A DNA stretch of 64,000 bases from Nocardioides cavernaquae (lineage in GTDB: Bacteria > Actinomycetota > Actinomycetes > Propionibacteriales > Nocardioidaceae), in assembly GCF_003600895.1 (NCBI RefSeq), contig NZ_QYRP01000002.1, positions 3,162,001-3,226,000 of the forward strand. The letters are read 5' to 3'. Under the pieces are notes generated by a model. The model was given only the letters and a program-made list of their open reading frames with translations, was not told where the DNA came from and did not search any database. The position numbers were made by a program, and so were the translations under genes. Positions 1 through 64,000 of the stretch are shown piece after piece (position 1 is the stretch's first letter; each line of letters opens with the position of its first letter).

Positions 1-951
1 AACCGGGAGAGGCCGCACCAGGCACTCGATGACCGCGTGCCGGTCGTGCCAGCGGACCGGTTCGCACCAGCCCCGACGAGCGAGCTCGAGTTGTGGGTGC
101 CGCCCGCGTTGGAGGTCGCTCCCCCACCACCGGCTGAGGTGCCAGGTTCAGATCCTGTCCCCGCTACCGCCCAGCAGAAAGCGACGATGCGTAGGGAGCC
201 GGGTGGGCCGATCGAGCTGGAGAAGTCGGTGCCGCCGTCGGGGAACATGAGCCTGACGGGCCATCAGTTCTGGCTGGGTCCCGAGCGGGCCGGGCAAGTG
301 ATCAGGTTCTGGATCGATCGCGACTGGGTGCACCTGTCGACCGGCGGACACCGGTTCAAGTCGGTGCGGTCGCGGTTCACCGCCGCGGAGATGGACAGGC
401 TCGTGGCCCAGGGCGCGGCCCCAGCTGGTCCCCCGCCCGCACCGTCGCAGCGGCAGCCCCGCCATGGGGTCGTCGAAGTCGAGCGGACCGTGTCGATGGG
501 CGGCACGGTGTCGCTGGGCAGACGGGTGATCCTGGCGGCGTGGATGCTGGGTGGGCGCAAGGTCGGGATCTGGATCGAGGACGACGCCCCGTTGCTGTTC
601 TTCGACCCCGAGACCCGCGAGCTGCTGCGCACCCGTCCGAACCCGCTCGAGCCCGGCGAGCAGTGGACGTTGCAGCGCCGCAAGCCCGTCGGCGAAAGGC
701 CGCGGCCGTCGACCGAGCCGATCACCGTGGAACGTCGCTCGGACAACTCCGGCGGCATCATGGTGGCCGGTCAGCGGGTCGCGTTGGGCAGGCAGTTCAA
801 GCACGCCGTGGTCACCGTGCACGTGTCCGAGTCAACGCTGGCCATCGATCTGCCCGACGGCGACACCAAGGTCGTCCGGCGGACCACGGACCAGGCCGTC
901 CGTAACATCAGGACCATGCGGCCACGGACCGCAGCTACCTCAATTTCCTAG
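1..951 (+). CDS. IS481-like transposase/integrase, C-terminal part (5' end outside window)
   Basis: The frame is open from base 1. The first residues read NRERPHQALDD, the usual end of an IS481/rve (DDE) transposase catalytic core, so the gene starts before the window. The roughly 300 residues after it form a long extension with three related blocks: around residues 70-125 (GNMSLTGHQFWLGPERAG), 155-215 (GGTVSLGRRVILAAW) and 235-300 (GGIMVAGQRVALGRQF). Each alternates hydrophobic and charged residues, which suggests beta structure. IS481-type transposases with such tails are, as I recall, common in actinobacteria. The catalytic acidic residues are not visible, so whether the gene is intact cannot be judged. 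Confidence 0.75.
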   Translation, partial: NRERPHQALDDRVPVVPADRFAPAPTSELELWVPPALEVAPPPPAEVPGSDPVPATAQQKATMRREPGGPIELEKSVPPSGNMSLTGHQFWLGPERAGQVIRFWIDRDWVHLSTGGHRFKSVRSRFTAAEMDRLVAQGAAPAGPPPAPSQRQPRHGVVEVERTVSMGGTVSLGRRVILAAWMLGGRKVGIWIEDDAPLLFFDPETRELLRTRPNPLEPGEQWTLQRRKPVGERPRPSTEPITVERRSDNSGGIMVAGQRVALGRQFKHAVVTVHVSESTLAIDLPDGDTKVVRRTTDQAVRNIRTMRPRTAATSIS

Positions 952-956
952 GCAGA

Positions 957-1048
957 GCGTCAAGCAGGTCCTGACACAACTCCGTCAAGGACGTACTGAG
1001 CCAAGACAGCTTCGTCAAGACATGTGCAACTGACAGAGGTTCGTCAAA
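957..1048 (+). repeat. Four spaced copies of CGTCAAG/A downstream of the transposase
   Basis: CGTCAAG occurs at 958, 983 and 1013, and CGTCAAA at 1042, so the spacing is 25 to 30 bases. TGAC or TGAG precedes several copies. The block starts right after the transposase stop and is followed by non-coding sequence. It could hold transposase-binding sites at the right end of the insertion element. No clear terminal inverted repeat could be paired because the left end lies outside the window. Confidence 0.4.
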
Positions 1049-1179
1049 ACACAGCGCATCAACCATGCGCACCAACCCCCGCTGCCTAGCCTGAAAAACT
1101 CACACGGCGTCAGGACGCAGCAGTGACATCTCCCAGCAAGACCGATGTGCGCCCGACCCATTCGAATCTGGCCGTACCG

Positions 1180-1482
1180 TTACCAGGTCCCGGCCCAGAT
1201 CACCCCCGCCATCGTCAGCGCGGCGACGAGGCCACATCCATATGCACCCGCTGTCGGAATCACTTTCAGCCCGAAGGTATTGGATCCAGTTCGGCGAAAC
1301 ATGTACCAGCAGAGCGCAATTCCCGAAGCCACGGGCAACGATGGCAACCAGATGAGCATGCCTGGCGTCGTGTACCGAATCTCTTTTCCAACAGCATGGT
1401 CGATGAGGACCAGGAAGATCCCCCCCAGTGCCCAAACCACCCCCGCGTCCCCGAAGCCGCGAATTCCGTCCGCCCAATACAT
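1180..1482 (-). CDS. Small integral membrane protein, candidate RHS immunity protein
   Basis: The ORF of 100 residues starts MYWADGIRGF and is preceded by GAGGGA about seven bases before the ATG. Three hydrophobic segments are visible: residues 15-33 (VVWALGGIFLVLIDHAV), 41-62 (GMLIWLPSLPVASGIALCWYMF) and 74-98. It lies 140 bases downstream of the RHS gene on the same strand. That is the usual place for the immunity gene of a polymorphic toxin. No family was recognised, and the immunity role is inferred from position and from the hydrophobic segment in the toxin tip. A longer in-frame extension upstream overlaps the RHS gene and is unlikely to be translated. Confidence 0.55.
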   Translation of the reverse strand: MYWADGIRGFGDAGVVWALGGIFLVLIDHAVGKEIRYTTPGMLIWLPSLPVASGIALCWYMFRRTGSNTFGLKVIPTAGAYGCGLVAALTMAGVIWAGTW

Positions 1483-1621
1483 TGAGACGTCCCTCGGCTG
1501 TGGGTGCGGTTGCGAAAGTGCCGCTAGGACCGCCCTGTGCTCGTAGCGCGGCGATGTCCGCTTCCGGATCGCGCGGCTGAGCGCAACCACCCAGGTGGTC
1601 GTTCTCCCGCCAGGCTGGCGG

Positions 1622-4600
1622 CTACCGATAACTGTATGCATAGTGGAGAGAGTCGTAGCCAAAGGCGGCCCTGTCGAGTGCCGGTGCCGCACGGCGCTTG
1701 ATCGTATAGGCGCGGGCCAAAGGCTTCTGAAGGGCACGGCGTGCCTTGCCAGTCGTCGCCGCGCGGTGAGCTGCCCTAACGCGCGCGACGTTGGCCGTCG
1801 CTGCCAGTCGACCCCCGACTGGGATGAAGCTTGCTGCACCTCCGAGCGCGCCCCTGACCCCTCCGCGTCGATAGCCCTGCACGGTCTTATAGCCAGCGAT
1901 CCCATATGAGATTGCTGCAGCCGCGGTACAAATGGCGCACACACCCAAGGCCACGAGGCCGATGCCCAGTTGGACTGCTCCGACAATCTTCTTATGGTCG
2001 TCCGCCCAGTCCTTTGCCTTCTTGAATGCATCCTTGATGCTAAAGCCCCAACGTCCATCAAGGTCGACGCGATTCACTGGGTCTTGGGGGTACGCATAGG
2101 CGGTTGTGTTGCCGCCGAAGACAGGGTCGGTTGAGCTAAAGGAACCGGTTGCTGGGTTGTAGACCCGAACCCCCATGAGCATGAGTCCGGTGGCCTGGGT
2201 CGCGCGTTCCTTGGCGCCGAGCCATCCGTAGTTGAGGCCGTCCGTCTGGGATCCACCCGTTCCGGTCTTGTTGCCGTACTCGTCGCCGTCTGCCCAGCCG
2301 GTGATCCCGACACAGGGGCCGGCGGCGGGGATGTTCGCGGTGGTGACGACATCACCGTGCGGATTCGCGAGCGCGAGCTCAGCCTGCACAGTTCCGCCGC
2401 CGGCGGGGTTGGTCAGCGTGAGTCCGAGGTCTCCGCCGAGTGAGCCGGCGTAGCGGGTGGTCGCGGTCCCGGATGCGGTGACGAGGGTGGACCAGCCGGG
2501 GTTGTCGGATCCGTCGGTGTAGTGACGCGTGGTGGTGGACGTTGCCGCTTGTCCGATGGGACCGGTGGCTTCCGTCTGGCGGCGTCCGGCCTGATCCAGC
2601 GCGAACCCAGTCGTCTGGCCGTTCTGGGTGATCGAGGCGACGGCGTCGGTGTCGGTGTAGCCCAGCGTGATCGCCCCGTTCGCGGCGACGGGTGCATCGG
2701 TGGCGGGGATGGTTGTTTGGCGGCCGAACGCGTCATAGACGTACCCGCCGGTGAGCCTGTCACCGGCATCGTAGGACCAGTTCTTGGTGGTGACGCCGGT
2801 TGCGCCCGGCGTCTGGCAGGTGCCGTCGGCGTTACCTGGGGTGCGCGACAGCGACAGACGGTTGCCGTTCTTGTCGAAGCTGAACGCGCGGGTTTCGCAG
2901 GTTTCGTTGAGCGGTTCGCCAGTGATCGGATCGATGCCCGCCCCTATCGTGCTGGTGCGGTCATCGACCTGGGTCAGGCGGCCGGCCTTGTCGTACTTGT
3001 AGGCGCGGTCATACGCCGCAGCTGCGGCGGGTCCGGTGAGGCCATCGGTGGTGAACGCGGCACCGGCCGGGGTCCACTCGCGGCGGACGCGGCCGTTGAT
3101 GTCGTTCTCGGTCGACCAGCCCAGCCAGCCACCGTTGGAGTCGATGGTGGTGGTGCCGTCGCCGTTGTCGATGGTGACCTGGCCGGTGTATTCCATGCTG
3201 ACCGGCTCACCCGCCGCATCCACCAGGGTGGTTTGTGTCAGTCCGCCGGGAAGCTTCTGCTTCACGAGGGTGCCATCCGCGTTGTACGCACCGCCGAACT
3301 CAAGGGCACCGCCCGGTCCGCCGGTGACGGTGAGGGTGGTCGGCAGACCACGTCGGTCGGTGTCGCCGTTGGCGTCGGCGCCGTAGCCGTAGCCGTAGCT
3401 GGTGGTCCCCTTCGGGTCCACCACCTGCGTGATCCGTCCGATGCTGTCGAAGGTCGTCGTGGTGACCTCCCCGGCCGAGGGTTCGTAGGTCAGCGCGCGA
3501 CCCCACGAGTCATAGGTCGTGTTGATCGGGTCACCGACGTGGGCGCCGCCGGTAGTGGCCCACTGCTTGATCGGGAGGCCCGTCGCGGAGTCGTAGGTCG
3601 TTTCGCTGCCCTTGACCGACGTCGAGCCGGAGATTCCCGACGCGACCACGGTCGTGGCGACCGGTCGTGAGGCCGTGTCGTACGTCGCGGTGGTGGTGCG
3701 GGTTCCGCCGTTGGCCGACTCGACGGTGGTGGTCGGGGACAGGTAGGCGTTGTAGCCGGTGACCTTGGTCGAGATCAGGTCTTGGCCTGATGCCTGACCT
3801 GCGTAGTACGTGCGGCATGCCGCGCCGGCCCATTCGGGCTTGTTCCCACACGACGCGTCGTCGGCGTTGGTGCCGACGGTGTAGTAGATCGTCTTGCGGG
3901 TCCCGGCATCAGAGCCGGTGGCGGTGGGCTGCCGCTGGGCGATGACACGACCAACCGAGTCGTAGTCGCTGACGGTGGTGATGTCGCCCGATCCGCCATC
4001 GATGACGGTGGTTTGGGTGCGGGCCGCGCCGAGCTTCCACGCCGCGGTGTCGCTTGAAGACCCGTAGCTGATTTTGCTGACCTCGGCCGCCTCCAGGAAA
4101 CTGAGGTCGTCGGGGGCGACCGGTCCGCTGCTAATGGTGGTGGGCAGCGCCCAGCCGTGGCCGGTGTCGGGGTTGATCCCGCCATCCGGCGAGGCCTCGT
4201 CATAGGTCATAGCGGTGTGCGGGCGGGCCTGCACGCGGTCACCGTTCTTCAGGGTGACCCAACGGGTTGGTCCGTAGGTGTCGGTGACGATCGATCCGAC
4301 CGGGGTGGCGGCGGGGCCGTTGCTGGCGGTGTTGTAGACCGTGAGAGTGCCGGCTTGGCCGATGGTGGATTCACCGGACTTGATCGCCTGGATGTCCCCT
4401 GCGTCCAGTTCGAGGATCGGGTAGCCGTCGTCGTTGAACTGAGTGAACGTGGGCAGCCATTTGCCCGGTCCGTATTCGGCGGTGTTGATCGTGTAGCCAC
4501 GCGCGTCGGTGGCCTGGATGGAGGCGTAGGACCAGTCCCCCGTGGCGACTGCGGCCGGGTCGAGGGTGGTGATCGGCTTGTCGGGCCCGAAGACCGCTGC

Positions 4601-7600
4601 GGCGTAGGTCGGGGCCTTCGGCTGACCCCACACGGCGACACCGTTGGCCGACAGGTCCGGCAAGCCGGTCCCGGAGGTGGGAACGTCGTAGAGCACCGTG
4701 GCCAGCGTCGCGGTTCCGCCGCCCGCCGAGGCCGGATTGTCGCGCTTGACACGGGCCAGTTTCGTCGGGGTGCCGGCGTACTCAAGGTTGTACGGCGCAA
4801 GACCGGCCGGGGTGAGGGACGTGAGCCGGTCCGAGCTGTCGTAGGCGTAGCTCGTGGTCAGGGCCGGGGTCGGGCGCGGGTCCGTCACCGTGACCAGTCG
4901 GTGCTGGTCGTCGTACTTGTAGGTCGCGACATCGATCAGCGCTGTCGTCGATCCGCCGACGGCCGGGTTGAAGATGTTGAGGCTGATCTTCTTCACCTGG
5001 CCTGCCACATCGCCCGGCGTGCTGCTAGTCGCGGTCGTGGTGGTGGCGTAGGTGATGTCCAGGGCACGGCACCCCTTCGCCATCGGCGATCCGACCGCAC
5101 CGGTGCAGGTGACGGCGGGCGGGACCGGCGCAAGGATCCTGGTCACGCGGCCTGAGGAGGGATCGCGGGTGTAGGTCGTAGTGCCCGAGCCCGGCTCGGT
5201 GACGGACTCCGGGGCGAAGAGCGCATCGGTTGTGGCGGTGGCGGCGGTGGTGATCTTGAAGGTCGTGGTGACGCCGTCGGGGTCGACGATCGAGAACACC
5301 GTTGAGGTGCCGGATCCGGTGACGGTGGCCTTGACGCCTGCGTCGGCGGTGGCCTCATCGACCCCGTTCCAGGTGCCGGTTGCCAGGTTGGTGCCGGTGC
5401 GGCGCGTCCAGGTCGTCGGGGCGAACACCATCGGGTCCGCATCGTCGGCATACAGCACCAAAGTGCCGTCGACGAGGGTGTTGTCGATCAGCTGGAATCC
5501 CGCGAGTCCGGCATCGGAGCCGTCCAGGGACGCGGTCCAGCCCGGACCGAACACCGCTGCGGCCGGGTTCGGTTCACCGGCGAAGGTGGCGTGGGTGCGT
5601 GAGATCGACAGCGAACCGGTGTAACCGGGCACGACCACGTCGGTCGCGGCGGTGGTGAACTCACCGGTCCACAGGGCGACCTGCCCCGGCCCCGCGTCGG
5701 CGACGGGGAATCCAGCACCGAAGGCGTGCGGCACCCGCAGCACCCGCAGGGGCTGGCTGTTCCAGGTGCACTGCGTGGCGCCGCCGGTGTAGGTGGTGCA
5801 GACCTGCAGCTCAAGAGTCGCCGGCAGGCGCGGATCGAGGGCGACGTTGCCGTTGGCTGCATCGGTGGTTGCGGCCATGGTGTTCCAGGTGCCCGAGACC
5901 TTCAAACCACCCGTCGCCGGGTCCGAGGTGGCGCTCAGGTTCTGGGCGGTGTTCCAGCCAGTGGTCTCGTCATTGGTGGTCGACGCCAGTCGCCACTTCA
6001 ACACCGACGAAGCGGTCGTTCCCGACGGAGCTGGCGGGCTGTCCGCGGTGATCTTGATGTCGCCGGTGGTCACCGGCACGGGGTCGGTGGCCGGGCTCTC
6101 GACCGCGGTGGTGCCGTAACCGAAACCGTAATCGGACTCGCTGGAGGCGACGCTTGCGCGGCTGATAGCCGTCGCGGCAATACCGTGGCCACCCTTCGCC
6201 TTCGGCACCGTGACATTCACCTTGGCGACGTTCGGGTCCGAAGACGGCGTGATCTGGACCTTCTTCGCCAGTGCCCCGTCGACCGAGTAGCTGATGTAGC
6301 CCGGTGCGCTGTTGCCGGTGCCGGCGGCGCTGATCGTGCACGCCACATCGTTGGCGGGCGGGTTGTCGCTCCACGCCCCGTCGCTCTGGGTGGGGCACAC
6401 GATCATTGGCGCGGACGGTGCTGCCGCGGCCATCTTGAACGTCAGATATGCCGTCGACCACGACGACAGGTCCATGCCGTCGGTGGTCTGGGTGCGAACG
6501 AAGTAGGTGGTGTTGTCCGCCAAGGCCGTACCCACCGTGCAGTTCGCCATCGCCCCCGAGGCCACGTACGCGGAGTTGCACGAAGTCACCAACGAACCCG
6601 AGTTGAACGCGGTGGACGTGTGGATCTGGAAGTTGATCGAGACGTTGTTGGCGTTGCCGTCACTCGCCGCCGCGAAGAAGGCCGGCGTCGTGTCGGACGA
6701 GTACACCGTCGAGGCGTACGTCGAGGCCGACGAGACCGTCGGGACCGACGAGACTCCGGGATAGTTGTTGTAGCTGATCGACAGGTACGGATCCGTCGAG
6801 GACTCCAGGGAGCCGAACTCCTTGTACGCCACCGAATCGGTCTCGCTCTGCGCCCTCAGGCCCACCCGATTCACCGTCGAGGAATCAGCGGCCCAGGCCT
6901 GCACCATCGAGGTGACCGCCATCGAGGACCACCCCGCCGCGCACTCCGAGGAGTGGCCCTTCGCGTCCGTCAAGGTGCCGTACGTGGTGCCCATGGTCGG
7001 CTGGTTCGACCAGACCGTGGAGGTGGTGACATCCGCGCTGACGTCGCGCGCGTCGAAGGAACGCGCCGAGCAGTTCCATGAATAGTTCTCATACAGCTTC
7101 AAAGAAGCGCCCTTGATGACACGGCCCTTCAGCGTCCCGAGTTCGAACTCCAGGAACGAACGCGACACATCGCCAGCGCCGTTCTTGCCCAGCTTCAACT
7201 TCGTCGACGACGACTGCCCGCTCGATACCCCCTGGGTGACGTAGGTGTCGAAGGTCGTCGTCCGCGTCGTCGAGGTGTAGGTCGGGTCGATCGTGACCGG
7301 GAACTGCGTCGCCGGATCCACCAACCAGGCCGCGTCCGGCGACACCCGCAACGTCGCATGCCCAGGGTTGCGCTGGGTCACTGCCAGCGTCACTGGTGCA
7401 TAGTTGACCGGCTCCCCGGTGTGCTCGTCGACGCGCGAATCCCAGGCCACGGCAGCAGGAATGTGCGAAACGACCTTGTTCTTGGCATCGACAAAGTTGA
7501 TTGACCCGTCGCCCTGGGCCTTGGCGGTCAGACCCTTGGTCTTCAACTGCAGGTCCCACGAGACCGCGGCACCTTCGGTCGGGCGTTCGTCAAGGACGAA

Positions 7601-8173
7601 GGTCTGCTCGAACCCGGTGCGGCGCGACTCCAAGACAACGTCCACACCCGGAGCCACATCCGCGTAGGTCGCCTTCAAGCCGTCGACCGTCGGCTTGGTC
7701 AACTCGCCAGGCAGCACCATTGACACAGTGCGGCCCTGGCCCTCGTCGAGACGGATCTCGCCGGCCGGGCCCTTGCCTGGGAACTTCAGCCCCAGAGGGT
7801 GCGCCACCGGTTCGACCGAACCATCCGGCTGAGCCGCCAGATCGAGATTGACCTCCACCCACTTGCCCTGCGAGTCCTTGAACCGCTGCACACCCAGGTG
7901 ATTCTCGGTGGTCCACGTGCCATCCGGGTTCGCCCACGTCGAGGACCGCTCGGTTCGCTGAGAGGTGTCCTCCACACGCTTGCCCTGCGAACGCGCCGTC
8001 AACGCAGCCGACATCGCATCAGGACGCTCCGCCACCACCGTAGCCCGCGCCGGCACAGACTTCCCCGGCCTCGCCGCCTCCGCCGGCAGCGCCGCACCAG
8101 CAAAGGCAACAGCCAAGACCACCGATGCGGTCACAACAGGACGGGACACACGAGCGACGCGCAATGCGAGCAC
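1622..8173 (-). CDS. Large secreted RHS/YD-repeat protein with variable C-terminal tip
   Basis: The product is 2183 residues with a GTG start at 8173, supported by GAGGAG five bases upstream. An ATG 135 bases earlier gives an implausible N-terminus. Residues 1-34 form a signal peptide ending PAEA-A. Around residues 300-465 is a DNRLRE-like (CBM96-like) beta domain beginning VTIDPTYTS. From about 950 onward come many YD repeats (SYAYDSSDRL, YKYDKAGRL, DSIGRITQV). The RHS core is near 1925-2040, with GARVYNPATG-like GVRVYNPATGSFSSTDP and the boundary NRVDLDGRWG. The last ~145 residues diverge: a charged stretch, a hydrophobic segment (IVGAVQLGIGLVALGVCAIC) and a basic tail. RHS proteins deliver C-terminal toxins; this tip matches no toxin I recognise. 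Confidence 0.85.
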   Translation of the reverse strand: MLALRVARVSRPVVTASVVLAVAFAGAALPAEAARPGKSVPARATVVAERPDAMSAALTARSQGKRVEDTSQRTERSSTWANPDGTWTTENHLGVQRFKDSQGKWVEVNLDLAAQPDGSVEPVAHPLGLKFPGKGPAGEIRLDEGQGRTVSMVLPGELTKPTVDGLKATYADVAPGVDVVLESRRTGFEQTFVLDERPTEGAAVSWDLQLKTKGLTAKAQGDGSINFVDAKNKVVSHIPAAVAWDSRVDEHTGEPVNYAPVTLAVTQRNPGHATLRVSPDAAWLVDPATQFPVTIDPTYTSTTRTTTFDTYVTQGVSSGQSSSTKLKLGKNGAGDVSRSFLEFELGTLKGRVIKGASLKLYENYSWNCSARSFDARDVSADVTTSTVWSNQPTMGTTYGTLTDAKGHSSECAAGWSSMAVTSMVQAWAADSSTVNRVGLRAQSETDSVAYKEFGSLESSTDPYLSISYNNYPGVSSVPTVSSASTYASTVYSSDTTPAFFAAASDGNANNVSINFQIHTSTAFNSGSLVTSCNSAYVASGAMANCTVGTALADNTTYFVRTQTTDGMDLSSWSTAYLTFKMAAAAPSAPMIVCPTQSDGAWSDNPPANDVACTISAAGTGNSAPGYISYSVDGALAKKVQITPSSDPNVAKVNVTVPKAKGGHGIAATAISRASVASSESDYGFGYGTTAVESPATDPVPVTTGDIKITADSPPAPSGTTASSVLKWRLASTTNDETTGWNTAQNLSATSDPATGGLKVSGTWNTMAATTDAANGNVALDPRLPATLELQVCTTYTGGATQCTWNSQPLRVLRVPHAFGAGFPVADAGPGQVALWTGEFTTAATDVVVPGYTGSLSISRTHATFAGEPNPAAAVFGPGWTASLDGSDAGLAGFQLIDNTLVDGTLVLYADDADPMVFAPTTWTRRTGTNLATGTWNGVDEATADAGVKATVTGSGTSTVFSIVDPDGVTTTFKITTAATATTDALFAPESVTEPGSGTTTYTRDPSSGRVTRILAPVPPAVTCTGAVGSPMAKGCRALDITYATTTTATSSTPGDVAGQVKKISLNIFNPAVGGSTTALIDVATYKYDDQHRLVTVTDPRPTPALTTSYAYDSSDRLTSLTPAGLAPYNLEYAGTPTKLARVKRDNPASAGGGTATLATVLYDVPTSGTGLPDLSANGVAVWGQPKAPTYAAAVFGPDKPITTLDPAAVATGDWSYASIQATDARGYTINTAEYGPGKWLPTFTQFNDDGYPILELDAGDIQAIKSGESTIGQAGTLTVYNTASNGPAATPVGSIVTDTYGPTRWVTLKNGDRVQARPHTAMTYDEASPDGGINPDTGHGWALPTTISSGPVAPDDLSFLEAAEVSKISYGSSSDTAAWKLGAARTQTTVIDGGSGDITTVSDYDSVGRVIAQRQPTATGSDAGTRKTIYYTVGTNADDASCGNKPEWAGAACRTYYAGQASGQDLISTKVTGYNAYLSPTTTVESANGGTRTTTATYDTASRPVATTVVASGISGSTSVKGSETTYDSATGLPIKQWATTGGAHVGDPINTTYDSWGRALTYEPSAGEVTTTTFDSIGRITQVVDPKGTTSYGYGYGADANGDTDRRGLPTTLTVTGGPGGALEFGGAYNADGTLVKQKLPGGLTQTTLVDAAGEPVSMEYTGQVTIDNGDGTTTIDSNGGWLGWSTENDINGRVRREWTPAGAAFTTDGLTGPAAAAAYDRAYKYDKAGRLTQVDDRTSTIGAGIDPITGEPLNETCETRAFSFDKNGNRLSLSRTPGNADGTCQTPGATGVTTKNWSYDAGDRLTGGYVYDAFGRQTTIPATDAPVAANGAITLGYTDTDAVASITQNGQTTGFALDQAGRRQTEATGPIGQAATSTTTRHYTDGSDNPGWSTLVTASGTATTRYAGSLGGDLGLTLTNPAGGGTVQAELALANPHGDVVTTANIPAAGPCVGITGWADGDEYGNKTGTGGSQTDGLNYGWLGAKERATQATGLMLMGVRVYNPATGSFSSTDPVFGGNTTAYAYPQDPVNRVDLDGRWGFSIKDAFKKAKDWADDHKKIVGAVQLGIGLVALGVCAICTAAAAISYGIAGYKTVQGYRRGGVRGALGGAASFIPVGGRLAATANVARVRAAHRAATTGKARRALQKPLARAYTIKRRAAPALDRAAFGYDSLHYAYSYR

Positions 8174-8665
8174 GGAGACTCCTCGGAACGGAGGGCAACC
8201 AACAAGGGAGCCAGCTTCCGAGTCCGGCGAGCGCGAAGGTATCAACACGGCGAAGCCTGAACGCGCGAAGGGACAACCCGAGACGTCGCTGTTATCGGAT
8301 CGATACATTCACAGGAGGCGTTGATCCGATCGAGCCCTGCTAGGGGATAGCCGCGTCAATGCCCGACGAAGATCGGCCACCAACGCGCGCGTATTGCGCG
8401 TAATTACATGCCTACCTGCTGCGATTGCCGTGCTCTAGATAGGCAGCGCAGCCCGACGTGTGAGCGTCGACAGCAGGTGATGGTGCCCTAGGCGCGATTT
8501 CAGTACGTCACGCTCCGACCAAATCCCGCGAGGAACCGTTCTCACCTGCGCAGCCCGTGTGACATGCAAGCAGATTCGACGGTGGGCCGAGAAAGCTATG
8601 CGGCCATCGGCCACATGGCGCCATACTGATTGCTTCGCATCGCGCCAAATCGAGTCAGGACTTCA
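8174..8665. other. Divergent intergenic region, no gene seen
   Basis: These 492 bases separate the RHS gene (leftward) from the GHKL-ATPase gene (rightward), so both promoters should lie here. The only structure noticed is a short direct repeat, GCGCGTA, at about 8388 and 8397. No tRNA, terminator or clear sigma-70 promoter was recognised. A TTG-initiated extension of the next gene, from 8630, is possible but less likely. Confidence 0.4.
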
Positions 8666-9826
8666 ATGGCGGTTTCTGTTGGCCCTCAGAGGGTGCCGTT
8701 GCGTTCTCCCCTGCGTGCCGCAGATGTCGAGGGCTTGGCAGCACCGGCGTTCTCTGGCTGGGACCAGCAGATCGTCGCGGAGGGTCAGATTCGTTCAGAG
8801 TTCGGTGCCGATGCGCGACTGCTTGGCTGGCTGATGCGTCTGAGGAGTGAGCGGGGATTCAGCTTCCGCATTCCTGGCTTTGCTCCCCATAGCGACGACG
8901 ACGTCTGGGCCGATACGCCTAGGGCGCTATTGACGGAGTCTCTCAGCGGTGTCATTGCATCACGGTTGGCCAGCCAGGTCCTTGATGCGAGCGACCGCGA
9001 CGTCTCCGCACGGGTCATGGCCCTTCAGAAGGCAGTGATCGGGAAGACGAACGTGCTTGGAAACACGCACAACGTGTCTTATCTGATCGACGACAATTTT
9101 GAAGGACTGGGCCGAGCTGAGTTCATAGACCCAGAAGACGAGGACTTCAGCAGCCGACTCGCTGACACATTGGACTGGGAACTGAAGCGACGTGAGCTCG
9201 TCGGCCGCGACGCGACCAGCCAGCCCTCGTCTCAGCAGCTCCTTCAAGTCCGGCGGTTCCTCACCGAGGCACTTGAAAATACACAGCGGCATGCGACACG
9301 TGACCTCGCCAAGCGGCGCGTTGGAGGCGTCAGATTCTTGGCCGTTCGGCGACACTTCATTCGTGAGATCCAGACGACCATGGCGCCAAAAGAGAGTGGG
9401 CATCAGTCGCTCAGCCACTACCTGACCAGAGCGCGTGAACAGTTCGGCGATGTGGCGATGGTCGAGTTCACAGTTGCCGATTCCGGGATCGGCATTTCGG
9501 CTCACCACCGCAAGGATCTCGCGATCTACTCAGGTTCGATCGAGGAGGAGTTCGCCGCACTTCAGTCGGCTTTCGGGCTGCCCGAGGCGAACATGGGCTG
9601 GGAGGGCCTCGGACTCCCGAAAATTCAGGACTCATGCCGCGACCTGCGGGCCTTCCTCATGGTCCGAACTGGCCGGATCCTCGCTACACAGCATCAGTTG
9701 GACACGTCCTCCAACTCCTCGGACTTAGTGCCGTTGACTCGAGAAACTCGCCCGCTTCCATTCTTGGCTGGGACCTCAATCACGATCGTCGTCCCCTGGG
9801 TCGACCTACACGAGTCTCTCTTCTAG
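8666..9826 (+). CDS. GHKL/HSP90-type ATPase-domain protein of a two-gene cassette
   Basis: The ATG at 8666 gives 386 residues; a TTG at 8630 is the alternative start. The C-terminal half carries all Bergerat-fold motifs: N box EALENTQRHA near residue 202, G1 DSGIGI near 271, G2 GWEGLGLPKI near 312 and G3 GTSITIVVP near 368. There is no histidine-kinase phosphoacceptor domain and no membrane segment. The N-terminal ~190 residues match nothing I recognise. The stop is ten bases before the next gene, so the two are probably co-transcribed. Base composition looks less GC-rich than the core genes. The family holds HSP90, gyrase B and MutL relatives, and standalone members occur in phage-defence modules. 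The role here is inferred. Confidence 0.75.
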   Translation: MAVSVGPQRVPLRSPLRAADVEGLAAPAFSGWDQQIVAEGQIRSEFGADARLLGWLMRLRSERGFSFRIPGFAPHSDDDVWADTPRALLTESLSGVIASRLASQVLDASDRDVSARVMALQKAVIGKTNVLGNTHNVSYLIDDNFEGLGRAEFIDPEDEDFSSRLADTLDWELKRRELVGRDATSQPSSQQLLQVRRFLTEALENTQRHATRDLAKRRVGGVRFLAVRRHFIREIQTTMAPKESGHQSLSHYLTRAREQFGDVAMVEFTVADSGIGISAHHRKDLAIYSGSIEEEFAALQSAFGLPEANMGWEGLGLPKIQDSCRDLRAFLMVRTGRILATQHQLDTSSNSSDLVPLTRETRPLPFLAGTSITIVVPWVDLHESLF

Positions 9827-9836
9827 GCAGGCCACG

Positions 9837-12077
9837 TTGAGAGTCCAAGTGGCACTACTAGGGTCGAAGCGCGCCCGGGTCCTCGACACCGCCCAGCACG
9901 CTTCGGGGATCGCCGAGGTCTTGCTGATTGGCATTCCGCGGTATGGCGAACTATTCGATATCGATCGAAAGGTCCACGAGATCCGACGGCGGCTCAATGG
10001 AGCACCGGAGGTGGTCGTGCTTCGCGCACACAAACACGAGGCTCAGCGCCTCACGACTGCTCCAGGAGAGCTACCGTCTCGTGAGATTCGAGAGCTCTAT
10101 CGTCGGACGAACACACCTATCTACCTCCTCTCATACGAGTCAGGTGAACACACGCTCACTCTTCTCGCTGGGTCCCTCAAGCGCGGAGCATCCCTAGATG
10201 ACAGCGTGCCCCTGTTGCGCCGTGCCGAACTGAACTACTACGCCGGCGAGTCAGGCGCTCTCCTCCCACAAAGCGGCACCTTCCATTACGCCGGCCCAAA
10301 CGGTCAGCACTACCGATCGTTCCTTCGAGTCGGCTCCGCGATTCAGTCGCCGGACTCATTGGACGCTGTTTCGTTCTGGCTGCTCCCGTATGTCGGGCCG
10401 TCAACCATGGTGATCGTCGAAACGACGACGATTTCGATTATCGGCATGCACCTCGCCCAGTACCTCCGTGAAGAGGCGTATGAAGATCGAGCAATCACAG
10501 CGGTGCACGCTCTTCCGGGCTACGGCCGCCCCGCCCTCAGACAATTCATCGCACGAACCCGGGCCACGAGGCCGGTGATAGTCGACGGGGCGTCAGCGCT
10601 CGTAGTCATCAGCGTCAGCAGCACCGGCGTCATGGCCGAGATTGCACGAAGTGCCGCTCATGATCTCGGATTCACCACAACCGCTGCCGTGGCACTCTAC
10701 GGAACTCCTGCGCGGGCGACAGACGCGGGCACCTCCGACCAAACATCGGCTTTGAACGATGTCTTCTGTTTCCTGGAGAGCGATCTTGGGCGGTCTCCGT
10801 CAAATGACTGTGAGATGTGTGATCCAAAGGCGCCCCACTCAAGCCCCGCCTTGCCTATCTCCCCGGTTACCTTCACCGTGGGAGTAGCCGAGTCTGTTGT
10901 GCCTGCCAAACTGGACGCCGTGTACGCGACCGAGGCTAAGGAGTTCGTCGACCGCTACCGCACAACAGACGCATTTTCAGTCCACCGCGACGACCCCTCG
11001 GATGGGCGCCACCACGCAGTTCACATTGACGTCGCGAAGCTTCTCGGCCACAAGGACAACATCTTCAAGGTTCGGTTCTTGGCGAAGGTAGATGAGCTTG
11101 CTGGGCAAGTCGACACAATTCTTGCTCCGGACCACTTGACAGCACGATCGATGGCCAAACTCGCTGGCGATCGACTCAAGATTCCCGTCGTCGTCAGGAA
11201 CCCACAGGATCTGGGCGCAGCAACAGCTGAAGAGATCGCTCATCTCAATGCATCGCGACTGCTCATCATCGACGATGCCATCGTTAGTGGCGACCGACTC
11301 AGGTCCTTTCGTGACGAACTCATCGAGAAGGGCTACGACCACGAGGAATGCCATGCCCTCGTCGGAGTGCTTCGCACGCAGACCGACTCCGAGACGCGCG
11401 GCATTGCGAACATCGTGCACCAGCTTGGCCCCACTGAGAAGCAGTTGCACGCAGTCGAACAGGTACTCTTACCCAACTGGCAGGAAGACGACTGTCCGTG
11501 GTGCTGGGAACAGAATCTCCTTCATAGCCGGGGAAAGCTCGGCATCAATAGTGAGCAACTTGCAAACCGAGAGACCGTCCTCACAAGCGCAAACGGGCTT
11601 CGAGAGGTGCTGTTCTGGGGGTGGAACGACGATCAGTTTCGTCTCGGCCCAAACAGCGTCTTTGGCCATAAGGACCTGAACCAAGCGCAAGTGTTTGTCG
11701 TGGTTTCGTCAGCGCTCCAGAGCATGCGGAACAGGAACGTTCTGGACGAGCAGTTCACGCCGCCCGTCTCGAAGGTATTGACGCCTGAGTTCTGGACGCA
11801 CGGGCGGTTCTACGTGAATGTTGTTGTGGCATCGATCCTTCGCGCCGCGCGGCGACATGACCTTCTGGCACCGACTCCCGGAAAGGCCTACTTGTCGGCT
11901 GCAGAGAGCCGTCTAGGGAAGAGGAAGGGCACCAACCTTCGAATGGAAGTCCTTCTCGGAATGGCGGCAGGGAAGATGCCAACGGCCCAGATGGCAGCGG
12001 CCGTAGCACTTGAAGAGGCCGACCCCGCAATAGGTTCGTTGTTCAATCAACTACTTGGCCTATCGCCCAAACAATAG
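9837..12077 (+). CDS. Double phosphoribosyltransferase-like protein with two CxxC motifs
   Basis: The product is 746 residues from a TTG at 9837, preceded by AGGCAGG; a GTG at 9849 is an alternative. A type I PRTase core lies at about residues 425-520: a strand VDTILAPDHLTA, then LLIIDDAIVSGD near 474, which matches the hydrophobic-DD-hydrophobic-SG PRPP-binding loop. A second, degenerate Rossmann-like unit (TMVIVETTTISIIG) lies near residue 195, with another hydrophobic strand (ALVVISVSSTG) near 255. CEMC (~325) and CPWC (~553) bracket the PRTase core and could bind zinc. The C-terminal ~150 residues are unassigned. Pairing with a GHKL ATPase is unlike purine or pyrimidine salvage loci. A conflict or nucleotide-signalling role is inferred. 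Confidence 0.65.
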   Translation: MRVQVALLGSKRARVLDTAQHASGIAEVLLIGIPRYGELFDIDRKVHEIRRRLNGAPEVVVLRAHKHEAQRLTTAPGELPSREIRELYRRTNTPIYLLSYESGEHTLTLLAGSLKRGASLDDSVPLLRRAELNYYAGESGALLPQSGTFHYAGPNGQHYRSFLRVGSAIQSPDSLDAVSFWLLPYVGPSTMVIVETTTISIIGMHLAQYLREEAYEDRAITAVHALPGYGRPALRQFIARTRATRPVIVDGASALVVISVSSTGVMAEIARSAAHDLGFTTTAAVALYGTPARATDAGTSDQTSALNDVFCFLESDLGRSPSNDCEMCDPKAPHSSPALPISPVTFTVGVAESVVPAKLDAVYATEAKEFVDRYRTTDAFSVHRDDPSDGRHHAVHIDVAKLLGHKDNIFKVRFLAKVDELAGQVDTILAPDHLTARSMAKLAGDRLKIPVVVRNPQDLGAATAEEIAHLNASRLLIIDDAIVSGDRLRSFRDELIEKGYDHEECHALVGVLRTQTDSETRGIANIVHQLGPTEKQLHAVEQVLLPNWQEDDCPWCWEQNLLHSRGKLGINSEQLANRETVLTSANGLREVLFWGWNDDQFRLGPNSVFGHKDLNQAQVFVVVSSALQSMRNRNVLDEQFTPPVSKVLTPEFWTHGRFYVNVVVASILRAARRHDLLAPTPGKAYLSAAESRLGKRKGTNLRMEVLLGMAAGKMPTAQMAAAVALEEADPAIGSLFNQLLGLSPKQ

Positions 12078-12200
12078 AGGCACGCTTCCCCGACTGCTTG
12101 CCCAGTCGATAGGTGCCGCTCGGCCGTCCTCGCGCAAGCCGCCGCCTGCAGCATCAATCTGCTTCGGAGAGCGGCGCGTACCTGCCCTCTGAGGTGGTCT

Positions 12201-12560
12201 CGTCCTGACCTGCACTTCACGAACGCCGGCGCCGAGCACCTGCGCGTTCGTATCGGCGTCGAGCAGTGGCACAGGGAGGTCGACGGCAGTTTTGCGAAGC
12301 TTGAGCCGACCTTCCACGACATGGTGGCCTTCCACGACATGGTGGCCATCGACAGCACCGCCAGGGAGGCATGCGCCCGGTTCAGGAAGGGCGACTCGTT
12401 CGTCGCCAGTGGCTACGTCCACGAGTACGAGGTGGACCGTACGGGCGTGATCAAGGAGGAGTTCGTCGCGCGCAAGCTCGGTCACAACGTCAACAGGTCG
12501 GCTTGCGAGGTGCAGCGAGGTCGCCTCGCGCCGGCGAGAGCGGCCGATACCCTGCCGGTT
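12201..12560 (+). pseudogene. Remnant of a single-strand DNA-binding protein gene (SSB-like)
   Basis: One frame reads PDLHFTNAGAEHLRVRIGVE, then FHDMVAIDSTAREACARFRK and GDSFVASGYVHEYEV, matching the order of SSB OB-fold segments (PELRFTPSG, FHNVVAWGKLAENAA, KGDRVIVTGR). No start codon or N-terminal first strand is visible upstream, where the frame reads RRAARTCPLRW. An exact 18-base tandem duplication (12312-12347) doubles FHDMVA inside the fold. The frame runs on past 12560 without an acidic SSB C-terminal tail. This fits a decayed plasmid-type SSB of the element. A short expressed protein from the ATG at 12321 cannot be excluded. Confidence 0.5.
12312..12347 (+). repeat. 18-base tandem duplication inside the SSB remnant
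   Basis: TTCCACGACATGGTGGCC occurs twice back to back. The copies are identical, so the duplication is recent. It keeps the reading frame and repeats FHDMVA. Confidence 0.85.
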
Positions 12561-12661
12561 CTGGGCCGAGCCAACGGCCTCAGAGTTCACGACGCTATGT
12601 GCCTAGATCTGGCGACACCCCGATCTTGGATGCCCAGGGTCGCCGCCCTCGCCGCAGACCG

Positions 12662-13747
12662 TCAGTCGACCAGGCGAAGGTGGTCGGAGCTAGTGCGGCC
12701 ACCCGTGCTGGGTGCACCACCAACAGCCGTAGGCGTGAGGCCGAGCATGTAGGCCTGTACTTCGGCGGCGTGAAGTCCCAGGTCGGCGGCGATCGATTGG
12801 GCGCCGAGGCCGTGCGCACGGAGTTGCTGCATGGCCTTGGTGAGGAGCTGGGAAGACTCGTGCGCGATTCCTCCCGGCTCGCCGCGCCGGTAGCCCATTC
12901 TGGAGAGGTCAACGCAGACGGTTCGGTATGCCCATTCGGTCATGAGGTTGAGTTCGTTCGCTCGGTGCGCCATGGCCATCGCGGCGACGTTCCAGCGCTT
13001 CTTGGCATGGAGGATGCGCTGGACATGGGCGTTGTGGAGCCCTTGGGCCAAAACTCCTGCCTTGGGCATGAGAAACGCTGCCGCGAACTGGTTGGCTTCG
13101 GCTTCTGCTTCCGGGCCGTTGGGAGTCTGATCTTCGCCGTGAAGGACGAGGTGGCCGAGTTCGTGGGCAGCGTTGAACCGGTGGCGTTCGCCGGACTTCT
13201 CGCGGCTCAGGAAGATAAACGGTTGGCCGTGCCAGTTCAGGCAATAGGCATCGAGGTCCTTGGTGTCGTCGGTCAGGGAGAAGATGCGTATGCCGTGGGC
13301 CTCGAGGAGGTGGACTAGGTTCCCGATCGGCTGTTCGCCGAGGCCCCAGCGGGCCCGTACTTCCTGTGCTGCTAGCTCAGGGTCCCGTCCCGTCAGTGTC
13401 GGTACGTCTGCTGCGGGGAGGTCGAATCGGTCCTCGAGCCATTCGTTAATCAGGATCGCGATGCGGCCTGAGTTGAGTCCGCGGTCGCGCGTGCGCGCGG
13501 TCATCTTGCTCAGCGCGCGGAAACTGACTGCCTCAACAGGGATCTCGTCGAGGTCGTCGCCGGTGAGAAAGTCTTCTGCGACGCCGAGCACTGCAGCGAG
13601 CGTGATCAGTGTCTGCGGCGTTGGGTCCTGGTGCTGGTTTTCGTAGGTAGACAAGCTAGCGCGGCTCAACCCCGTCTCCTGGGCGAGCTTTGTCAGCGTC
13701 CATCCGCGGCGCTTGCGTGCCGCCGCTAAGCGTGTGGGGTTCAGCAT
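12662..13747 (-). CDS. HTH (XRE) - ImmA/IrrE metallopeptidase
   Basis: The 361-residue protein begins with a Cro/C1-type helix-turn-helix at residues 5-60 (RLAAARKRRGWTLTKLAQ, then LSRASLSTYENQ). A DUF955 zinc-protease domain follows, with NAAHELGHLVLH (HExxH) near residue 194 and a distal acidic helix EAEANQFAAAFLMP that supplies the third ligand. ImmA of ICEBs1 cleaves the element's repressor after DNA damage, and IrrE/PprI proteins act on DdrO-type repressors. This fused form probably controls excision or expression of the island. It sits 42 bases after the partner gene, on the same strand. Confidence 0.85.
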   Translation of the reverse strand: MLNPTRLAAARKRRGWTLTKLAQETGLSRASLSTYENQHQDPTPQTLITLAAVLGVAEDFLTGDDLDEIPVEAVSFRALSKMTARTRDRGLNSGRIAILINEWLEDRFDLPAADVPTLTGRDPELAAQEVRARWGLGEQPIGNLVHLLEAHGIRIFSLTDDTKDLDAYCLNWHGQPFIFLSREKSGERHRFNAAHELGHLVLHGEDQTPNGPEAEAEANQFAAAFLMPKAGVLAQGLHNAHVQRILHAKKRWNVAAMAMAHRANELNLMTEWAYRTVCVDLSRMGYRRGEPGGIAHESSQLLTKAMQQLRAHGLGAQSIAADLGLHAAEVQAYMLGLTPTAVGGAPSTGGRTSSDHLRLVD

Positions 13748-13788
13748 GGCGGATGCTGCCTCAATCTCTGGTCGATCGAAAGGACCGG

Positions 13789-14445
13789 TCAGCGCATGGC
13801 GACGTCGACCGAGTACGCGTCGCCATCACTGGCCGGCGGCTCCTCAACCGTGGTGGCGTCGTTCGACTCGGGTTCGTGTCGAGAGATGCGCGGAAGGAGG
13901 ATGCGCTCCTCCCATTCGGTGATCATCCCGTCCGTCATGCGAACGGGCAGTGAGAGCTCGGCGTAGATGTAGTCCGGGGTGACTCGCTGAAGCAGGAACC
14001 ACACGTTCTCGAGCTCGGCAGGTTCCACGGTCGGCTCGTCGAATGCCTCGCCGAGGTCCAATGAACCCTGGTCGGCGTTCTGTCGCACGGCGATGGCGGT
14101 GAGTTCACCCTTGGGGTTCTTAGTGCGCGGCACCCTGCCAGGGATCTCCACGCCGGTGGCCTCGTCACCGGAACTCGTGACGATCGAGAATTCGTGGCTG
14201 GGATGCACCGTGCGACAGAAGTTCTTGCCATCATTGACACCCCAGCCGAGCGGAACCAGCTCCTCGCGCAGGAACCGTACGGTCTTGAAGTAGCGGGTGG
14301 TGCCCTCGGCCGTCGGCGGCTCGAGGCCAGTCGTGTGCTTGGCTTCCGCGTCAGCCCGCAGGAGCGTGCGGATGATCTGGTCGCCAGCGATCCCGAGCGT
14401 GTGAAGTCGGTATTCGGCGGTACCGTCGACTGCGACGATCGTCAT
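13789..14445 (-). CDS. Conserved-looking hypothetical protein upstream of the ImmA gene
   Basis: The start at 14445 (MTIVAVDGTAEYRLHTLG) has AGGAGA seven bases upstream, a better site than the ATG six codons earlier. It gives 218 residues. No known domain was recognised. The sequence is mixed alpha/beta with an acidic C-terminal tail (PESNDATTVEEPPASDGD) and no membrane segment. It is the first gene of a two-gene operon with the HTH-ImmA protease, behind a palindromic promoter region. It may be the protease's substrate, sensor or antagonist, but nothing in the sequence decides this. Confidence 0.6.
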   Translation of the reverse strand: MTIVAVDGTAEYRLHTLGIAGDQIIRTLLRADAEAKHTTGLEPPTAEGTTRYFKTVRFLREELVPLGWGVNDGKNFCRTVHPSHEFSIVTSSGDEATGVEIPGRVPRTKNPKGELTAIAVRQNADQGSLDLGEAFDEPTVEPAELENVWFLLQRVTPDYIYAELSLPVRMTDGMITEWEERILLPRISRHEPESNDATTVEEPPASDGDAYSVDVAMR

Positions 14446-14482
14446 GGGCGTCTCTCCTGCCACTCTGCGGAAACTTGACGAA

Positions 14483-14514
14483 ATACTACCTCATATGAGG
14501 CGGAAAAGTGTCAA
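14483..14514 (-). promoter_or_regulatory. Promoter and palindromic operator of the ImmA operon
   Basis: Read on the minus strand there is TTGACA (complement of 14509-14514), the perfect 12-base palindrome CCTCATATGAGG (14489-14500) and TAGTAT (complement of 14483-14488). The spacer is 20 bases, longer than the ideal 17, and contains the palindrome. The start codon lies 38 bases downstream. The HTH of the ImmA protein is the most likely binder, making this an autoregulated switch. The binding partner is inferred. Confidence 0.5.
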
Positions 14515-14907
14515 GCAGAGTTTGGTGTGTCGGAACTGTCCAGCCCCGGCCCCAGCAAAGGTCCCGAACCTCGCTCAGGGCCGTCCGTTGCACCTTAGGC
14601 GGCGGACGAACCTCCATCACCCATCGGGGGATCACACTCGAGACCGAAGCTCACTCCAGCAACAGCACACCGCTGACATTCACCCGGTGGTCATCGGCCA
14701 CCGCACGGATGTAGTCCGTCAACGGCCTCCGTGTCGACAGCAGCGCGGTTTTCCACAGGTTGCGATATGCAGTTTGTGGCGCGAGGGCTCGGGTTGTGCT
14801 GGGCTACTCCCAGCCAACTTCATAGTTTCGCAGGACCGCTCTCATCTCGGGGAGACGGCACCGCGCCGCTCCCCCGAGGTCTCCATTCAAGTCTCGGGAG
14901 GACTTCC
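14515..14907. other. Leader region of the conjugation operon, no gene seen
   Basis: About 390 bases separate the ImmA-operon promoter from the first type IV secretion gene. ORFs crossing it look non-coding. It ends with TCGGGAGGACTTCC, a good ribosome-binding site before ATG 14908. No hairpin terminator, oriT-like repeat or clear promoter was recognised. Confidence 0.4.
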
Positions 14908-15171
14908 ATGAACACGCTTGTCGCTGCCTTCGTGGCAACTGCTTCACCGGACCTCAACTCGGACGGCATCGTCCAGTGGGGCGTCAAGAACATCATTCCG
15001 ATCATCCTGCTGTTCGTCGGGATCGGAATTATCGCCTCGGCTCGCAAGGGCCAGATGAGCCAGAACGCGCTGACGGTCTCCAACGTCCTGTTGGGCTGCG
15101 TCGTCATCGCAGGTGCGGCCTTCTTCTACGGCTTCGCCGACAACATCGCGCAGTTCGTTTTCCAAGGCTGA
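14908..15171 (+). CDS. VirB2/TrbC-like small membrane protein of the conjugation system
   Basis: The protein has 87 residues and starts MNTLVAAFVATASPD after the ribosome-binding site GGGAGG. Two hydrophobic helices (residues 28-46, IIPIILLFVGIGIIAS, and 58-80, NVLLGCVVIAGAAFFYGF) are joined by a short basic loop. This is the layout of pilin-like VirB2/TrbC proteins. It heads the type IV secretion operon of the SCO6880 type. A longer in-frame start at 14731 is rejected because it lacks a ribosome-binding site and has unlikely composition. The pilin role is inferred from topology and position. Confidence 0.7.
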   Translation: MNTLVAAFVATASPDLNSDGIVQWGVKNIIPIILLFVGIGIIASARKGQMSQNALTVSNVLLGCVVIAGAAFFYGFADNIAQFVFQG

Positions 15172-15174
15172 CCG

Positions 15175-15585
15175 ATGCTGATCAGGCCTGACGACGAGGT
15201 CTACCGCGTCGACGCAGTCTGGCTCGGCCCGCGGGGGCTCACGCTTCCCTGGGCGGCCAGGTACTCGGCGTACGGGATCTGGGTCGTGTTGTTCGTCAGC
15301 ATCCTCTTGATCGAGGCCGTGCTGCCGATGCGAGTGAGCCTGCCACCAGTGTGGGAACTGGTGTTGAGCATCCTCGCGACCTACGCACTGACCGGCGTGA
15401 TCGATCACGAACGTCCATTGTCCAGCGCGCTGCAGACGCTCCGAGCCGAGCTGACTGCACCCCGCGCACCCACGGAGGCCCGGCCGGTGCTGCTCGACGC
15501 AGCGCGCGTCCGGATGAGGGAGAACCATGTTCACGAGGCACCCCACCGAAGCCGCAAAGGGCCGACTGGCGCTTCGCAACATTGA
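15175..15585 (+). CDS. PrgI/VirB3-like membrane protein
   Basis: The product has 136 residues starting MLIRPDDEVYRVDAVWLGPR. Two adjacent hydrophobic segments (residues 30-50 and 60-76) match the PrgI/VirB3 family that always precedes the VirB4-type ATPase. It starts three bases after the previous stop. Its last 59 bases overlap the ATPase gene in another frame, so the tail after about residue 117 is constrained by both genes. It probably anchors the ATPase at the inner membrane. Confidence 0.7.
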   Translation: MLIRPDDEVYRVDAVWLGPRGLTLPWAARYSAYGIWVVLFVSILLIEAVLPMRVSLPPVWELVLSILATYALTGVIDHERPLSSALQTLRAELTAPRAPTEARPVLLDAARVRMRENHVHEAPHRSRKGPTGASQH

Positions 15586-18049
15586 CGACCACCTGTGCTT
15601 CACCGCAGACGAGGTCTGGGCCTGGTACGTCCTGCCGACTCAGCTGTGGGCATTCCGATCCGACACCCAACGAGGCCAGCTTCTCCACGGGTTCGGCGAC
15701 GGGCTCGCTTGGCTGGCTGGCCACCGGCTCCACCTAAGGGTGACGTCGCGGCCCTACCCGACTGGCGAGTGGGCCAAGCAGCTGCACGGCCTGACTCCAG
15801 CGCCGCTCGAGACGCCGGGGCAGCCACCGTGGAGCGAGCACCTGGTCGAGATGCAGCTGCACCTGCGCCACCAGACGATGGCCGAGAAGGAGGTCTATTT
15901 GGGCGTTCGGATCAAGTCCCGGCCGCCGTCGCATCGGATGATGTCGGCGATCACGCGGCGTCCGACAGACATCGAGCACGCTCGTGTCCTGCCGGAGTTG
16001 GAGCGGATCACCGAGACCGTCGCGCTCCCCGGACTCGAAGGTCGGCCCGCAACTGCTCGGGAGTTGGAGTGGCTGCTGCGACGCTCGATCGGTCTCGGCA
16101 TGCCGTCTCCCACGGACCTCTCCCCCACGCCCGACCCCGCCTGGGATCGAGAGGACCTGGCGTCCTTCACCGACCGGGTGGAGTACGCCGCCCAGCCGCT
16201 CGGCCGCACGGTCAAGCTGACCTCCCGCGGCGCAGGATCGGCGGTCGAGCGGCATGTGGCGGTCCTGTCCGTGGGCCGGCTCGAGGAAATCGAAGCCCCC
16301 GATCCTGCCCACGAGCCTTGGCTCTCCCACACGGACCGGCTGCCGTTCCCCGTCGAGTGGTCAGCGCAGTTCGACGTGCTCTCCGGGGTCGACGCCCGGC
16401 GGTCTATCCAGCACAAGCTCCTGGTTGTCAGGGACATGCAGCGGCATTACGCCGAGCACGACCTGGACGAGCCGCTGGCACTCGACCGTCAGGCGCGTCA
16501 CGCTCGGGAGGTCGAGGACCAGATGACGCGTGGTGTTGACGTCGCCGCGGCCCGAATCCATGGCTGGTTCCGGGTGGCCGTATCTGCCCCGACCGAGCAG
16601 GAGTGCCTGGAGCGGGTCCGCAAGGTCACTACTTCCTATCGCTCGCGCCGAGTGACGATCGAGCATCCGAAGGCGCAGTACGGATTGCTGCGGGAGTTCA
16701 TCCCGGGCGAACCGTTGGCCACGACGGCGTACCGGCGCCGGCTACCAGCGCTCTACCTGGCGGCGGGAGTCCCGACAGCGTCGAGCCGTCTCGGTGACCG
16801 TCGCGGTCCGTACGTCGGCTACACGGCCGGCGCCTCTCGTCGCGCGGTCATGTTCGACACGCACTACGCCACCGAGGTGAAGGAGACCTCCGGGCTCGTT
16901 CCCGTCGTTGGCGGGCTCGGTGCAGGCAAGTCGGTGCTCCTCGGGCAGATCGTCTACGAGGCCGTACGCCGCGGCATCCCCTCGGTTGTTCTCGACCCTT
17001 CGGGACCACTAGCGCGACTGACCGAGCTCCCTGAGTTGGCCCCGCACAGCGAGCACATCGATCTGACGACGGCTGCGTCCGGCACCCTGAACCCGTTCGA
17101 GGTGGTCGCCTCTCCCCTCCGGAGCGCCTTCACCACCGAGGATGCCTTCACCGAGGCTGAGGTTTTCGCGGCCCAGGATCGCAAGCTGCTGGCGATGGAT
17201 GTCGTCAAGATGCTGCTCCCCGCGTCCGTTGATGCGTTGCCGGCGACATCGCTGGTCGTCTCCGATGCTGTTCGCACGACGGGCGGGTCCCCGCATTCAT
17301 CGCTCTGGGATGTGGTCAAGCACCTGGAGAACCACCATAATCCGCACGGGCGCGTGGTGGCGAACTACCTGCGGGACATGTCCGAACTCCCGCTCTCGCG
17401 GCTGTTCTTCCCGAGTGCACAGGCGACGGGCGAGCGGTTGCGGGCCAACCTCACCGTCCTGACCATGCCGGGGCTCGTCCTGCCACCGAAGTCCGTGCCC
17501 CGCGATCACTGGTCGACATCCGAACAGCTCGCGGTGCCTCTGCTGCACCTGGCGTCCTGGTACGCCACCCGCGCGGTCTACGGCCGACAGATGCAGGCAC
17601 GCAAACTCGTGGCCCTAGACGAGACCCACTTCCTCGGTGAGTGGTCAGCCGGCCGCGCGCTCTTCACCCGACTCGGCCGAGACTCCCGCAAATGGAACAC
17701 CTGCGTCCTCGCCGCCTCCCAGAACCCATCCGACGTCCTCGGCATGGATGTCGCCAACTTCATGTCCGCCGCGTTCGTGGGACGGCTCGAGGACGAAGAG
17801 GCCGCCCGGGACGGACTGCGGATGCTCCGCGTGCCGACCGGAATCGGCTACGAGCGAGCGCTCGCGAACCTCTCCTCCGCCCGCGGCCAGTCGGCCTTCC
17901 GTGAATTCGTCATGCGCGACGTCGATGGCAACGTCGACAAGCTGCGCGTCGACCTAACCGGCAACCCCGGACTGCTTGAGGCGCTCAACACGACAGCAGG
18001 GCGTCGTACAGCAAATGGTTCCAAGTCGGATGGCGAGGCCGTCGCATGA
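15527..18049 (+). CDS. VirB4-like conjugation ATPase (SCO6880 family)
   Basis: The 840-residue protein has an ATG at 15527 preceded by GAGGGAGAA. The N-terminal ~400 residues resemble the VirB4/CagE region. The ATPase domain has Walker A GGLGAGKSVL near residue 463 and Walker B KLVALDETHF near 693, and the later ASQNPSDVLG is a typical HerA/VirB4 sensor segment. It powers pilus or channel assembly and substrate transfer in type IV secretion. It overlaps both neighbours, PrgI upstream and the VirB6-like gene by ATGA downstream. Confidence 0.85.
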   Translation: MFTRHPTEAAKGRLALRNIDDHLCFTADEVWAWYVLPTQLWAFRSDTQRGQLLHGFGDGLAWLAGHRLHLRVTSRPYPTGEWAKQLHGLTPAPLETPGQPPWSEHLVEMQLHLRHQTMAEKEVYLGVRIKSRPPSHRMMSAITRRPTDIEHARVLPELERITETVALPGLEGRPATARELEWLLRRSIGLGMPSPTDLSPTPDPAWDREDLASFTDRVEYAAQPLGRTVKLTSRGAGSAVERHVAVLSVGRLEEIEAPDPAHEPWLSHTDRLPFPVEWSAQFDVLSGVDARRSIQHKLLVVRDMQRHYAEHDLDEPLALDRQARHAREVEDQMTRGVDVAAARIHGWFRVAVSAPTEQECLERVRKVTTSYRSRRVTIEHPKAQYGLLREFIPGEPLATTAYRRRLPALYLAAGVPTASSRLGDRRGPYVGYTAGASRRAVMFDTHYATEVKETSGLVPVVGGLGAGKSVLLGQIVYEAVRRGIPSVVLDPSGPLARLTELPELAPHSEHIDLTTAASGTLNPFEVVASPLRSAFTTEDAFTEAEVFAAQDRKLLAMDVVKMLLPASVDALPATSLVVSDAVRTTGGSPHSSLWDVVKHLENHHNPHGRVVANYLRDMSELPLSRLFFPSAQATGERLRANLTVLTMPGLVLPPKSVPRDHWSTSEQLAVPLLHLASWYATRAVYGRQMQARKLVALDETHFLGEWSAGRALFTRLGRDSRKWNTCVLAASQNPSDVLGMDVANFMSAAFVGRLEDEEAARDGLRMLRVPTGIGYERALANLSSARGQSAFREFVMRDVDGNVDKLRVDLTGNPGLLEALNTTAGRRTANGSKSDGEAVA

Positions 18050-19872
18050 GGCGCCACATCGGCCGCGGAATCTGGCTGGCCATAGTCGTCGCAATGCTCG
18101 TCGTGCCGAGCTGGTTCTCCACCGCTGGCGCGATCCCGGGCATCGACGACTGCAAGGACGCCCCGACCCCCGACGTACCCGGGCAGGGCATCGCCGGCTT
18201 CTTCAGCAACACCCCCGACAAGGTCCCCGCATCGGCGGATCCCTTTGCAGCGGATGCGAAGACGACGATCTATGAGCAGTACGGATACGCCGGACTGCGT
18301 TGGAGCACGTACGACCTCGGCTGCGGTCCCGACACGATGCGCAACCCGGATGCCGTCATCGGCACCGCGTTCGCCAACTGGATCATCCAGCCTGCCCTGG
18401 CGCTGACCGCACTCACGGGGTCGGTCACCGAAGTCGCCTTCAACCCGACCTTCCTCAACGTCTTCGACCCGGTCATCACCCGGGTATCGACCGCCCTGCA
18501 CGAGAACCTCTTCGCAACCTGGATCCCGGCGGTCCTGGCACTGCTCGGCATTCTGTTGATCTGGCGAGCCAACCGGGCCTCACTGGCTACCTCAGCGGCC
18601 GCCGTCGGGTGGGCCCTGATCGTCGTCATCATGGCCACTGCCTTGTTCCGCTGGCCCATCGCCGCCGGCCACGCCGCCGACCTCACCGTGACCCGAACCC
18701 TCGGCACAGTCGTGGAGAAGCTCGATGGACACGACGAACAGGTGGACCCCGGCACAGCGGTCGCCTCCAACGTCGTCGACTCAATCTTCTACGAAGCCTG
18801 GCTCGCCGGCACGCTCGGATCAGCCGACTCGAAGACCGCAAAGGAGTACGGACCCGACCTGTTCCAGGCACAGGCCCTCACCTGGGCAGAAGCCCGCACG
18901 CTCGAGCAGAATCCCGACGCCGGCCGCCAACTCCTGGAGTCCAAGCAGGACACCTGGAAGGACATCGCCGACAAGATCAAGGACGAGGACCCCAATGCCT
19001 ACGAGTACCTGACGGGACAGCGCTCAGACACACGCGTTGGCTACGCCTTCCTCGTCACGCTGGCGACGTTCCTCTCGCTCCCGTTCCTGCTGATCTCGGC
19101 ACTCCTCCTGCTGGGCTGCTTCATGATCGTTCGGCTCGCTGTGATGCTCTTCCCGGCCTTCGCCACGCTCGGCGCCTTCCCACAGGGGCGCGGCCTGATC
19201 ACAGGACTCGGCAGGACAGTCGCCGCGGCAATCGTGAACTCGATCGTCTTCGGCATCGGTGCAGGCATCACCGTCTCCGTCCTGGGCATCCTCATGTCGC
19301 CGAGCGGTGCACCCGCCTGGCTCGGCCTGGTCCTCATGCCGCTATTCAGCTTCGTGATGTGGATGGCGCTCAAGCCATTCCGACGACTCACCAGCATGGT
19401 GAGCACCGACGATGACCACTTCCGGCGGGCCTCCGACAGCTTCAACAACGCAGGATCCGGAGTCGGCTCCCGCGCAAAGGACGCCCTGATCACAGCAGCG
19501 GCCGCATCCGTCGGAGCTGGCGCCGCAGTCTTCGCCACCAAGAAGGCGAACGAGGACGACTCCGAAAACGGCCCCGAAACCGATCGGGTCGAGGCACGAC
19601 CCACCCCGTCGTGGACAGCGACAGACAACGTCCGTGCCTTGCCGGCCGCTGCCGACGCGGATCCTGGCCCGACTCGTGCCGAGGGACGCCACCGCCCCGA
19701 GGAACACTTCACCTCACCGCCAGCGGACACGACCTACGCCGATGCCTACCGCCCGGATGCCGCTGGAGGCGACGTCCCGATGATGCCGGCCGAAGTGGAG
19801 TGGGATGGCGACGACGAGGTCTACGCGATCTACCGTCCGACCAACTCGTCGGAGGACGACGATGTGGCCTAG
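18046..19872 (+). CDS. VirB6/TrbL-like polytopic membrane protein (SCO6881-like)
   Basis: The 608-residue protein starts with a signal-like segment (residues 8-28) and has about six further hydrophobic helices between residues 110 and 450, including WIPAVLALLGILLIW, FLVTLATFLSLPFLLISALLLLGCF and AAIVNSIVFGIGAGITVSVLGIL. The last ~150 residues are hydrophilic and rich in D, E, P and A. Long polytopic proteins with a soluble tail directly after the VirB4 gene form the inner-membrane channel of actinobacterial conjugation systems. The start overlaps the ATPase stop (ATGA). Confidence 0.75.
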   Translation: MRRHIGRGIWLAIVVAMLVVPSWFSTAGAIPGIDDCKDAPTPDVPGQGIAGFFSNTPDKVPASADPFAADAKTTIYEQYGYAGLRWSTYDLGCGPDTMRNPDAVIGTAFANWIIQPALALTALTGSVTEVAFNPTFLNVFDPVITRVSTALHENLFATWIPAVLALLGILLIWRANRASLATSAAAVGWALIVVIMATALFRWPIAAGHAADLTVTRTLGTVVEKLDGHDEQVDPGTAVASNVVDSIFYEAWLAGTLGSADSKTAKEYGPDLFQAQALTWAEARTLEQNPDAGRQLLESKQDTWKDIADKIKDEDPNAYEYLTGQRSDTRVGYAFLVTLATFLSLPFLLISALLLLGCFMIVRLAVMLFPAFATLGAFPQGRGLITGLGRTVAAAIVNSIVFGIGAGITVSVLGILMSPSGAPAWLGLVLMPLFSFVMWMALKPFRRLTSMVSTDDDHFRRASDSFNNAGSGVGSRAKDALITAAAASVGAGAAVFATKKANEDDSENGPETDRVEARPTPSWTATDNVRALPAAADADPGPTRAEGRHRPEEHFTSPPADTTYADAYRPDAAGGDVPMMPAEVEWDGDDEVYAIYRPTNSSEDDDVA

Positions 19873-20383
19873 TCCCCTCGCGTGGGCGCTCCACAGCCCG
19901 GGACGGTTCGCAGCGGTGATCGCCGGATGCCTTGGGCTGCTGGTCGCGATCGCGGCATTGGGCCTCCGGGACGCAGGCGCTCGCCCCGAACGGTCCCACG
20001 AGCAACAGCGTCCTGCCGCACAGGCCCATGCCGCTCCGACTGCCTCGCCGCACACAACCGACCACGCGGACGAGGAGGGCGAATCGATCCGCCCAGCCGC
20101 GCGCCGTACGGTCGAGCGATTCCTCGAGCACTACCTGGCGCCGACTTCGCGTGAGGAACTCGATCAGCTCAGGCCGCTGTGCACGCCGGAACTCTGGGCC
20201 GGCCTGAATGTCGCCGACCCTTCCAACATGCCACCGGGCCCGGTCCAACGCATCGTGAAGGTCGCCGATGGAGCCTTCGCGGCCAGCTTCACTGTCTCGC
20301 TACTTAACGGGTCGCTCGCCGTCGACGTTGTTGCTGCGCCCGACGGTCTACGCGTCGCGTCGGTCGAACCGGAGAAGCCATGA
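19862..20383 (+). CDS. Single-pass membrane protein, VirB8/TcpC-like in layout
   Basis: The ATG at 19862 has GGAGGA just upstream and gives 173 residues, overlapping the previous stop. One membrane helix (residues 14-36, FAAVIAGCLGLLVAIAAL) is followed by a linker and a globular domain from about residue 75 (RTVERFLEHYLAP, then PLCTPELWAGLNV). One short membrane helix plus an NTF2-like extracytoplasmic domain is the plan of VirB8/TcpC proteins. I cannot confirm the fold by eye. Confidence 0.6.
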   Translation: MWPSPLAWALHSPGRFAAVIAGCLGLLVAIAALGLRDAGARPERSHEQQRPAAQAHAAPTASPHTTDHADEEGESIRPAARRTVERFLEHYLAPTSREELDQLRPLCTPELWAGLNVADPSNMPPGPVQRIVKVADGAFAASFTVSLLNGSLAVDVVAAPDGLRVASVEPEKP

Positions 20384-21375
20384 GGCTGCTGGCTGTCGTC
20401 GGGGGCTCGGGCATGCTCGGGGCCGTCTCTGCAGCCATGCTCCTGCCGCTGGCCATGATGGGGACCATGGGCACCAGCGAGGTCGCCCTTACCCCCGTTT
20501 CGAGCTGCACGATCGGCACAAGCGAACTCACCGTCGACGAGCTCGATGACGAGCAGCGGAAGAACGCCGCGATCATCCTTGGGGTCGCCGTTCAACTGAA
20601 AGTGCCTCCGAAGGGGCAAGCGATTGCGATCGCGACGGCCATGCAGGAGTCCGGGATGCGCAACCTGGACTACGGCGACCGCGACTCGCTCGGGCTCTTT
20701 CAACAACGCCCGTCGACCGGCTGGGGCACGGCGGCTCAGGTCACGACGCCCGAGTACGCCGCCAAGGCCTTCTTCGGCGGCCCTAGCTCCCCCACCGGCA
20801 ACAGCGGCCTGCTCGACATTCCACACTGGCAAGACCTCGACCTGACGATCGCTGCCCAGTCGGTGCAGCGCTCCGCCTTCCCCACGGCGTACGCCAAGTG
20901 GGAACGGCTTGCGAACGACGTGGTCAGCAAGATGGCCGGGGCAGACATCGACTGCGAGCCACTCGCCACAGGTTCGTGGACGTTGCCCGTTGCGAGCTAC
21001 ACGCTGACGTCAGGGTTCGGTTCGCGCGTGCATCCCATCACCGGCGAAGTCCGCGTCCACACCGGCATCGACATGGCCGCACCGACGGGCACCCCCGTGC
21101 GTGCTGTCACAGACGGCGTGGTCGAGGTAGCGGGCCCCAGCAGCGGCTACGGAAACCTGATCACGATCAGGCACGCCAGCGGAATCGAGACCTACTACGG
21201 CCATCTGTCGCGCATCGATGTCCGCCCGGGCGACACCGTCTCTGCGGGCGAGCTGATCGGCGCAGTCGGGAGCACGGGCAACTCGACCGGGCCCCACCTT
21301 CACCTCGAGGTCCGTCACAACGGCACCCCAACCGACCCTGAACCGTTCCTCCGCGAGAAGGGACTCAGCCCATGA
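20380..21375 (+). CDS. Cell-wall hydrolase: lysozyme-like domain plus M23 peptidase (VirB1-like)
   Basis: The 331-residue protein has a hydrophobic N-terminal segment (residues 3-30). A lytic-transglycosylase-like region follows at 58-170 (AIATAMQESGMRNLD with a probable catalytic Glu; DSLGLFQQRPS). The LytM/M23 domain covers about 200-325, with zinc ligands in HTGIDMAAP and GPHLHLEV. Such two-domain enzymes open the peptidoglycan for the conjugation channel. It starts by ATGA overlap with the gene before. Confidence 0.85.
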   Translation: MRLLAVVGGSGMLGAVSAAMLLPLAMMGTMGTSEVALTPVSSCTIGTSELTVDELDDEQRKNAAIILGVAVQLKVPPKGQAIAIATAMQESGMRNLDYGDRDSLGLFQQRPSTGWGTAAQVTTPEYAAKAFFGGPSSPTGNSGLLDIPHWQDLDLTIAAQSVQRSAFPTAYAKWERLANDVVSKMAGADIDCEPLATGSWTLPVASYTLTSGFGSRVHPITGEVRVHTGIDMAAPTGTPVRAVTDGVVEVAGPSSGYGNLITIRHASGIETYYGHLSRIDVRPGDTVSAGELIGAVGSTGNSTGPHLHLEVRHNGTPTDPEPFLREKGLSP

Positions 21376-21647
21376 ACACGAGCGCCTCCTACCCATGGTT
21401 CGGCCAACCCCCGACCCGCGAACCACTCCCCTCCGCCCGGGTGCCTGCACTGCGCGGCAAGCGACTGATCCTGTCGACGCCCGAGGGCTTCGTCTACGAC
21501 ATGCGCGCTGCGACCGACCGGTACGTCGACGACGCCAATCGCGACGTCATCGACGTGGTGACCGAGGAGGACTGGTACCGCTGGATGCTCATCGGCTCCG
21601 AACCAAGGCGGGCGCCCTGGGCGGCGCATCTCGTGTGGGTGGAATGA
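21372..21647 (+). CDS. Small hypothetical protein in the conjugation operon
   Basis: The 91-residue protein (MNTSASYPWFGQPP, then FVYDMRAATDRYVDDAN and EDWYRWMLIGS) overlaps the hydrolase stop and the next start by four bases each. It is soluble, acidic and has no recognised domain. Its position inside a tightly overlapping operon supports real expression. Confidence 0.65.
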   Translation: MNTSASYPWFGQPPTREPLPSARVPALRGKRLILSTPEGFVYDMRAATDRYVDDANRDVIDVVTEEDWYRWMLIGSEPRRAPWAAHLVWVE

Positions 21648-22213
21648 CCCTTCGGCTCTTCCAGCACAATGAAGTCATGTGGACGCCAGAGGATGCCAAG
21701 GCGCTCGCGGGCACCTACCTCGGGCAGGACTCGGACCGCTGGCAGCACGTGCGAGCCGTCGCTTCCGTGGCGCATGAACTCGTCGCCGCGGGCGCGCCAC
21801 TCGACCTCGAGATGGCAGCGTGGCTTCACGACATCGGATACGCCGACCCGCTGGCCCGGACGGGCATGCACGCTCTCGACGGAGCCCGATTCCTCGAACT
21901 TGTCGAGGCACCGCCCATCGTCGTCGGTCTGGTGGCATTCCACACCGGCGCAGAGTTCGAAGCCGATGAGCGGGGGCTCCTTGGAAAGCTGCTGGAGTTC
22001 GAGCGTCCAGTCCAGCCACTGCTGGACCAGCTGATCCTTGCCGACATGCTTTCGGGGCCCCGCGGCGAGCGCGTCTCAGTGAGCCGGCGCCTTGGCGACA
22101 TCTTCGCCCGCTACGGACCAGAGCACCCGGTCCACCGGGCCGTCTCGCTCTCAGGCCCGTACCTCAGGCTCGCCAGCGAACGAGCCTCCGCTGCGGCCGG
22201 TTACCCGATATAG
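21644..22213 (+). CDS. HD-domain phosphohydrolase
   Basis: The start at 21644 (MTLRLFQHNE) overlaps the previous stop as ATGA and gives 189 residues; the ATG at 21677 is an alternative. HVRAVASVAHEL, then WLHDIGYAD (the HD pair) and VVGLVAFHTGAEFE are the metal-binding motifs of HD hydrolases. Substrates in this family are nucleotides or cyclic nucleotides. Being last in the conjugation operon, it may serve cargo rather than transfer. It converges with the NUDIX gene, and the two 3' ends overlap by 13 bases. Confidence 0.75.
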   Translation: MTLRLFQHNEVMWTPEDAKALAGTYLGQDSDRWQHVRAVASVAHELVAAGAPLDLEMAAWLHDIGYADPLARTGMHALDGARFLELVEAPPIVVGLVAFHTGAEFEADERGLLGKLLEFERPVQPLLDQLILADMLSGPRGERVSVSRRLGDIFARYGPEHPVHRAVSLSGPYLRLASERASAAAGYPI

Positions 22214-22671
22214 GGCTGCGGACCTGGGTTGATCGCGTGCTCGATGCGCAGCCGCATCGAGGGGTGAATGGTCAGCGCCTTGAGATCGTCTGGCGAGACC
22301 CACTCAACGCGGTCACTCTCGGAGCTCGTCTGCGCTTCGCCTCCGAGGAGGCGAGCCAAGAACGCGATCGAGAACTGCTGGCGCACCTCGCCGTCGTCGT
22401 ACGCCATGACGTGCCGCGGGTTCGTGTAGGTGCCCGTGATTGTCACGACTTCGACGTCGTACCCGGTCTCTTCCTTGACCTCGCGCACGACCGCATCCGC
22501 GATCGACTCGCCGATCTCGTGGCCACCGCCAGGCAGCGCCCACTTGTCGTTGTCGGTCTTGTGAATCATCAGCACCCGACCATCGCCGTCACGAACAACT
22601 GCGACCACCGAGGGCACAACGCTGTTCGCCTTCGGAGCGTTGGGGTCGTCGATGTAATCCACCCGAGCCAT
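22201..22671 (-). CDS. NUDIX hydrolase
   Basis: The 156-residue protein carries a full Nudix box at about residues 47-69: GGGHEIGESIADAVVREVKE followed by ETGYD (Gx5Ex7REUxEExGU). The preceding strands (VAVVRDGDGRVLMIHKTDNDKWALPGG) match the family core. These enzymes cleave nucleoside-diphosphate derivatives. It is separated by about 50 bases from the Rad50-like ATPase operon on the same strand and could be read through from it. The substrate is unknown. Confidence 0.85.
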   Translation of the reverse strand: MARVDYIDDPNAPKANSVVPSVVAVVRDGDGRVLMIHKTDNDKWALPGGGHEIGESIADAVVREVKEETGYDVEVVTITGTYTNPRHVMAYDDGEVRQQFSIAFLARLLGGEAQTSSESDRVEWVSPDDLKALTIHPSMRLRIEHAINPGPQPYIG

Positions 22672-22722
22672 GCCCGTCAGCCTAACGTGGCCCTGCCTGG
22701 CACTAGGTCGTCTACCCGCGGA

Positions 22723-24918
22723 TCAGGCTGTGAGAACCCGAGGTGCCTCGTCGACCGGAGTGAACGCACTGGTCTCGATCTCGGGCCCGCCCCTGCTCCA
22801 ACCCGTAAATTTGTGAACGAGGAGAGTCTCTCCCGGCCGAACTCCCGAGAGCTTTCGCGCGAGGAGATCTGCAAAGCGGGCCTCGTGCGTCGCGAGAATC
22901 ACCTGACGATCTCGGCGGAGGTGTCTTGCGAGATCTGCAAATCCCAGCACGTTCACGTCATCCATGGCCTGTAGCGGGTCATCCAACATTACGAACGGAA
23001 GGCTGCCATTTCCGGCGGCCCAGCCGAGCGCTAGAAACGCAGACAGGACGACAATGTTCGCCTGAGCCGACGAGAAGATCAGCATCGGGTTGACGCTGAT
23101 GTCGCGCTCAGAATCCAGCACCGTGGCCGACGCTGTTGGCCTCGATCTAAACGACTCCACGTTGAAACTAAGGTGCGTGAATGCCGGGTGCGGGTCGAGC
23201 CTGGAGTAGACGTCGTTCATCAACGGCTCCAGTGTTTGGAAGCGCTTACGGAAGATCGAGGAATTCGCGGACATCGTGCTGTCTGCCAATGACGAAGACG
23301 CTGTCGCGTGCTTCCGGTCTCGTTCGACCACCGTAGCCATTCGCTCGATTTCACTGTTCAGCAGAGCGACAGTCTCTCGCTGCCTCGGAAGCGCATTCTG
23401 ACGCTCGATCGCAAGGCGGGTGGCTGCTTGCTGCTGCGACAGGATCTGGAGCGCCGCCTCTACAGCACTCGCGCCAGCGTCCAGAGCAGCCAGATAGTCG
23501 CCGACTTCTTCGCGCATGGCTTGAAACCCATCGGCGGTGTCCGCGTGCAAACCTGGATGCGGACGAGACACGTTGAAGCCGGATATCGATGGAGTCGTCA
23601 GTTCGTCAAGGAGCCGGCGATACTCCGCAACCTCTTGCTGCCACGCCGATCGCTGTGCTTCACGATCCTCCTGTGCGACTTCGGCCGATTCCACGTCCGC
23701 CACTCGATCCACAGCAGCGCGATGTCGCACCTGCGCTGCGCGAAGGATGTCGTTGGCAACAGCTAGCGCTTCGCCGTCGTGCGAACGCTTGGTCAGAGAA
23801 TCTCGCACCGCGACTGGATCGATTTCACTCAAGCAAACAGGGCATTGAGCGGACGCGTGTGCGTCCGGCAGCAACGGAAGAGCGGCAGCACTTAACCGCG
23901 CCAGACTGTCGCCTTCGCTCGCAGCGCGCGCTTGCGCTTGTTGTGCTGATGCCAGTGCCTGTACCGCATCAGCCAGTTCCCTGTCTGCGGCGCTGCGCCC
24001 CGCGGCGAGGTCGCCGACGGAGGCTTCCTGACCGTCAGGAAGCCTCGAAGGCCACGAGAGCAACCGCTGCTTCAAGGTCGAGATCTCGCGACGACGACGC
24101 CCGATATCAAGAGACAGCTCTGGTAGTCCGTCGAGATCTGGCTGTACGACTTCGAATCTCCATGCGTTGTGAGGAAGCAGGGCTTGCTGGATCGCAGCAC
24201 GGATGTCTGCAGGCGGCGCAACGCGCGTTACCTGAAGTTCGGATGTCTCGAGCTGTTCGACCGCGCTCTCGTATTTGCGAACCGCCTCCTCATAGGAGCG
24301 CTCACTGCCAGCAAGGCGAGCTCGCGCGGCAGTCTTTCTTTCGCGAACAAATTGCTCAAACTGCTCAAGCGCTTCGAGCCCAAGCAACCTCATCAGCTGT
24401 CGATACCGCTCGTCGGGCTTCGTCTTCAGGATCTGCCTGAGGTCGTCCTGCTGCAGAAGTCCGCTGGTGTGGAGCACCTCGGCAAGCGGCAGAGCTCCGG
24501 GAGCTAGGTGCGATCGCATCCTGTCCTCGGCCACCGGTCCGCTCACACGACCATTGGAGTCCTCAACCTCAAGGAGTGACGAACGAAGGTCGCCCCGCCG
24601 GGTGACTCGAATGAGCTCAGTCCTGGTTCGGAATGTGGCGCTAACATGCGCTTGCGTGACATCGGAGAAAGCGTTTCGTAGGTACTGATCAGTCCTGCGA
24701 AGGCCAAAGGGCGCCAGCCGCGGAATGTCTGCGGTGAGAAGCCACTGGACAGCATCGAAGACGCTTGTCTTTCCGCTTCCATTAGGGCCATGAAGGAGCA
24801 CTGCCGATGCGTCAAAATCGAGTTCTACCCGACGGTTGAAACCCCGGAATCCTTCGATCGCAAGCGTGACGAGTCGACTGTCCGTGGTTGATACAGCGCC
24901 GTCGACCTCCGCGTTCAT
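22723..24918 (-). CDS. Rad50/SbcC-like SMC ATPase of a SIR2 defence-like operon (LmuB-like)
   Basis: The 731-residue protein has an N-terminal ATPase lobe starting LAIEGFRGFNRRVELDF with Walker A HGPNGSGKTS near residue 44. Coiled coils follow and lead to the zinc hook QCPVCLSEID near residue 357. The C-terminal lobe has a signature-like segment IFSSAQAN near 613 and Walker B LPFVMLDDPLQAMDD near 643. The SSAQ replaces the usual LSGGQ. Size, hook and operon order resemble LmuB/DdmC of Lamassu and the ATPase of ABC-3C systems, which sense foreign DNA ends or structures. It is the third gene of the operon, overlapping the second by four bases. Confidence 0.8.
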   Translation of the reverse strand: MNAEVDGAVSTTDSRLVTLAIEGFRGFNRRVELDFDASAVLLHGPNGSGKTSVFDAVQWLLTADIPRLAPFGLRRTDQYLRNAFSDVTQAHVSATFRTRTELIRVTRRGDLRSSLLEVEDSNGRVSGPVAEDRMRSHLAPGALPLAEVLHTSGLLQQDDLRQILKTKPDERYRQLMRLLGLEALEQFEQFVRERKTAARARLAGSERSYEEAVRKYESAVEQLETSELQVTRVAPPADIRAAIQQALLPHNAWRFEVVQPDLDGLPELSLDIGRRRREISTLKQRLLSWPSRLPDGQEASVGDLAAGRSAADRELADAVQALASAQQAQARAASEGDSLARLSAAALPLLPDAHASAQCPVCLSEIDPVAVRDSLTKRSHDGEALAVANDILRAAQVRHRAAVDRVADVESAEVAQEDREAQRSAWQQEVAEYRRLLDELTTPSISGFNVSRPHPGLHADTADGFQAMREEVGDYLAALDAGASAVEAALQILSQQQAATRLAIERQNALPRQRETVALLNSEIERMATVVERDRKHATASSSLADSTMSANSSIFRKRFQTLEPLMNDVYSRLDPHPAFTHLSFNVESFRSRPTASATVLDSERDISVNPMLIFSSAQANIVVLSAFLALGWAAGNGSLPFVMLDDPLQAMDDVNVLGFADLARHLRRDRQVILATHEARFADLLARKLSGVRPGETLLVHKFTGWSRGGPEIETSAFTPVDEAPRVLTA

Positions 24919-25514
24919 TCGTCGTCACCCATTTCGGTTCGGTCTCTCACACTGTTCTGATAGCTCGTTTCGCTGCTCGGGACGGCGACCTGGAAGTCGT
25001 CCACGGCAGCCTGAACCACCGCGACATCAAGCCCATCCACTACGAGAATTCTTCGCAGCTCGTCGAGTGGATCGAGGAGCGGCTTGTCGTGGGCGGTTGG
25101 GAGGGGCAGGAGCGGACGAAGAGACCGAGAAACACCCGCCCTGGTCGGAGCAACTCCGATTCTTACCAACCGTCGAGCAAACCGAAGGTTGTTCACGAGA
25201 TCCGCGATCGGTTCTGTCTCTTCGGTCGTGGCCTCCTGCGCACACAGGAACACTACGAACGCGTCCCACCGTTTGCGATTTGGCGGTCCCGCCACCAGCC
25301 TCTCGCTCAGTGAGCGACTTACTAGCGGCTCGATTTCGAGGAGGTGTTGCAAGGTGATCGGCGCGGCAATCACAGCGATGTTGTCGTCGTTCTCCACCAA
25401 GAGCACCTGCGCACCCTCGATGCCAGCCTTTTGAACTACGTAACCGGCACCGGACATGACGGATTCAGACAACTCAAGCAGTTCAAGGTCCGCAAGTTCG
25501 GCAGGGACGGTCAC
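24915..25514 (-). CDS. Middle component of the SIR2/Rad50-like operon (LmuC/ABC-3C MC-like by position)
   Basis: The 199-residue soluble protein (MTVPAELADLELLELSESVM) overlaps both neighbours by four bases, so the three genes are almost certainly translated together. It has an early alpha/beta part with VLLVENDDNIAVIAAPI and a later acidic helical part. No named domain was recognised. In Lamassu and ABC-3C loci a small variable protein links effector and ATPase. That role is inferred from gene order alone. Confidence 0.65.
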   Translation of the reverse strand: MTVPAELADLELLELSESVMSGAGYVVQKAGIEGAQVLLVENDDNIAVIAAPITLQHLLEIEPLVSRSLSERLVAGPPNRKRWDAFVVFLCAQEATTEETEPIADLVNNLRFARRLVRIGVAPTRAGVSRSLRPLLPLPTAHDKPLLDPLDELRRILVVDGLDVAVVQAAVDDFQVAVPSSETSYQNSVRDRTEMGDDE

Positions 25515-26965
25515 GACACCTCTCCTATGCTTCCCGCTCTTACATAGAGGATGTGGCCCGCGGCGGGGCCATCGATGAGGTGACTTGGTTCCGAACTGCC
25601 AATGAGGTCGAAAGCGAGGCCGTCCATTGTGCGCCTCGCGTCAGCAAGCACGTCGTCAAGGTTCGACATCCGACCCGCCTGGAGCTCCGCTGAACCAAGC
25701 GATCCGAGGTGTCCTCCCGCGACGACGAGAACCGGCGCATCGGTCGATAGGTCCCCCGACCTTCGAGCCATGGCGACGCGCCGCTCGGCTTCCTTCACAA
25801 CCGCCGGTCCGCGGGCACCGTGCCCAGACAAAAGCGGCATCACATCGAACCTCTCATCGTGCGCAGAATTTGTCAGCGGGCTGAAACCCATTACTTCGGA
25901 GCCCAACGCGGGGGCACCCCAAACCGCTCCCATCAAGCCGCTCAACGCGACCAGCACCTCGAGGGTCACCGCTGACGATGCGACACTCGTGCCGGGTGCG
26001 TATCCCCAGGAAATGCCCCTGAGCCACCGCAGAGCCTTCACACCGTCAACGGCATGGATGGCAGACAGAAGTTGTTGCACGCCCTGCTTCTGAGGATGCT
26101 CCGGCGGAAACCCGTCAACGGTTTCGGCTAGGGACTGGCAGACCGTCAGGACATACGCACGCAGGAGGGCGTCGCAGAACTCCTCGGCTGGGCTAGCCAC
26201 TCTTTGTTCGAGCGGAAGATCACCGAGCAGGACCTTCCAGTCCAACGGAGGCTCGGCCACCTCCCAATCCGCGAGTGCCGGGTCGACAAGGTAAAGGTGT
26301 TCGTTGCCGACCGCGCCGACAACCGTTTCGAGAGAGGCCTGAACATAATCGGCGACGCTCCCGATTCCGATAAAAACGAAGTGGTTCTGGCTCAGGTTCG
26401 CTCGCACGATCGCGTCGGCCCAAAAGCCGACACCTTCAAGATCGGCGCTCGTCACCAGCATTGTCTGTGGGAGCGTCGCGCATCCGTGGACCTTCATTAG
26501 TGCGCTGCTAGAGCCGTGCAGGAGTTCAGTCGGAGTCCTGACGACCATCGGGATCTCGGGCTGCGCAGCGCGTTCAATGCAATTGTCATAGTTCATCTCG
26601 AGCACCGTGGCGACGCCCTCGCACAGCAGAAGGGCGACAACTTCGTGGGCGTAGTTGAACGAGGCGCCTGTCATGTCGGCGACCCCGAGCACGGTCTGCC
26701 GCAGCAGTTGGCTGCCTGCAGGGTGAGCCGCAACTGCGTTTGCAACGCATAGGAGATCCCACTCATCTACATCCCCCAGGTCCATAAGGGGGGATAGCTT
26801 TCGCCAGATCAGATTTGCCAAGCTCTTTGCCCCGGGGAGCGAAGTCGGGTCTGCGGCTGAGATGCCCGCGCCGGCGTAGATGGTGAGCTGGTTGCTAGTC
26901 GCCAGACCCGCGAGCCTGACCGCGAGCGAGCCTGGCGGCGTCGAAAGTGGCTGCGGCTGATACAC
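25511..26965 (-). CDS. SIR2-domain effector of the Rad50-like operon
   Basis: The product has 484 residues with a GTG start (MYQPQPLSTPPG). Residues 25-260 form a SIR2-like domain: YAGAGISAAD near 30 (NAD-binding GAGxS), EMNYDNCIE near 122 (the TxNxD-type motif) and KVHGCA near 157 (catalytic His-Gly). The second half contains no motif I recognise, except a hydrophobic LVVAGGHLGSLG near 410. Bacterial SIR2-like effectors of this kind degrade NAD+ and stop phage growth by arresting the cell. It is the first gene of the operon, the position of the effector in ddmABC-type Lamassu loci. Confidence 0.8.
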   Translation of the reverse strand: MYQPQPLSTPPGSLAVRLAGLATSNQLTIYAGAGISAADPTSLPGAKSLANLIWRKLSPLMDLGDVDEWDLLCVANAVAAHPAGSQLLRQTVLGVADMTGASFNYAHEVVALLLCEGVATVLEMNYDNCIERAAQPEIPMVVRTPTELLHGSSSALMKVHGCATLPQTMLVTSADLEGVGFWADAIVRANLSQNHFVFIGIGSVADYVQASLETVVGAVGNEHLYLVDPALADWEVAEPPLDWKVLLGDLPLEQRVASPAEEFCDALLRAYVLTVCQSLAETVDGFPPEHPQKQGVQQLLSAIHAVDGVKALRWLRGISWGYAPGTSVASSAVTLEVLVALSGLMGAVWGAPALGSEVMGFSPLTNSAHDERFDVMPLLSGHGARGPAVVKEAERRVAMARRSGDLSTDAPVLVVAGGHLGSLGSAELQAGRMSNLDDVLADARRTMDGLAFDLIGSSEPSHLIDGPAAGHILYVRAGSIGEVS

Positions 26966-27074
26966 GGCGTGAGCCTACGCAGTGCGCTGGTTGCGCGTCA
27001 GGGAACCCTGGAATCGAGGTTTGGAAAGCCGGACTACCGCCCAACCACGTGCCCCGCGTCCGATCCTTGTCGCG

Positions 27075-27851
27075 TTAACGTTGGGGTCGTCCTTCATCGA
27101 TCGCCACGGACAGGACTGACTGATCAGCCGCACTCCAAGCACTCTCGAAGCTCTGGAGATACTGCGCGAATAGTCTGCCGCCCGCGACCTTCTGCAAGTG
27201 AAGGACGGGTGAGTGGCTGGCAGCGACTCCGAGCGCATGGGTGTTCACGAGCAGCGTGTCGTCAAAGCGGAACAGCGAGTTGTAGAGCGTCGTTTCGTGC
27301 ATGCGTGCCTCGATCCCCTGCTCCTCCAGGAATGGGGCCCAGTAGCTCCAGGTGAGCCGGCATCGAGCAGCGAGCAGATCATCGATGCCTTCCTCCCGGC
27401 CGCGCCGCTCCACTGCCTCCGAGTCGGGATCGCCGAACAGCAGACGGACCCGTACGCCTGAGCGTGCCTTGGTCGCGAGGAGATCCGCAAAATCCGGCAA
27501 CGCGTCGTGCAGGAAGGAAGCGGCGTACGCGAGCAGGTCGACCTGATCGACCGCCCGATCGACCGTCGACAGCCAGAACTCCGAGCTCACCGACCCCCGG
27601 TTCGGGAACAGTTCGACAAGCTCCGCCTGGCTCGCTGATACCGACGCCCGGTCGTTCGCTGTTTCGGGCCACAGGAACCCATCGTCCTCGCTCAGGACGG
27701 CGGCAACTCTCAGGCGATGTGCACGGTGCGGCCTTCGCGGCTGCGTCACCCAGCGCTCAACGGTCTTCGGATCTACCGAGACCTTCTCGCCGAGATCGGC
27801 GTAGGTCAGACCTCGCTTCAGGAGCGCGCTCCGGAGTCGCTCGTTCGACAT
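27075..27851 (-). CDS. HTH regulator fused to a phospholipase-D-like (DUF5919-type) domain
   Basis: The ATG at 27851 (MSNERLRSALLKRGLTYADL) gives 258 residues; in-frame ATGs at 27857 and 27863 are close alternatives. Residues 1-60 form an XRE-type helix-turn-helix with LGEKVSVDPKTVERWV. The rest is a single PLD-like domain: VDLLAYAASFLHDALP, VRVRLLFGDPDS, and a late LVNTHALGVAASHSPVLHLQK. I see no full HxKxxxxD motif, so catalysis is doubtful. As I recall, such fusions are widespread in actinobacteria with unclear function. It lies divergent to the replication-integration operon. Confidence 0.7.
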   Translation of the reverse strand: MSNERLRSALLKRGLTYADLGEKVSVDPKTVERWVTQPRRPHRAHRLRVAAVLSEDDGFLWPETANDRASVSASQAELVELFPNRGSVSSEFWLSTVDRAVDQVDLLAYAASFLHDALPDFADLLATKARSGVRVRLLFGDPDSEAVERRGREEGIDDLLAARCRLTWSYWAPFLEEQGIEARMHETTLYNSLFRFDDTLLVNTHALGVAASHSPVLHLQKVAGGRLFAQYLQSFESAWSAADQSVLSVAIDEGRPQR

Positions 27852-27877
27852 GTCCATCCCCATTCCCGAGACGTTGA

Positions 27878-27916
27878 GGGACGTTTCCACCGTCCCACAG
27901 ACGTCCTGAAGCGTCC
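27878..27916. promoter_or_regulatory. Helically phased CGTCC repeats between divergent promoters
   Basis: GGGACG (27878-27883) and CGTCCC (27891-27896) form an inverted repeat with a seven-base spacer. CGTCC recurs at 27902 and 27912, so three direct copies start 11 and 10 bases apart, about one helical turn. The block lies 27 bases upstream of the HTH-PLD start and upstream of the replication operon. The HTH protein is an obvious candidate binder. Confidence 0.5.
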
Positions 27917-27951
27917 ACCAGGGTGGTGTAGTTATCCCCAGCCCCTGCGGT

Positions 27952-27989
27952 CTTCTCGGTTGTGAGCACTTCAGCTCCCAACCGAGAAG
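27952..27989 (+). promoter_or_regulatory. Leader hairpin overlapping the ribosome-binding site of the transfer/replication operon
   Basis: CTTCTCGGTTG (27952-27962) pairs perfectly with CAACCGAGAAG (27979-27989). Inside it GAGC (27964-27967) pairs with GCTC (27974-27977), leaving one T/C mismatch and the six-base loop ACTTCA. The right arm runs into AAGGGGAAG, the ribosome-binding site of ATG 28000. GGTCTT (27949-27954) and AAGACC (27993-27998) offer a competing or extending pairing. It could control translation, or act in DNA as a cruciform origin or nick site for the replicase. Confidence 0.6.
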
Positions 27990-27999
27990 GGGAAGACCC

Positions 28000-28431
28000 A
28001 TGGCAGTTCAGCGACGCATCAACGTTCGTCACGGTGACGTGTTCTCACACGGCGCCTATATCCTCGACGCCTTCGAGCCGGTCGCGGACTTCGACGCACC
28101 CGCTCGGCCCGACGGCTCGAAGGCCCAGGCCGTCGACAAGGAGAACGGCCTCCCGGTCTGGCAGATCAACGTGATCGACGCCGACCCCTACGCCGGCAAG
28201 AAGGAGAAGACCGTCAGCGTCAAGGTCGCCGCGAAGGTCCAGCCGGTTCCGCCCGAGAACAAGTCGGGTACGCCGTTCACCCTCGTCGAGTTCTCTGGGC
28301 TCACGTTGACCGCGTGGATCGACGACTCCAACAAGGAACGTCCCAAGCTGCAGTGGTCGATCCGGGCCAGCGGCATCCACGCTCCCGGCCAGGCCCGCTC
28401 AGGCGGCTCCGACTCGAAGGCGGCGGCGTGA
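28000..28431 (+). CDS. First gene of the transfer/replication operon, conserved-looking hypothetical
   Basis: The 143-residue protein starts MAVQRRINVRHGDVFSHGAY and looks soluble and beta-rich (VSVKVAAKVQPVPPENKSG, TPFTLVEFSGLTLTAWID) with a low-complexity tail SGGSDSKAAA. Proteins of this length head similar FtsK-Rep operons in actinobacterial integrative elements. It could bind DNA, but no motif shows this. The stop overlaps the next start by one base (TGATG). Confidence 0.65.
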   Translation: MAVQRRINVRHGDVFSHGAYILDAFEPVADFDAPARPDGSKAQAVDKENGLPVWQINVIDADPYAGKKEKTVSVKVAAKVQPVPPENKSGTPFTLVEFSGLTLTAWIDDSNKERPKLQWSIRASGIHAPGQARSGGSDSKAAA

Positions 28432-28649
28432 TGATCCGGCTGATTGACGAACGCGAGTCGTACTTGAGCGCCGCGGCATTCATCAGTGATGCGGCCGAGT
28501 CGCTGACGTCAGCTGCGCAGACGCTGGCGCTGACCGACCCCCGCCTCGAGGCCGTTGCATCAAGCCTCGCGCTCGCGTCCGACAACCTCATGGGCCGTGT
28601 GATCTCCGAGGTGCCGCGCGACGGCGAGGACGACGAGGTGGCGCTGTGA
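28431..28649 (+). CDS. Small helical protein 1 of 3
   Basis: The 72-residue protein (MIRLIDERESYLSAAAFISD, then EVPRDGEDDEVAL) looks entirely helical, with regularly spaced A, L and I, and is acidic at the end. It is the first of three consecutive ORFs of 68 to 75 residues with similar make-up. Start and stop codons overlap with the neighbouring genes. No known family was recognised. Confidence 0.6.
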   Translation: MIRLIDERESYLSAAAFISDAAESLTSAAQTLALTDPRLEAVASSLALASDNLMGRVISEVPRDGEDDEVAL

Positions 28650-28876
28650 TGTCGATCGAGCAACTGGAAGCGGCCAGCCTGATCCGCTCAGCGGTCCGAG
28701 CCGCCAACGACGCAGCCGACTCCCTCGGCCTCGTCATGAAGTGCCTTGTAGACGCGGAAAGCGCACACCAAGCAGACGCTGGACGAGTTCGCTACCTCGT
28801 GAACGAGCTCGTCGATGACCTCAACCGAGACCTCCTGAGCCGTCAGGACGCGACCTCGAACGTGAGGTGGCTCTGA
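28649..28876 (+). CDS. Small helical protein 2 of 3
   Basis: The 75-residue protein (MSIEQLEAASLIRSAVRAAN) is helical with A and L repeats and ends NVRWL. The ATG at 28649 and a GTG at 28646 are both usable; the GTG gives a four-base overlap with the gene before. Like protein 1 it has an early L-x-A-A-x-x-I pattern, which hints at common ancestry. Confidence 0.55.
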   Translation: MSIEQLEAASLIRSAVRAANDAADSLGLVMKCLVDAESAHQADAGRVRYLVNELVDDLNRDLLSRQDATSNVRWL

Positions 28877-29082
28877 TGTCGACCGCAGTGGCAGCCATGA
28901 GGGAGGACCTGACAGCGGCGTACCGCCTGCTGAGGGAAGCAGGCGAGGAGGTTCACCGCGCCGCAACTCTCGTTGACCGGTACTCCCCCTCTATCGCTGA
29001 CCAGACGCTCTCAACCTTGTCGCTGCTCGAAGACGGGGCCAGCCGCCTGGAGCGGGCGATCCGCCAACTGGAGTCACGGTGA
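28876..29082 (+). CDS. Small helical protein 3 of 3
   Basis: The 68-residue protein (MSTAVAAMREDLTAAYRLLR, then GASRLERAIRQLESR) looks helical or coiled-coil. The ATG at 28876 shares its A with the preceding TGA, and the stop overlaps the FtsK-like gene's GTG start. Function is unknown. The tight operon suggests a role in transfer or copy control. Confidence 0.55.
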   Translation: MSTAVAAMREDLTAAYRLLREAGEEVHRAATLVDRYSPSIADQTLSTLSLLEDGASRLERAIRQLESR

Positions 29083-30548
29083 GTCGCGCTATCAGCCTCG
29101 GGGCCACGGTCGTCCAGCTCGTTGTGACCTGGCGGAACTGGGCAGGTCTGGGTCTGGTGGTTTCAGGTGCTGCGGCGATCGCGGGACTTGACCCTCTCGC
29201 CCGGGTCGCCGCCGTCGTCGCCTGGGCGCCGATTCCGGCGCTGCTCATTTGGAGCGTGGCGTCAGCCGGTTCATTCGAGCAGCGGTACGCCGCACCGGTT
29301 CGCCGACGCTCCTGGCGTCGACGCGTCCATGAACGCTGGGCAGACCTCATGCAGCAGTGCGGTCTTGCCGCCCCGTTCAGAAAGGGTCGCGATCTCGATC
29401 CGCAGATCCACGTCCCCCGCCTGCTTCGGTGCCGGACCTACGGCTCGGTGCTTGAACTCACCGTGGAAACCCGGCGAGGTCAGACCATTGAAGAACTCAA
29501 CACTGCGGCGCCCAAGCTGGCAGCCAGCCTGAGGGCAGCGACATACCGCGTCCGACCTGCACAGGGACGCCGCGCTGGGTACTCCACGGTCATCGAGCTC
29601 GTCATGCATGACTCGCTGACGGCACCTGTTCAAGCCGCGGCTGCGAGCCCTCTGCCGACGTACGACAAGGTCACCCTCGGCCGAGGCCAGAGCGGTGCGA
29701 CATGGCAGCTCGTCGTTCGCGGTCGCCACACACTCATTGCCGGCTGCTCGGGGGCTGGCAAAGGGTCAGTGCTCTGGGGACTCTGCTGTGGCCTCTCCCC
29801 TGCGGTTCGCCGGGACCTTGTCCGGCTGTGGGGCGTCGATCTGAAGCGCGGTGTCGAGTTGCAGATGGGTGCTGGGCTCTTCTCAGCCGCGGCGTACAAC
29901 CCACGCGATGCGCTCGCCGTCCTGAAGTCCTTGCTCCAGGTAATCGACGAGCGCGGCACGAAGATGGCCGGACACAGCCGTCTTCACCAGCCGAGGCCAG
30001 GCGATCCACTGCACGTGCTGGTGATCGACGAGCTCGCCGCCCTCACCGCCTATTCCGACATCACGATCCGGCGAGACGCGGAGCGCTTGCTCAGCGAGAT
30101 CCTCACTCAAGGCCGGGCCCTCGGTGTTGTGGTCGTGGCCTGCGTCCAGGACCCGCGCAAGGACGTCGTGCCGATGCGCGGGCTCTTCACCCAGACTGTC
30201 GCGCTGCGGCTCCGGTCCATCGAGGAAACGGTCATGGTCCTTGGTGAAGGCGCGGCGGCGATCGCCCCCGCTCACCGGATCTCACCGCGGGCTCCGGGCA
30301 CGGCATGGATCGTCGACGACACCGGAGCCGTGGATCGCGTCCGGGCCGACTACTGGCCTGACGAGGTGATCGCCGCGGTTGCGACCACGAATCGCGCGAA
30401 TGTCCTCGTCGAGCTGCCGGCGAACGACAACCTGGATGACTTCGCTGGCGACGGCGAGTGGGACGTCGTATCACCCAGGCGGCCCCGGACACCGCGGAAG
30501 CCACGCGAGATGTCCCTCGTGGCACCCATCGGAGGTGACGACGAATGA
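29079..30548 (+). CDS. FtsK/SpoIIIE-type DNA translocase (TraB/TraSA-like)
   Basis: The product has 489 residues from a GTG overlapping the previous stop. Two membrane helices lie at about residues 20-65. The motor domain has Walker A AGCSGAGKGSVLWG near residue 222, VRLWGVDLKRGVEL (FtsK core) near 250 and Walker B LHVLVIDELAAL near 312. In actinobacterial AICEs such proteins alone move double-stranded DNA between cells through a hexameric pore. The C-terminal tail is charged, and no separate winged helix could be made out. Confidence 0.85.
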   Translation: MSRAISLGATVVQLVVTWRNWAGLGLVVSGAAAIAGLDPLARVAAVVAWAPIPALLIWSVASAGSFEQRYAAPVRRRSWRRRVHERWADLMQQCGLAAPFRKGRDLDPQIHVPRLLRCRTYGSVLELTVETRRGQTIEELNTAAPKLAASLRAATYRVRPAQGRRAGYSTVIELVMHDSLTAPVQAAAASPLPTYDKVTLGRGQSGATWQLVVRGRHTLIAGCSGAGKGSVLWGLCCGLSPAVRRDLVRLWGVDLKRGVELQMGAGLFSAAAYNPRDALAVLKSLLQVIDERGTKMAGHSRLHQPRPGDPLHVLVIDELAALTAYSDITIRRDAERLLSEILTQGRALGVVVVACVQDPRKDVVPMRGLFTQTVALRLRSIEETVMVLGEGAAAIAPAHRISPRAPGTAWIVDDTGAVDRVRADYWPDEVIAAVATTNRANVLVELPANDNLDDFAGDGEWDVVSPRRPRTPRKPREMSLVAPIGGDDE

Positions 30549-30805
30549 CCAGACCAGGACGACCCACCAGCAGGGAGTTCTCGACGGACTGGATGCGCGA
30601 CTCGTTGTGCATTGAGGCGCCTGGTCTGCCGTGGACTGACAACTTCCGCGTGCCGACGTACTCATCTGACCTGATGCGCTACCTCTGCCAGCGGTGCCCG
30701 GTCTCGGTCGAGTGCACCGTCTTCACGCGCGATGCCGAGGTGAGCGCTGGATTCTGGGCAGGGACGACGCGCAATCCTGTCTACGGCCCGGGTGACGCGG
30801 CATGA
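30545..30805 (+). CDS. WhiB-like iron-sulfur regulator
   Basis: The 86-residue protein has the four-cysteine WhiB pattern: one Cys in DSLCIEAPGLPW, then CQRCPVSVEC (CxxCx5C), followed by GFWAGTT, a variant of the G[VI]WGG turn. Wbl proteins bind a [4Fe-4S] cluster and act with sigma factors. Copies on phages and integrative elements can control host or element genes. It lies between the translocase and replicase genes with four-base overlaps on both sides. Confidence 0.85.
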   Translation: MTRPGRPTSREFSTDWMRDSLCIEAPGLPWTDNFRVPTYSSDLMRYLCQRCPVSVECTVFTRDAEVSAGFWAGTTRNPVYGPGDAA

Positions 30806-32370
30806 GTACCTCGTCGTTGTTCACCGCGCCGCCCATCGACACCCAGATGGTTCAGGCAGGGGCAGACAAGGTCGGTGTGTGCCGGCGTCCGTTGCTGCGA
30901 AAGGTCAGCGACCGAGCCACCGGTGATGTCACCTCGGTGCCCATCCCCTGCGGTTCAACTCGAGCGAGCGTCTGTCCGTCGTGTGCTGACAAGGCACGTC
31001 GGCTCCGGATGCAGCAGTGTCGCGAAGGGTGGCACCTGGTCGACGACCCGCTCCCGCCCGAAGACCCGGATCCAGAAGGTGAGCCGGAGGATGACGATCC
31101 CGGCGATGGTGACGGCCCAACCGATCGGCGTACACGGTCGACGCGGCGGCTCGAGGGATTCCCGGATCTGCCGAAGGTCCAGGCCGACCACACCAGCGTC
31201 GGCCGAAAGTTCGTCGACCCCCGGACGGGCGCGACTTTCCGGCCGTCGATGTTCATCACGCTCACCCTGCCGAGCTACGGCAAGATCAACGCTCACACCG
31301 GAGCGCCGACGGACCCCAACCGGTACGACTACCGGCGCGCTGCCCTCGACGCGATGTTGTTCTCGCGGACAGTCGATCGGTGGTGGCAGAACCTGCGCCG
31401 CTGCGCCGGCTACAAGGTGCAGTACTTCGCCACGGTCGAGCCCCAGCGAAGACTGGCGCCCCACCTGCATGCCGCCCTTCGCGGCGCCATCCCACGCTCG
31501 GTACTGCGCCAGGTCACCGCTGCCACGTACTGCGCCGTCTGGTGGCCCTCGGTGGAGGTGGTGAAGTACGACGAGGGGCGCGGTGATCGTCTGCCGCAAT
31601 GGGATCCGGTGACGCTGTGCTACTTCGACCCGGAGACCGGTGAGTTGCTGCCGTCATGGGAGGAAGCGCTCGACCAGGTCGACGTTGAGGGCGAGCCCAT
31701 GCACGTCGTGCGGTTCGGCAGGCAGCTCGACATCAAGGGCATCGTCGGCGGCTCGGAAGAGACCGGCCGAGCTGTGTCCTACCTCTGCAAGTACCTGACC
31801 AAGGCGATCGCCGAGACCTACTCCGACCCCGAAGATCCGGACCCGGCATACGAAGCGCACATCAATCGGCTCTTCGGCGAGGTCCGCTGGCTCCCCTGCT
31901 CCGAGACCTGCGCCAACTGGCTCCGGTTCGGGATAACGCCAAAGGACGCCGAGCCGGACCTTGTCCCAGGCCAGTGCTCATCGAAGGCGCACGATCGGGA
32001 GTTCCTCGGGTTGGGCGGCCGCCGCGTTCTCGTCTCGAGGCATTGGACCGGAAAGACCTTGGGCGAGCACCGTGCTGACCGATCGGCGGTGGTCAGGGCT
32101 GTCCTTGAGGAAGCCGGCATCAATGCACCGGAAGCACGACGCCTCGCGGCCGACGTTCTGGCTGATGACGGACTCCCCCGCTTCGTTTGGGAGGACATTC
32201 CTGTCGAACAACGCAACTACGCCGCGACCATCGCGCGATCGATCCGCCAGCGACGCGCCTGGACGGACGAGTACAAGCGCGCCAAGGAGGCCATCCGTGC
32301 CGGCCCGCGGCTGCCCGAAGCCTGTGGACAACCAGTTCGGCAATCTCGGGAAGGGAAGGAAGATGGATGA
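30802..32370 (+). CDS. Rolling-circle replication initiator (RepSA-type, HUH)
   Basis: The 522-residue protein has an N-terminal cysteine region (VCRRPLL; CPSCADKARRLRM). It shows the HUH motifs in order: motif 1 FITLTLPSYG near residue 151, motif 2 HLHAALRG near 220 (metal-binding His pair) and motif 3 YLCKYLTKAI near 327 with the probable nicking Tyr. RepSA-type proteins start rolling-circle replication of pSAM2-like elements after excision. The stop overlaps the excisionase gene by eight bases. No origin was found inside or just after the gene; the leader hairpin at 27952 is one candidate. Confidence 0.85.
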   Translation: MSTSSLFTAPPIDTQMVQAGADKVGVCRRPLLRKVSDRATGDVTSVPIPCGSTRASVCPSCADKARRLRMQQCREGWHLVDDPLPPEDPDPEGEPEDDDPGDGDGPTDRRTRSTRRLEGFPDLPKVQADHTSVGRKFVDPRTGATFRPSMFITLTLPSYGKINAHTGAPTDPNRYDYRRAALDAMLFSRTVDRWWQNLRRCAGYKVQYFATVEPQRRLAPHLHAALRGAIPRSVLRQVTAATYCAVWWPSVEVVKYDEGRGDRLPQWDPVTLCYFDPETGELLPSWEEALDQVDVEGEPMHVVRFGRQLDIKGIVGGSEETGRAVSYLCKYLTKAIAETYSDPEDPDPAYEAHINRLFGEVRWLPCSETCANWLRFGITPKDAEPDLVPGQCSSKAHDREFLGLGGRRVLVSRHWTGKTLGEHRADRSAVVRAVLEEAGINAPEARRLAADVLADDGLPRFVWEDIPVEQRNYAATIARSIRQRRAWTDEYKRAKEAIRAGPRLPEACGQPVRQSREGKEDG

Positions 32371-32563
32371 GAAGTACGAAGTGCCGCCGGTCGTCTACAC
32401 AGTTGAGGAGGCCGCACGCGCGCTGCGCATGAGTCGTGACCGGGTCTACGAGCTGATCCGCTCGGGCCGGCTGCGCACTCTCAAAGAAGGCCGGCTCAGG
32501 TTGGTCCCGATCTCGGCGCTCGGGGAGTACGTCGAGACAGCGAGTGGAGGGGACGCCGCATGA
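32363..32563 (+). CDS. Excisionase, AlpA/MerR-like HTH (Xis)
   Basis: The ATG at 32363, with AGGGAAGGA upstream, gives 66 residues: YTVEEAARALRMSRDRVYEL then IRSGRLRTLKEGRLRLV, the classic excisionase winged-helix pattern. It lies directly before the integrase with a four-base overlap, as in pSAM2-like elements, and should direct the integrase toward excision. Confidence 0.85.
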   Translation: MDEKYEVPPVVYTVEEAARALRMSRDRVYELIRSGRLRTLKEGRLRLVPISALGEYVETASGGDAA

Positions 32564-33720
32564 CCACGAAGCAGCGCCGCCCACGGAATGAGGGCGGTGT
32601 GCACTGGGACGAGAAGCGCGAACGCTGGATCGCGGAAAGGACCGTCGGATACGACACCCGCGGGAAGCGGATCCGACGCAAGGCCTCCGGCACGAGCAAG
32701 TCGGCCGCGCTGCGGGAATTGGCCAAGCGGGTCAAGTCCTACGAAGCCGGGCTCGCGGTGGGGTCCGAGTTCTACAAGGTCTCGGATGCGATGCGCGACT
32801 GGTTCGAGTACGGGCAAGGCAACGTCGACGACGAGACGCGCAAACGCAACAAGAACATGATCGACAACCACATCATCCCGAAACTAGGCGGTCGAAAGCT
32901 CCGCGAACTTCGAGCGGACGAAGTCGACAGATGGATGCACGACCTGGCACCACGTCTGTCGACAAGCAGCCTCCGCCGAGTGCGGTGGATCCTTCAGCGA
33001 TCAGTCATGCAGGCGATGCGCCGCGACATGGTCGATCGCAACGTAGTGGATCTCTGCCAAGTGCCCCGTGGACGAGAAGGTCGAAAGTCCAAGTCGCTCA
33101 CGATGGAGCATGCCCAGGCGGTGGTCGCCAACACAATCGACGATCCGCTGCACGCGTACATCGTGATGTCACTCCTGACCGGGGCGCGCACCGAGGAGCT
33201 CCGGGCGCTTCGCTGGGAGCATGTCCACCTCGAGGCAGATCCGCCGCATGTCGAGGTGTGGCATTCCGTTCGTCGGTCCGGAGACACCAAGACGCCGAAG
33301 TCGCGGCGCACGATCGCGCTGCCGGCACTCGTGACCCAGCGGCTCAGGGAACATCGCGTCCGTCAGGCCGAATTCCGTCTGAAGTCGACGACCTGGGCTG
33401 ATCCGGGAATCGTCTTCGCGACCTCGAACGGGACAGCCATGGACGCTGCCAACGTGCGGCGCGACTTCCGACGGGCCCTCAAACTCGTCCCAGGCATCGA
33501 TCCCGACGATTGGACGCCGCGCGACCTACGGCACTCCTTCGTCTCACTGCTGTCAGCGTCGGGCCTGAGCATCGAGGACATTGCTCGAGCGGTCGGCCAC
33601 AGGGGCACCCGTGTCACCGAGCAGGTCTACCGCCACGAGCTACGGCCGATCATTGAAACCGGCGCGACGGCGATGGATGCCCTCTTCGACATGCCGAGTG
33701 AATCCGATGAAACCCGTTAG
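32560..33720 (+). CDS. Tyrosine site-specific integrase
   Basis: The 386-residue protein has an N-terminal AP2-like arm-binding part (GGVHWDEKRERWIAERTVGY), a SAM-like core-binding domain (about 70-165) and a catalytic domain with Arg in LTGARTEELRALRW (~210), His-x-x-Arg region DLRHSFVSLL (~325), GHRGTRVTEQ and the Tyr of QVYRHEL (~357). All catalytic residues look present. It ends 103 bases before the 3' end of tRNA-Val(GAC), the presumed integration site. Confidence 0.9.
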   Translation: MTTKQRRPRNEGGVHWDEKRERWIAERTVGYDTRGKRIRRKASGTSKSAALRELAKRVKSYEAGLAVGSEFYKVSDAMRDWFEYGQGNVDDETRKRNKNMIDNHIIPKLGGRKLRELRADEVDRWMHDLAPRLSTSSLRRVRWILQRSVMQAMRRDMVDRNVVDLCQVPRGREGRKSKSLTMEHAQAVVANTIDDPLHAYIVMSLLTGARTEELRALRWEHVHLEADPPHVEVWHSVRRSGDTKTPKSRRTIALPALVTQRLREHRVRQAEFRLKSTTWADPGIVFATSNGTAMDAANVRRDFRRALKLVPGIDPDDWTPRDLRHSFVSLLSASGLSIEDIARAVGHRGTRVTEQVYRHELRPIIETGATAMDALFDMPSESDETR

Positions 33721-33739
33721 TCCCTCAGTTAGTCCCTCA
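33716..33739 (+). repeat. Two tandem copies of a 12-base repeat at the integrase stop
   Basis: GTTAGTCCCTCA occurs twice without a gap, the first copy including the integrase stop codon. It lies between the integrase and the tRNA 3' end, where arm-type integrase or Xis sites are expected. That role is inferred. Confidence 0.6.
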
Positions 33740-33774
33740 GGCCCGCGAAAGCAGCGGACGGAGGACGAAATGCG

Positions 33775-33813
33775 AACAGCCCCTGACCGCGTTTCCGCTG
33801 TTCAGGGGCTGTT
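33775..33813. terminator. Hairpin terminator between integrase and tRNA-Val
   Basis: AACAGCCCCTGA (33775-33786) pairs perfectly with TCAGGGGCTGTT (33802-33813) around a 15-base loop. T-rich ends on either side suit termination from both the integrase operon and the oppositely oriented tRNA genes. Confidence 0.75.
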
Positions 33814-33822
33814 TCATGGTGG

Positions 33823-33868
33823 TGGGCGATACTGGGTTTGAACCAGTGACCTCTTCCGTGTCAGGGAA
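33823..33868 (-). other. Predicted right attachment site (attR) in the tRNA-Val 3' half
   Basis: The integrase gene faces the 3' end of tRNA-Val(GAC), and the tRNA is complete, as expected when an element restores the 3' part on insertion. The shared core should lie within the anticodon-to-acceptor part of the tRNA. No second copy was noticed in the window, so the left site is presumably upstream of base 1. The exact core cannot be bounded from one end. Confidence 0.5.
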
Positions 33869-33894
33869 GCGCGCTACCGCTGCGCCAATCGCCC
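33823..33894 (-). tRNA. tRNA-Val (GAC)
   Basis: The minus strand gives a 72-base cloverleaf. The acceptor stem is GGGCGAT/ATCGCCC with discriminator A, the anticodon stem CTTCC/GGAAG encloses loop CTGACAC with anticodon GAC, and the T arm contains GGTTCAAAC. No CCA is encoded. It is the likely insertion target of the island. Confidence 0.95.
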
Positions 33895-33926
33895 GGGTCT
33901 TGAGTTGTATTGCTGGTGGGTGTGGA

Positions 33927-33996
33927 GGTGGGTACGGGATTTGAACCCGTGTACACGGATTTGCAGTCCGTTGCCTCGCCTCTCGGCCAACCCACC
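33927..33996 (-). tRNA. tRNA-Cys (GCA)
   Basis: The minus strand shows acceptor stem GGTGGGT/ACCCACC, discriminator U, and anticodon stem ACGGA/TCCGT around CTGCAAA with anticodon GCA. The T arm reads GGGTTCAAATCCC. It lies 32 bases from tRNA-Val and 34 bases from tRNA-Gly in one tRNA cluster. Confidence 0.95.
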
Positions 33997-34030
33997 GCGG
34001 AGGCCAAACTTCTGCGGAGAGACCTCTCCG

Positions 34031-34103
34031 AGCGGACAACGAGACTCGAACTCGCGACCTCAACCTTGGCAAGGTTGCGCTCTACCAACTGAGCTATGTC
34101 CGC
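34031..34103 (-). tRNA. tRNA-Gly (GCC)
   Basis: The minus strand shows acceptor stem GCGGACA/TGTCCGC, discriminator U, and anticodon stem CAACC/GGTTG around TTGCCAA with anticodon GCC. It is 73 bases long. As the first tRNA in transcription order, its promoter should lie in the 108 bases before pabC. Confidence 0.95.
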
Positions 34104-34211
34104 CTGCTACCCGTCCGGCGAACCGCTCGGGCAACGACGAGAACATTAGCCGAACGGGTACGGCGTGCAAAATCGGGGGTCCGTCAGCGCGTCGAATGGG
34201 AGGGTTGCCCT

Positions 34212-34994
34212 GTGCAGGCATGGGTGAACGGTCACATCGTCACGGATCCCGACGCGCCCGCGGTCGCGGTCACTGATCGCGGCTTCACGGTCGGGGCCGG
34301 GGTTTTCGAGACCCTCAAGGTGCTCGACGGCACCCCGTTCGCGCTGACCAGACACCTCGCCCGCCTGAACCACGGTGCGGCAGTCCTCGGCATCGACTCC
34401 CCCGACGACGCCCTGGTACGCCGAGGGGTCGCCGAGGTCCTGGCCGCAGAGGCCCACCCACTACAGCGACTGAGGATCACCTGGACCGGCACGACACTGG
34501 CGATCACGTCGACCGCCTTCGCGTCGTACTCCCCCACGACGGCGATCGTGACCTCGCCCTGGCCCCGCAACGAGCGGAGCCCGCTGGTCGGCATCAAGTC
34601 GACCGCGTTCGCCGAGAACATCCTCAGCACCGCCCACGCAGCGAAGCATGACGCGGGCGAGGCGATCCTCGCCAACCTCAACGGCGACCTGTGTGAAGGC
34701 GCCGGCTCCAACATCTTCTACGTGCTCGACGGGGAGCTGCGGACGCCCACTCTCGAGTCCGGCTGCCTCCCGGGCGTCACGCGGGACCTGGTGCTCGAGT
34801 GGTTCGGAGCGCGCGAGGTCGACGCGCCCCTCGGCGTACTCCTCGAAGCCGACGAGGTCTTCCTCGCGTCGAGCACCCGCAACGTCCAGGGCGTCCACGC
34901 GATCGACGGCCGCGCGCTCGGCGCGCCCGGACCCGTCACCACCGAGGTCGCCAGGGTGTGGGCCGAGCGGGAAGCACAGAGCCTCGATCCCTAG
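34212..34994 (+). CDS. pabC: Aminodeoxychorismate lyase-like class IV aminotransferase
   Basis: The product has 260 residues from a GTG (MQAWVNGHIV). The class IV PLP fold is shown by DRGFTVGAGVFETLKV, the Lys of GIKSTAFAENILS for the internal aldimine, and CEGAGSNIFYVLDG, LPGVTRD and ADEVFLASSTRNVQGV. PabC converts 4-amino-4-deoxychorismate to p-aminobenzoate for folate. Branched-chain or D-amino-acid aminotransferases share the fold, so the substrate is probable rather than certain. It is divergent from the tRNA cluster. Confidence 0.75.
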   Translation: MQAWVNGHIVTDPDAPAVAVTDRGFTVGAGVFETLKVLDGTPFALTRHLARLNHGAAVLGIDSPDDALVRRGVAEVLAAEAHPLQRLRITWTGTTLAITSTAFASYSPTTAIVTSPWPRNERSPLVGIKSTAFAENILSTAHAAKHDAGEAILANLNGDLCEGAGSNIFYVLDGELRTPTLESGCLPGVTRDLVLEWFGAREVDAPLGVLLEADEVFLASSTRNVQGVHAIDGRALGAPGPVTTEVARVWAEREAQSLDP

Positions 34995-35010
34995 TGGGAA
35001 CGAGGCTCTG
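34977..35010. terminator. Hairpin terminator after pabC
   Basis: CAGAGCCTCG (34977-34986) pairs with CGAGGCTCTG (35001-35010) around a 14-base loop that contains the pabC stop codon. It serves pabC and may also stop the converging SsgA-like gene. Confidence 0.7.
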
Positions 35011-35084
35011 GCAGTGGGCCGATGCTGTGACGGGCTCCTCCCTCAAAGAGTCCGTACCAGCGTCGCGCGTCCGAGTTGTGGGGG

Positions 35085-35519
35085 TCAGGCAGCCATCAGC
35101 TGGTTGATCAGCGCGTCGAGGTCGAGGTAGTCGCCCTCGGAGCCGAGCGGGACCGCGCTGAGCGTGCGGTTCACGAAGCGGTAGACGTCCTTCGTCGGGA
35201 TCTGCACGAGCAGCTCACCGTCGGGCGAGTTGAGCTCGACGATCACGACGGCCTGGCCGGAGGCGTCGAGGCATGGCCACACGTGGACGTCGCCGTCGCC
35301 GGAGGGCGAGGTGAGACCGCGGATGAGCAGGTCGCGGGCGAAGGTCCAGATGACGTCGCCGCCACCCGTGTGGAAGGTGGTCGTGACCGCGTAGGGGTCA
35401 GTCGTCGAGTAGCCGAGGTCGGCGTCGAGAGACAGGGTCTGCCCCGCACCGTCGACGCAGTCCATAGCCACTGACTGGGTGACCGAACCGGTGTGGATCT
35501 CGCCTTCGAACATCATCAC
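35085..35519 (-). CDS. SsgA-family cell-division/sporulation regulator
   Basis: The 144-residue protein matches the SsgA-like layout throughout: an early VTQSVAMDCVD, then LGYSTTDPYAVTTTFH, VIWTFARDLLIRGL, GDGDVHVWPCLD, and a late LNSPDGELLVQIPTKDVYRF. SsgB-type members recruit FtsZ in streptomycetes. In non-sporulating actinobacteria the role is a general division function. It is a single gene on the minus strand. Confidence 0.85.
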   Translation of the reverse strand: MMMFEGEIHTGSVTQSVAMDCVDGAGQTLSLDADLGYSTTDPYAVTTTFHTGGGDVIWTFARDLLIRGLTSPSGDGDVHVWPCLDASGQAVVIVELNSPDGELLVQIPTKDVYRFVNRTLSAVPLGSEGDYLDLDALINQLMAA

Positions 35520-35649
35520 GTTGCCTCCGCCTTGACTGGGCCGCTCCGTGGCCCTGTGGGAGAGGAACGGAGCAAGTGCGACACCATGACGCGGTTTTTC
35601 TGGACGAGTGTCACGTGGTCCCGCTCACACCCGCGGCTAGGCTCTGCAT

Positions 35650-36117
35650 GTGACGACTGAGGAGCGCCCACCCGAGACCGAGCCCCGGCCGAATGCGGCC
35701 AAGCGGCTCCACACGCGCCTCCACGCCAACCCGGTCACCGGCCTCGCCACGAAGGTCGTCGTCACCGTCATCGGCGTGGCGATCGTCCTCGCCGGCGCCG
35801 TGATGACCGGCCCGGTCCCCGGCCCCGGTTTCCTGATCGTCGTCGCGGGTCTCGCGATCCTCGCGACGGAGTGGGCCTGGGCGGAGAAGCTGCTGCAGCG
35901 CGCCCGCGCCTGGCTGGAGAAGTCCACCGCCCAGGTGAAGAACATGGACCCGGCCGTACGACGCCGTCGACTGCTGCTGGGACTCCTGGCGACAGTGCTG
36001 GTGCTCGGTGTTGCGGCGGCCCTGATCGCGGCGTACGGCTGGCCGGGGCTCGCGATCAGCAGCTGGGACCGGATCCAGTCGATCAGCGACGTCGTGCCCG
36101 AGCTCCCGGGCATGTGA
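35650..36117 (+). CDS. PGPGW-family membrane protein (TIGR02611-like)
   Basis: The product has 155 residues from a GTG. The signature GPVPGPGFLIVVAGLAIL lies near residue 54, after a hydrophobic helix (KVVVTVIGVAIVLAGAVM). A second membrane pair lies at about 113-135. The family is common in actinobacteria and has no assigned function. It ends 54 bases before tRNA-Val(CAC). Confidence 0.8.
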   Translation: MTTEERPPETEPRPNAAKRLHTRLHANPVTGLATKVVVTVIGVAIVLAGAVMTGPVPGPGFLIVVAGLAILATEWAWAEKLLQRARAWLEKSTAQVKNMDPAVRRRRLLLGLLATVLVLGVAAALIAAYGWPGLAISSWDRIQSISDVVPELPGM

Positions 36118-36171
36118 CCCCGATTTCGGGTTTGGGGCCGCTGGTGCGCTAGAGTTCCCGGCGCACCACAC

Positions 36172-36243
36172 GGGCGATTGGCGCAGTGGTAGCGCGCTTC
36201 GTTCACACCGAAGAGGTCACTGGTTCGAACCCAGTATCGCCCA
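36172..36243 (+). tRNA. tRNA-Val (CAC)
   Basis: The plus strand gives acceptor GGGCGAT/ATCGCCC, discriminator A, and anticodon stem CTTCG/CGAAG around TTCACAC with anticodon CAC. It closely resembles tRNA-Val(GAC) and shares its T arm, so it could be a secondary integration target. Confidence 0.95.
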
Positions 36244-36249
36244 CCGACA

Positions 36250-36269
36250 GGCCCCGCTCCGGCGGGGCC
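36250..36269 (+). terminator. Hairpin terminator after tRNA-Val (CAC)
   Basis: GGCCCCGC (36250-36257) and GCGGGGCC (36262-36269) pair around loop TCCG. The hairpin is followed by TTGG, with no long T run. Confidence 0.7.
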
Positions 36270-36317
36270 TTGGTGCATTTCTGGGCTGTTGTGGACCGGT
36301 GCACCTACGCTCGCGTG

Positions 36318-37193
36318 GTGACCCCGTCCAAGCGCCTCCCCCGCCTTCGCCGCAGCCCCGACGCGGTGAGCCCGACGGCCCACTACACAGGGCACGTGTG
36401 GGCACGCAACGGTCTCGGACCGGCAGAGCTGGACACCAGGACTGGCGCGGTCCTGCACGGCCTGCTCGCGCCTCTCAATGCCGTCAGCGGGCGCCTCGGT
36501 GGACCGACGCTCGAGGGCCTGCTGCTCGGCCGCCACCAGGTGATGGACGACCTGCTGCACGCCGCGATCAAGGACGGCCGGATCAGCCAGGTCGTCGAGA
36601 TCGCGTCCGGGATGTCGCCGCGGGGGCAGCGCTTCTCCGAGCAGTACGGCGAGGCGCTGGCCTACGTCGAGGCGGACCTGCCCGCGATGGCAGACCGCAA
36701 GCGGCGCGCTCTTGAGGGTTTGCCGCGGAGCACGACGCACGCGGTCGTGGACTTCGACGCGCTGCGTGAGGACGGGCCGGGCAGCCTCGCCTCCGTGATG
36801 GCCTCGCTCGACCCGACGCGCGGCACGGCGATCATCACCGAGGGGCTGCTGAACTACCTGCCGCCGGAGGCCGTCCGCACGCTCTGGGGTCGCCTCGGTG
36901 CGGAGCTGGCACGGTTCCCGGCCGGGGTCTACATCTCCGACCTGCACCTCTCCGGCGAGCTTCGTGGCGGCGCAGCCCGGGGCTTCGGCGTCCTGCTCGC
37001 AGCGTTCGTCCGTGGCCGGATCCACTTCCACTTCGCTGATGCCCCGGCTGCCGAGAAGGCGCTCCACGAGAGCGGATTCGACCGCGTCGTACTCCATCGA
37101 CTGGACGACCCCGCGCTCGGCGTACCCGCCCGGCTGCACGCAGGAGCCCGCCTGGCGCGGGTCATCGAGGCATGGACGGAGGCACCCGCATGA
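36318..37193 (+). CDS. Leucine-carboxyl-methyltransferase-like SAM-dependent methyltransferase
   Basis: The start is taken at GTG 36318 ([10 protein letters not shown]); GTGs at 36315 and 36366 are alternatives. The open frame continues upstream into the tRNA, which cannot be coding. It gives 291 residues. SAM-binding is suggested by [18 protein letters not shown] near residue 95 and [15 protein letters not shown] near 172, as in the LCM/PPM family (Pfam Methyltransf_10-like or LCM). The substrate is unknown. It overlaps the DUF2200 gene by four bases. Confidence 0.65.
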
Positions 37194-37531
37194 GCCGCAT
37201 CTTCACGACCAGCTTTGCTTCGGTCTATCCCCACTACGTCACCAAGGTGGAGAAGAAGGGGCGCACGAAGGCCGAGCTGGACGAGGTGATCGAGTGGCTC
37301 ACCGGGTTCGACGAGTCAGCCCTGGCCGGCCACCTCGCCGCCGGCACGACGTTCGAGGAGTTCTTCGACGCCGCCGAGCTCAACCCGCACGCGTCGCTCA
37401 TCACCGGCGTCGTGTGCGGCGTCCGCGTCGAGTCGGTCGAGGATCCGCTGATGCAGAAGATCCGTTACCTCGACAAGCTGGTCGACGAGCTGGCCAAGGG
37501 CAAGGCGATGGAGAAGGTCCTGCGGGCCTGA
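37190..37531 (+). CDS. DUF2200-family protein
   Basis: The 113-residue protein starts [20 protein letters not shown] and continues [31 protein letters not shown] and [17 protein letters not shown], followed by [18 protein letters not shown]. This matches DUF2200 along its whole length. The function is unknown. The start overlaps the methyltransferase stop as ATGA. Confidence 0.85.
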
Positions 37532-37597
37532 TCCTCTGCGACGGTCGACCGGGCGACGAAGTTGAGTAGTTCTACGCTCGAACTCCGCCCTCACCGG

Positions 37598-38035
37598 ATG
37601 TCAGCATCGACCATGGTCCGGATTCTTGGTGTTTCAGTGGCACTGGCCCTCTTCTCCGCGGCCATGTGGTTCGCCTGGCTGGGGTGGGACCACGAGTACT
37701 ACCTCGTGGACGGCTATCCGCAGGGCCCCTATCGCGCCTGGCAGGTGATCGGCTGCGGCGCGTCCATCGCGGTCGCCGCCGTCGCGGCGTACCTGCTGAG
37801 TCGCCGGGTCGTCGCCATCTTCACGCTTGCGCCGGCCGCGGTCCTCGGCTTCGCGGTCGCGTGGGGCCAGGATGCGGCGACGACTGATGAGTCCGGCCTG
37901 TGGGTCGTCGGACTGGGCATGATCCTGGTCGGCGGCACCGGCGCGCTCCTGGCCCTGCTCGCCATCACCGCCGCCATCACGGCCGCCGTTGCAGCCACAC
38001 GCAGCAACGTCGGGCTGGTCAACCCAGGCCATTGA
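37598..38035 (+). CDS. Small membrane protein with four predicted helices
   Basis: The ATG at 37598 (MSASTMVRILGVSVALALFS) gives 145 residues; a TTG at 37562 would add 12. Hydrophobic segments lie at about residues 8-28, 50-67, 74-94 and 105-133. No family was recognised. It converges with the DMT transporter; the two stops are three bases apart. Confidence 0.6.
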   Translation: MSASTMVRILGVSVALALFSAAMWFAWLGWDHEYYLVDGYPQGPYRAWQVIGCGASIAVAAVAAYLLSRRVVAIFTLAPAAVLGFAVAWGQDAATTDESGLWVVGLGMILVGGTGALLALLAITAAITAAVAATRSNVGLVNPGH

Positions 38036-38038
38036 CCC

Positions 38039-38980
38039 TCAGACCGGCGCGGGATATTCCTCGGCGGGGTTCAGCGCAACGACCGCCGCCAGGATCAGGG
38101 CTCCCCCTACGACTCCGAGCCAAGGCAGCCGCTCGCCAAGCAGCACGGCCGCCAATGCTGCGGCAGACAACGGCTCCACGAGCGTGGCCACCGTGGCTGC
38201 GGATCCAGACGTGGTCCGCAGTCCTGCGTACAGGAGCCCGTACGACAGCGCCATGGTCGCGATCCCGAGGTAGGCCAGCAAGGTCAGCGAGACCGGATCC
38301 GGTGTGAGGACAGGTGCGCCCGTCACGGCTGCGACGACGAAGAACGGGGCCAGGACGATCGCGCCCACCACTGTGGCGCACGTCGTCAACGCGATGGCCT
38401 CGACCTGTTGGGAGAGCCGGTGCCCGAGCACCGTCGTGCCTGCGTACGTCGCTCCGGCCGCGACCGCAAGCAGCAGACCCAGCGCTGGCTCGTCACTCGG
38501 CGCCGCCGATCCATGACCCGCAGCGAAGCTGATCAACACCAGCCCACTGAGCGCTCCGGCGAGGACCGCGACCTGTCGCCGCGATGGCCGGGTCCCTGCC
38601 GCGAGGTGCTCCCACGTGGCGGCGAGGATCGGGGCGAGCCCCAACGAGACGACCGTGGCGACACTGACCCCGACCATCAGGACAGAGACGAAGTAGAGGC
38701 CCTGATAGGTGGCCGTGCCGCAACCAACGAGGGTCACCAACAGCGGGTGTTCCCGCATCGTTCTCAGGACGGCGCGTCCCCGCCGTGCGGCAGTTGCGAA
38801 GACGATCAACGCGACTGCCGCGATGACCATCCGCCACGCGCTGACGGTCATCGCTCCAAACCCGTCGCGCTCGTGCAGGAACGTCACCACCAGGCCACCG
38901 GTCCCCCAGAGGACGCCCGCTGCGCAGACCTGGAGCAAACCGATCCGAGTGCGCCGGGAAGCGCGTGCGGTGGTGGTCAC
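38039..38980 (-). CDS. EamA/DMT-family transporter
   Basis: The product has 313 residues from a GTG with ten hydrophobic helices in two halves. Each half contains an EamA-like repeat: VCAAGVLWGTGGLVVTFLHE near residue 18, and LLAVAAGATYAGTTVLGHRL with the closing ATLVEPLSAAALAAVLLGE. DMT proteins export amino acids or other metabolites. The substrate cannot be read from the sequence. Confidence 0.85.
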   Translation of the reverse strand: MTTTARASRRTRIGLLQVCAAGVLWGTGGLVVTFLHERDGFGAMTVSAWRMVIAAVALIVFATAARRGRAVLRTMREHPLLVTLVGCGTATYQGLYFVSVLMVGVSVATVVSLGLAPILAATWEHLAAGTRPSRRQVAVLAGALSGLVLISFAAGHGSAAPSDEPALGLLLAVAAGATYAGTTVLGHRLSQQVEAIALTTCATVVGAIVLAPFFVVAAVTGAPVLTPDPVSLTLLAYLGIATMALSYGLLYAGLRTTSGSAATVATLVEPLSAAALAAVLLGERLPWLGVVGGALILAAVVALNPAEEYPAPV

Positions 38981-39063
38981 CGCTGAAACCTATCGACCCG
39001 GGCAATCAATCCTGTGAACGCTGTCGGCACACCCTCCGCGGCTACAGATGAGTGCGTTCGACT

Positions 39064-39303
39064 TCACTCGAAGGGCACGGTCCTGTCATCGACGGATGCC
39101 AGGACCCAGACCTTCCGACCAAGCAGCTGCTCCAGAACCTGCTCCAGGACACGCTCGTCGCCGGTGAGCGCCAAAAGGTCCTCCTGATCCAGCACGAAGC
39201 AGACCTCGTCGCCAGATCCCAGCGGAAGGGTCCTGAGCTCACCGACGTAGCCGGCGAGCTCGAAGGCACCGCGAACGGCAGTCTGCTGCCCGACGTTGAA
39301 CAT
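39064..39303 (-). CDS. Small hypothetical protein
   Basis: The ATG at 39303 (MFNVGQQTAVRGAFELAGYV) gives 79 residues; a GTG four codons earlier is an alternative. It ends KVWVLASVDDRTVPFE. It has no recognised domain and is acidic and soluble. It is isolated between the DMT gene and a divergent lipoprotein gene. Confidence 0.5.
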   Translation of the reverse strand: MFNVGQQTAVRGAFELAGYVGELRTLPLGSGDEVCFVLDQEDLLALTGDERVLEQVLEQLLGRKVWVLASVDDRTVPFE

Positions 39304-39408
39304 GCTCGTCACGCTAACCCGCTCCGACCGTTGGCGTCCGACCATCGGAAGACATGCGCTCATCGACGCGCACGGCCTACCGTCAGTCGACCCGCAGAGG
39401 AGAATCCA

Positions 39409-39764
39409 TGTTGTCGCTCGCCTCGCGTGCCCTTGTCGGGATCACGCTGTTCACCACGCTGACCGCGTGCGGCGCCGATTCTCCAGAGGTGCGGCCTGAC
39501 ACCTCACCAGTAGTTGAGAAGGCGCCCGAGGCGCCGAGCGTCGTCGAGCCAGTCATGCCCGACCTGGTCGGGATGTCCTATCTCGATGGCCAGGAGCTCT
39601 TGGGTGCCGCACTCGACGCCGCCGGGAATGACACCGTCATTCAGGCACGCACGAGGCGCACGGGCAGTGCCGAACCCGGCACGTATGTGGATCAGTCTCC
39701 AGCCCCGGGCACGGTCCTCACTGCTGAGACCCCGATCAGGATCTTTGTCGAGGAGGGGCCGTAG
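39409..39764 (+). CDS. PASTA-domain lipoprotein
   Basis: The ATG at 39409 has GAGGAGA upstream and gives 118 residues. The N-terminus is a lipoprotein signal with lipobox LTAC (Cys 21). After a proline-rich linker one PASTA repeat follows, VMPDLVGMSYLDGQELLGAA to TPIRIFVEEG. PASTA domains bind peptidoglycan or beta-lactams. A single-PASTA lipoprotein probably sits at the outer face of the membrane. Confidence 0.75.
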
Positions 39765-39882
39765 TAGTGACGGCACAGCGGCATGATCGCGCCACTCGCT
39801 CCGCCGTGCCGCGCCTCGGCTGATGATCGTTCTAGCCTTTGGTTAGGGAGTCCCTCGCCCCTACGCCCGTGAGGAAGCCTGC

Positions 39883-40317
39883 ATGACCTTCCAGCTGAGG
39901 CTCGACATCGCTGCCTCACCGGCGACAGTCTTCGCCTTCGTCTCCGATTTCACGACTACGCCCGAGTGGTACTCCGCCGTGCATCGGGTCGATTGCATCG
40001 CCGGCACCGGAGGGCTCGGGACGCGATATGAGGTGCACCGGCAACTACCTGGCGGCTCCGCGCACAACGAGGTTGAGATCACCGGCTACGAGAGTGGGCG
40101 CGAGGTCACCTTCTCTTCCATCAGCGGCCCGACGCCGTTTGCCTACCGCTACATCGTCGAGCCACGTGACGCGGCGACCCGGCTCACGCTCGAGGGCACG
40201 ATCGGTGCAGCCGGACTCACAGGGCCCGCGGCTCTTCTCGGACCGGTGGCAGAACGCTTCTTCAAGCGAGGCATGCGGGCCAACCTCGACGTACTCGCGA
40301 GGATCCTCGAGCGCTGA
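39883..40317 (+). CDS. SRPBCC-family (polyketide cyclase-like) protein
   Basis: The 144-residue protein has the START/SRPBCC layout: FQLRLDIAASPATVFAFVSD, FTTTPEWYSAV, GTGGLGTRYEVHRQLPGGS, EVEITGYESGREVTF and the C-terminal helix RFFKRGMRANLDVLARILE. These proteins hold hydrophobic ligands in a deep cavity. The ligand is unknown. It appears to be a single gene. Confidence 0.8.
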   Translation: MTFQLRLDIAASPATVFAFVSDFTTTPEWYSAVHRVDCIAGTGGLGTRYEVHRQLPGGSAHNEVEITGYESGREVTFSSISGPTPFAYRYIVEPRDAATRLTLEGTIGAAGLTGPAALLGPVAERFFKRGMRANLDVLARILER

Positions 40318-40372
40318 CCCGTCGCATCCTGTTCGAGGCAGATCCGCGCACTTGGTTACTAGGCTGAAGGGC

Positions 40373-40741
40373 GTGGACAAGGACTCGCGGGACGGTCGGC
40401 AGACCGAGCTCCTGATTCGACGGTTCGGCCAGTCAGGGGCGACTGTCGATGACGCTGTCCCTGCCTTCTCTGGCATGTACCCAGCGTTTAGCGGGTTCGG
40501 CAACTGGGAGTTGCTCTTCACGCGCTGGCGGATCCTCGCGCTCGCTGCCGGCGAGGTCCAGGTCTGGACTGCGTGGACCGGGCCCACGCCAAAGAAGTTG
40601 CTCGCCTCAGCCGATCGACATGACCTCGTCGTGGAGCGGGGCCACCTTGCTTACAGCAGGGTCACGGTCGCTGGGCACCGCCTATGGGTCCACCGGCGCG
40701 ACTTGGCCTCGCTCAAACGCTGGCGCGAGTCGGCTGAATGA
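40373..40741 (+). CDS. Hypothetical protein
   Basis: The GTG at 40373 (MDKDSRDGRQTELLIRRFGQ) gives 122 residues; the frame is open upstream, but that part looks like a shadow of the SRPBCC gene. It contains FGNWELLFTRWRILALAAGEVQVW and ends RRDLASLKRWRESAE. The patterned hydrophobics look real, but no family was recognised. Confidence 0.45.
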   Translation: MDKDSRDGRQTELLIRRFGQSGATVDDAVPAFSGMYPAFSGFGNWELLFTRWRILALAAGEVQVWTAWTGPTPKKLLASADRHDLVVERGHLAYSRVTVAGHRLWVHRRDLASLKRWRESAE

Positions 40742-40792
40742 TCGAGCGAACATCGGCAGTTCCCGCTGTATCAGCGGCATGAGCGAGCGGAT

Positions 40793-41008
40793 TCAGCGGG
40801 CGTTGACGTGCAACTCAGGGTGAGCGCAACACGTCGCGAAGCCGCCGTGCCTAGGGCATTCGATGTCCACGGACGACGGGCAGTAGTAGATGTCAGGGCA
40901 CCGGCAGTCCCGCGCGACTCGCTCCCATGCCGCAGCGATTGCCTCGGGGGTAGCGGGGTCCGGTGTGGGAACTCGCTTACCCAGCCCAAGCCAGCGGAAG
41001 ATCCTCAT
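40793..41008 (-). CDS. Small cysteine-rich hypothetical protein
   Basis: The 71-residue protein (MRIFRWLGLGKRVPTPDPAT) has CRCPDIYYCP, ECPRHG and FATCCAHPELH in its second half, six Cys and two nearby His, enough for one or two metal sites. An in-frame start 81 bases earlier is possible but has unlikely composition. The neighbouring small ORFs on the same strand are also unassigned. Confidence 0.45.
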   Translation of the reverse strand: MRIFRWLGLGKRVPTPDPATPEAIAAAWERVARDCRCPDIYYCPSSVDIECPRHGGFATCCAHPELHVNAR

Positions 41009-41054
41009 GCCGCAAGGATCCCAGCTCCGACCACCCGCGGCTTGTGAGGCCGGA

Positions 41055-41339
41055 TCACTCCCAGTTGCGCGAGGCGTACGACTGCCCATCTACGTCAGGG
41101 AAGTCGGTCGTGTTCACGCCCCACCCTTGACGCTTCCAGTAGAGGGTCATGGCTTCAAAGTGGCTCGCAGCTTCAACCGTCCAGACAAGCGTCGCCCTGG
41201 CGAAAGGTCGCGTCGCGCTCCATCGCCCATCGGCCTGGCCAGACAGAACGTCAGGTACCCACCCTTGTCCGCCGGCGGCGATCTCCGTCCGCATCAGCAA
41301 CGTGAACTGTTCGTCATCAGGACCTTCGCGCATGTCCAC
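41055..41339 (-). CDS. Hypothetical protein
   Basis: The 94-residue protein (GTG start; ATG at 41333 as alternative) reads PDDEQFTLLMRTEIAAGGQG, then RPFARATLVWTVEAASHFEAMTLYWKRQGWG and ends YASRNWE. The strand-helix pattern looks like a real small domain, but no family was recognised. It is one of a row of small minus-strand ORFs. Confidence 0.45.
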   Translation of the reverse strand: MDMREGPDDEQFTLLMRTEIAAGGQGWVPDVLSGQADGRWSATRPFARATLVWTVEAASHFEAMTLYWKRQGWGVNTTDFPDVDGQSYASRNWE

Positions 41340-41379
41340 CTCATGACGGAAAGCAGTGCCGTCATCGCGGCTGAGCGGG

Positions 41380-41571
41380 TCATATCGCCTTCGCTACTTT
41401 TCCCATGCCTGCCTGAGAAGCGGGCCTCCGAACGCCTCGACGTGCGGTGCCCAAACCGCATTCGTGAGCGTGCGTCCAGTAGTCGATCATGTCGTCGTCG
41501 GCGCCTAGGAGACGATCGATCCAGTCGAAGACCAACCGCAGCGCGACTGGATCATCCAGGGCCTCGCTCAT
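41380..41571 (-). CDS. Short hypothetical ORF
   Basis: The start is preceded by ACGAGGTG, with the ATG at 41571 or 41574. It has about 63 residues beginning MSEALDDPVALRLVFDWIDR and continuing LLGADDDMIDYWTHAHECGLG. The first 45 residues look helical and plausible; the tail is basic. It lies about 15 bases downstream of another short ORF, so the two may be co-translated. Confidence 0.3.
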   Translation of the reverse strand: MSEALDDPVALRLVFDWIDRLLGADDDMIDYWTHAHECGLGTARRGVRRPASQAGMGKVAKAI

Positions 41572-41588
41572 CACCTCGTGGCGAAGAC

Positions 41589-41726
41589 CTAGTCAACTCG
41601 GCCAGCGGGATCGGTGCCCGCATCTTCAGCGACGGCCGCGGCCTTGTGCGGAAACGTCAGGCCGAACTCACGCTCCACGTTGTCACTGGTCAGCAGCACG
41701 GAATCAGAGTAGGTCTGAACCGGCAT
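41589..41726 (-). CDS. Very short hypothetical ORF
   Basis: Forty-five residues start MPVQTYSDSVLLTSDNVERE and end DAGTDPAGRVD. The frame is open for 20 codons further upstream, but without a usual start codon. Composition looks like a genuine acidic peptide or the end of a broken gene. Confidence is low. Confidence 0.25.
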   Translation of the reverse strand: MPVQTYSDSVLLTSDNVEREFGLTFPHKAAAVAEDAGTDPAGRVD

Positions 41727-41843
41727 GTCCGAGCGGGCCGCCGCGCCGAGCCATAGGCTGCCGAGTATGGCCGTGATCCTGCGCTTTCACCTCCGAAATC
41801 AGCTCAACGACATTGTTCGAGCGGTCACTTTCCGGGCTCAAGC

Positions 41844-42242
41844 GTGAGCGTGCACGCCGTACTTCTGCGGGCAATTGCCTGGATCACGATCCTGGTGTTC
41901 GCCGTCAGGAGGTGCCTCATCGAGCAGACCGTGTCCATGGAACATGCGGACCGGATTCTTCTCCTAGCCTTAGCAATCCCGATTGCATTTGGGTTCGGCT
42001 ACCGCCTTGACCAACTTGCACCCTGGGCCATGAAGCCCCAAAACGATCGCCAAAGCCGCCGGTCGGCGGCGATTCTCATTGCCTTCTTTGTTGCGCTGAC
42101 CGTGGTACTTCCCTCGGGTACGAGCTTGGTCGTCGCGTCCGCACTGGCGGTTGTAGCTGCGCCCTTAATGCTTGGCCTCGAGTTGCGGAATCTGAAGTCT
42201 GGCGGTGCACTGTTCCGCTCATCCTTGACCCAACTCGACTAG
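41844..42242 (+). CDS. Hypothetical membrane protein
   Basis: The product has 132 residues from a GTG. Hydrophobic segments at about residues 8-25, 37-55, 74-93 and 95-112 suggest four membrane helices. The only loop rich in charge is KPQNDRQSRRSAAI. No family was recognised. Confidence 0.45.
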   Translation: MSVHAVLLRAIAWITILVFAVRRCLIEQTVSMEHADRILLLALAIPIAFGFGYRLDQLAPWAMKPQNDRQSRRSAAILIAFFVALTVVLPSGTSLVVASALAVVAAPLMLGLELRNLKSGGALFRSSLTQLD

Positions 42243-42359
42243 AGGGTGGCGGATGCTCTGCCTGGGCTCACCCCGGATGGCCGCACCATCACCACGCGAC
42301 CACCATCGGCAGGTCCGCACTGGTCGCGGCAGATGAGTGCTTCCCGGTTTGTGCGTGCT

Positions 42360-42659
42360 CTATGCCAGGCCAAGGATCGCGAAAAGAAGGATGAAGACGA
42401 GCACCGCCACCGGAACCATCAGGACCGCGCCGCCGGCGAACCCGAACCACCATCGTCTGCGGGTCCGGGACCGTGCTGCGGCTGCAAGCGACGCCAGCGC
42501 GACCACTCCAAGGACGGGGAGTACAAAGACATCCCAGAAGAGTCCGTCGAAGACACTTGCTTGCACGAAGTAGACGACCCAAACGGCAACGCCGCAGGCA
42601 GCCCCGATTGCAAAGCCGATGGGCCATTGGGTCAAGCGGGCGCGTGCTGCCAGTTCCAT
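42360..42659 (-). CDS. Hypothetical membrane protein
   Basis: The ATG at 42659 (MELAARARLTQWPIGFAIGA) gives 99 residues with three hydrophobic helices (about 13-33, 42-62 and 75-97) and a short RSRTRRRWW loop. The longer in-frame ORF has an implausible N-terminus. No family was recognised. Confidence 0.5.
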   Translation of the reverse strand: MELAARARLTQWPIGFAIGAACGVAVWVVYFVQASVFDGLFWDVFVLPVLGVVALASLAAAARSRTRRRWWFGFAGGAVLMVPVAVLVFILLFAILGLA

Positions 42660-42756
42660 CTGCTGATCATGTCGACCTGAGAAGCGGGGCGCAGGAAAAC
42701 GCCCTCCTTGCGGCAGGTGAGGGCGGATTGCCGACGCGCTCGACCTCGATATGGGG

Positions 42757-43137
42757 TCACGCCCAGTAGGCGATTGCGTCTGCGCCAACGCCGTAGTGCC
42801 GAGGCGCAGCCTCCTGCAGGGCGTAGTTGGGCCAGCGCCCGTCAGAGATCTGTGCGCCATCCGGCACTCGCGCGCGTCGGCCGCTCGCCAGTTCGCGGGG
42901 TGCGCCCTCCATGACGTAAACCGCGGCCAAGGCGCAGGCCTTCGCCAGCTGCATACTTGCCCCTGACTTGGTCGTCGGTCCGTGCAGGAGAAGCCAGTCC
43001 GCTACTGAGCAGACTCGAACGAGCTCGTCGTCGGTGCAGCCGATCATCCACTCGGCTGCGGCCGCCTCTGAGAATGCGAGGAGATCGTTCGCGATGTCAC
43101 TGGTCCTGGCACCAAGCATGAACATCAACCTATCCAT
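42757..43137 (-). CDS. Hypothetical protein
   Basis: The ATG at 43137 (MDRLMFMLGARTSDIANDLL) gives 126 residues with FSEAAAAEWMIGCTDDELVR and VADWLLLHGPTTKSGASMQL, helical and soluble, ending YGVGADAIAYWA. The upstream part of the longer frame overlaps the HNH gene and is rejected. Function is unknown. Confidence 0.5.
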   Translation of the reverse strand: MDRLMFMLGARTSDIANDLLAFSEAAAAEWMIGCTDDELVRVCSVADWLLLHGPTTKSGASMQLAKACALAAVYVMEGAPRELASGRRARVPDGAQISDGRWPNYALQEAAPRHYGVGADAIAYWA

Positions 43138-43186
43138 CCGCTGAGGGCGTGCACGGATCTCGCCAGATCCGGGCACAACGAGCGGG

Positions 43187-44548
43187 TCAGGCAGCGCCGT
43201 CGTACGGAGTGGGAGCTCGTGGCGGCCGGGACACGTAGGAGTGTCCGGTGGGGGTGGTCGTGACGATCGCCTGGTCTTCTGGCGGACCGTGCGGGGACGG
43301 TCCGGCCCGCCAGTTCGGCGCTTCCTTGGCGTGGTTGCACATCTCGCACAGCCCCTGACCATTGCGGGCGGAGGTCGGACCACCCTGATCGTGATCCAGA
43401 GCGTGGTCGAGGTGCCTGATCGGCGCCCCACACCACTTCGTGCGGCAGACCCGGTCGCGGAAGATCATCAGCTTCGCCAACAGCTTGGGAAACAGACGAG
43501 CGCGGGAGTCCATCGCCACGAGACGACCATCCGGTGAGGCATAGAGCCGACGGAGCCAGACCTTCAGCCCTGCATCCAGCGTGTCGTGCGCAAGCTGCCG
43601 GGCCAGGTCGGCGGGGATCTGCCCGAACCCGTCGACATGCGCGGGATCATCGGAGCCGCCCAGCAGTGTCTGGTCCGAGACCACGAGGTTGATCGCGACC
43701 GGCACCACCGGCGGACCACCCGGCGTCACAGGAGCAGCGCCGGTGACCCGGGTGACGAGCAGGTCAGCCATCAGCTGACCCCGGGAGCGTCCATCGCCCG
43801 CGGCGCGGAGCCGGTCGGCTTCCTTGCTCAACGCGGCGAACACGGCGACGCCTTGGGTGACCGGGAGCAGCGCGGACAGCTGACTCATCACGTCCGGCGC
43901 CGGCCGCAGCGTCACCCGCCGGTCGGCCTCGGCCTTGGCGCGGCGGTCGATCACCGAACCCGGCTCAAGCTTGTAGGCGAGCCGATGGACGTCAGCGATC
44001 AGCTGCTTGTCGGAGTAGTCCGACAGAGCCTCAGGGTCACCCGCAATCGCACGGTCGATCGTGATCCGGTTTTCGAGGGTGAGGCACGCGGTCTCCTGCA
44101 GCAGCACCTTCGCGCGGTCTTCGGTGATCAGACCAGCCCGCAACGCAGTCAGTGTGTGGGGCATCTCGGTCGGGAGGACCTTGGCCATGCCCAGGTGCTG
44201 CCTGCCGCGGAACGGGGACTCGCGTCGAGCCAGCGCCACCTGCGAGGCGACCCCGCGACCTTGCCGCGCCACCGGCACACCCTGGGCGGCCTGCTCGGCG
44301 CGCTGCGAGGCGTCGAAGTCAGCGGTCACCATCACCTGCGCACCCGCCGCAGCACACGTCAGCTCCTCGAGCGCGCGGAGCAGGTCGATGCGCTCACCGT
44401 CGTCCAGGGCCCGGGACACCGACAACAGCGCCGACGTCCAGGACTGCACCGCCGCCGCTCCCACCGGCACACCCGCAGGCACACCTCCGGGCACACCGAA
44501 GGGCCCAGCGGGTGCCGGGCCTCTCCGGGCCTGCGAAGGTTCGAACAT
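43187..44548 (-). CDS. DUF222-HNH endonuclease-like protein (13E12-repeat type)
   Basis: The 453-residue protein has a DUF222 domain over about residues 40-330. A C-terminal HNH motif follows: RDRVCRTKWCGAPIRHLDHALDHDQGGPTSARNGQGLCEMCNHAKE in outline, with CRTKWC, the His-Asp pair of DHALDH, and CEMCNHAKE at residues 375-420. This family is highly multiplied in actinobacteria and related to the mycobacterial 13E12 repeats. Some members may be homing endonucleases. The N-terminus is rich in GVP repeats. Confidence 0.85.
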   Translation of the reverse strand: MFEPSQARRGPAPAGPFGVPGGVPAGVPVGAAAVQSWTSALLSVSRALDDGERIDLLRALEELTCAAAGAQVMVTADFDASQRAEQAAQGVPVARQGRGVASQVALARRESPFRGRQHLGMAKVLPTEMPHTLTALRAGLITEDRAKVLLQETACLTLENRITIDRAIAGDPEALSDYSDKQLIADVHRLAYKLEPGSVIDRRAKAEADRRVTLRPAPDVMSQLSALLPVTQGVAVFAALSKEADRLRAAGDGRSRGQLMADLLVTRVTGAAPVTPGGPPVVPVAINLVVSDQTLLGGSDDPAHVDGFGQIPADLARQLAHDTLDAGLKVWLRRLYASPDGRLVAMDSRARLFPKLLAKLMIFRDRVCRTKWCGAPIRHLDHALDHDQGGPTSARNGQGLCEMCNHAKEAPNWRAGPSPHGPPEDQAIVTTTPTGHSYVSRPPRAPTPYDGAA

Positions 44549-44653
44549 GTTCTCGATTCTATCGAGATCAGCCTACGGATGGAACCCCCGCAGACCGATC
44601 TGTGGAAACTATTTCCGCAGGTCAGAGCCCACTTCTCACCCACAGGCCATGCC

Positions 44654-45316
44654 TCACCTGTCGACACCCGCGGACAGGTCCTTGGGCCGCGTCTCCCCCA
44701 CCTCGACCGCTCTCACCAACCACGCCGCAACCGAAGCGGTCACAGCGCCGACCATCGCGATCCCGATCACCATCAGCACGACTGCAACCAGCCGCCCGGT
44801 CGTCGTGACCGGGTAGACCTCGCCGTAACCGACGGTTGTGACGGTGCAGGTCGCCCACCAGAGCGCGTCGCCAAACGCCGTGATGTTCGCGCCGGCCGCG
44901 TCCTGCTCGGCATCGAGGGCAGCTACCGCTCCCAGCCCGACTGCCATCACCGCCGCCCCGACCGCATAGACCGTCACGCGCCCGACCAGGGAAGTCGCCG
45001 CACTCCGGTGCAGGATCCGCATCAACGCCAGGAGACGGAGCAGGCGCAGCGGCCGCAGCACCGGAAGGATGATCAGCGCGACGTCGTACCAGTGGACAAG
45101 CGCGTACCGACGGCGATCCCCAGCAAGGACGAGCCGGATGGCGAAGTCGACCGCAAAGGCAACCCACACCGCCCACGAGACGAACCGGAGGAAGAGTTCG
45201 AGGTCCGGCTCCAGGCGGGGATCGACCACCGGCCACGCGTACGCAACGAGGAACGCAAGAGCCAGCAGAAGCAGAGGAATCTCAGTGCGCCGTTCCCAGC
45301 GCTGCACGCGAGTCAT
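44654..45316 (-). CDS. Potassium channel, voltage-gated-like layout without RCK domain
   Basis: The ATG at 45316 (MTRVQRWERRTEIPLLLLAL) gives 220 residues. About five hydrophobic helices, including an arginine-bearing LRPLRLLRLLALMRILHRS resembling S4, precede the pore loop TCTVTTVGYGEVYPV (filter TVGYG) and the last helix. It belongs to the ion-channel family. It is third in an operon after a DUF389 gene and an RCK-containing channel, 26 bases after the DUF389 stop. Confidence 0.85.
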   Translation of the reverse strand: MTRVQRWERRTEIPLLLLALAFLVAYAWPVVDPRLEPDLELFLRFVSWAVWVAFAVDFAIRLVLAGDRRRYALVHWYDVALIILPVLRPLRLLRLLALMRILHRSAATSLVGRVTVYAVGAAVMAVGLGAVAALDAEQDAAGANITAFGDALWWATCTVTTVGYGEVYPVTTTGRLVAVVLMVIGIAMVGAVTASVAAWLVRAVEVGETRPKDLSAGVDR

Positions 45317-45342
45317 GCGCCCATGCTCGCAGCGAGACGTCC

Positions 45343-46317
45343 TCAGCTGTCGAACAGATCCGACCGCCGACGCGCTTCGATCCGCCGGGCACGGCGGAGC
45401 GAGATCGCATTCCAGACACGCTCCTGGACCGCGAGCGTGAGCCATCCGGCAACCGCCATGCCGGTGAGGTTGAGCGCGAGCTGCTGGACGCTCCCCCAGA
45501 TCTCGGAGGGCACCCAGAACGCGAGGCCGAGGGCGAGGTTGCCGGCCGCCGGGATGGTGGTGACCGAGATGAAGACGCCGGACAGACCGCCGACTCGCGA
45601 GGAGGTCACGGACAGGACCCCAGCGGCCGCCGCGATCAGCGCGACGATGAACGACCACTTGTCCGGTGTGTAGATGAAACCGGTCGCCGGCCTCGGAGCG
45701 GTGACCTGCGCGAGCGTGATCCAGCCGAGCCACCGTGTGACCAGCGCGAACACGGCCGTCACCGCAATCGCGCAGAGGAAGCCCAGGACCAGTGCCCGGG
45801 AGGACGCCAGGAGCAACGTCCAGCGCCGCCGCACGAGGGACACTCCGAGCGCCGCGACCGCTCCGAACTCCGGGCCCAGCACCATCGCGCCGATCACCAG
45901 GATCTGGGAGTCGAGCACGATCGCGATCGAGGCAAGCACGGTGGCGAGGCTCATGAAGGTCAGGAAGGTCCAGTTGAGCTCACTGTCGTCGTAGCCGCGC
46001 TGGACGACGGCGGCCCAGACGACCGCGTCGGCGCTGCTGCCCGGCGTACGCCTCTCCGCGTCGAAGCCATCCTGGGAGATCCAGGTGTCGACGGCGTCGA
46101 GGTGGATCGTGCCGGTGCGGTGCACCCCGAGAGCGCGCAGGCCCTCGACGATCTCGTTGGCTCCCTCACGCGCGAGGTCCGCGGTGACCAGGTCGCCCGA
46201 CGGCACGATGGACGCGCCGCGGATCACGGCAAGGCTGGAGACCGCGGGGTCCGCCTGCAGCAGCGCGAGAACGGCCGAGGTCGTCTCCGAAGGCGACGAG
46301 ACCCGCAACCGCAGCAC
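45343..46317 (-). CDS. DUF389-family membrane protein
   Basis: The product has 324 residues from a GTG. The first ~110 residues are a soluble ACT-like part ([19 protein letters not shown]). Six or so hydrophobic helices follow, with [30 protein letters not shown] near residue 130, the DUF389 hallmark. The function of the family is unknown. It starts three bases after the RCK channel stop, so co-expression with both channels is likely. Confidence 0.85.
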
Positions 46318-46320
46318 GGC

Positions 46321-47400
46321 TCAGTCCCTCTCCACCGCGAGTTCCTCGCCGTGGGTGCCGGGGCGCGGCGCCCACGGCAGCTCCTGGGCGGGGCGTACGA
46401 CGATGAGCCGGTCGCCGCGGGCAAGCAGGGTCACCGAGGGATCGAAGTAGCGGTAGACCTTCTCGTCACGCACGACCGCGATCACCTGGTCGGTGAGCGA
46501 CTGCGGCTGCTTGCCGACCTCGTTGACCAGCAGCTCCCGCTCGGCGACCTCGAGGCCCTGGCCGTAGGTGAGCAGGTCCTCGAGCACCGCGCCGAGTGTC
46601 GGCGACAGCGACGAGAGGCCGACCAGGCGGCCGACCGCGTCGCTGGAGGTGACCACCGAGTCGGCGCCACTCTGGCGGATCAGCGGGACGTTCTCCTCCT
46701 CACGCACCGCCGCGACGATGTACGCCGCGGGGTTGAGCTGGCGGACCGTGAGCGTGGCGAGCACGGTCGAGTCGTCGCGGTCAGTCGTGATGATGACCTG
46801 GCGCGCGTTCTCGACCTCGGCGCGACGCAGCACCTCGCGGCGCGTCGCATCGCCGGCCACGACGGCGTACCCGTCCGCATGGGCGTCCTCGACGCCGGTC
46901 GGGCTGGGGTCGACGACGACGATGCTGCGCGGGTCCTGGCCGTTCATGACCAGGGTGGTCGTGGCGCTGCGGCCCTTGTTGCCGTAGCCGATGATGACGA
47001 CGTGCTGGTCCATGTGCTTCCTCCACCGGGCGACCCGGAACATCTCGCGTCCCTGCGAGGCGAGAACCTCGAGGGTGGTGCCGATCAGGAGCACCAGGAA
47101 GGCAATGCGCGCGGGGGTGATCACAAACGCGTTGATCATCCGGGCGGTGTCCGTCGAAGGAGCGATGTCGCCGTAGCCGGTCGTGCTCAGCGTGACGGTC
47201 GTGTAGTAGATCGCGTCGCGGAACGACACGTGCTCATCGCGCGCGTCGTAGTAGCCGTCGGCGTCGAGCCACACCAGCAGCACCGTGCCGACCAGGATCG
47301 AGAGGGCGAGCAGCAGTCGCTGGCCGAGCTGCCACCACGGCGACCGTGTCGGCAGCGGCAGCGTGACGCCGATGCCGGCGCCCAGACCCCGAGCGCTCAC
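46321..47400 (-). CDS. Two-helix potassium channel with RCK (TrkA-N/TrkA-C) domains
   Basis: The 359-residue protein has a first helix at about 26-45, the pore TVTLSTTGYGDIAPS near 68 (filter TTGYG) and a second helix at about 90-110. The RCK domain begins DQHVVIIGYGNKGRSATTTL near 131 (nucleotide-binding GxGxxG-like), and TrkA-C ends the protein (LLARGDRLIVVRPAQEL). It is a gated K+ channel of the MthK/Kch type and the first gene of the operon. Confidence 0.9.
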   Translation of the reverse strand: MSARGLGAGIGVTLPLPTRSPWWQLGQRLLLALSILVGTVLLVWLDADGYYDARDEHVSFRDAIYYTTVTLSTTGYGDIAPSTDTARMINAFVITPARIAFLVLLIGTTLEVLASQGREMFRVARWRKHMDQHVVIIGYGNKGRSATTTLVMNGQDPRSIVVVDPSPTGVEDAHADGYAVVAGDATRREVLRRAEVENARQVIITTDRDDSTVLATLTVRQLNPAAYIVAAVREEENVPLIRQSGADSVVTSSDAVGRLVGLSSLSPTLGAVLEDLLTYGQGLEVAERELLVNEVGKQPQSLTDQVIAVVRDEKVYRYFDPSVTLLARGDRLIVVRPAQELPWAPRPGTHGEELAVERD

Positions 47401-47402
47401 AG

Positions 47403-47747
47403 TCAGTCGGAGACTTCGCCGAAGATGGTGATGACGTCGTCATCGGAGCCGGACTGGCCCTTGTTCATCGTCGAGACGAACCTGAACTTGTCACCCTTCG
47501 CGGGCTGCGCGGCGTCGTCGGTGCGGCGCCAGACTCCGCAGATCACGTCGTCCTTCGCGCCGTCGAGCTCGGACACGGCCTCACCCTCGAGGCAGAGCTT
47601 GCGGGTCGGACCCTCATAGCTCGTCACGACGGCCGTGGTGCGGTCGGGCGCAGGCGGACCAGCGACGACGCCGACCAGGTAACCACCCAGAAGGCACAGT
47701 CCGGCACCGGCGAGGACGACAGGAGTCGGCAGGTTCACGTTTCCCAC
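47403..47747 (-). CDS. Single-pass membrane or secreted hypothetical protein
   Basis: The GTG at 47747 gives 114 residues. A hydrophobic helix (residues 7-28, VVLAGAGLCLLGGYLVGVVAG) is followed by an extracytoplasmic domain with two Cys (KLCLEG and VICGVW) and an end DDDVITIFGEVSD. No family was recognised. It sits two bases before the RCK channel gene, so it is probably in the same operon. Confidence 0.55.
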   Translation of the reverse strand: MGNVNLPTPVVLAGAGLCLLGGYLVGVVAGPPAPDRTTAVVTSYEGPTRKLCLEGEAVSELDGAKDDVICGVWRRTDDAAQPAKGDKFRFVSTMNKGQSGSDDDVITIFGEVSD

Positions 47748-47752
47748 GGGGG

Positions 47753-48649
47753 TCAGTCTGGCACGGAGCGGTTCGAAAGCCGCGGCCACACGGTGTCGAC
47801 CGACGCATTGAGTGCGGCGCCGATGAGGACGGCGATGGAAACGATGTAGAGCCAGAGCAGAACGGTGATCGGCGCGGAGAGCGGACCGTAGACCGAGGTC
47901 GACTCACCCGCGGTCGCGGTCAGCACCCAGCGGAGCACCCAGGAGCCGACCACCCAGGTCAGGAGCGTGAAGCAGGCACCCGGCAGGTTGTAGCGCCACG
48001 CAGTCCTGACCGGCACCGACACGTGGTAGAGCGTCGCGAGGAAGCAGACGCAGAGCAGGAGTACGACGGGCCAGTAGAGGTCCTCGAGGAACTCGATGCG
48101 ATCGGGGATCCACCGGTTCACCAGGGTCGGCCCGGCGACGAGCAACGGGATCGTCACCATGCCGGTGAGCAGGCCGAGCACGTAGAGCCCGAACGAGAGC
48201 GCCCGGGTCTGCACGATCCCCCGGTGCCCACCGAGTCCGTGCATGATCGTGATGGTGTCGACGAAGACGTTGAGCGCGCGGCTGCCCGACCACAGGGCCA
48301 GGACGAATCCGATCGAGATAACGTCGAGGCGGCCACCCTCGATGACCGTGTCGAACGTCGGCTCGATGACGTTGCGCACCGCGCTCTCGGTCATCGCGCG
48401 CCCGGCAAGGTCGAGCGTCGCGGTCCGGATCTCCTCGATCTGCCCGGGAGTGAAGCGCTCGGTGAAGTAACCGATCGCACCGGTGAGCGCGAAGATCAGC
48501 GGCGGCATCGAGAGCACGGCGAAGAACGCCGCCTCCGCCGCGAGGCCGGTGACGCGCCAGCGCATGCAGGAGGCGACGGTTGCGGTGATCAGCCGCCAGA
48601 GCGGGTGAAGGACCCGGCGCAGCATGGAGAGCAGCGCGTCCCGGGTCAT
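47753..48649 (-). CDS. YihY/BrkB-family membrane protein
   Basis: The ATG at 48649 (MTRDALLSMLRRVLHPLWRL) gives 298 residues with six hydrophobic helices: LAAEAAFFAVLSMPPLIFALTGAIG, VLALWSGSRALNVFVDTI and IVSIAVLIGAALNASVD. The family was once called RNase BN or virulence factor BrkB, and most members have no proven function. The in-frame extension before the ATG is unlikely. Confidence 0.85.
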   Translation of the reverse strand: MTRDALLSMLRRVLHPLWRLITATVASCMRWRVTGLAAEAAFFAVLSMPPLIFALTGAIGYFTERFTPGQIEEIRTATLDLAGRAMTESAVRNVIEPTFDTVIEGGRLDVISIGFVLALWSGSRALNVFVDTITIMHGLGGHRGIVQTRALSFGLYVLGLLTGMVTIPLLVAGPTLVNRWIPDRIEFLEDLYWPVVLLLCVCFLATLYHVSVPVRTAWRYNLPGACFTLLTWVVGSWVLRWVLTATAGESTSVYGPLSAPITVLLWLYIVSIAVLIGAALNASVDTVWPRLSNRSVPD

Positions 48650-48763
48650 GGGGTCACCGTAGCGAGCGGGCCGGGCACTTGAGGTGCACCGACCCGCCCG
48701 CAAGCGGTCACGCTGCTAGATCACCGTGGGCTCCGCCCTGGTGTCGCAGCTCGTCGTACGCCG

Positions 48764-50155
48764 TCAGACGGGGACGGTCCGCGGCTCCGGGACGACCGCC
48801 ACAACCGGCTCCACCGGCTCCACCGCTCCATCCGGACCGTGGTCGTCGACCATCGTCGTCTCGTCGAACGGGTCGGCACCCGAGAGCGCGCGGTCGAGCT
48901 GGGGCCGGTCGATGCCGCCGGTCCATCCGGCGACCAGGACGGTGGCCACCGCGTTGCCGGCGAAGTTCGTCAGCGCGCGGGCCTCGGACATGAACCGGTC
49001 GATGCCGACGATGAGGCCGACGCCGTCGAGCAGCTCCGGACGGTGCGAGCTGAGGCCGCCGGCGAGGGTGGCCATGCCGGCGCCGGTGACACCGGCCGCG
49101 CCCTTGGAGGCGATCATCATGAAGAGCAGCAGCGAGACCTGCTCGCCGATCGACAGCGGGTCGCCCATGGCCGAGGCGATGAAGAGCGAGGCCATCGTCA
49201 GGTAGATCGCCGTGCCGTCGAGGTTGAACGAGTAGCCGGTCGGGACCACGACGCCGACGGTCGGGCGGTCGATGCCGGCGTGCTCCATCTTCGCGATCAG
49301 GCGCGGCAGGGCCGACTCGGACGACGAGGTGGAGACGATCAGCAGGAACTCGCGACCGAGGTAGCGCAGCAGGCTGAAGATGTTGACCCCCGCAGCGATG
49401 CGGAGCAGCGAGCCGAGGATGACGAAGACGAAGAGCGCGCAGGTGATGTAGAAGCCGAGCATCAGGACGGCGAGGCTCTGCAGCGCGCCGAGGCCGGTCT
49501 CGCCGACGACGGCAGCGATGGCACCGAACGCTCCCACCGGGGCGGCCCACATGATCATCGACAGCACGCGGAAGACCAGGCGCTGCACGTGACCGACTCC
49601 CTTGAGGATCGGCTCACCCGAGGTGCCCATGGCCTGCAGGGCGAAGCCGACCAGCAGCGCGACGAGCAGGGTCTGCAGCACCTCGCCGGAGGTGATGCCG
49701 GAGAGCATCGAGGTCGGGATGATGCCGAGCAGGAACTCGGCCGTGGTGGCGTGTGCGCCAGCCGCCTGGGCACTGCCGGCCTCAGCGGTCGCCGGGGTGA
49801 TCTGCAGCCCGTCACCGGGGTTGAGGACGTTGCCGACGAGCAGGCCGATGCCGAGCGCGACCGTCGACATCGTGAGGAAGTAGCCGAGTGCGAGGCCGCC
49901 GACCTTGCCGACCTTGGCCGCGCTGCGGACCGAGCCGACTCCGAGGACGATCGTGCAGAAGATGACCGGCTGGATCATCATCTTGATCAGGCCGACGAAG
50001 GCCTGGCCGAGCGGCTTGAGCTCGACGGCGAACGCCGGCGCCACGGCGCCGACCAGGATGCCGAGCGCCACGGCCGCGATCACGGCCAGGTAGAGGTAGT
50101 GGGTGCGGTCCTTGCGGCGAACGGGTGCGCCTGCCTGACCAGTGGTGCTGCTCAT
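48764..50155 (-). CDS. Dicarboxylate:cation symporter (DctA/GltP family)
   Basis: The 463-residue protein starts after GGAGG and has eight or so helices with the DAACS motifs: FVGLIKMMIQPVIFCTIVLGV near residue 52, STSSSESALPRLI (serine-rich loop) near 273, and VVPTGYSFNLDGTAIYLTMA near 300. These carriers take up C4-dicarboxylates or glutamate with H+ or Na+. A divergent sensor-kinase/regulator pair of the citrate/C4-dicarboxylate type supports a C4-dicarboxylate substrate. Confidence 0.88.
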   Translation of the reverse strand: MSSTTGQAGAPVRRKDRTHYLYLAVIAAVALGILVGAVAPAFAVELKPLGQAFVGLIKMMIQPVIFCTIVLGVGSVRSAAKVGKVGGLALGYFLTMSTVALGIGLLVGNVLNPGDGLQITPATAEAGSAQAAGAHATTAEFLLGIIPTSMLSGITSGEVLQTLLVALLVGFALQAMGTSGEPILKGVGHVQRLVFRVLSMIMWAAPVGAFGAIAAVVGETGLGALQSLAVLMLGFYITCALFVFVILGSLLRIAAGVNIFSLLRYLGREFLLIVSTSSSESALPRLIAKMEHAGIDRPTVGVVVPTGYSFNLDGTAIYLTMASLFIASAMGDPLSIGEQVSLLLFMMIASKGAAGVTGAGMATLAGGLSSHRPELLDGVGLIVGIDRFMSEARALTNFAGNAVATVLVAGWTGGIDRPQLDRALSGADPFDETTMVDDHGPDGAVEPVEPVVAVVPEPRTVPV

Positions 50156-50300
50156 GATTCCTCCAGCGGTTTCGGGACCGTCCCGACGAACTCATGCTGT
50201 TCGGACATGTGACCGTCGTCACCCTTGCGTTCACAGAGTTCACGGCGGGGCGACGCGGCCACGCCGCAGGGTCCGCGCCGGGTGGGGCAGAATCGCGAAC

Positions 50301-51875
50301 ATGCGCTGGCTCCGCCGCGACCACTCCGTCGCCCGGCAGATCTTCCTTCTGCAACTCCTGCTCGTGGTGCTCCTGGTCGCCGCGGCGCTCGGGTTCGCGG
50401 CGTACGACGCGCGGCAGGATGCCCGCACGCAGGCGACCAGCCGGGCCGTGGCCGTCGCCGAGGCGGTGGCCGACTCCCCCGCGGTCCGCTCCGCGCTGCG
50501 TGACCCGGACCCGACGCGCGTCCTCCAGCCGTACGCCGAGGACGTCCGCCTCGACACCGGCACTGACTTCATCGTCGTCATGGAGCTCGACCGCACGCGG
50601 TTCACGCACCCCGACGTGAGCCAGATCGGCAAGCCGTTCGTCGGCGATCTCGGAGGTGCGCCGGATGGCGAGATCTTCACCCAGGAGTACACCGGCACGC
50701 TCGGGCCGTCGGTGCGCGCCGTGGTGCCCGTGACGGACGACGGGGCGGTCGTCGCGCTGGTCTCGAGCGGCATCACGCTCGAGCACATCCAGCAGGACGT
50801 CCTCCGCGAGATCCTGCGGCTCGGCCTGGTGGGCTCGGCAGTCCTTGCCCTCGGCGCAGTCGGGGCGCTGCTGATGAGCCGACGCCTGCGACGCCAGACC
50901 CACGGCCTGGAGGCCGGCGAGATCACCCGCATGTACGAGTACTACGACGCGGTCCTGCACGCGGTGCGCGAGGGGCTCCTGCTCCTCGACACCAGCGATC
51001 GCGTGCAGCTGGTCAACGACGAGGCCCGCCGACTGCTCGCCCTCCCCGACGACGTGATCGGTCGCTCCGTGCACTCGCTCGGGCTGCCGCCGGCGCTGAG
51101 CCGTGCGGCCGTCGGCGAACGCGCAGCCGCCGACGACATCTACGTGACCGACGAGCACGTGCTGGTGGTCAGCTCGTCGCCCGCGGTCTGGGAGGGGCAC
51201 ACCGTCGGCTCCGTCGTCACCCTGCGCGACCGCACCGAGCTGCAGGACGTCACCGGCGAGCTCGACCTGGTCCGCGGCCTCACCGACTCGCTGCGTGCGC
51301 AGAACCACGAGGCCGCCAACCGGCTGCACGCCGTGGTCTCCCTGATCGAGATGGGGCAGCCCGACGAGGCGCTCGACTTCGCCACCGAGGAGCTCCAGGT
51401 GGCGCAGCTGCTGGCCGACCGGCTCACCGCGTCCGTGCAGGAGCCCGTGCTGGCGGCGCTGCTGCTCGGCAAGACCGCGGACGCCGCGGAGCGGGGCATC
51501 GCGCTCGAGATCTCCGGCGAGGTGTCGGGTTCGTCGCTCCCCCTGGCCGCCCGTGAGCTGCTCACCGTCGTCGGCAATCTCGTGGACAACGCGCTCGAGG
51601 CAGTCTCCGGTGCTGACTCCCGGCGGGTGCGGGTGCTGCTCGAGGGTGGCCCCGGCCAACTCACCGTCGTCGTCGAGGACAGCGGACCGGGCATCGCCCC
51701 CGGCGACGCGGAGAAGGTCCTGGAACGGGGTTGGTCGACCAAGGCGACCTCCGGGCGAGGCGTGGGGCTGGCCCTGGTCGCCCAGACCGTACGCCGCCAC
51801 GGCGGGGACATTGCCGTCTCCGGGTCCGACCTGGGCGGGGCGTGCTTCCGGGTCTCGATCGGAGGGACCGCATGA
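50301..51875 (+). CDS. Sensor histidine kinase, CitA/DcuS type
   Basis: The ATG at 50301 gives 524 residues; the frame is open upstream without a good start. A first helix lies at about 13-35, a periplasmic PDC-like domain at about 40-170 (DFIVVMELDRTRFTHPDVSQIGK, then TEEYTGT-like QEYTGTLGPSVRAVVPV) and a second helix at about 175-198. A PAS domain follows, and then the phosphoacceptor LRAQNHEAANRLHAV near 335. The ATPase has NLVDNALEAV, EDSGPGI and GRGVGLAL. It senses extracellular dicarboxylate or citrate. It is divergent from the symporter. Confidence 0.88.
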   Translation: MRWLRRDHSVARQIFLLQLLLVVLLVAAALGFAAYDARQDARTQATSRAVAVAEAVADSPAVRSALRDPDPTRVLQPYAEDVRLDTGTDFIVVMELDRTRFTHPDVSQIGKPFVGDLGGAPDGEIFTQEYTGTLGPSVRAVVPVTDDGAVVALVSSGITLEHIQQDVLREILRLGLVGSAVLALGAVGALLMSRRLRRQTHGLEAGEITRMYEYYDAVLHAVREGLLLLDTSDRVQLVNDEARRLLALPDDVIGRSVHSLGLPPALSRAAVGERAAADDIYVTDEHVLVVSSSPAVWEGHTVGSVVTLRDRTELQDVTGELDLVRGLTDSLRAQNHEAANRLHAVVSLIEMGQPDEALDFATEELQVAQLLADRLTASVQEPVLAALLLGKTADAAERGIALEISGEVSGSSLPLAARELLTVVGNLVDNALEAVSGADSRRVRVLLEGGPGQLTVVVEDSGPGIAPGDAEKVLERGWSTKATSGRGVGLALVAQTVRRHGGDIAVSGSDLGGACFRVSIGGTA

Positions 51876-52552
51876 CGATCCGGGTGCTCGTCGTCGAGGA
51901 CGAGGAAGTCGCGGCCCGCGCCCACGCGGCGTACGTGGAGAGGATGGAGGGCTTCGCCGTCGCCGGGGTCGCCCGGTCGGCCGCCGAGGCGCTGCGCCAC
52001 CTGACCGCCGATCCTGACGTCCAGCTGGTGCTGCTCGACATGCACCTGCCCGACGGCCACGGACTCGGCCTGCTGCAGCGCCTCCGGGCAGCGGGTCACC
52101 TGTGCGACGTCATCGCAGTGACCTCCGCGCGCGACGTCGACGTGGTGCGTGCCGCAGTCGCGCAAGGCGTGGTGCAGTACCTCCTCAAGCCGTTCACCTG
52201 GCCGACGTTCCGGGCCAAGCTCGAGCAGTACGCGGCGTACCGGGCGCAGCTGACGGCGAGCGTCGGCGACGTGGCGCAGGACGAGGTCGACTCGATGCTC
52301 GGCGCGCTGCACGCGCGCGGCACCAATGCACCGCTCCCCAAGGGGATGTCCCCCGAGTCGCTGCGCCAGGTGACCGCCGTCCTCCGTGCCGCTGAGTCGG
52401 GTCTTTCCGCCACCGAGGTCGCTGAGGCGATCGGCGCCTCCCGCGTCACCGCCCGGCGCTACCTCGAGCACCTCGCGGACACGGGCTCCGTCGAGCGCTC
52501 ACCCCGCTACGGCGGGAGCGGCCGACCCGAGGTCGCCTACACCTGGCGCTGA
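51872..52552 (+). CDS. Response regulator, CitB/DcuR type
   Basis: The ATG at 51872 overlaps the kinase stop (ATGA) and gives 226 residues. The receiver domain has VVEDEEVAARAHAAY, phospho-Asp in VLLDMHLPDGHG near residue 53 and Lys in YLLKPFTW. The C-terminal HTH reads LSATEVAEAIGASRVTARRYLE. With its kinase it should control the divergent symporter gene from the 145-base region between them. Confidence 0.9.
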   Translation: MTIRVLVVEDEEVAARAHAAYVERMEGFAVAGVARSAAEALRHLTADPDVQLVLLDMHLPDGHGLGLLQRLRAAGHLCDVIAVTSARDVDVVRAAVAQGVVQYLLKPFTWPTFRAKLEQYAAYRAQLTASVGDVAQDEVDSMLGALHARGTNAPLPKGMSPESLRQVTAVLRAAESGLSATEVAEAIGASRVTARRYLEHLADTGSVERSPRYGGSGRPEVAYTWR

Positions 52553-52571
52553 GCCGGGATCGTGGCCCGGC
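52553..52571. terminator. Possible short hairpin terminator between converging genes
   Basis: GCCGGG (52553-52558) pairs with CCCGGC (52566-52571) around a seven-base loop right after the response-regulator stop. There is no T run, so termination is only probable. Confidence 0.4.
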
Positions 52572-52595
52572 ACGGGCAACACACCTGTGCGGCCA

Positions 52596-54239
<1,644 letters not shown>

Positions 54240-54294
54240 GCGGTTGAAACTAGTCCTGCGCACCGGCCCGGTCGAGCCGAACATGAGGGTTGTC

Positions 54295-55752
54295 TCAGGA
54301 AAGAACGAGACCGGGGTAGAGCGGGTGCTTGTCGAGCATGTCCGCCGAGGCAGCCTTGGTCTTGTCCGCGATGCCGTCGGCCAGGGTGTAGGTCGCCTTG
54401 GAGACGCCGCCGTCCTTGGTCGCGTTGGGCTTGGTGTTGTTCAGGACGTCGACGACCAGCTCGGCCACCGTGTCGAACTCGTCCTTGCCGAAGCCGCGGG
54501 TGGTGAGCGCCGGGGTGCCGAAGCGGATGCCGGAGGTGTACCAGGCACCGTTCGGGTCCTGCGGGACCGAGTTGCGGTTGGTGACGACGCCGGCGTCGAG
54601 CAGCGCCTGCTCGGCCTGGCGGCCGGTGAGGCCGAAGGAGGTGACGTCGAGCAGCACCAGGTGGTTGTCGGTGCCGCCGGTGACCAGCTTCGCCCCGCGG
54701 GTCAGGAAGCCCTCGGCGAGGTGCTTGGCGTTGTCGGCGACGTTCTGCGCGTAGGTCTGGAACGACTCGGTCTTGGCCTCGGCCAGCGCGACGGCCTTGG
54801 CAGCCATCACGTGCGACAGCGGGCCACCGAGGACCATCGGACAACCGCGGTCGACGTTGCCGGCGTACTCCTTGGTGGCGAGGATCAGACCACCACGCGG
54901 GCCACGCAGCGACTTGTGGGTCGTGGTGGTGACGACGTCGGCGTAGGGGACGGGGTTCTCCTCGCCCTGGAACACCTTGCCCGCGACCAGACCGGCGAAG
55001 TGCGCCATGTCGACCATGAGCGTGGCGCCGACCTCGTCAGCGATCTCGCGCATCTTGGCGAAGTTCACGCGACGCGGGTACGCCGAGTAGCCGGCCACCA
55101 GGATCAGCGGCTTGAACTCCTTGGCCTTGGCGCGCAGGGCGTCGTAGTCGAGCAGGCCGGTGACCGGGTCGGTGCCGTACTGCTGCTGGTGGAACATCTT
55201 GCCGGAGATGTTCGGGCGGAAGCCGTGGGTCAGGTGACCGCCGGAGTCGAGGCTCATGCCGAGCAGGCGCTGGTTGCCGAGCTCGTGGCGAAGCTTCTCC
55301 CAGTCGGCGTCGGAGAGGTCGTTCATGTTCTTGACGCCGACGTTCTCGAGCCACGGGCCCTCGACGCGCTGCGCCAGGATCGCCCAGTACGCCGTGAGGT
55401 TGGCGTCGATGCCGGAGTGCGGCTGCGCGTAGGCGTACTCGGCGCCGAAGAGCTCCTTGGCGTGCTCGGCGGCGAGCGACTCGACGGTGTCGACGTTCTG
55501 GCAGCCGGCGTAGAAGCGGTGACCGACCGTGCCCTCGGCGTACTTGTCCGAGAACCAGGTGCCCATCGTCAGCAGGACCGCCGGCGAGGCGTAGTTCTCG
55601 GAGGCGATCAGCTTCAGCGACGCGCGCTGGTCCGCGAGCTCCTGGCGGGTGGCCGCGGCGATGCGCGGCTCGACCGACGCAATCACCTCGAGGGCCTGGG
55701 AGTACGCGGAGCTGGCGAGAGCTGCAGTCTGAGCGGCAGAGAGGTCGGTCAT
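54295..55752 (-). CDS. glyA: Serine hydroxymethyltransferase
   Basis: The ATG at 55752 gives 485 residues, about 65 more than the E. coli enzyme. [34 protein letters not shown] and the PLP lysine in [16 protein letters not shown] are clear. The extra length is partly an insert at about residues 135-180 ([10 protein letters not shown] to HGFRPN), seen in an actinobacterial subtype. It makes glycine and methylene-tetrahydrofolate from serine. It is divergent from sir, with 237 bases between them and no riboswitch recognised. Confidence 0.93.
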
Positions 55753-55989
55753 GGCGCACAGCGTAATGACCCGGCGTGCCGCGCGCCGCATCGGGAAGCT
55801 CGAGCGACAGGACGGGCCCAATGACGAGTAGGTCACATCGCCACGCCCCGGTGAACGTGAAATGGCCGCGCGATGTCTCGAATTGCGGACCTTGCATCCA
55901 CATCATGAGATTTCAACTTGTGGGAGGCGTGTCCGAACAATGAGACTCGGTCGCGGAATTGCGTGTCTTCCCATGCCGTTAGGACATCG

Positions 55990-57675
55990 ATGAACGACCA
56001 GCCCACCGCCACCGTGAAGGTGGAGATCCCGCGCCCCAAGCGAGGCGAGGGCCAGTGGGAGCTCGGATACCGCGAGCCGCTCAACAAGAACGAGCAGTCC
56101 AAGAAGGACGACAACCCGCTCAACGTGCGGGGTCGCATCCTGGGCACGTACTCCAAGAAGGGCTTCGACTCGATCGACCCGGCCGACCTGCGTGGTCGCT
56201 TCCGCTGGATGGGTCTCTACACCCAGCGCGCTCCGGGCTTCGACGGCGGCAAGACCGCCACCCTCGAGGAGGAGGAGCTGGACGACCGCTTCTTCATGAT
56301 GCGGGTCCGCACCGACGGCGCGATCCTCGACGCCGAGAAGCTCCGCGCGCTCGGCGAGGTCTCGCAGGCCTACGCCCGCGGCACCGCGGACATCACCGAC
56401 CGCAACAACATCCAGTACCACTGGATCGAGGTCGAGTCGGTCCCCGCGATCTGGGAGCGCCTCGAAGGCGCTGGCCTGTCCACGATCGAGGCCTGCGGCG
56501 ACTCGCCGCGCCCGTTCCTCGGCTCGCCGGTCGCCGGCATCGCCAAGGACGAGATCATCGACGGCACCTCGGCGCTCGAGGAGATCAAGCGTCGCGCGAT
56601 CAACAACCCCGACTTCTCCAACTTCCCGCGCAAGTTCAAGACCGCGCTCACCGGCCACCCGAGCCACGACGTGGCCCCCGAGGTCAACGACGTCGCGTTC
56701 GTCGGCACCGTGCACCCCGAGCTCGGCCCCGGCTTCGACGTCTGGGTCGGTGGCGGTCTCTCGACCAACCCGCACCTCGCCGCGAAGCTCGGCGTCTGGA
56801 TCCCGCTCGCCGAGGTCCCGGACGTCTGGGAAGGCGTCGCCGGCATCTTCCGTGACTACGGCTACCGCCGCCTGCGCTCGCGTGCCCGCCTGAAGTTCCT
56901 CGTCGCTGACTGGGGCGTCGACAAGTTCCGTGAAGTCCTCGAGGTCAAGTACCTCAAGCGTGAGCTGGTCTCGCTGGCCTCCCCCGAGGTCCCCGAGCAC
57001 CAGGGTGACCACATCGGCGTGCACGAGCAGAAGGACGGCAAGTTCTTCATCGGCGCCGCCCCGATCGTCGGCCGGGTCAACGGCGACATGCTTGTCGCCC
57101 TCGGCGACCTCGTCGCGAAGTACGGCGCCCTCGGTGCCCGCCTCACGGCGTACCAGAAGCTGGTCGTGCTCGGTGTCGAGGCGAAGGACACCGACGCCTT
57201 CGCCGCCGACCTGGAGGCCATCGGCCTCACCTCGGCTCCCTCCAACTGGCGCCGCCGCACGATGGCCTGCACCGGCATCGAGTACTGCAAGCTCGCGATC
57301 GTCGAGACCAAGCAGCGCGCGACCGACCTGATCGCCGAGCTGGAGAAGCGCTTCCCCGAGCTCGACACCCCGATCTCGATCAACCTCAACGGCTGCCCCA
57401 ACGCCTGCGCCCGCACGCAGGTCGCGGACATCGGCCTCAAGGGCCAGCTGGTCCTCGACGAGGACGGCAACCAGGTCGAGGGCTACCAGGTCCACCTCGG
57501 TGGCGGCCTCGGTCTCGGTGCCAACTTCAGCCGCAAGCTGCGCGCCCACAAGGTCACCAGCAAGGGCCTCGACGACTACGTCACCAAGATCGTCGAGAAC
57601 TTCCTGGCCGAGCGCGAGCCGGCCGAGTCGTTCCAGACCTGGGTCCAGCGCGCCGACGAGGCCCAGCTCCGCTGA
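55990..57675 (+). CDS. sir: Ferredoxin-type sulfite reductase
   Basis: The ATG at 55990 (MNDQPTATVKVEIPRPKRGE) gives 561 residues. Two half-repeats are visible, with DRNNIQYHWIEVE near 138. The siroheme/[4Fe-4S] motifs are ACTGIEYCKLAIVE (Cx5C) near 434 and NGCPNACARTQVAD (Cx3C) near 474. A nitrite reductase has the same layout, but the downstream APS reductase gene argues for sulfite. It starts the assimilatory sulfate operon. Confidence 0.9.
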   Translation: MNDQPTATVKVEIPRPKRGEGQWELGYREPLNKNEQSKKDDNPLNVRGRILGTYSKKGFDSIDPADLRGRFRWMGLYTQRAPGFDGGKTATLEEEELDDRFFMMRVRTDGAILDAEKLRALGEVSQAYARGTADITDRNNIQYHWIEVESVPAIWERLEGAGLSTIEACGDSPRPFLGSPVAGIAKDEIIDGTSALEEIKRRAINNPDFSNFPRKFKTALTGHPSHDVAPEVNDVAFVGTVHPELGPGFDVWVGGGLSTNPHLAAKLGVWIPLAEVPDVWEGVAGIFRDYGYRRLRSRARLKFLVADWGVDKFREVLEVKYLKRELVSLASPEVPEHQGDHIGVHEQKDGKFFIGAAPIVGRVNGDMLVALGDLVAKYGALGARLTAYQKLVVLGVEAKDTDAFAADLEAIGLTSAPSNWRRRTMACTGIEYCKLAIVETKQRATDLIAELEKRFPELDTPISINLNGCPNACARTQVADIGLKGQLVLDEDGNQVEGYQVHLGGGLGLGANFSRKLRAHKVTSKGLDDYVTKIVENFLAEREPAESFQTWVQRADEAQLR

Positions 57676-57686
57676 GAGCCCTCACC

Positions 57687-57887
57687 ATGACCACGACAAG
57701 GACCCCCCGGGCAGCGGAGATCTATCACTGCCCCTTCTGCGGAGATGTGGACCTGCGTCCCCACTCCGCGGAGGCTGGCGAGTGGGAATGCCGCTCGTGC
57801 CTCCGGGCGTTCACTGTCACCCTGCTGGGAATGATCCGACCAAACGGACCCGGCGGGTCCGCCCATGGATCGGAGATCCCCTCATGA
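57687..57887 (+). CDS. Small zinc-ribbon protein between sir and cysH
   Basis: The 66-residue protein has two CxxC knuckles, YHCPFCGDVDLRPH near residue 14 and WECRSCLRAFTV near 34. It starts 11 bases after sir and overlaps the APS reductase start by four bases. Small Zn-ribbon proteins recur at this spot in actinobacteria. It may be an assembly or electron-transfer helper, but the function is not proven. Confidence 0.75.
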   Translation: MTTTRTPRAAEIYHCPFCGDVDLRPHSAEAGEWECRSCLRAFTVTLLGMIRPNGPGGSAHGSEIPS

Positions 57888-58630
57888 CGTCCGCCACCAC
57901 GCGCGCCGCGCGCGTCAACCGCGGCTCGGAGATCGCGGGACGCACCCCGGAGCAGCTCCGCGAGATCGTGTCCCACGTCGGTGCCGAGCTCGAGCTCGCT
58001 CCCGCCGAGCACATCATCGAGTGGGCTGCGGCCACCTTCGGCGAGCGCTTCTGCATCACGTCCTCGATGGGCGACGCGGTGCTCGCACACCTCGCCTCCA
58101 AGGTCGTGCCCGGCATCGACGTGGTCTTCCTCGACACCGGCTACCACTTCGCCGAGACGCTCGGCACTGCTGACGCGGTCAAGCACACGATGCCGGTCAA
58201 CCTGATCACCATCCTGCCCAAGCAGACCGTTGCCGAGCAGGACGCTGAATACGGCCCCGACCTCTACAAGCGCGACCCCGACAAGTGCTGCGCCCTGCGC
58301 AAGGTCGCACCGCTCGCCACCTCCCTCGACGGGTACGACGCGTGGGCCACCGGCCTGCGCCGGGCCGAGACGCACAACCGCGTCATCGCTCCCGTCGTCG
58401 GCTGGGACGCCAAGAAGGGGAAGGTCAAGGTCTCCCCCATCGCACGCTGGACCGACGAGCAGGTCGAGGCCTACATCGCCGAGAACAACGTGCTGGTCAA
58501 CCCGCTCGTCTACGACGACTACCCCTCGATCGGCTGCTGGCCGTGCACCTCGCGGGTCAAGCCGGGCGACGACCCGCGCAGCGGGCGCTGGGCCGGCCAG
58601 AACAAGACGGAGTGCGGCATCCACTCGTAA
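57884..58630 (+). CDS. cysH: Adenylylsulfate (APS) reductase, [4Fe-4S] type
   Basis: The ATG at 57884 gives 248 residues. CITSSMGDAVLAHL is the PP-loop-like segment, and DKCCALRKV near residue 135 plus GCWPCTSRV near 220 give the CC...CxxC pattern that binds the iron-sulfur cluster, marking APS rather than PAPS as substrate. The C-terminal TECGIHS carries the catalytic Cys. It reduces APS to sulfite, the substrate of the upstream sir product. Confidence 0.92.
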   Translation: MTSATTRAARVNRGSEIAGRTPEQLREIVSHVGAELELAPAEHIIEWAAATFGERFCITSSMGDAVLAHLASKVVPGIDVVFLDTGYHFAETLGTADAVKHTMPVNLITILPKQTVAEQDAEYGPDLYKRDPDKCCALRKVAPLATSLDGYDAWATGLRRAETHNRVIAPVVGWDAKKGKVKVSPIARWTDEQVEAYIAENNVLVNPLVYDDYPSIGCWPCTSRVKPGDDPRSGRWAGQNKTECGIHS

Positions 58631-58765
58631 TCCGTCGCCCACCCACAGATCTCAAGCTCTCGGGACTGCACCACAACTCAACACCGCACGCTCGACCGAA
58701 CGACAGCGTTGTCGCTCCTCGCACCGAATCCCCGTTCCCCATGCACGCTGAAGGGAGACCGCACG

Positions 58766-59509
58766 ATGGCTGCACCCGCACTGGTTGCCCTGGCTCACGG
58801 AAGCCGTGATCCGCGGTCCGCCGCAACGATCAACGCCCTCGTCGGCGAGGTCCGGGCCCTGCGCCCCGATCTCCGCATCGAGGCCGCGTTCCTCGATCGG
58901 TCGCGCCCGTCGTTCACCACCGTGGTTGACCGCCTGGTCAAGGCCGGTTTCGACGAGATCGTCGTCGTGCCCCTGCTGCTCAGCGAGGCCTACCACGCTC
59001 GCGTCGACGTGCCGTCGGCCGTTGCGGAGCAGGCTGCGCGCCACCCCGCCCTTCAGATCCGGGCCACGGCGATCCTCGGTCACGAGCTGTCGTTCCTCGA
59101 AGTGCTCGACCAGCGCATGCGGGAGGCCCTGGCGGCAGCCCGATGTCGCGAGCTGGACGCCCTCGTCCTCGCCGCCGCCGGTTCGTCGGACCCGCTCTCC
59201 AACCAGGCCGTCGGCCGCCTTGCCCGCGTCTGGGGCTCGCACCACAAGCTTCCGGTCAAGGCTGCCTACGCGTCCTCGACTCCCCCGGCCACCGGTGAAG
59301 CCGTCCGCGCGTTCCGCAACGAGGGCCGCCGCCACATCGCGGTCGCCTCGCTGTTCCTCGCGCCGGGCTCGCTGGTCGACCGGGCCACCGAGCTGGCTGT
59401 CGAGGCCGGTGCCGTCGCGGTCTCCGAGCCCCTGGGCGCCCACCCGGAGCTGGCCCGCACGGTCCTCGCGCGCTACGCCGTCGGCGCCGTCGAGCTCGTC
59501 CCCGTCTGA
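58766..59509 (+). CDS. Sirohydrochlorin ferrochelatase-like (CbiX) protein
   Basis: The ATG at 58766 after AAGGGAG gives 247 residues. LVALAHGSRDPRSAATI near residue 5 has the catalytic His; two repeats follow (VVVPLLLSEAYHARVDVP, then VASLFLAPGSLVDRATELA). It inserts iron into sirohydrochlorin for the siroheme of sulfite reductase, fitting the operon. It lies 135 bases after cysH, a longer gap than between the other genes, with no hairpin seen. Confidence 0.88.
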   Translation: MAAPALVALAHGSRDPRSAATINALVGEVRALRPDLRIEAAFLDRSRPSFTTVVDRLVKAGFDEIVVVPLLLSEAYHARVDVPSAVAEQAARHPALQIRATAILGHELSFLEVLDQRMREALAAARCRELDALVLAAAGSSDPLSNQAVGRLARVWGSHHKLPVKAAYASSTPPATGEAVRAFRNEGRRHIAVASLFLAPGSLVDRATELAVEAGAVAVSEPLGAHPELARTVLARYAVGAVELVPV

Positions 59510-59510
59510 C

Positions 59511-59597
59511 CCGCCGAAAGGTCAGGTCTGGCGCGCCGAACGGCCAGGTCTGGCGCGCCGAACGGCCAGGTCTGGCGCGCCGAGCGGTCAGGTCTGG
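59511..59597. repeat. Four tandem copies of a 22-base unit between converging genes
   Basis: Units start at 59511 (21 bases), 59532, 59554 and 59576. Copies 2 and 3 are identical: CGCGCCGAACGGCCAGGTCT then GG. Copy 1 has AAAGGT for AACGGC, and copy 4 has GAGCGGT. Each unit holds the palindrome GGCGCGCC at the junction and the near-palindrome CCAGGTCTGG. The block fills the whole gap between the CbiX and DUF3037 genes. It could act as a transcription stop or protein-binding array. Confidence 0.85.
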
Positions 59598-59990
59598 TCA
59601 GCTCACGAAGCGCTGGAGCAGGTGCTCCAGCTCGCGGGCCGGGTCGGCGGTGATGCCACCGTGGACCGGCCCCGGCTGCAGGACGGTGCTGCGTGGCGCC
59701 TTCAGGAACCCGAACCGGGTGCCGAGATCTCCGCGCGCAGCGGCGCCGGCGGCGGGGTCGCCAGCGCTCACGCCCTCGACGTAGGCCAGGGCGTCACACA
59801 CCCGGCCGATGTCGAGACCGGGCGAGAAGGCCTCGAGCCGTGCGGTGTCGCAGGACCACGCCGCGGCGAGGAACTCCGTCGCCTGGCAGTAGAGCAGCAC
59901 GCCCACGTTGACGAACTCCTCCCGCTCAACGCGCGGGACACAGCGCAGGACGACGTACTGATAGGCGTGGAGATCCTGGCGAGTGGTCAT
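59598..59990 (-). CDS. DUF3037-family protein
   Basis: The ATG at 59990 overlaps the kinase stop (ATGA) and gives 130 residues: HAYQYVVLRCVPRVEREEFV then NVGVLLYCQATEFLAAAW, the typical DUF3037 start. The family is often found next to HipA-like kinases. It may be the partner or antidote of the kinase, which is inferred from pairing. Confidence 0.8.
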   Translation of the reverse strand: MTTRQDLHAYQYVVLRCVPRVEREEFVNVGVLLYCQATEFLAAAWSCDTARLEAFSPGLDIGRVCDALAYVEGVSAGDPAAGAAARGDLGTRFGFLKAPRSTVLQPGPVHGGITADPARELEHLLQRFVS

Positions 59991-60781
59991 CCGCGCACCC
60001 CCGCGAGCCACTGGTCGGTGCCCAGGCGCGCGGTCAGGAACTCGACGTACGCCGCGCGGAGGGCGTCCGGCGACAGTGCATCCGCATCGGGGCCGCCGGG
60101 CACCGGCTCGAGCCAGGCATCGGGGACCTCGGCGAGGATCTCCTCGAAGGCCTCACGATCAAGGGCAGCGCGCGCCTTCTCGTCGACGGCGTCGAGGTCG
60201 TCGGCACGGGCGGCTTCGAGCAGGACGTGGTCGTCGGCGTTCCACGGCTGCGCTGCGAAGCGCGCAGGGTCTCCGACTCCCCCGGACCAGCCGTGGTGGA
60301 AGTAGAGCGAGGCGCCGTGGTCGATCACCCAGAGGTCGCCGTGCCAGACCAGCAGGTTGGGGTTGCGCCAGGAGCGGTCGACGTTGGCGCAGAAGGCGTC
60401 GAGCCACACCACCGTCGCTGCCTGCCCGGCAGGCACGGCCGAGGTGCCGTCGAAGCCGAAGGCACCCGGCAGGAAGTCGACGCCGAGGTTGAGCCCGACA
60501 CTGGCCCGGAGCAGGTCCTGGACCTCCTCGTCCGCCTCGTAACGAGCGATGTCAGCGGCCAGCTCGAGAGCGACCAGGCGCGGCGTGGCCAGCCCGAGGC
60601 GACGAGCGAGTCCACTCACGATCACCTCGGCCACGAGGACCCGCAGCCCCTGACCGGCGCCACGAAACTTGCAGACGTAGGTGCCGAGGTCCTCAGCCTC
60701 GACGATCCCCGGGAGCGAGCCACCTTCGCGCAGCGGTGCGACATAGCGGGTGACAGCAACCGTCTCGATCGGGCCGGTCAT
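59987..60781 (-). CDS. HipA-like kinase without a HipB partner
   Basis: The 264-residue protein has an early glycine loop-like GTYVCKFRGAGQG near residue 33, VLVAEVIVSGLARRLGL, the catalytic segment NLLVWHGDLWVIDHGASLYF near 142 and a C-terminal helical part. It matches the short HipA-family kinases paired with DUF3037 proteins. HipA phosphorylates glutamyl-tRNA synthetase; the target here is unknown. Start and stop both overlap neighbours by four bases. Confidence 0.8.
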   Translation of the reverse strand: MTGPIETVAVTRYVAPLREGGSLPGIVEAEDLGTYVCKFRGAGQGLRVLVAEVIVSGLARRLGLATPRLVALELAADIARYEADEEVQDLLRASVGLNLGVDFLPGAFGFDGTSAVPAGQAATVVWLDAFCANVDRSWRNPNLLVWHGDLWVIDHGASLYFHHGWSGGVGDPARFAAQPWNADDHVLLEAARADDLDAVDEKARAALDREAFEEILAEVPDAWLEPVPGGPDADALSPDALRAAYVEFLTARLGTDQWLAGVRG

Positions 60782-61620
60782 GCGATCGGCTCCTCGTCAG
60801 CGAGGCGTTGCTTCTCGACCTCGACATCGAAGTCAGCAACCGGCCACTGCAGGTCGAGCCCACGCAGCGCGTCGAGCAGGAGGTGCCCGATCACGAGGTT
60901 CCGGTACCACTTGCGGTCACTGGGGATCACGTGCCATGGCGCCGCAGCGGTGTTGGTGCGCTCCAGTGCGATCTCGTAGGCATCGCGGTAGGCGGGCCAC
61001 AGGGCACGCTCGTCCAGGTCGCCCGGGTTGAACTTCCAGTGCTTGGTCGGATCGTCGAGCCTGGCGAGGAGTCGCGACTTCTGCTCCTCGGGCGAGATGT
61101 GGAGCATGCACTTCACGACGATGGTGCCGGAGTCGACGAGCTTCTGCTCGAACACGTTGATCGCCTCGTAGCGACGCTCGATCTCCGCGGCGTCAGCCCA
61201 CTCGTGGACCTTCACGATCAGGACGTCCTCGAAGTGCGAGCGGTCGAAGACCCCGATCAGGCCCGCGGGCGGCAGCGCCTTCTCGATGCGCCACAGGAAG
61301 TCGTGCGCTTTTTCCTCGTCGGTCGGCGCCTTGAAGCTCGTGACCTTCACACCAGCCGGGCTGACCAGGCCGACGGTGTGCTCGAGCACGCCACCCTTGC
61401 CGGAGGTGTCCATGCCCTGCAGGACCAGCAGCACGTTCCTGCCGGACTCCTTGTTGGCGTAGAGCCGCTCCTGGAGGTCAGCGAGCTCCGGGCCGAGGGC
61501 CTCGAGCGCCGCCTCGCCCTCCTCCTTCGACCCGTCGTACGCCGGGTGGCCGGCCGGGTCGATGGCGGTGAGGTCGACCGGGCCAGCGGGAAGGCGGTGC
61601 GCCTGCGCGAAGGAGCTCAT
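60778..61620 (-). CDS. ppk2: Polyphosphate kinase 2
   Basis: The 280-residue protein has Walker A LQGMDTSGKGG near residue 68, FKAPTDEEKAHDFLWRIE near 97, lid region DRSHFEDVLI near 127 and WKFNPGDLDERALWPAYRDAY near 197, all typical of PPK2. It transfers phosphate between polyphosphate and nucleotides. It overlaps recX upstream and the HipA-like gene downstream by four bases each. Confidence 0.92.
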   Translation of the reverse strand: MSSFAQAHRLPAGPVDLTAIDPAGHPAYDGSKEEGEAALEALGPELADLQERLYANKESGRNVLLVLQGMDTSGKGGVLEHTVGLVSPAGVKVTSFKAPTDEEKAHDFLWRIEKALPPAGLIGVFDRSHFEDVLIVKVHEWADAAEIERRYEAINVFEQKLVDSGTIVVKCMLHISPEEQKSRLLARLDDPTKHWKFNPGDLDERALWPAYRDAYEIALERTNTAAAPWHVIPSDRKWYRNLVIGHLLLDALRGLDLQWPVADFDVEVEKQRLADEEPIA

Positions 61621-62216
61621 GGCTGAACGATAGAGCTCAGCTCCTCGCGCACGACGCGGTAGGCGACGCCCGGGCTGTGTCCCTTGCGGGCCAGCATGCC
61701 GACCAGGCGTCGGGTGGCCCTGACCTCGTCGAGACCGGAGACCGAGCGCAGCTTGCGGCGGACCATCACGCGGGCCACCTCGAGCTCGTCGTCAGGGTCG
61801 ATCTCGTCGAGCGCCTCCCGGGCGATCTCGTCGTCGATGCCCTTGCGGCGCAGCTCCTGGGCCAGCGCCCGGCGGGCCAGTCCCTTGCCCGGCTGCCGCG
61901 AGGCGATCCAGGCGCGGGCGAACGCCTCGTCGTCGATCAGGCCGACCTCGGTGAACCGGTCGAGCAGCCGGCTGGCCAGCTCGTCGGGAACGCCCTTGGC
62001 CGCGAGCTTGTCGGCGAGCTCCTTGCGGGTGCGGGCCTGGCCGGTCAGCTGGTCCAGCAGGATCTTGCGCGCGACCGTCTCCTGGTCCGCGTCGGGACCG
62101 AGCGCGACCTTGTCCGGCGGAGGTGGGACCGGCAGGCCAGCCTCGCCGAGCCAGGCGGCCACCCCGGCGGCAACGTCACCGTGCCAGCCCGGGGAGGCCG
62201 CCTCGCGTGTGGACAT
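61617..62216 (-). CDS. recX: Regulatory protein RecX
   Basis: The ATG at 62216 (MSTREAASPGWHGDVAAGVA) gives 199 residues and lies eight bases after recA. Helical repeats KILLDQLTGQARTRKELADK, LIDDEAFARAWIASR and RRALAQELRRKGI are diagnostic. RecX restrains RecA filaments. The first ~45 residues are an actinobacterial proline-rich extension. Confidence 0.92.
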   Translation of the reverse strand: MSTREAASPGWHGDVAAGVAAWLGEAGLPVPPPPDKVALGPDADQETVARKILLDQLTGQARTRKELADKLAAKGVPDELASRLLDRFTEVGLIDDEAFARAWIASRQPGKGLARRALAQELRRKGIDDEIAREALDEIDPDDELEVARVMVRRKLRSVSGLDEVRATRRLVGMLARKGHSPGVAYRVVREELSSIVQP

Positions 62217-62224
62217 CAGCCGAC

Positions 62225-63262
<1,038 letters not shown>

Positions 63263-63397
63263 GGTGATGTCCTTGTCGTGTCGTCGTTTGTGGGTACATC
63301 GGCGACGTTAGGGCGAGCCACCGACAGCGCCTGATCAGCACCGTCGACACCTGTGGAAAACCTCGCCGGACGTCGTACCCGTAAGCACAAACCTAGC

Positions 63398-63412
63398 CGA
63401 ACACCTGTTCGA
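63398..63412. promoter_or_regulatory. LexA-type SOS box upstream of recA
   Basis: CGAACACCTGTTCGA matches the Gram-positive/actinobacterial SOS box CGAAC-N4-GTTCG exactly. It lies in the recA/GntR intergenic region and should place recA and the overlapping downstream genes under LexA control. Confidence 0.85.
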
Positions 63413-63519
63413 TCGGGGCATCCGACACCCCGCGTGTCGCCACCGCTTTCCACGGGCCGGACGGCACCGTAGCGGCTGTGCAACGCGGGCGTAACAGAAC
63501 AGGCTTAACGTCGACTCGC

Positions 63520-64000
63520 ATGACGGGCACCACCACACCCTCCCCGCGACGACGCGAGCGTTCGCCGGCGCCACGGAGGCGATCTGCGTTCGCGGCACAG
63601 CTGGTGAACAGCGCTCCGAGCGGCGTCGCGCCACGCGTCCTCGACGACCTGAGGCGGGCCATCCTCTCCGGGCAGGAGCCTCCCGGCACGCTGATCCCGA
63701 TCGACGCCGTCGCGGAGTTCTTCGGGGTCAGCCACATCCCGGTCCGCGAGGCGCTCAAGATGCTGACCAGCGAGGGGCTCGTCGAACACGTCCCGCACAT
63801 CGGCTACAGCGTGGCGAAGCTGACCTTTGCGGAGTTCAGGGAGCTCTACGAAGTGCGCGAGGCCCTCGAGGCCGCGGCCCTGCGTGCCGCCGTGCTCAAC
63901 GCGTCGACGGAGGATGACGACGTCGTGCGGGCGTCGCACGCGGCACTCACCGTGGCCGCAGCGACGAAGGACGCCTCCGCCTACCACGAGGAGTCGCGCC
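63520..64000 (+). CDS. GntR-family regulator (FCD type), 3' end outside window
   Basis: The frame from the ATG at 63520 (MTGTTTPSPRRRERSPAPRR) stays open to the window edge, 160 residues so far. The winged helix is at about residues 37-100: VLDDLRRAILSGQEPPGTLI, VAEFFGVSHIPVREALKMLT and EGLVEHVPHIGYSVAKLT. The start of an FCD/VanR-type helical domain follows (FRELYEVREALEAAALRAAV). A basic N-terminal arm of ~30 residues is unusual. It is divergent from recA. Confidence 0.85.
   Translation, partial: MTGTTTPSPRRRERSPAPRRRSAFAAQLVNSAPSGVAPRVLDDLRRAILSGQEPPGTLIPIDAVAEFFGVSHIPVREALKMLTSEGLVEHVPHIGYSVAKLTFAEFRELYEVREALEAAALRAAVLNASTEDDDVVRASHAALTVAAATKDASAYHEESR

Follow-up and report, generated by a model that had tools for sequence, protein, structure and literature searches.

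Introduction

ATPases of the GHKL class are known from defence contexts. ParaMORC proteins occur in restriction-modification systems (PMC2292703), and for VcSduA (Shedu type I-D) the authors hypothesise that the GHKL domain controls the nuclease (PMC12137116). In these systems the partner is a nuclease or a helicase, whereas the ATPase considered here is paired with a protein of the phosphoribosyltransferase (PRTase) fold. On the PRTase side, the nearest points of comparison are the type I enzymes (APRT, OPRT), PRPP synthetase with its tandem PRTase-fold domains, the PRTase effector of type III retrons (PRTase_III-A) and the Pfam family PRTase-CE.

The pair, genes A and B, lies in a 64,000-nucleotide stretch of the Nocardioides cavernaquae genome (hereafter the window). 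An earlier note, made from the sequence alone, suggested that it may be an undescribed combination. This was not borne out, as PADLOC-DB 2.0 lists a candidate A/B system, PDC-M65. The PDC series reportedly goes back to a 2024 preprint by Payne et al., where PDC-M65 is presumably described. The caveat that the pair might be a known system under another name thus came half true: the pair is catalogued, and the literature searched (preprints lying outside its scope) yielded no experimental account or anti-phage assay of PDC-M65 or the A-B pair. In the available text of the DefensePredictor paper (PMC13092281), PRTase and HATPase appear only as abbreviations in two figure legends; either could be this family.

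Results

Gene A encodes a stand-alone GHKL ATPase

Gene A and its motifs are positioned as follows.

8666..9826, + strand: gene A, stand-alone GHKL (presumed Bergerat-fold) ATPase, PDC-M65A-like, 386 aa (motifs and profile match)
9260..9301, + strand: N box, LTEALENTQRHATR (motif alignment)
9467..9502, + strand: G1 box, FTVADSGIGISA (motif alignment)
9596..9622, + strand: G2 box, GWEGLGLPK (motif alignment)
9764..9784, + strand: G3 box, LAGTSIT (motif alignment)

The N, G1, G2 and G3 motifs, all four of which had been recognised in the earlier note, are present in window A, and the GHKL motif residues are invariant in the 12 A proteins aligned (the row for the L029 protein starts within its ORF, at a point chosen by us). 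The ATPase role of A is deduced from this invariance. The claim that the protein is devoid of a kinase domain was also borne out. Pfam detected no HisKA/DHp phosphoacceptor domain in window A (E up to 1) or in the 12-member set (E up to 0.1), and on this basis a histidine kinase was rejected. Likewise, no output domain was recognisable by Pfam in window A or in the 12-member set, the C-terminus lying 16 residues beyond the GT of the G3 box. The closest folds are histidine-kinase-type and anti-sigma-factor domains, the structure model of A being poor; with this model, Foldseek alone gave no matches at E 0.001. A PDB sequence search with A returned no match.

Gene B probably encodes a tandem PRTase-fold protein

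The features of gene B are listed below.

9837..12077, + strand: gene B, PRTase-fold protein, PDC-M65B-like, 746 aa (profile match)
10404..10703, + strand: unit 1, Rossmann-like beta-alpha-beta, residues about 190-289 (secondary structure)
10611..10628, + strand: S-x4-G loop of unit 1, SVSSTG, residues 259-264 (in 17/17 aligned B proteins)
10809..10820, + strand: first CxxC, CEMC, residues 325-328 (not family-wide)
10941..11474, + strand: unit 2, type I PRTase fold, residues about 369-546 (structural matches)
11259..11300, + strand: PRPP-loop motif of unit 2, LLIIDDAIVSGDRL, residues 475-488 (pattern complete in 11/17)
11493..11504, + strand: second CxxC, CPWC, residues 553-556 (alignment)

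Translation of B is assigned to a TTG codon, in agreement with the N-terminus of aligned relatives. The gene follows A on the same strand at the ten-base distance originally reported (9826 vs 9837).

Structural searching, which barely covered B outside residues 367-558, identified unit 2 as a type I PRTase fold; PurR with cPRPP (1p4a) is among the Foldseek matches. Unit 2 shares with APRT and OPRT both the fold and the PRPP loop, complete with acidic pair and [ST]G, but it is one part of a 746-aa protein that has further domains. At the sequence level, window B falls below every Pfam PRTase cut-off, its PDB matches are all weak (the best, to OPRT, at E 0.08), and the best PRTase-family match among 12 B members has an E value of 0.0021. 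Weak matches to PRTase_III-A (residues 462-496, E 0.0089) and PRTase-CE (residues 439-501, E 0.017) are confined to the PRPP-loop region and do not extend over B; a retron-type PRTase was rejected for this reason. No reverse transcriptase was found among the window genes scanned, and Rfam gave no match within window positions 8000-16000.

The Rossmann-like unit that precedes the PRTase domain was compared with unit 2 by profile alignment (hhalign). The two loops line up; however, the similarity is not significant (probability below 1%, E 0.07) and an N-terminal control region scores equally. PRPP synthetase is not among the PDB sequence matches of B. It provided the one tandem structural match, at an rmsd of 24.3, indicating that its two halves and those of B are not superposable together. 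On the whole, B is probably a tandem PRTase-fold protein.

The unit-1 loop is conserved throughout the B alignment

Conservation was assessed in an alignment of 17 B proteins, from which the interrupted B of L026 was excluded and in which the weak L003 and L004 matches were left unaligned. Scored as [DE][DE]x3[ST]G, the unit-2 PRPP loop is complete in 11 proteins and incomplete in six (P0008, L025, L027, L028, L029 and the Cupriavidus copy, where the acidic pair persists), A and B remaining paired all the same. By contrast, all 17 carry the unit-1 S-x4-G loop. Hence, a clear PRPP loop is a feature of a branch, and the unit that the earlier note called degenerate holds a conserved loop. The type I PRTase loop seen in window B is real and complete, but its proposed role as the functional core is weakened by the six exceptions, and B is not necessarily a PRTase enzyme. 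A similar fate befell the two CxxC motifs described as bracketing the PRTase core: CEMC and CPWC are both there in window B, yet only five of the 17 proteins have both motifs (nine have one, three have none), and a zinc ribbon was rejected as a defining feature of B. Besides Met1, the invariant residues are F162, S259, G264, W555 and R631; R669 and E704 are nearly invariant.

These patterns bear on two alternative readings. As the earlier note suggested, unit 2 could be an active phosphoribosyltransferase, either attacking nucleotide pools or producing a nucleotide signal, a possibility that we regard as doubtful, given that the pair is retained where the loop is incomplete and that no separate signal-reading effector recurs beside it among the neighbours scanned. 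Conversely, B could be the sensor and A the output: in the manner of PurR or PyrR, the PRTase folds would do no more than bind a ligand, a nucleotide or a PRPP-type compound, whose level changes upon infection, and the ATPase of A, or ATP depletion, would bring about the effect. The uneven conservation of the two proteins (ATPase motifs invariant in A, PRPP loop incomplete in part of B), the PurR match and the kinase-type and anti-sigma-type folds nearest to A all speak for such an arrangement. Still, A has no recognisable output domain, and the large size of B, with conserved residues beyond the PRTase units (W555, R631, R669, E704), suits an effector better. We consider B as sensor unlikely.

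The window pair and PDC-M65

In PADLOC-DB 2.0, window A matches PDC-M65A weakly (E 1.1e-4, 19.3 bits, profile positions 99-284 of 398) and window B matches PDC-M65B (E 2.7e-13, 47 bits, positions 129-683 of 763). The two genes are adjacent and co-directional in the window, adjacency being found in 10 further loci, and most relatives tested match as well. All seven B homologues P0002-P0008 match PDC-M65B. Seven of the eight proteins of L005-L008 match their own component, the Cupriavidus B being the exception, and so do nine of the 10 proteins tested from L024-L028, where the A of L024 gives no match at E 0.1 (the L029 pair and the smaller B piece of L026 were excluded from the scan). P0010, the closest relative of A with 44% identity, matches no PADLOC model at E 0.001. 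Scores at L025, L027 and L028 reach 84-120 bits for A and 210-361 bits for B. The top-scoring B, that of L025, stands at 361 bits against 47 for window B, which places the window in an outlying branch of PDC-M65. Window B retains the unit-2 PRPP loop and CPWC, whereas L025, L027, L028 and L029 have neither. With moderate confidence, we favour the view that the window pair is a divergent member of PDC-M65 and a candidate anti-phage system in which A is the switch and B the effector.

A and B occur together and sporadically

HMMs for A and B were run on ORFs of at least 60 aa from the window and 15 fetched loci. B-type matches were obtained at 13 distinct places. In 11 of them (the window, L005, L006, L007, L008 and L024-L029), A immediately precedes B on the same strand, with a spacing that ranges from a 29 nt overlap to a 14 nt gap (longest ORFs; annotated start for L005). 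The unpaired matches, L003 and L004, are weak and correspond to lone ORFs of 225 and 235 aa. P0002 and P0010 each lie on a contig of 4,156 bases, which may be one and the same. At L026 (6349-8522, − strand), the A frame is open but B is split in two, close to SIR2 and pAgo; decay or an assembly error may account for the split.

The expectation that the two families occur together was further upheld in 398 Pseudomonadota genomes. B is present in seven (E 3.2e-296 to 4.5e-6) and A in the same seven, at E 3.6e-92 or better; two further genomes give partial A matches near E 5e-6. The chance of seven A and seven B genomes coinciding is about 3e-15, a figure to be read knowing that the genomes are related and that the A model was built partly from the seven B-bearing loci.

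Elsewhere B is rare. The profile search found it in none of 58 congeners and none of 37 other relatives; since the model scored the window's own B at only E 1.8e-7, distant copies in relatives may be missed. The phylum draw gave B in three of 296 genomes (the window's own and the weak L003 and L004), and the order-level draw around the Rhizobium genome in one of 397, that genome itself. Pattern searches produced 40 matches in GTDB contigs, three of them confirmed, and 14 in viral contigs, none confirmed. Phage records and plasmids gave no match with P0006 as query; with window B, the plasmid search returned two records of one Cupriavidus megaplasmid. A second round of profile searching against the protein database found no homologue past the first eight.

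The PRTase fold of B might point to housekeeping, with B a salvage or metabolic PRTase and A an accessory ATPase, a role that the earlier note had named as fatal to its proposal. The distribution in congeners, other relatives and the phylum draw, together with the mobile, low-GC setting, makes this highly improbable, and a salvage role was rejected because B was found in none of the 58 congeners.

The pair is mobile and lies in defence-rich surroundings

The neighbouring defence genes in the window are:

12662..13747, − strand: RmrA-like protein, HTH and IrrE-like domain (RmrA, E 3.8e-141)
13789..14463, − strand: RmrT-like partner of RmrA (RmrT, E 3.5e-49)

Conjugation-type genes are also among the neighbours. 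Further along, an SMC-like ATPase accompanies a SIR2 protein, and there are genes for RepSA, an FtsK-like protein and an integrase, the integrase region adjoining tRNA-Val, Cys and Gly genes. The GC content dips to 0.59-0.62 in 2-kb windows across 8-13 kb. The RmrAT genes agree with the original description of an island carrying other conflict modules. Promoters and terminators near the pair show no excess over shuffled sequences.

Several of these genes deserve separate mention. A 2228-aa RHS-repeat protein (1622-8308, − strand), which we take to be of the polymorphic-toxin type, adjoins the pair. The SMC-like AAA ATPase and the SIR2_2 protein are encoded in one run together with a 199-aa protein (22723-26965, − strand), possibly a second defence cluster. 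The FtsK-like, RepSA and integrase genes beside the tRNAs (29079-34103) look like one end of an integrative element, presumably pSAM2-like as a whole.

Known or candidate defence genes were found near the pair at nine of 11 loci, a raw count from chosen neighbours without a background rate; the association anticipated in the earlier note is supported to that extent. Besides RmrAT in the window, the neighbours include AVAST type 1 and AbiJ_NTD3 (L005), a type I REase and NERD-UvrD (L025), SIR2 with pAgo (L026), PDC-S01 and a JetD-like protein (L027), PDC-M30A/M41A-like proteins (L029) and a Fic protein matching PDC-S04 (L024). In Rhizobium sp. R711 (L008, 5587-13131), CBASS-type genes (2TM effector, cyclase, E1-E2) and MkoC directly follow the pair. 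L030, which is the same place as L006, has a neighbour matching a PN-superfamily effector. At L028, no defence gene was found in the one neighbour scanned; the count for L007 is nil on zero neighbours scanned.

The L030 neighbour, from Verrucomicrobia, is a 787-aa PNP_UDP_1 protein (6863-9226, − strand) 21 nt downstream of B that also matches PDC-M60C, a single-locus hint of nucleoside chemistry near the pair. At L029 (12674-15915), genes that by eye look like glmS and glmU lie downstream of the pair, and we presume from their look that the site is possibly of the attTn7 type.

Tight linkage, close spacing and a mobile context would also be expected of a toxin-antitoxin type addiction pair, with A neutralising B and the mobile element, rather than phage defence, accounting for its upkeep. 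Proteins of such modules are usually smaller than 386 and 746 aa, and the frequency of defence neighbours argues against this explanation, which we hold to be improbable.

Discussion

The motifs of A, the fold of unit 2, the pairing, the defence neighbours and the mobility of the locus are computed results. They support the original view of a conserved, mobile two-gene pair that is not housekeeping, and the candidate PDC-M65 pair is real, coherent and probably a defence module.

In the mechanism that we propose, A would be an ATP-dependent switch undergoing nucleotide-driven dimer closing, its family-specific N-terminal half possibly serving as sensor or docking surface. A would control B, the presumed effector, which would halt growth or phage replication by acting on a nucleotide or phosphoribosyl ligand, or through one. 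We infer these roles of control and effector from the pairing, from the lack of a recognised output domain in A and from the VcSduA and paraMORC precedents. Since the window branch keeps a complete PRPP loop, its unit 2 may transfer phosphoribosyl groups or take them off. Other branches have this loop incomplete or not at all; the S-x4-G loop of unit 1 is the ligand-type loop common to all aligned members.

A bolder version, which we put forward as speculation with little chance of holding in full, is that PDC-M65 represents a new immune type: a GHKL ATP switch would gate an enzyme with tandem PRTase folds that has the unit-1 S-x4-G loop, and not the classical acidic PRPP loop, as its conserved site, unit 2 being a branch-specific, dispensable phosphoribosyl site, and a nucleotide-derived ligand would be handled by a chemistry unseen in other defence systems.

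New here is where the window branch stands, how A and B pair when counted in both directions, and which parts of B are conserved. What was just a PADLOC candidate entry becomes a module whose parts can be tested: motifs shared by 12/12 A proteins, a loop shared by 17/17 B proteins and a PRPP loop that 6/17 have in incomplete form. The literature searched offered no characterised example of PRTase-fold chemistry under GHKL control; if active, PDC-M65 would be a defence system of that kind.
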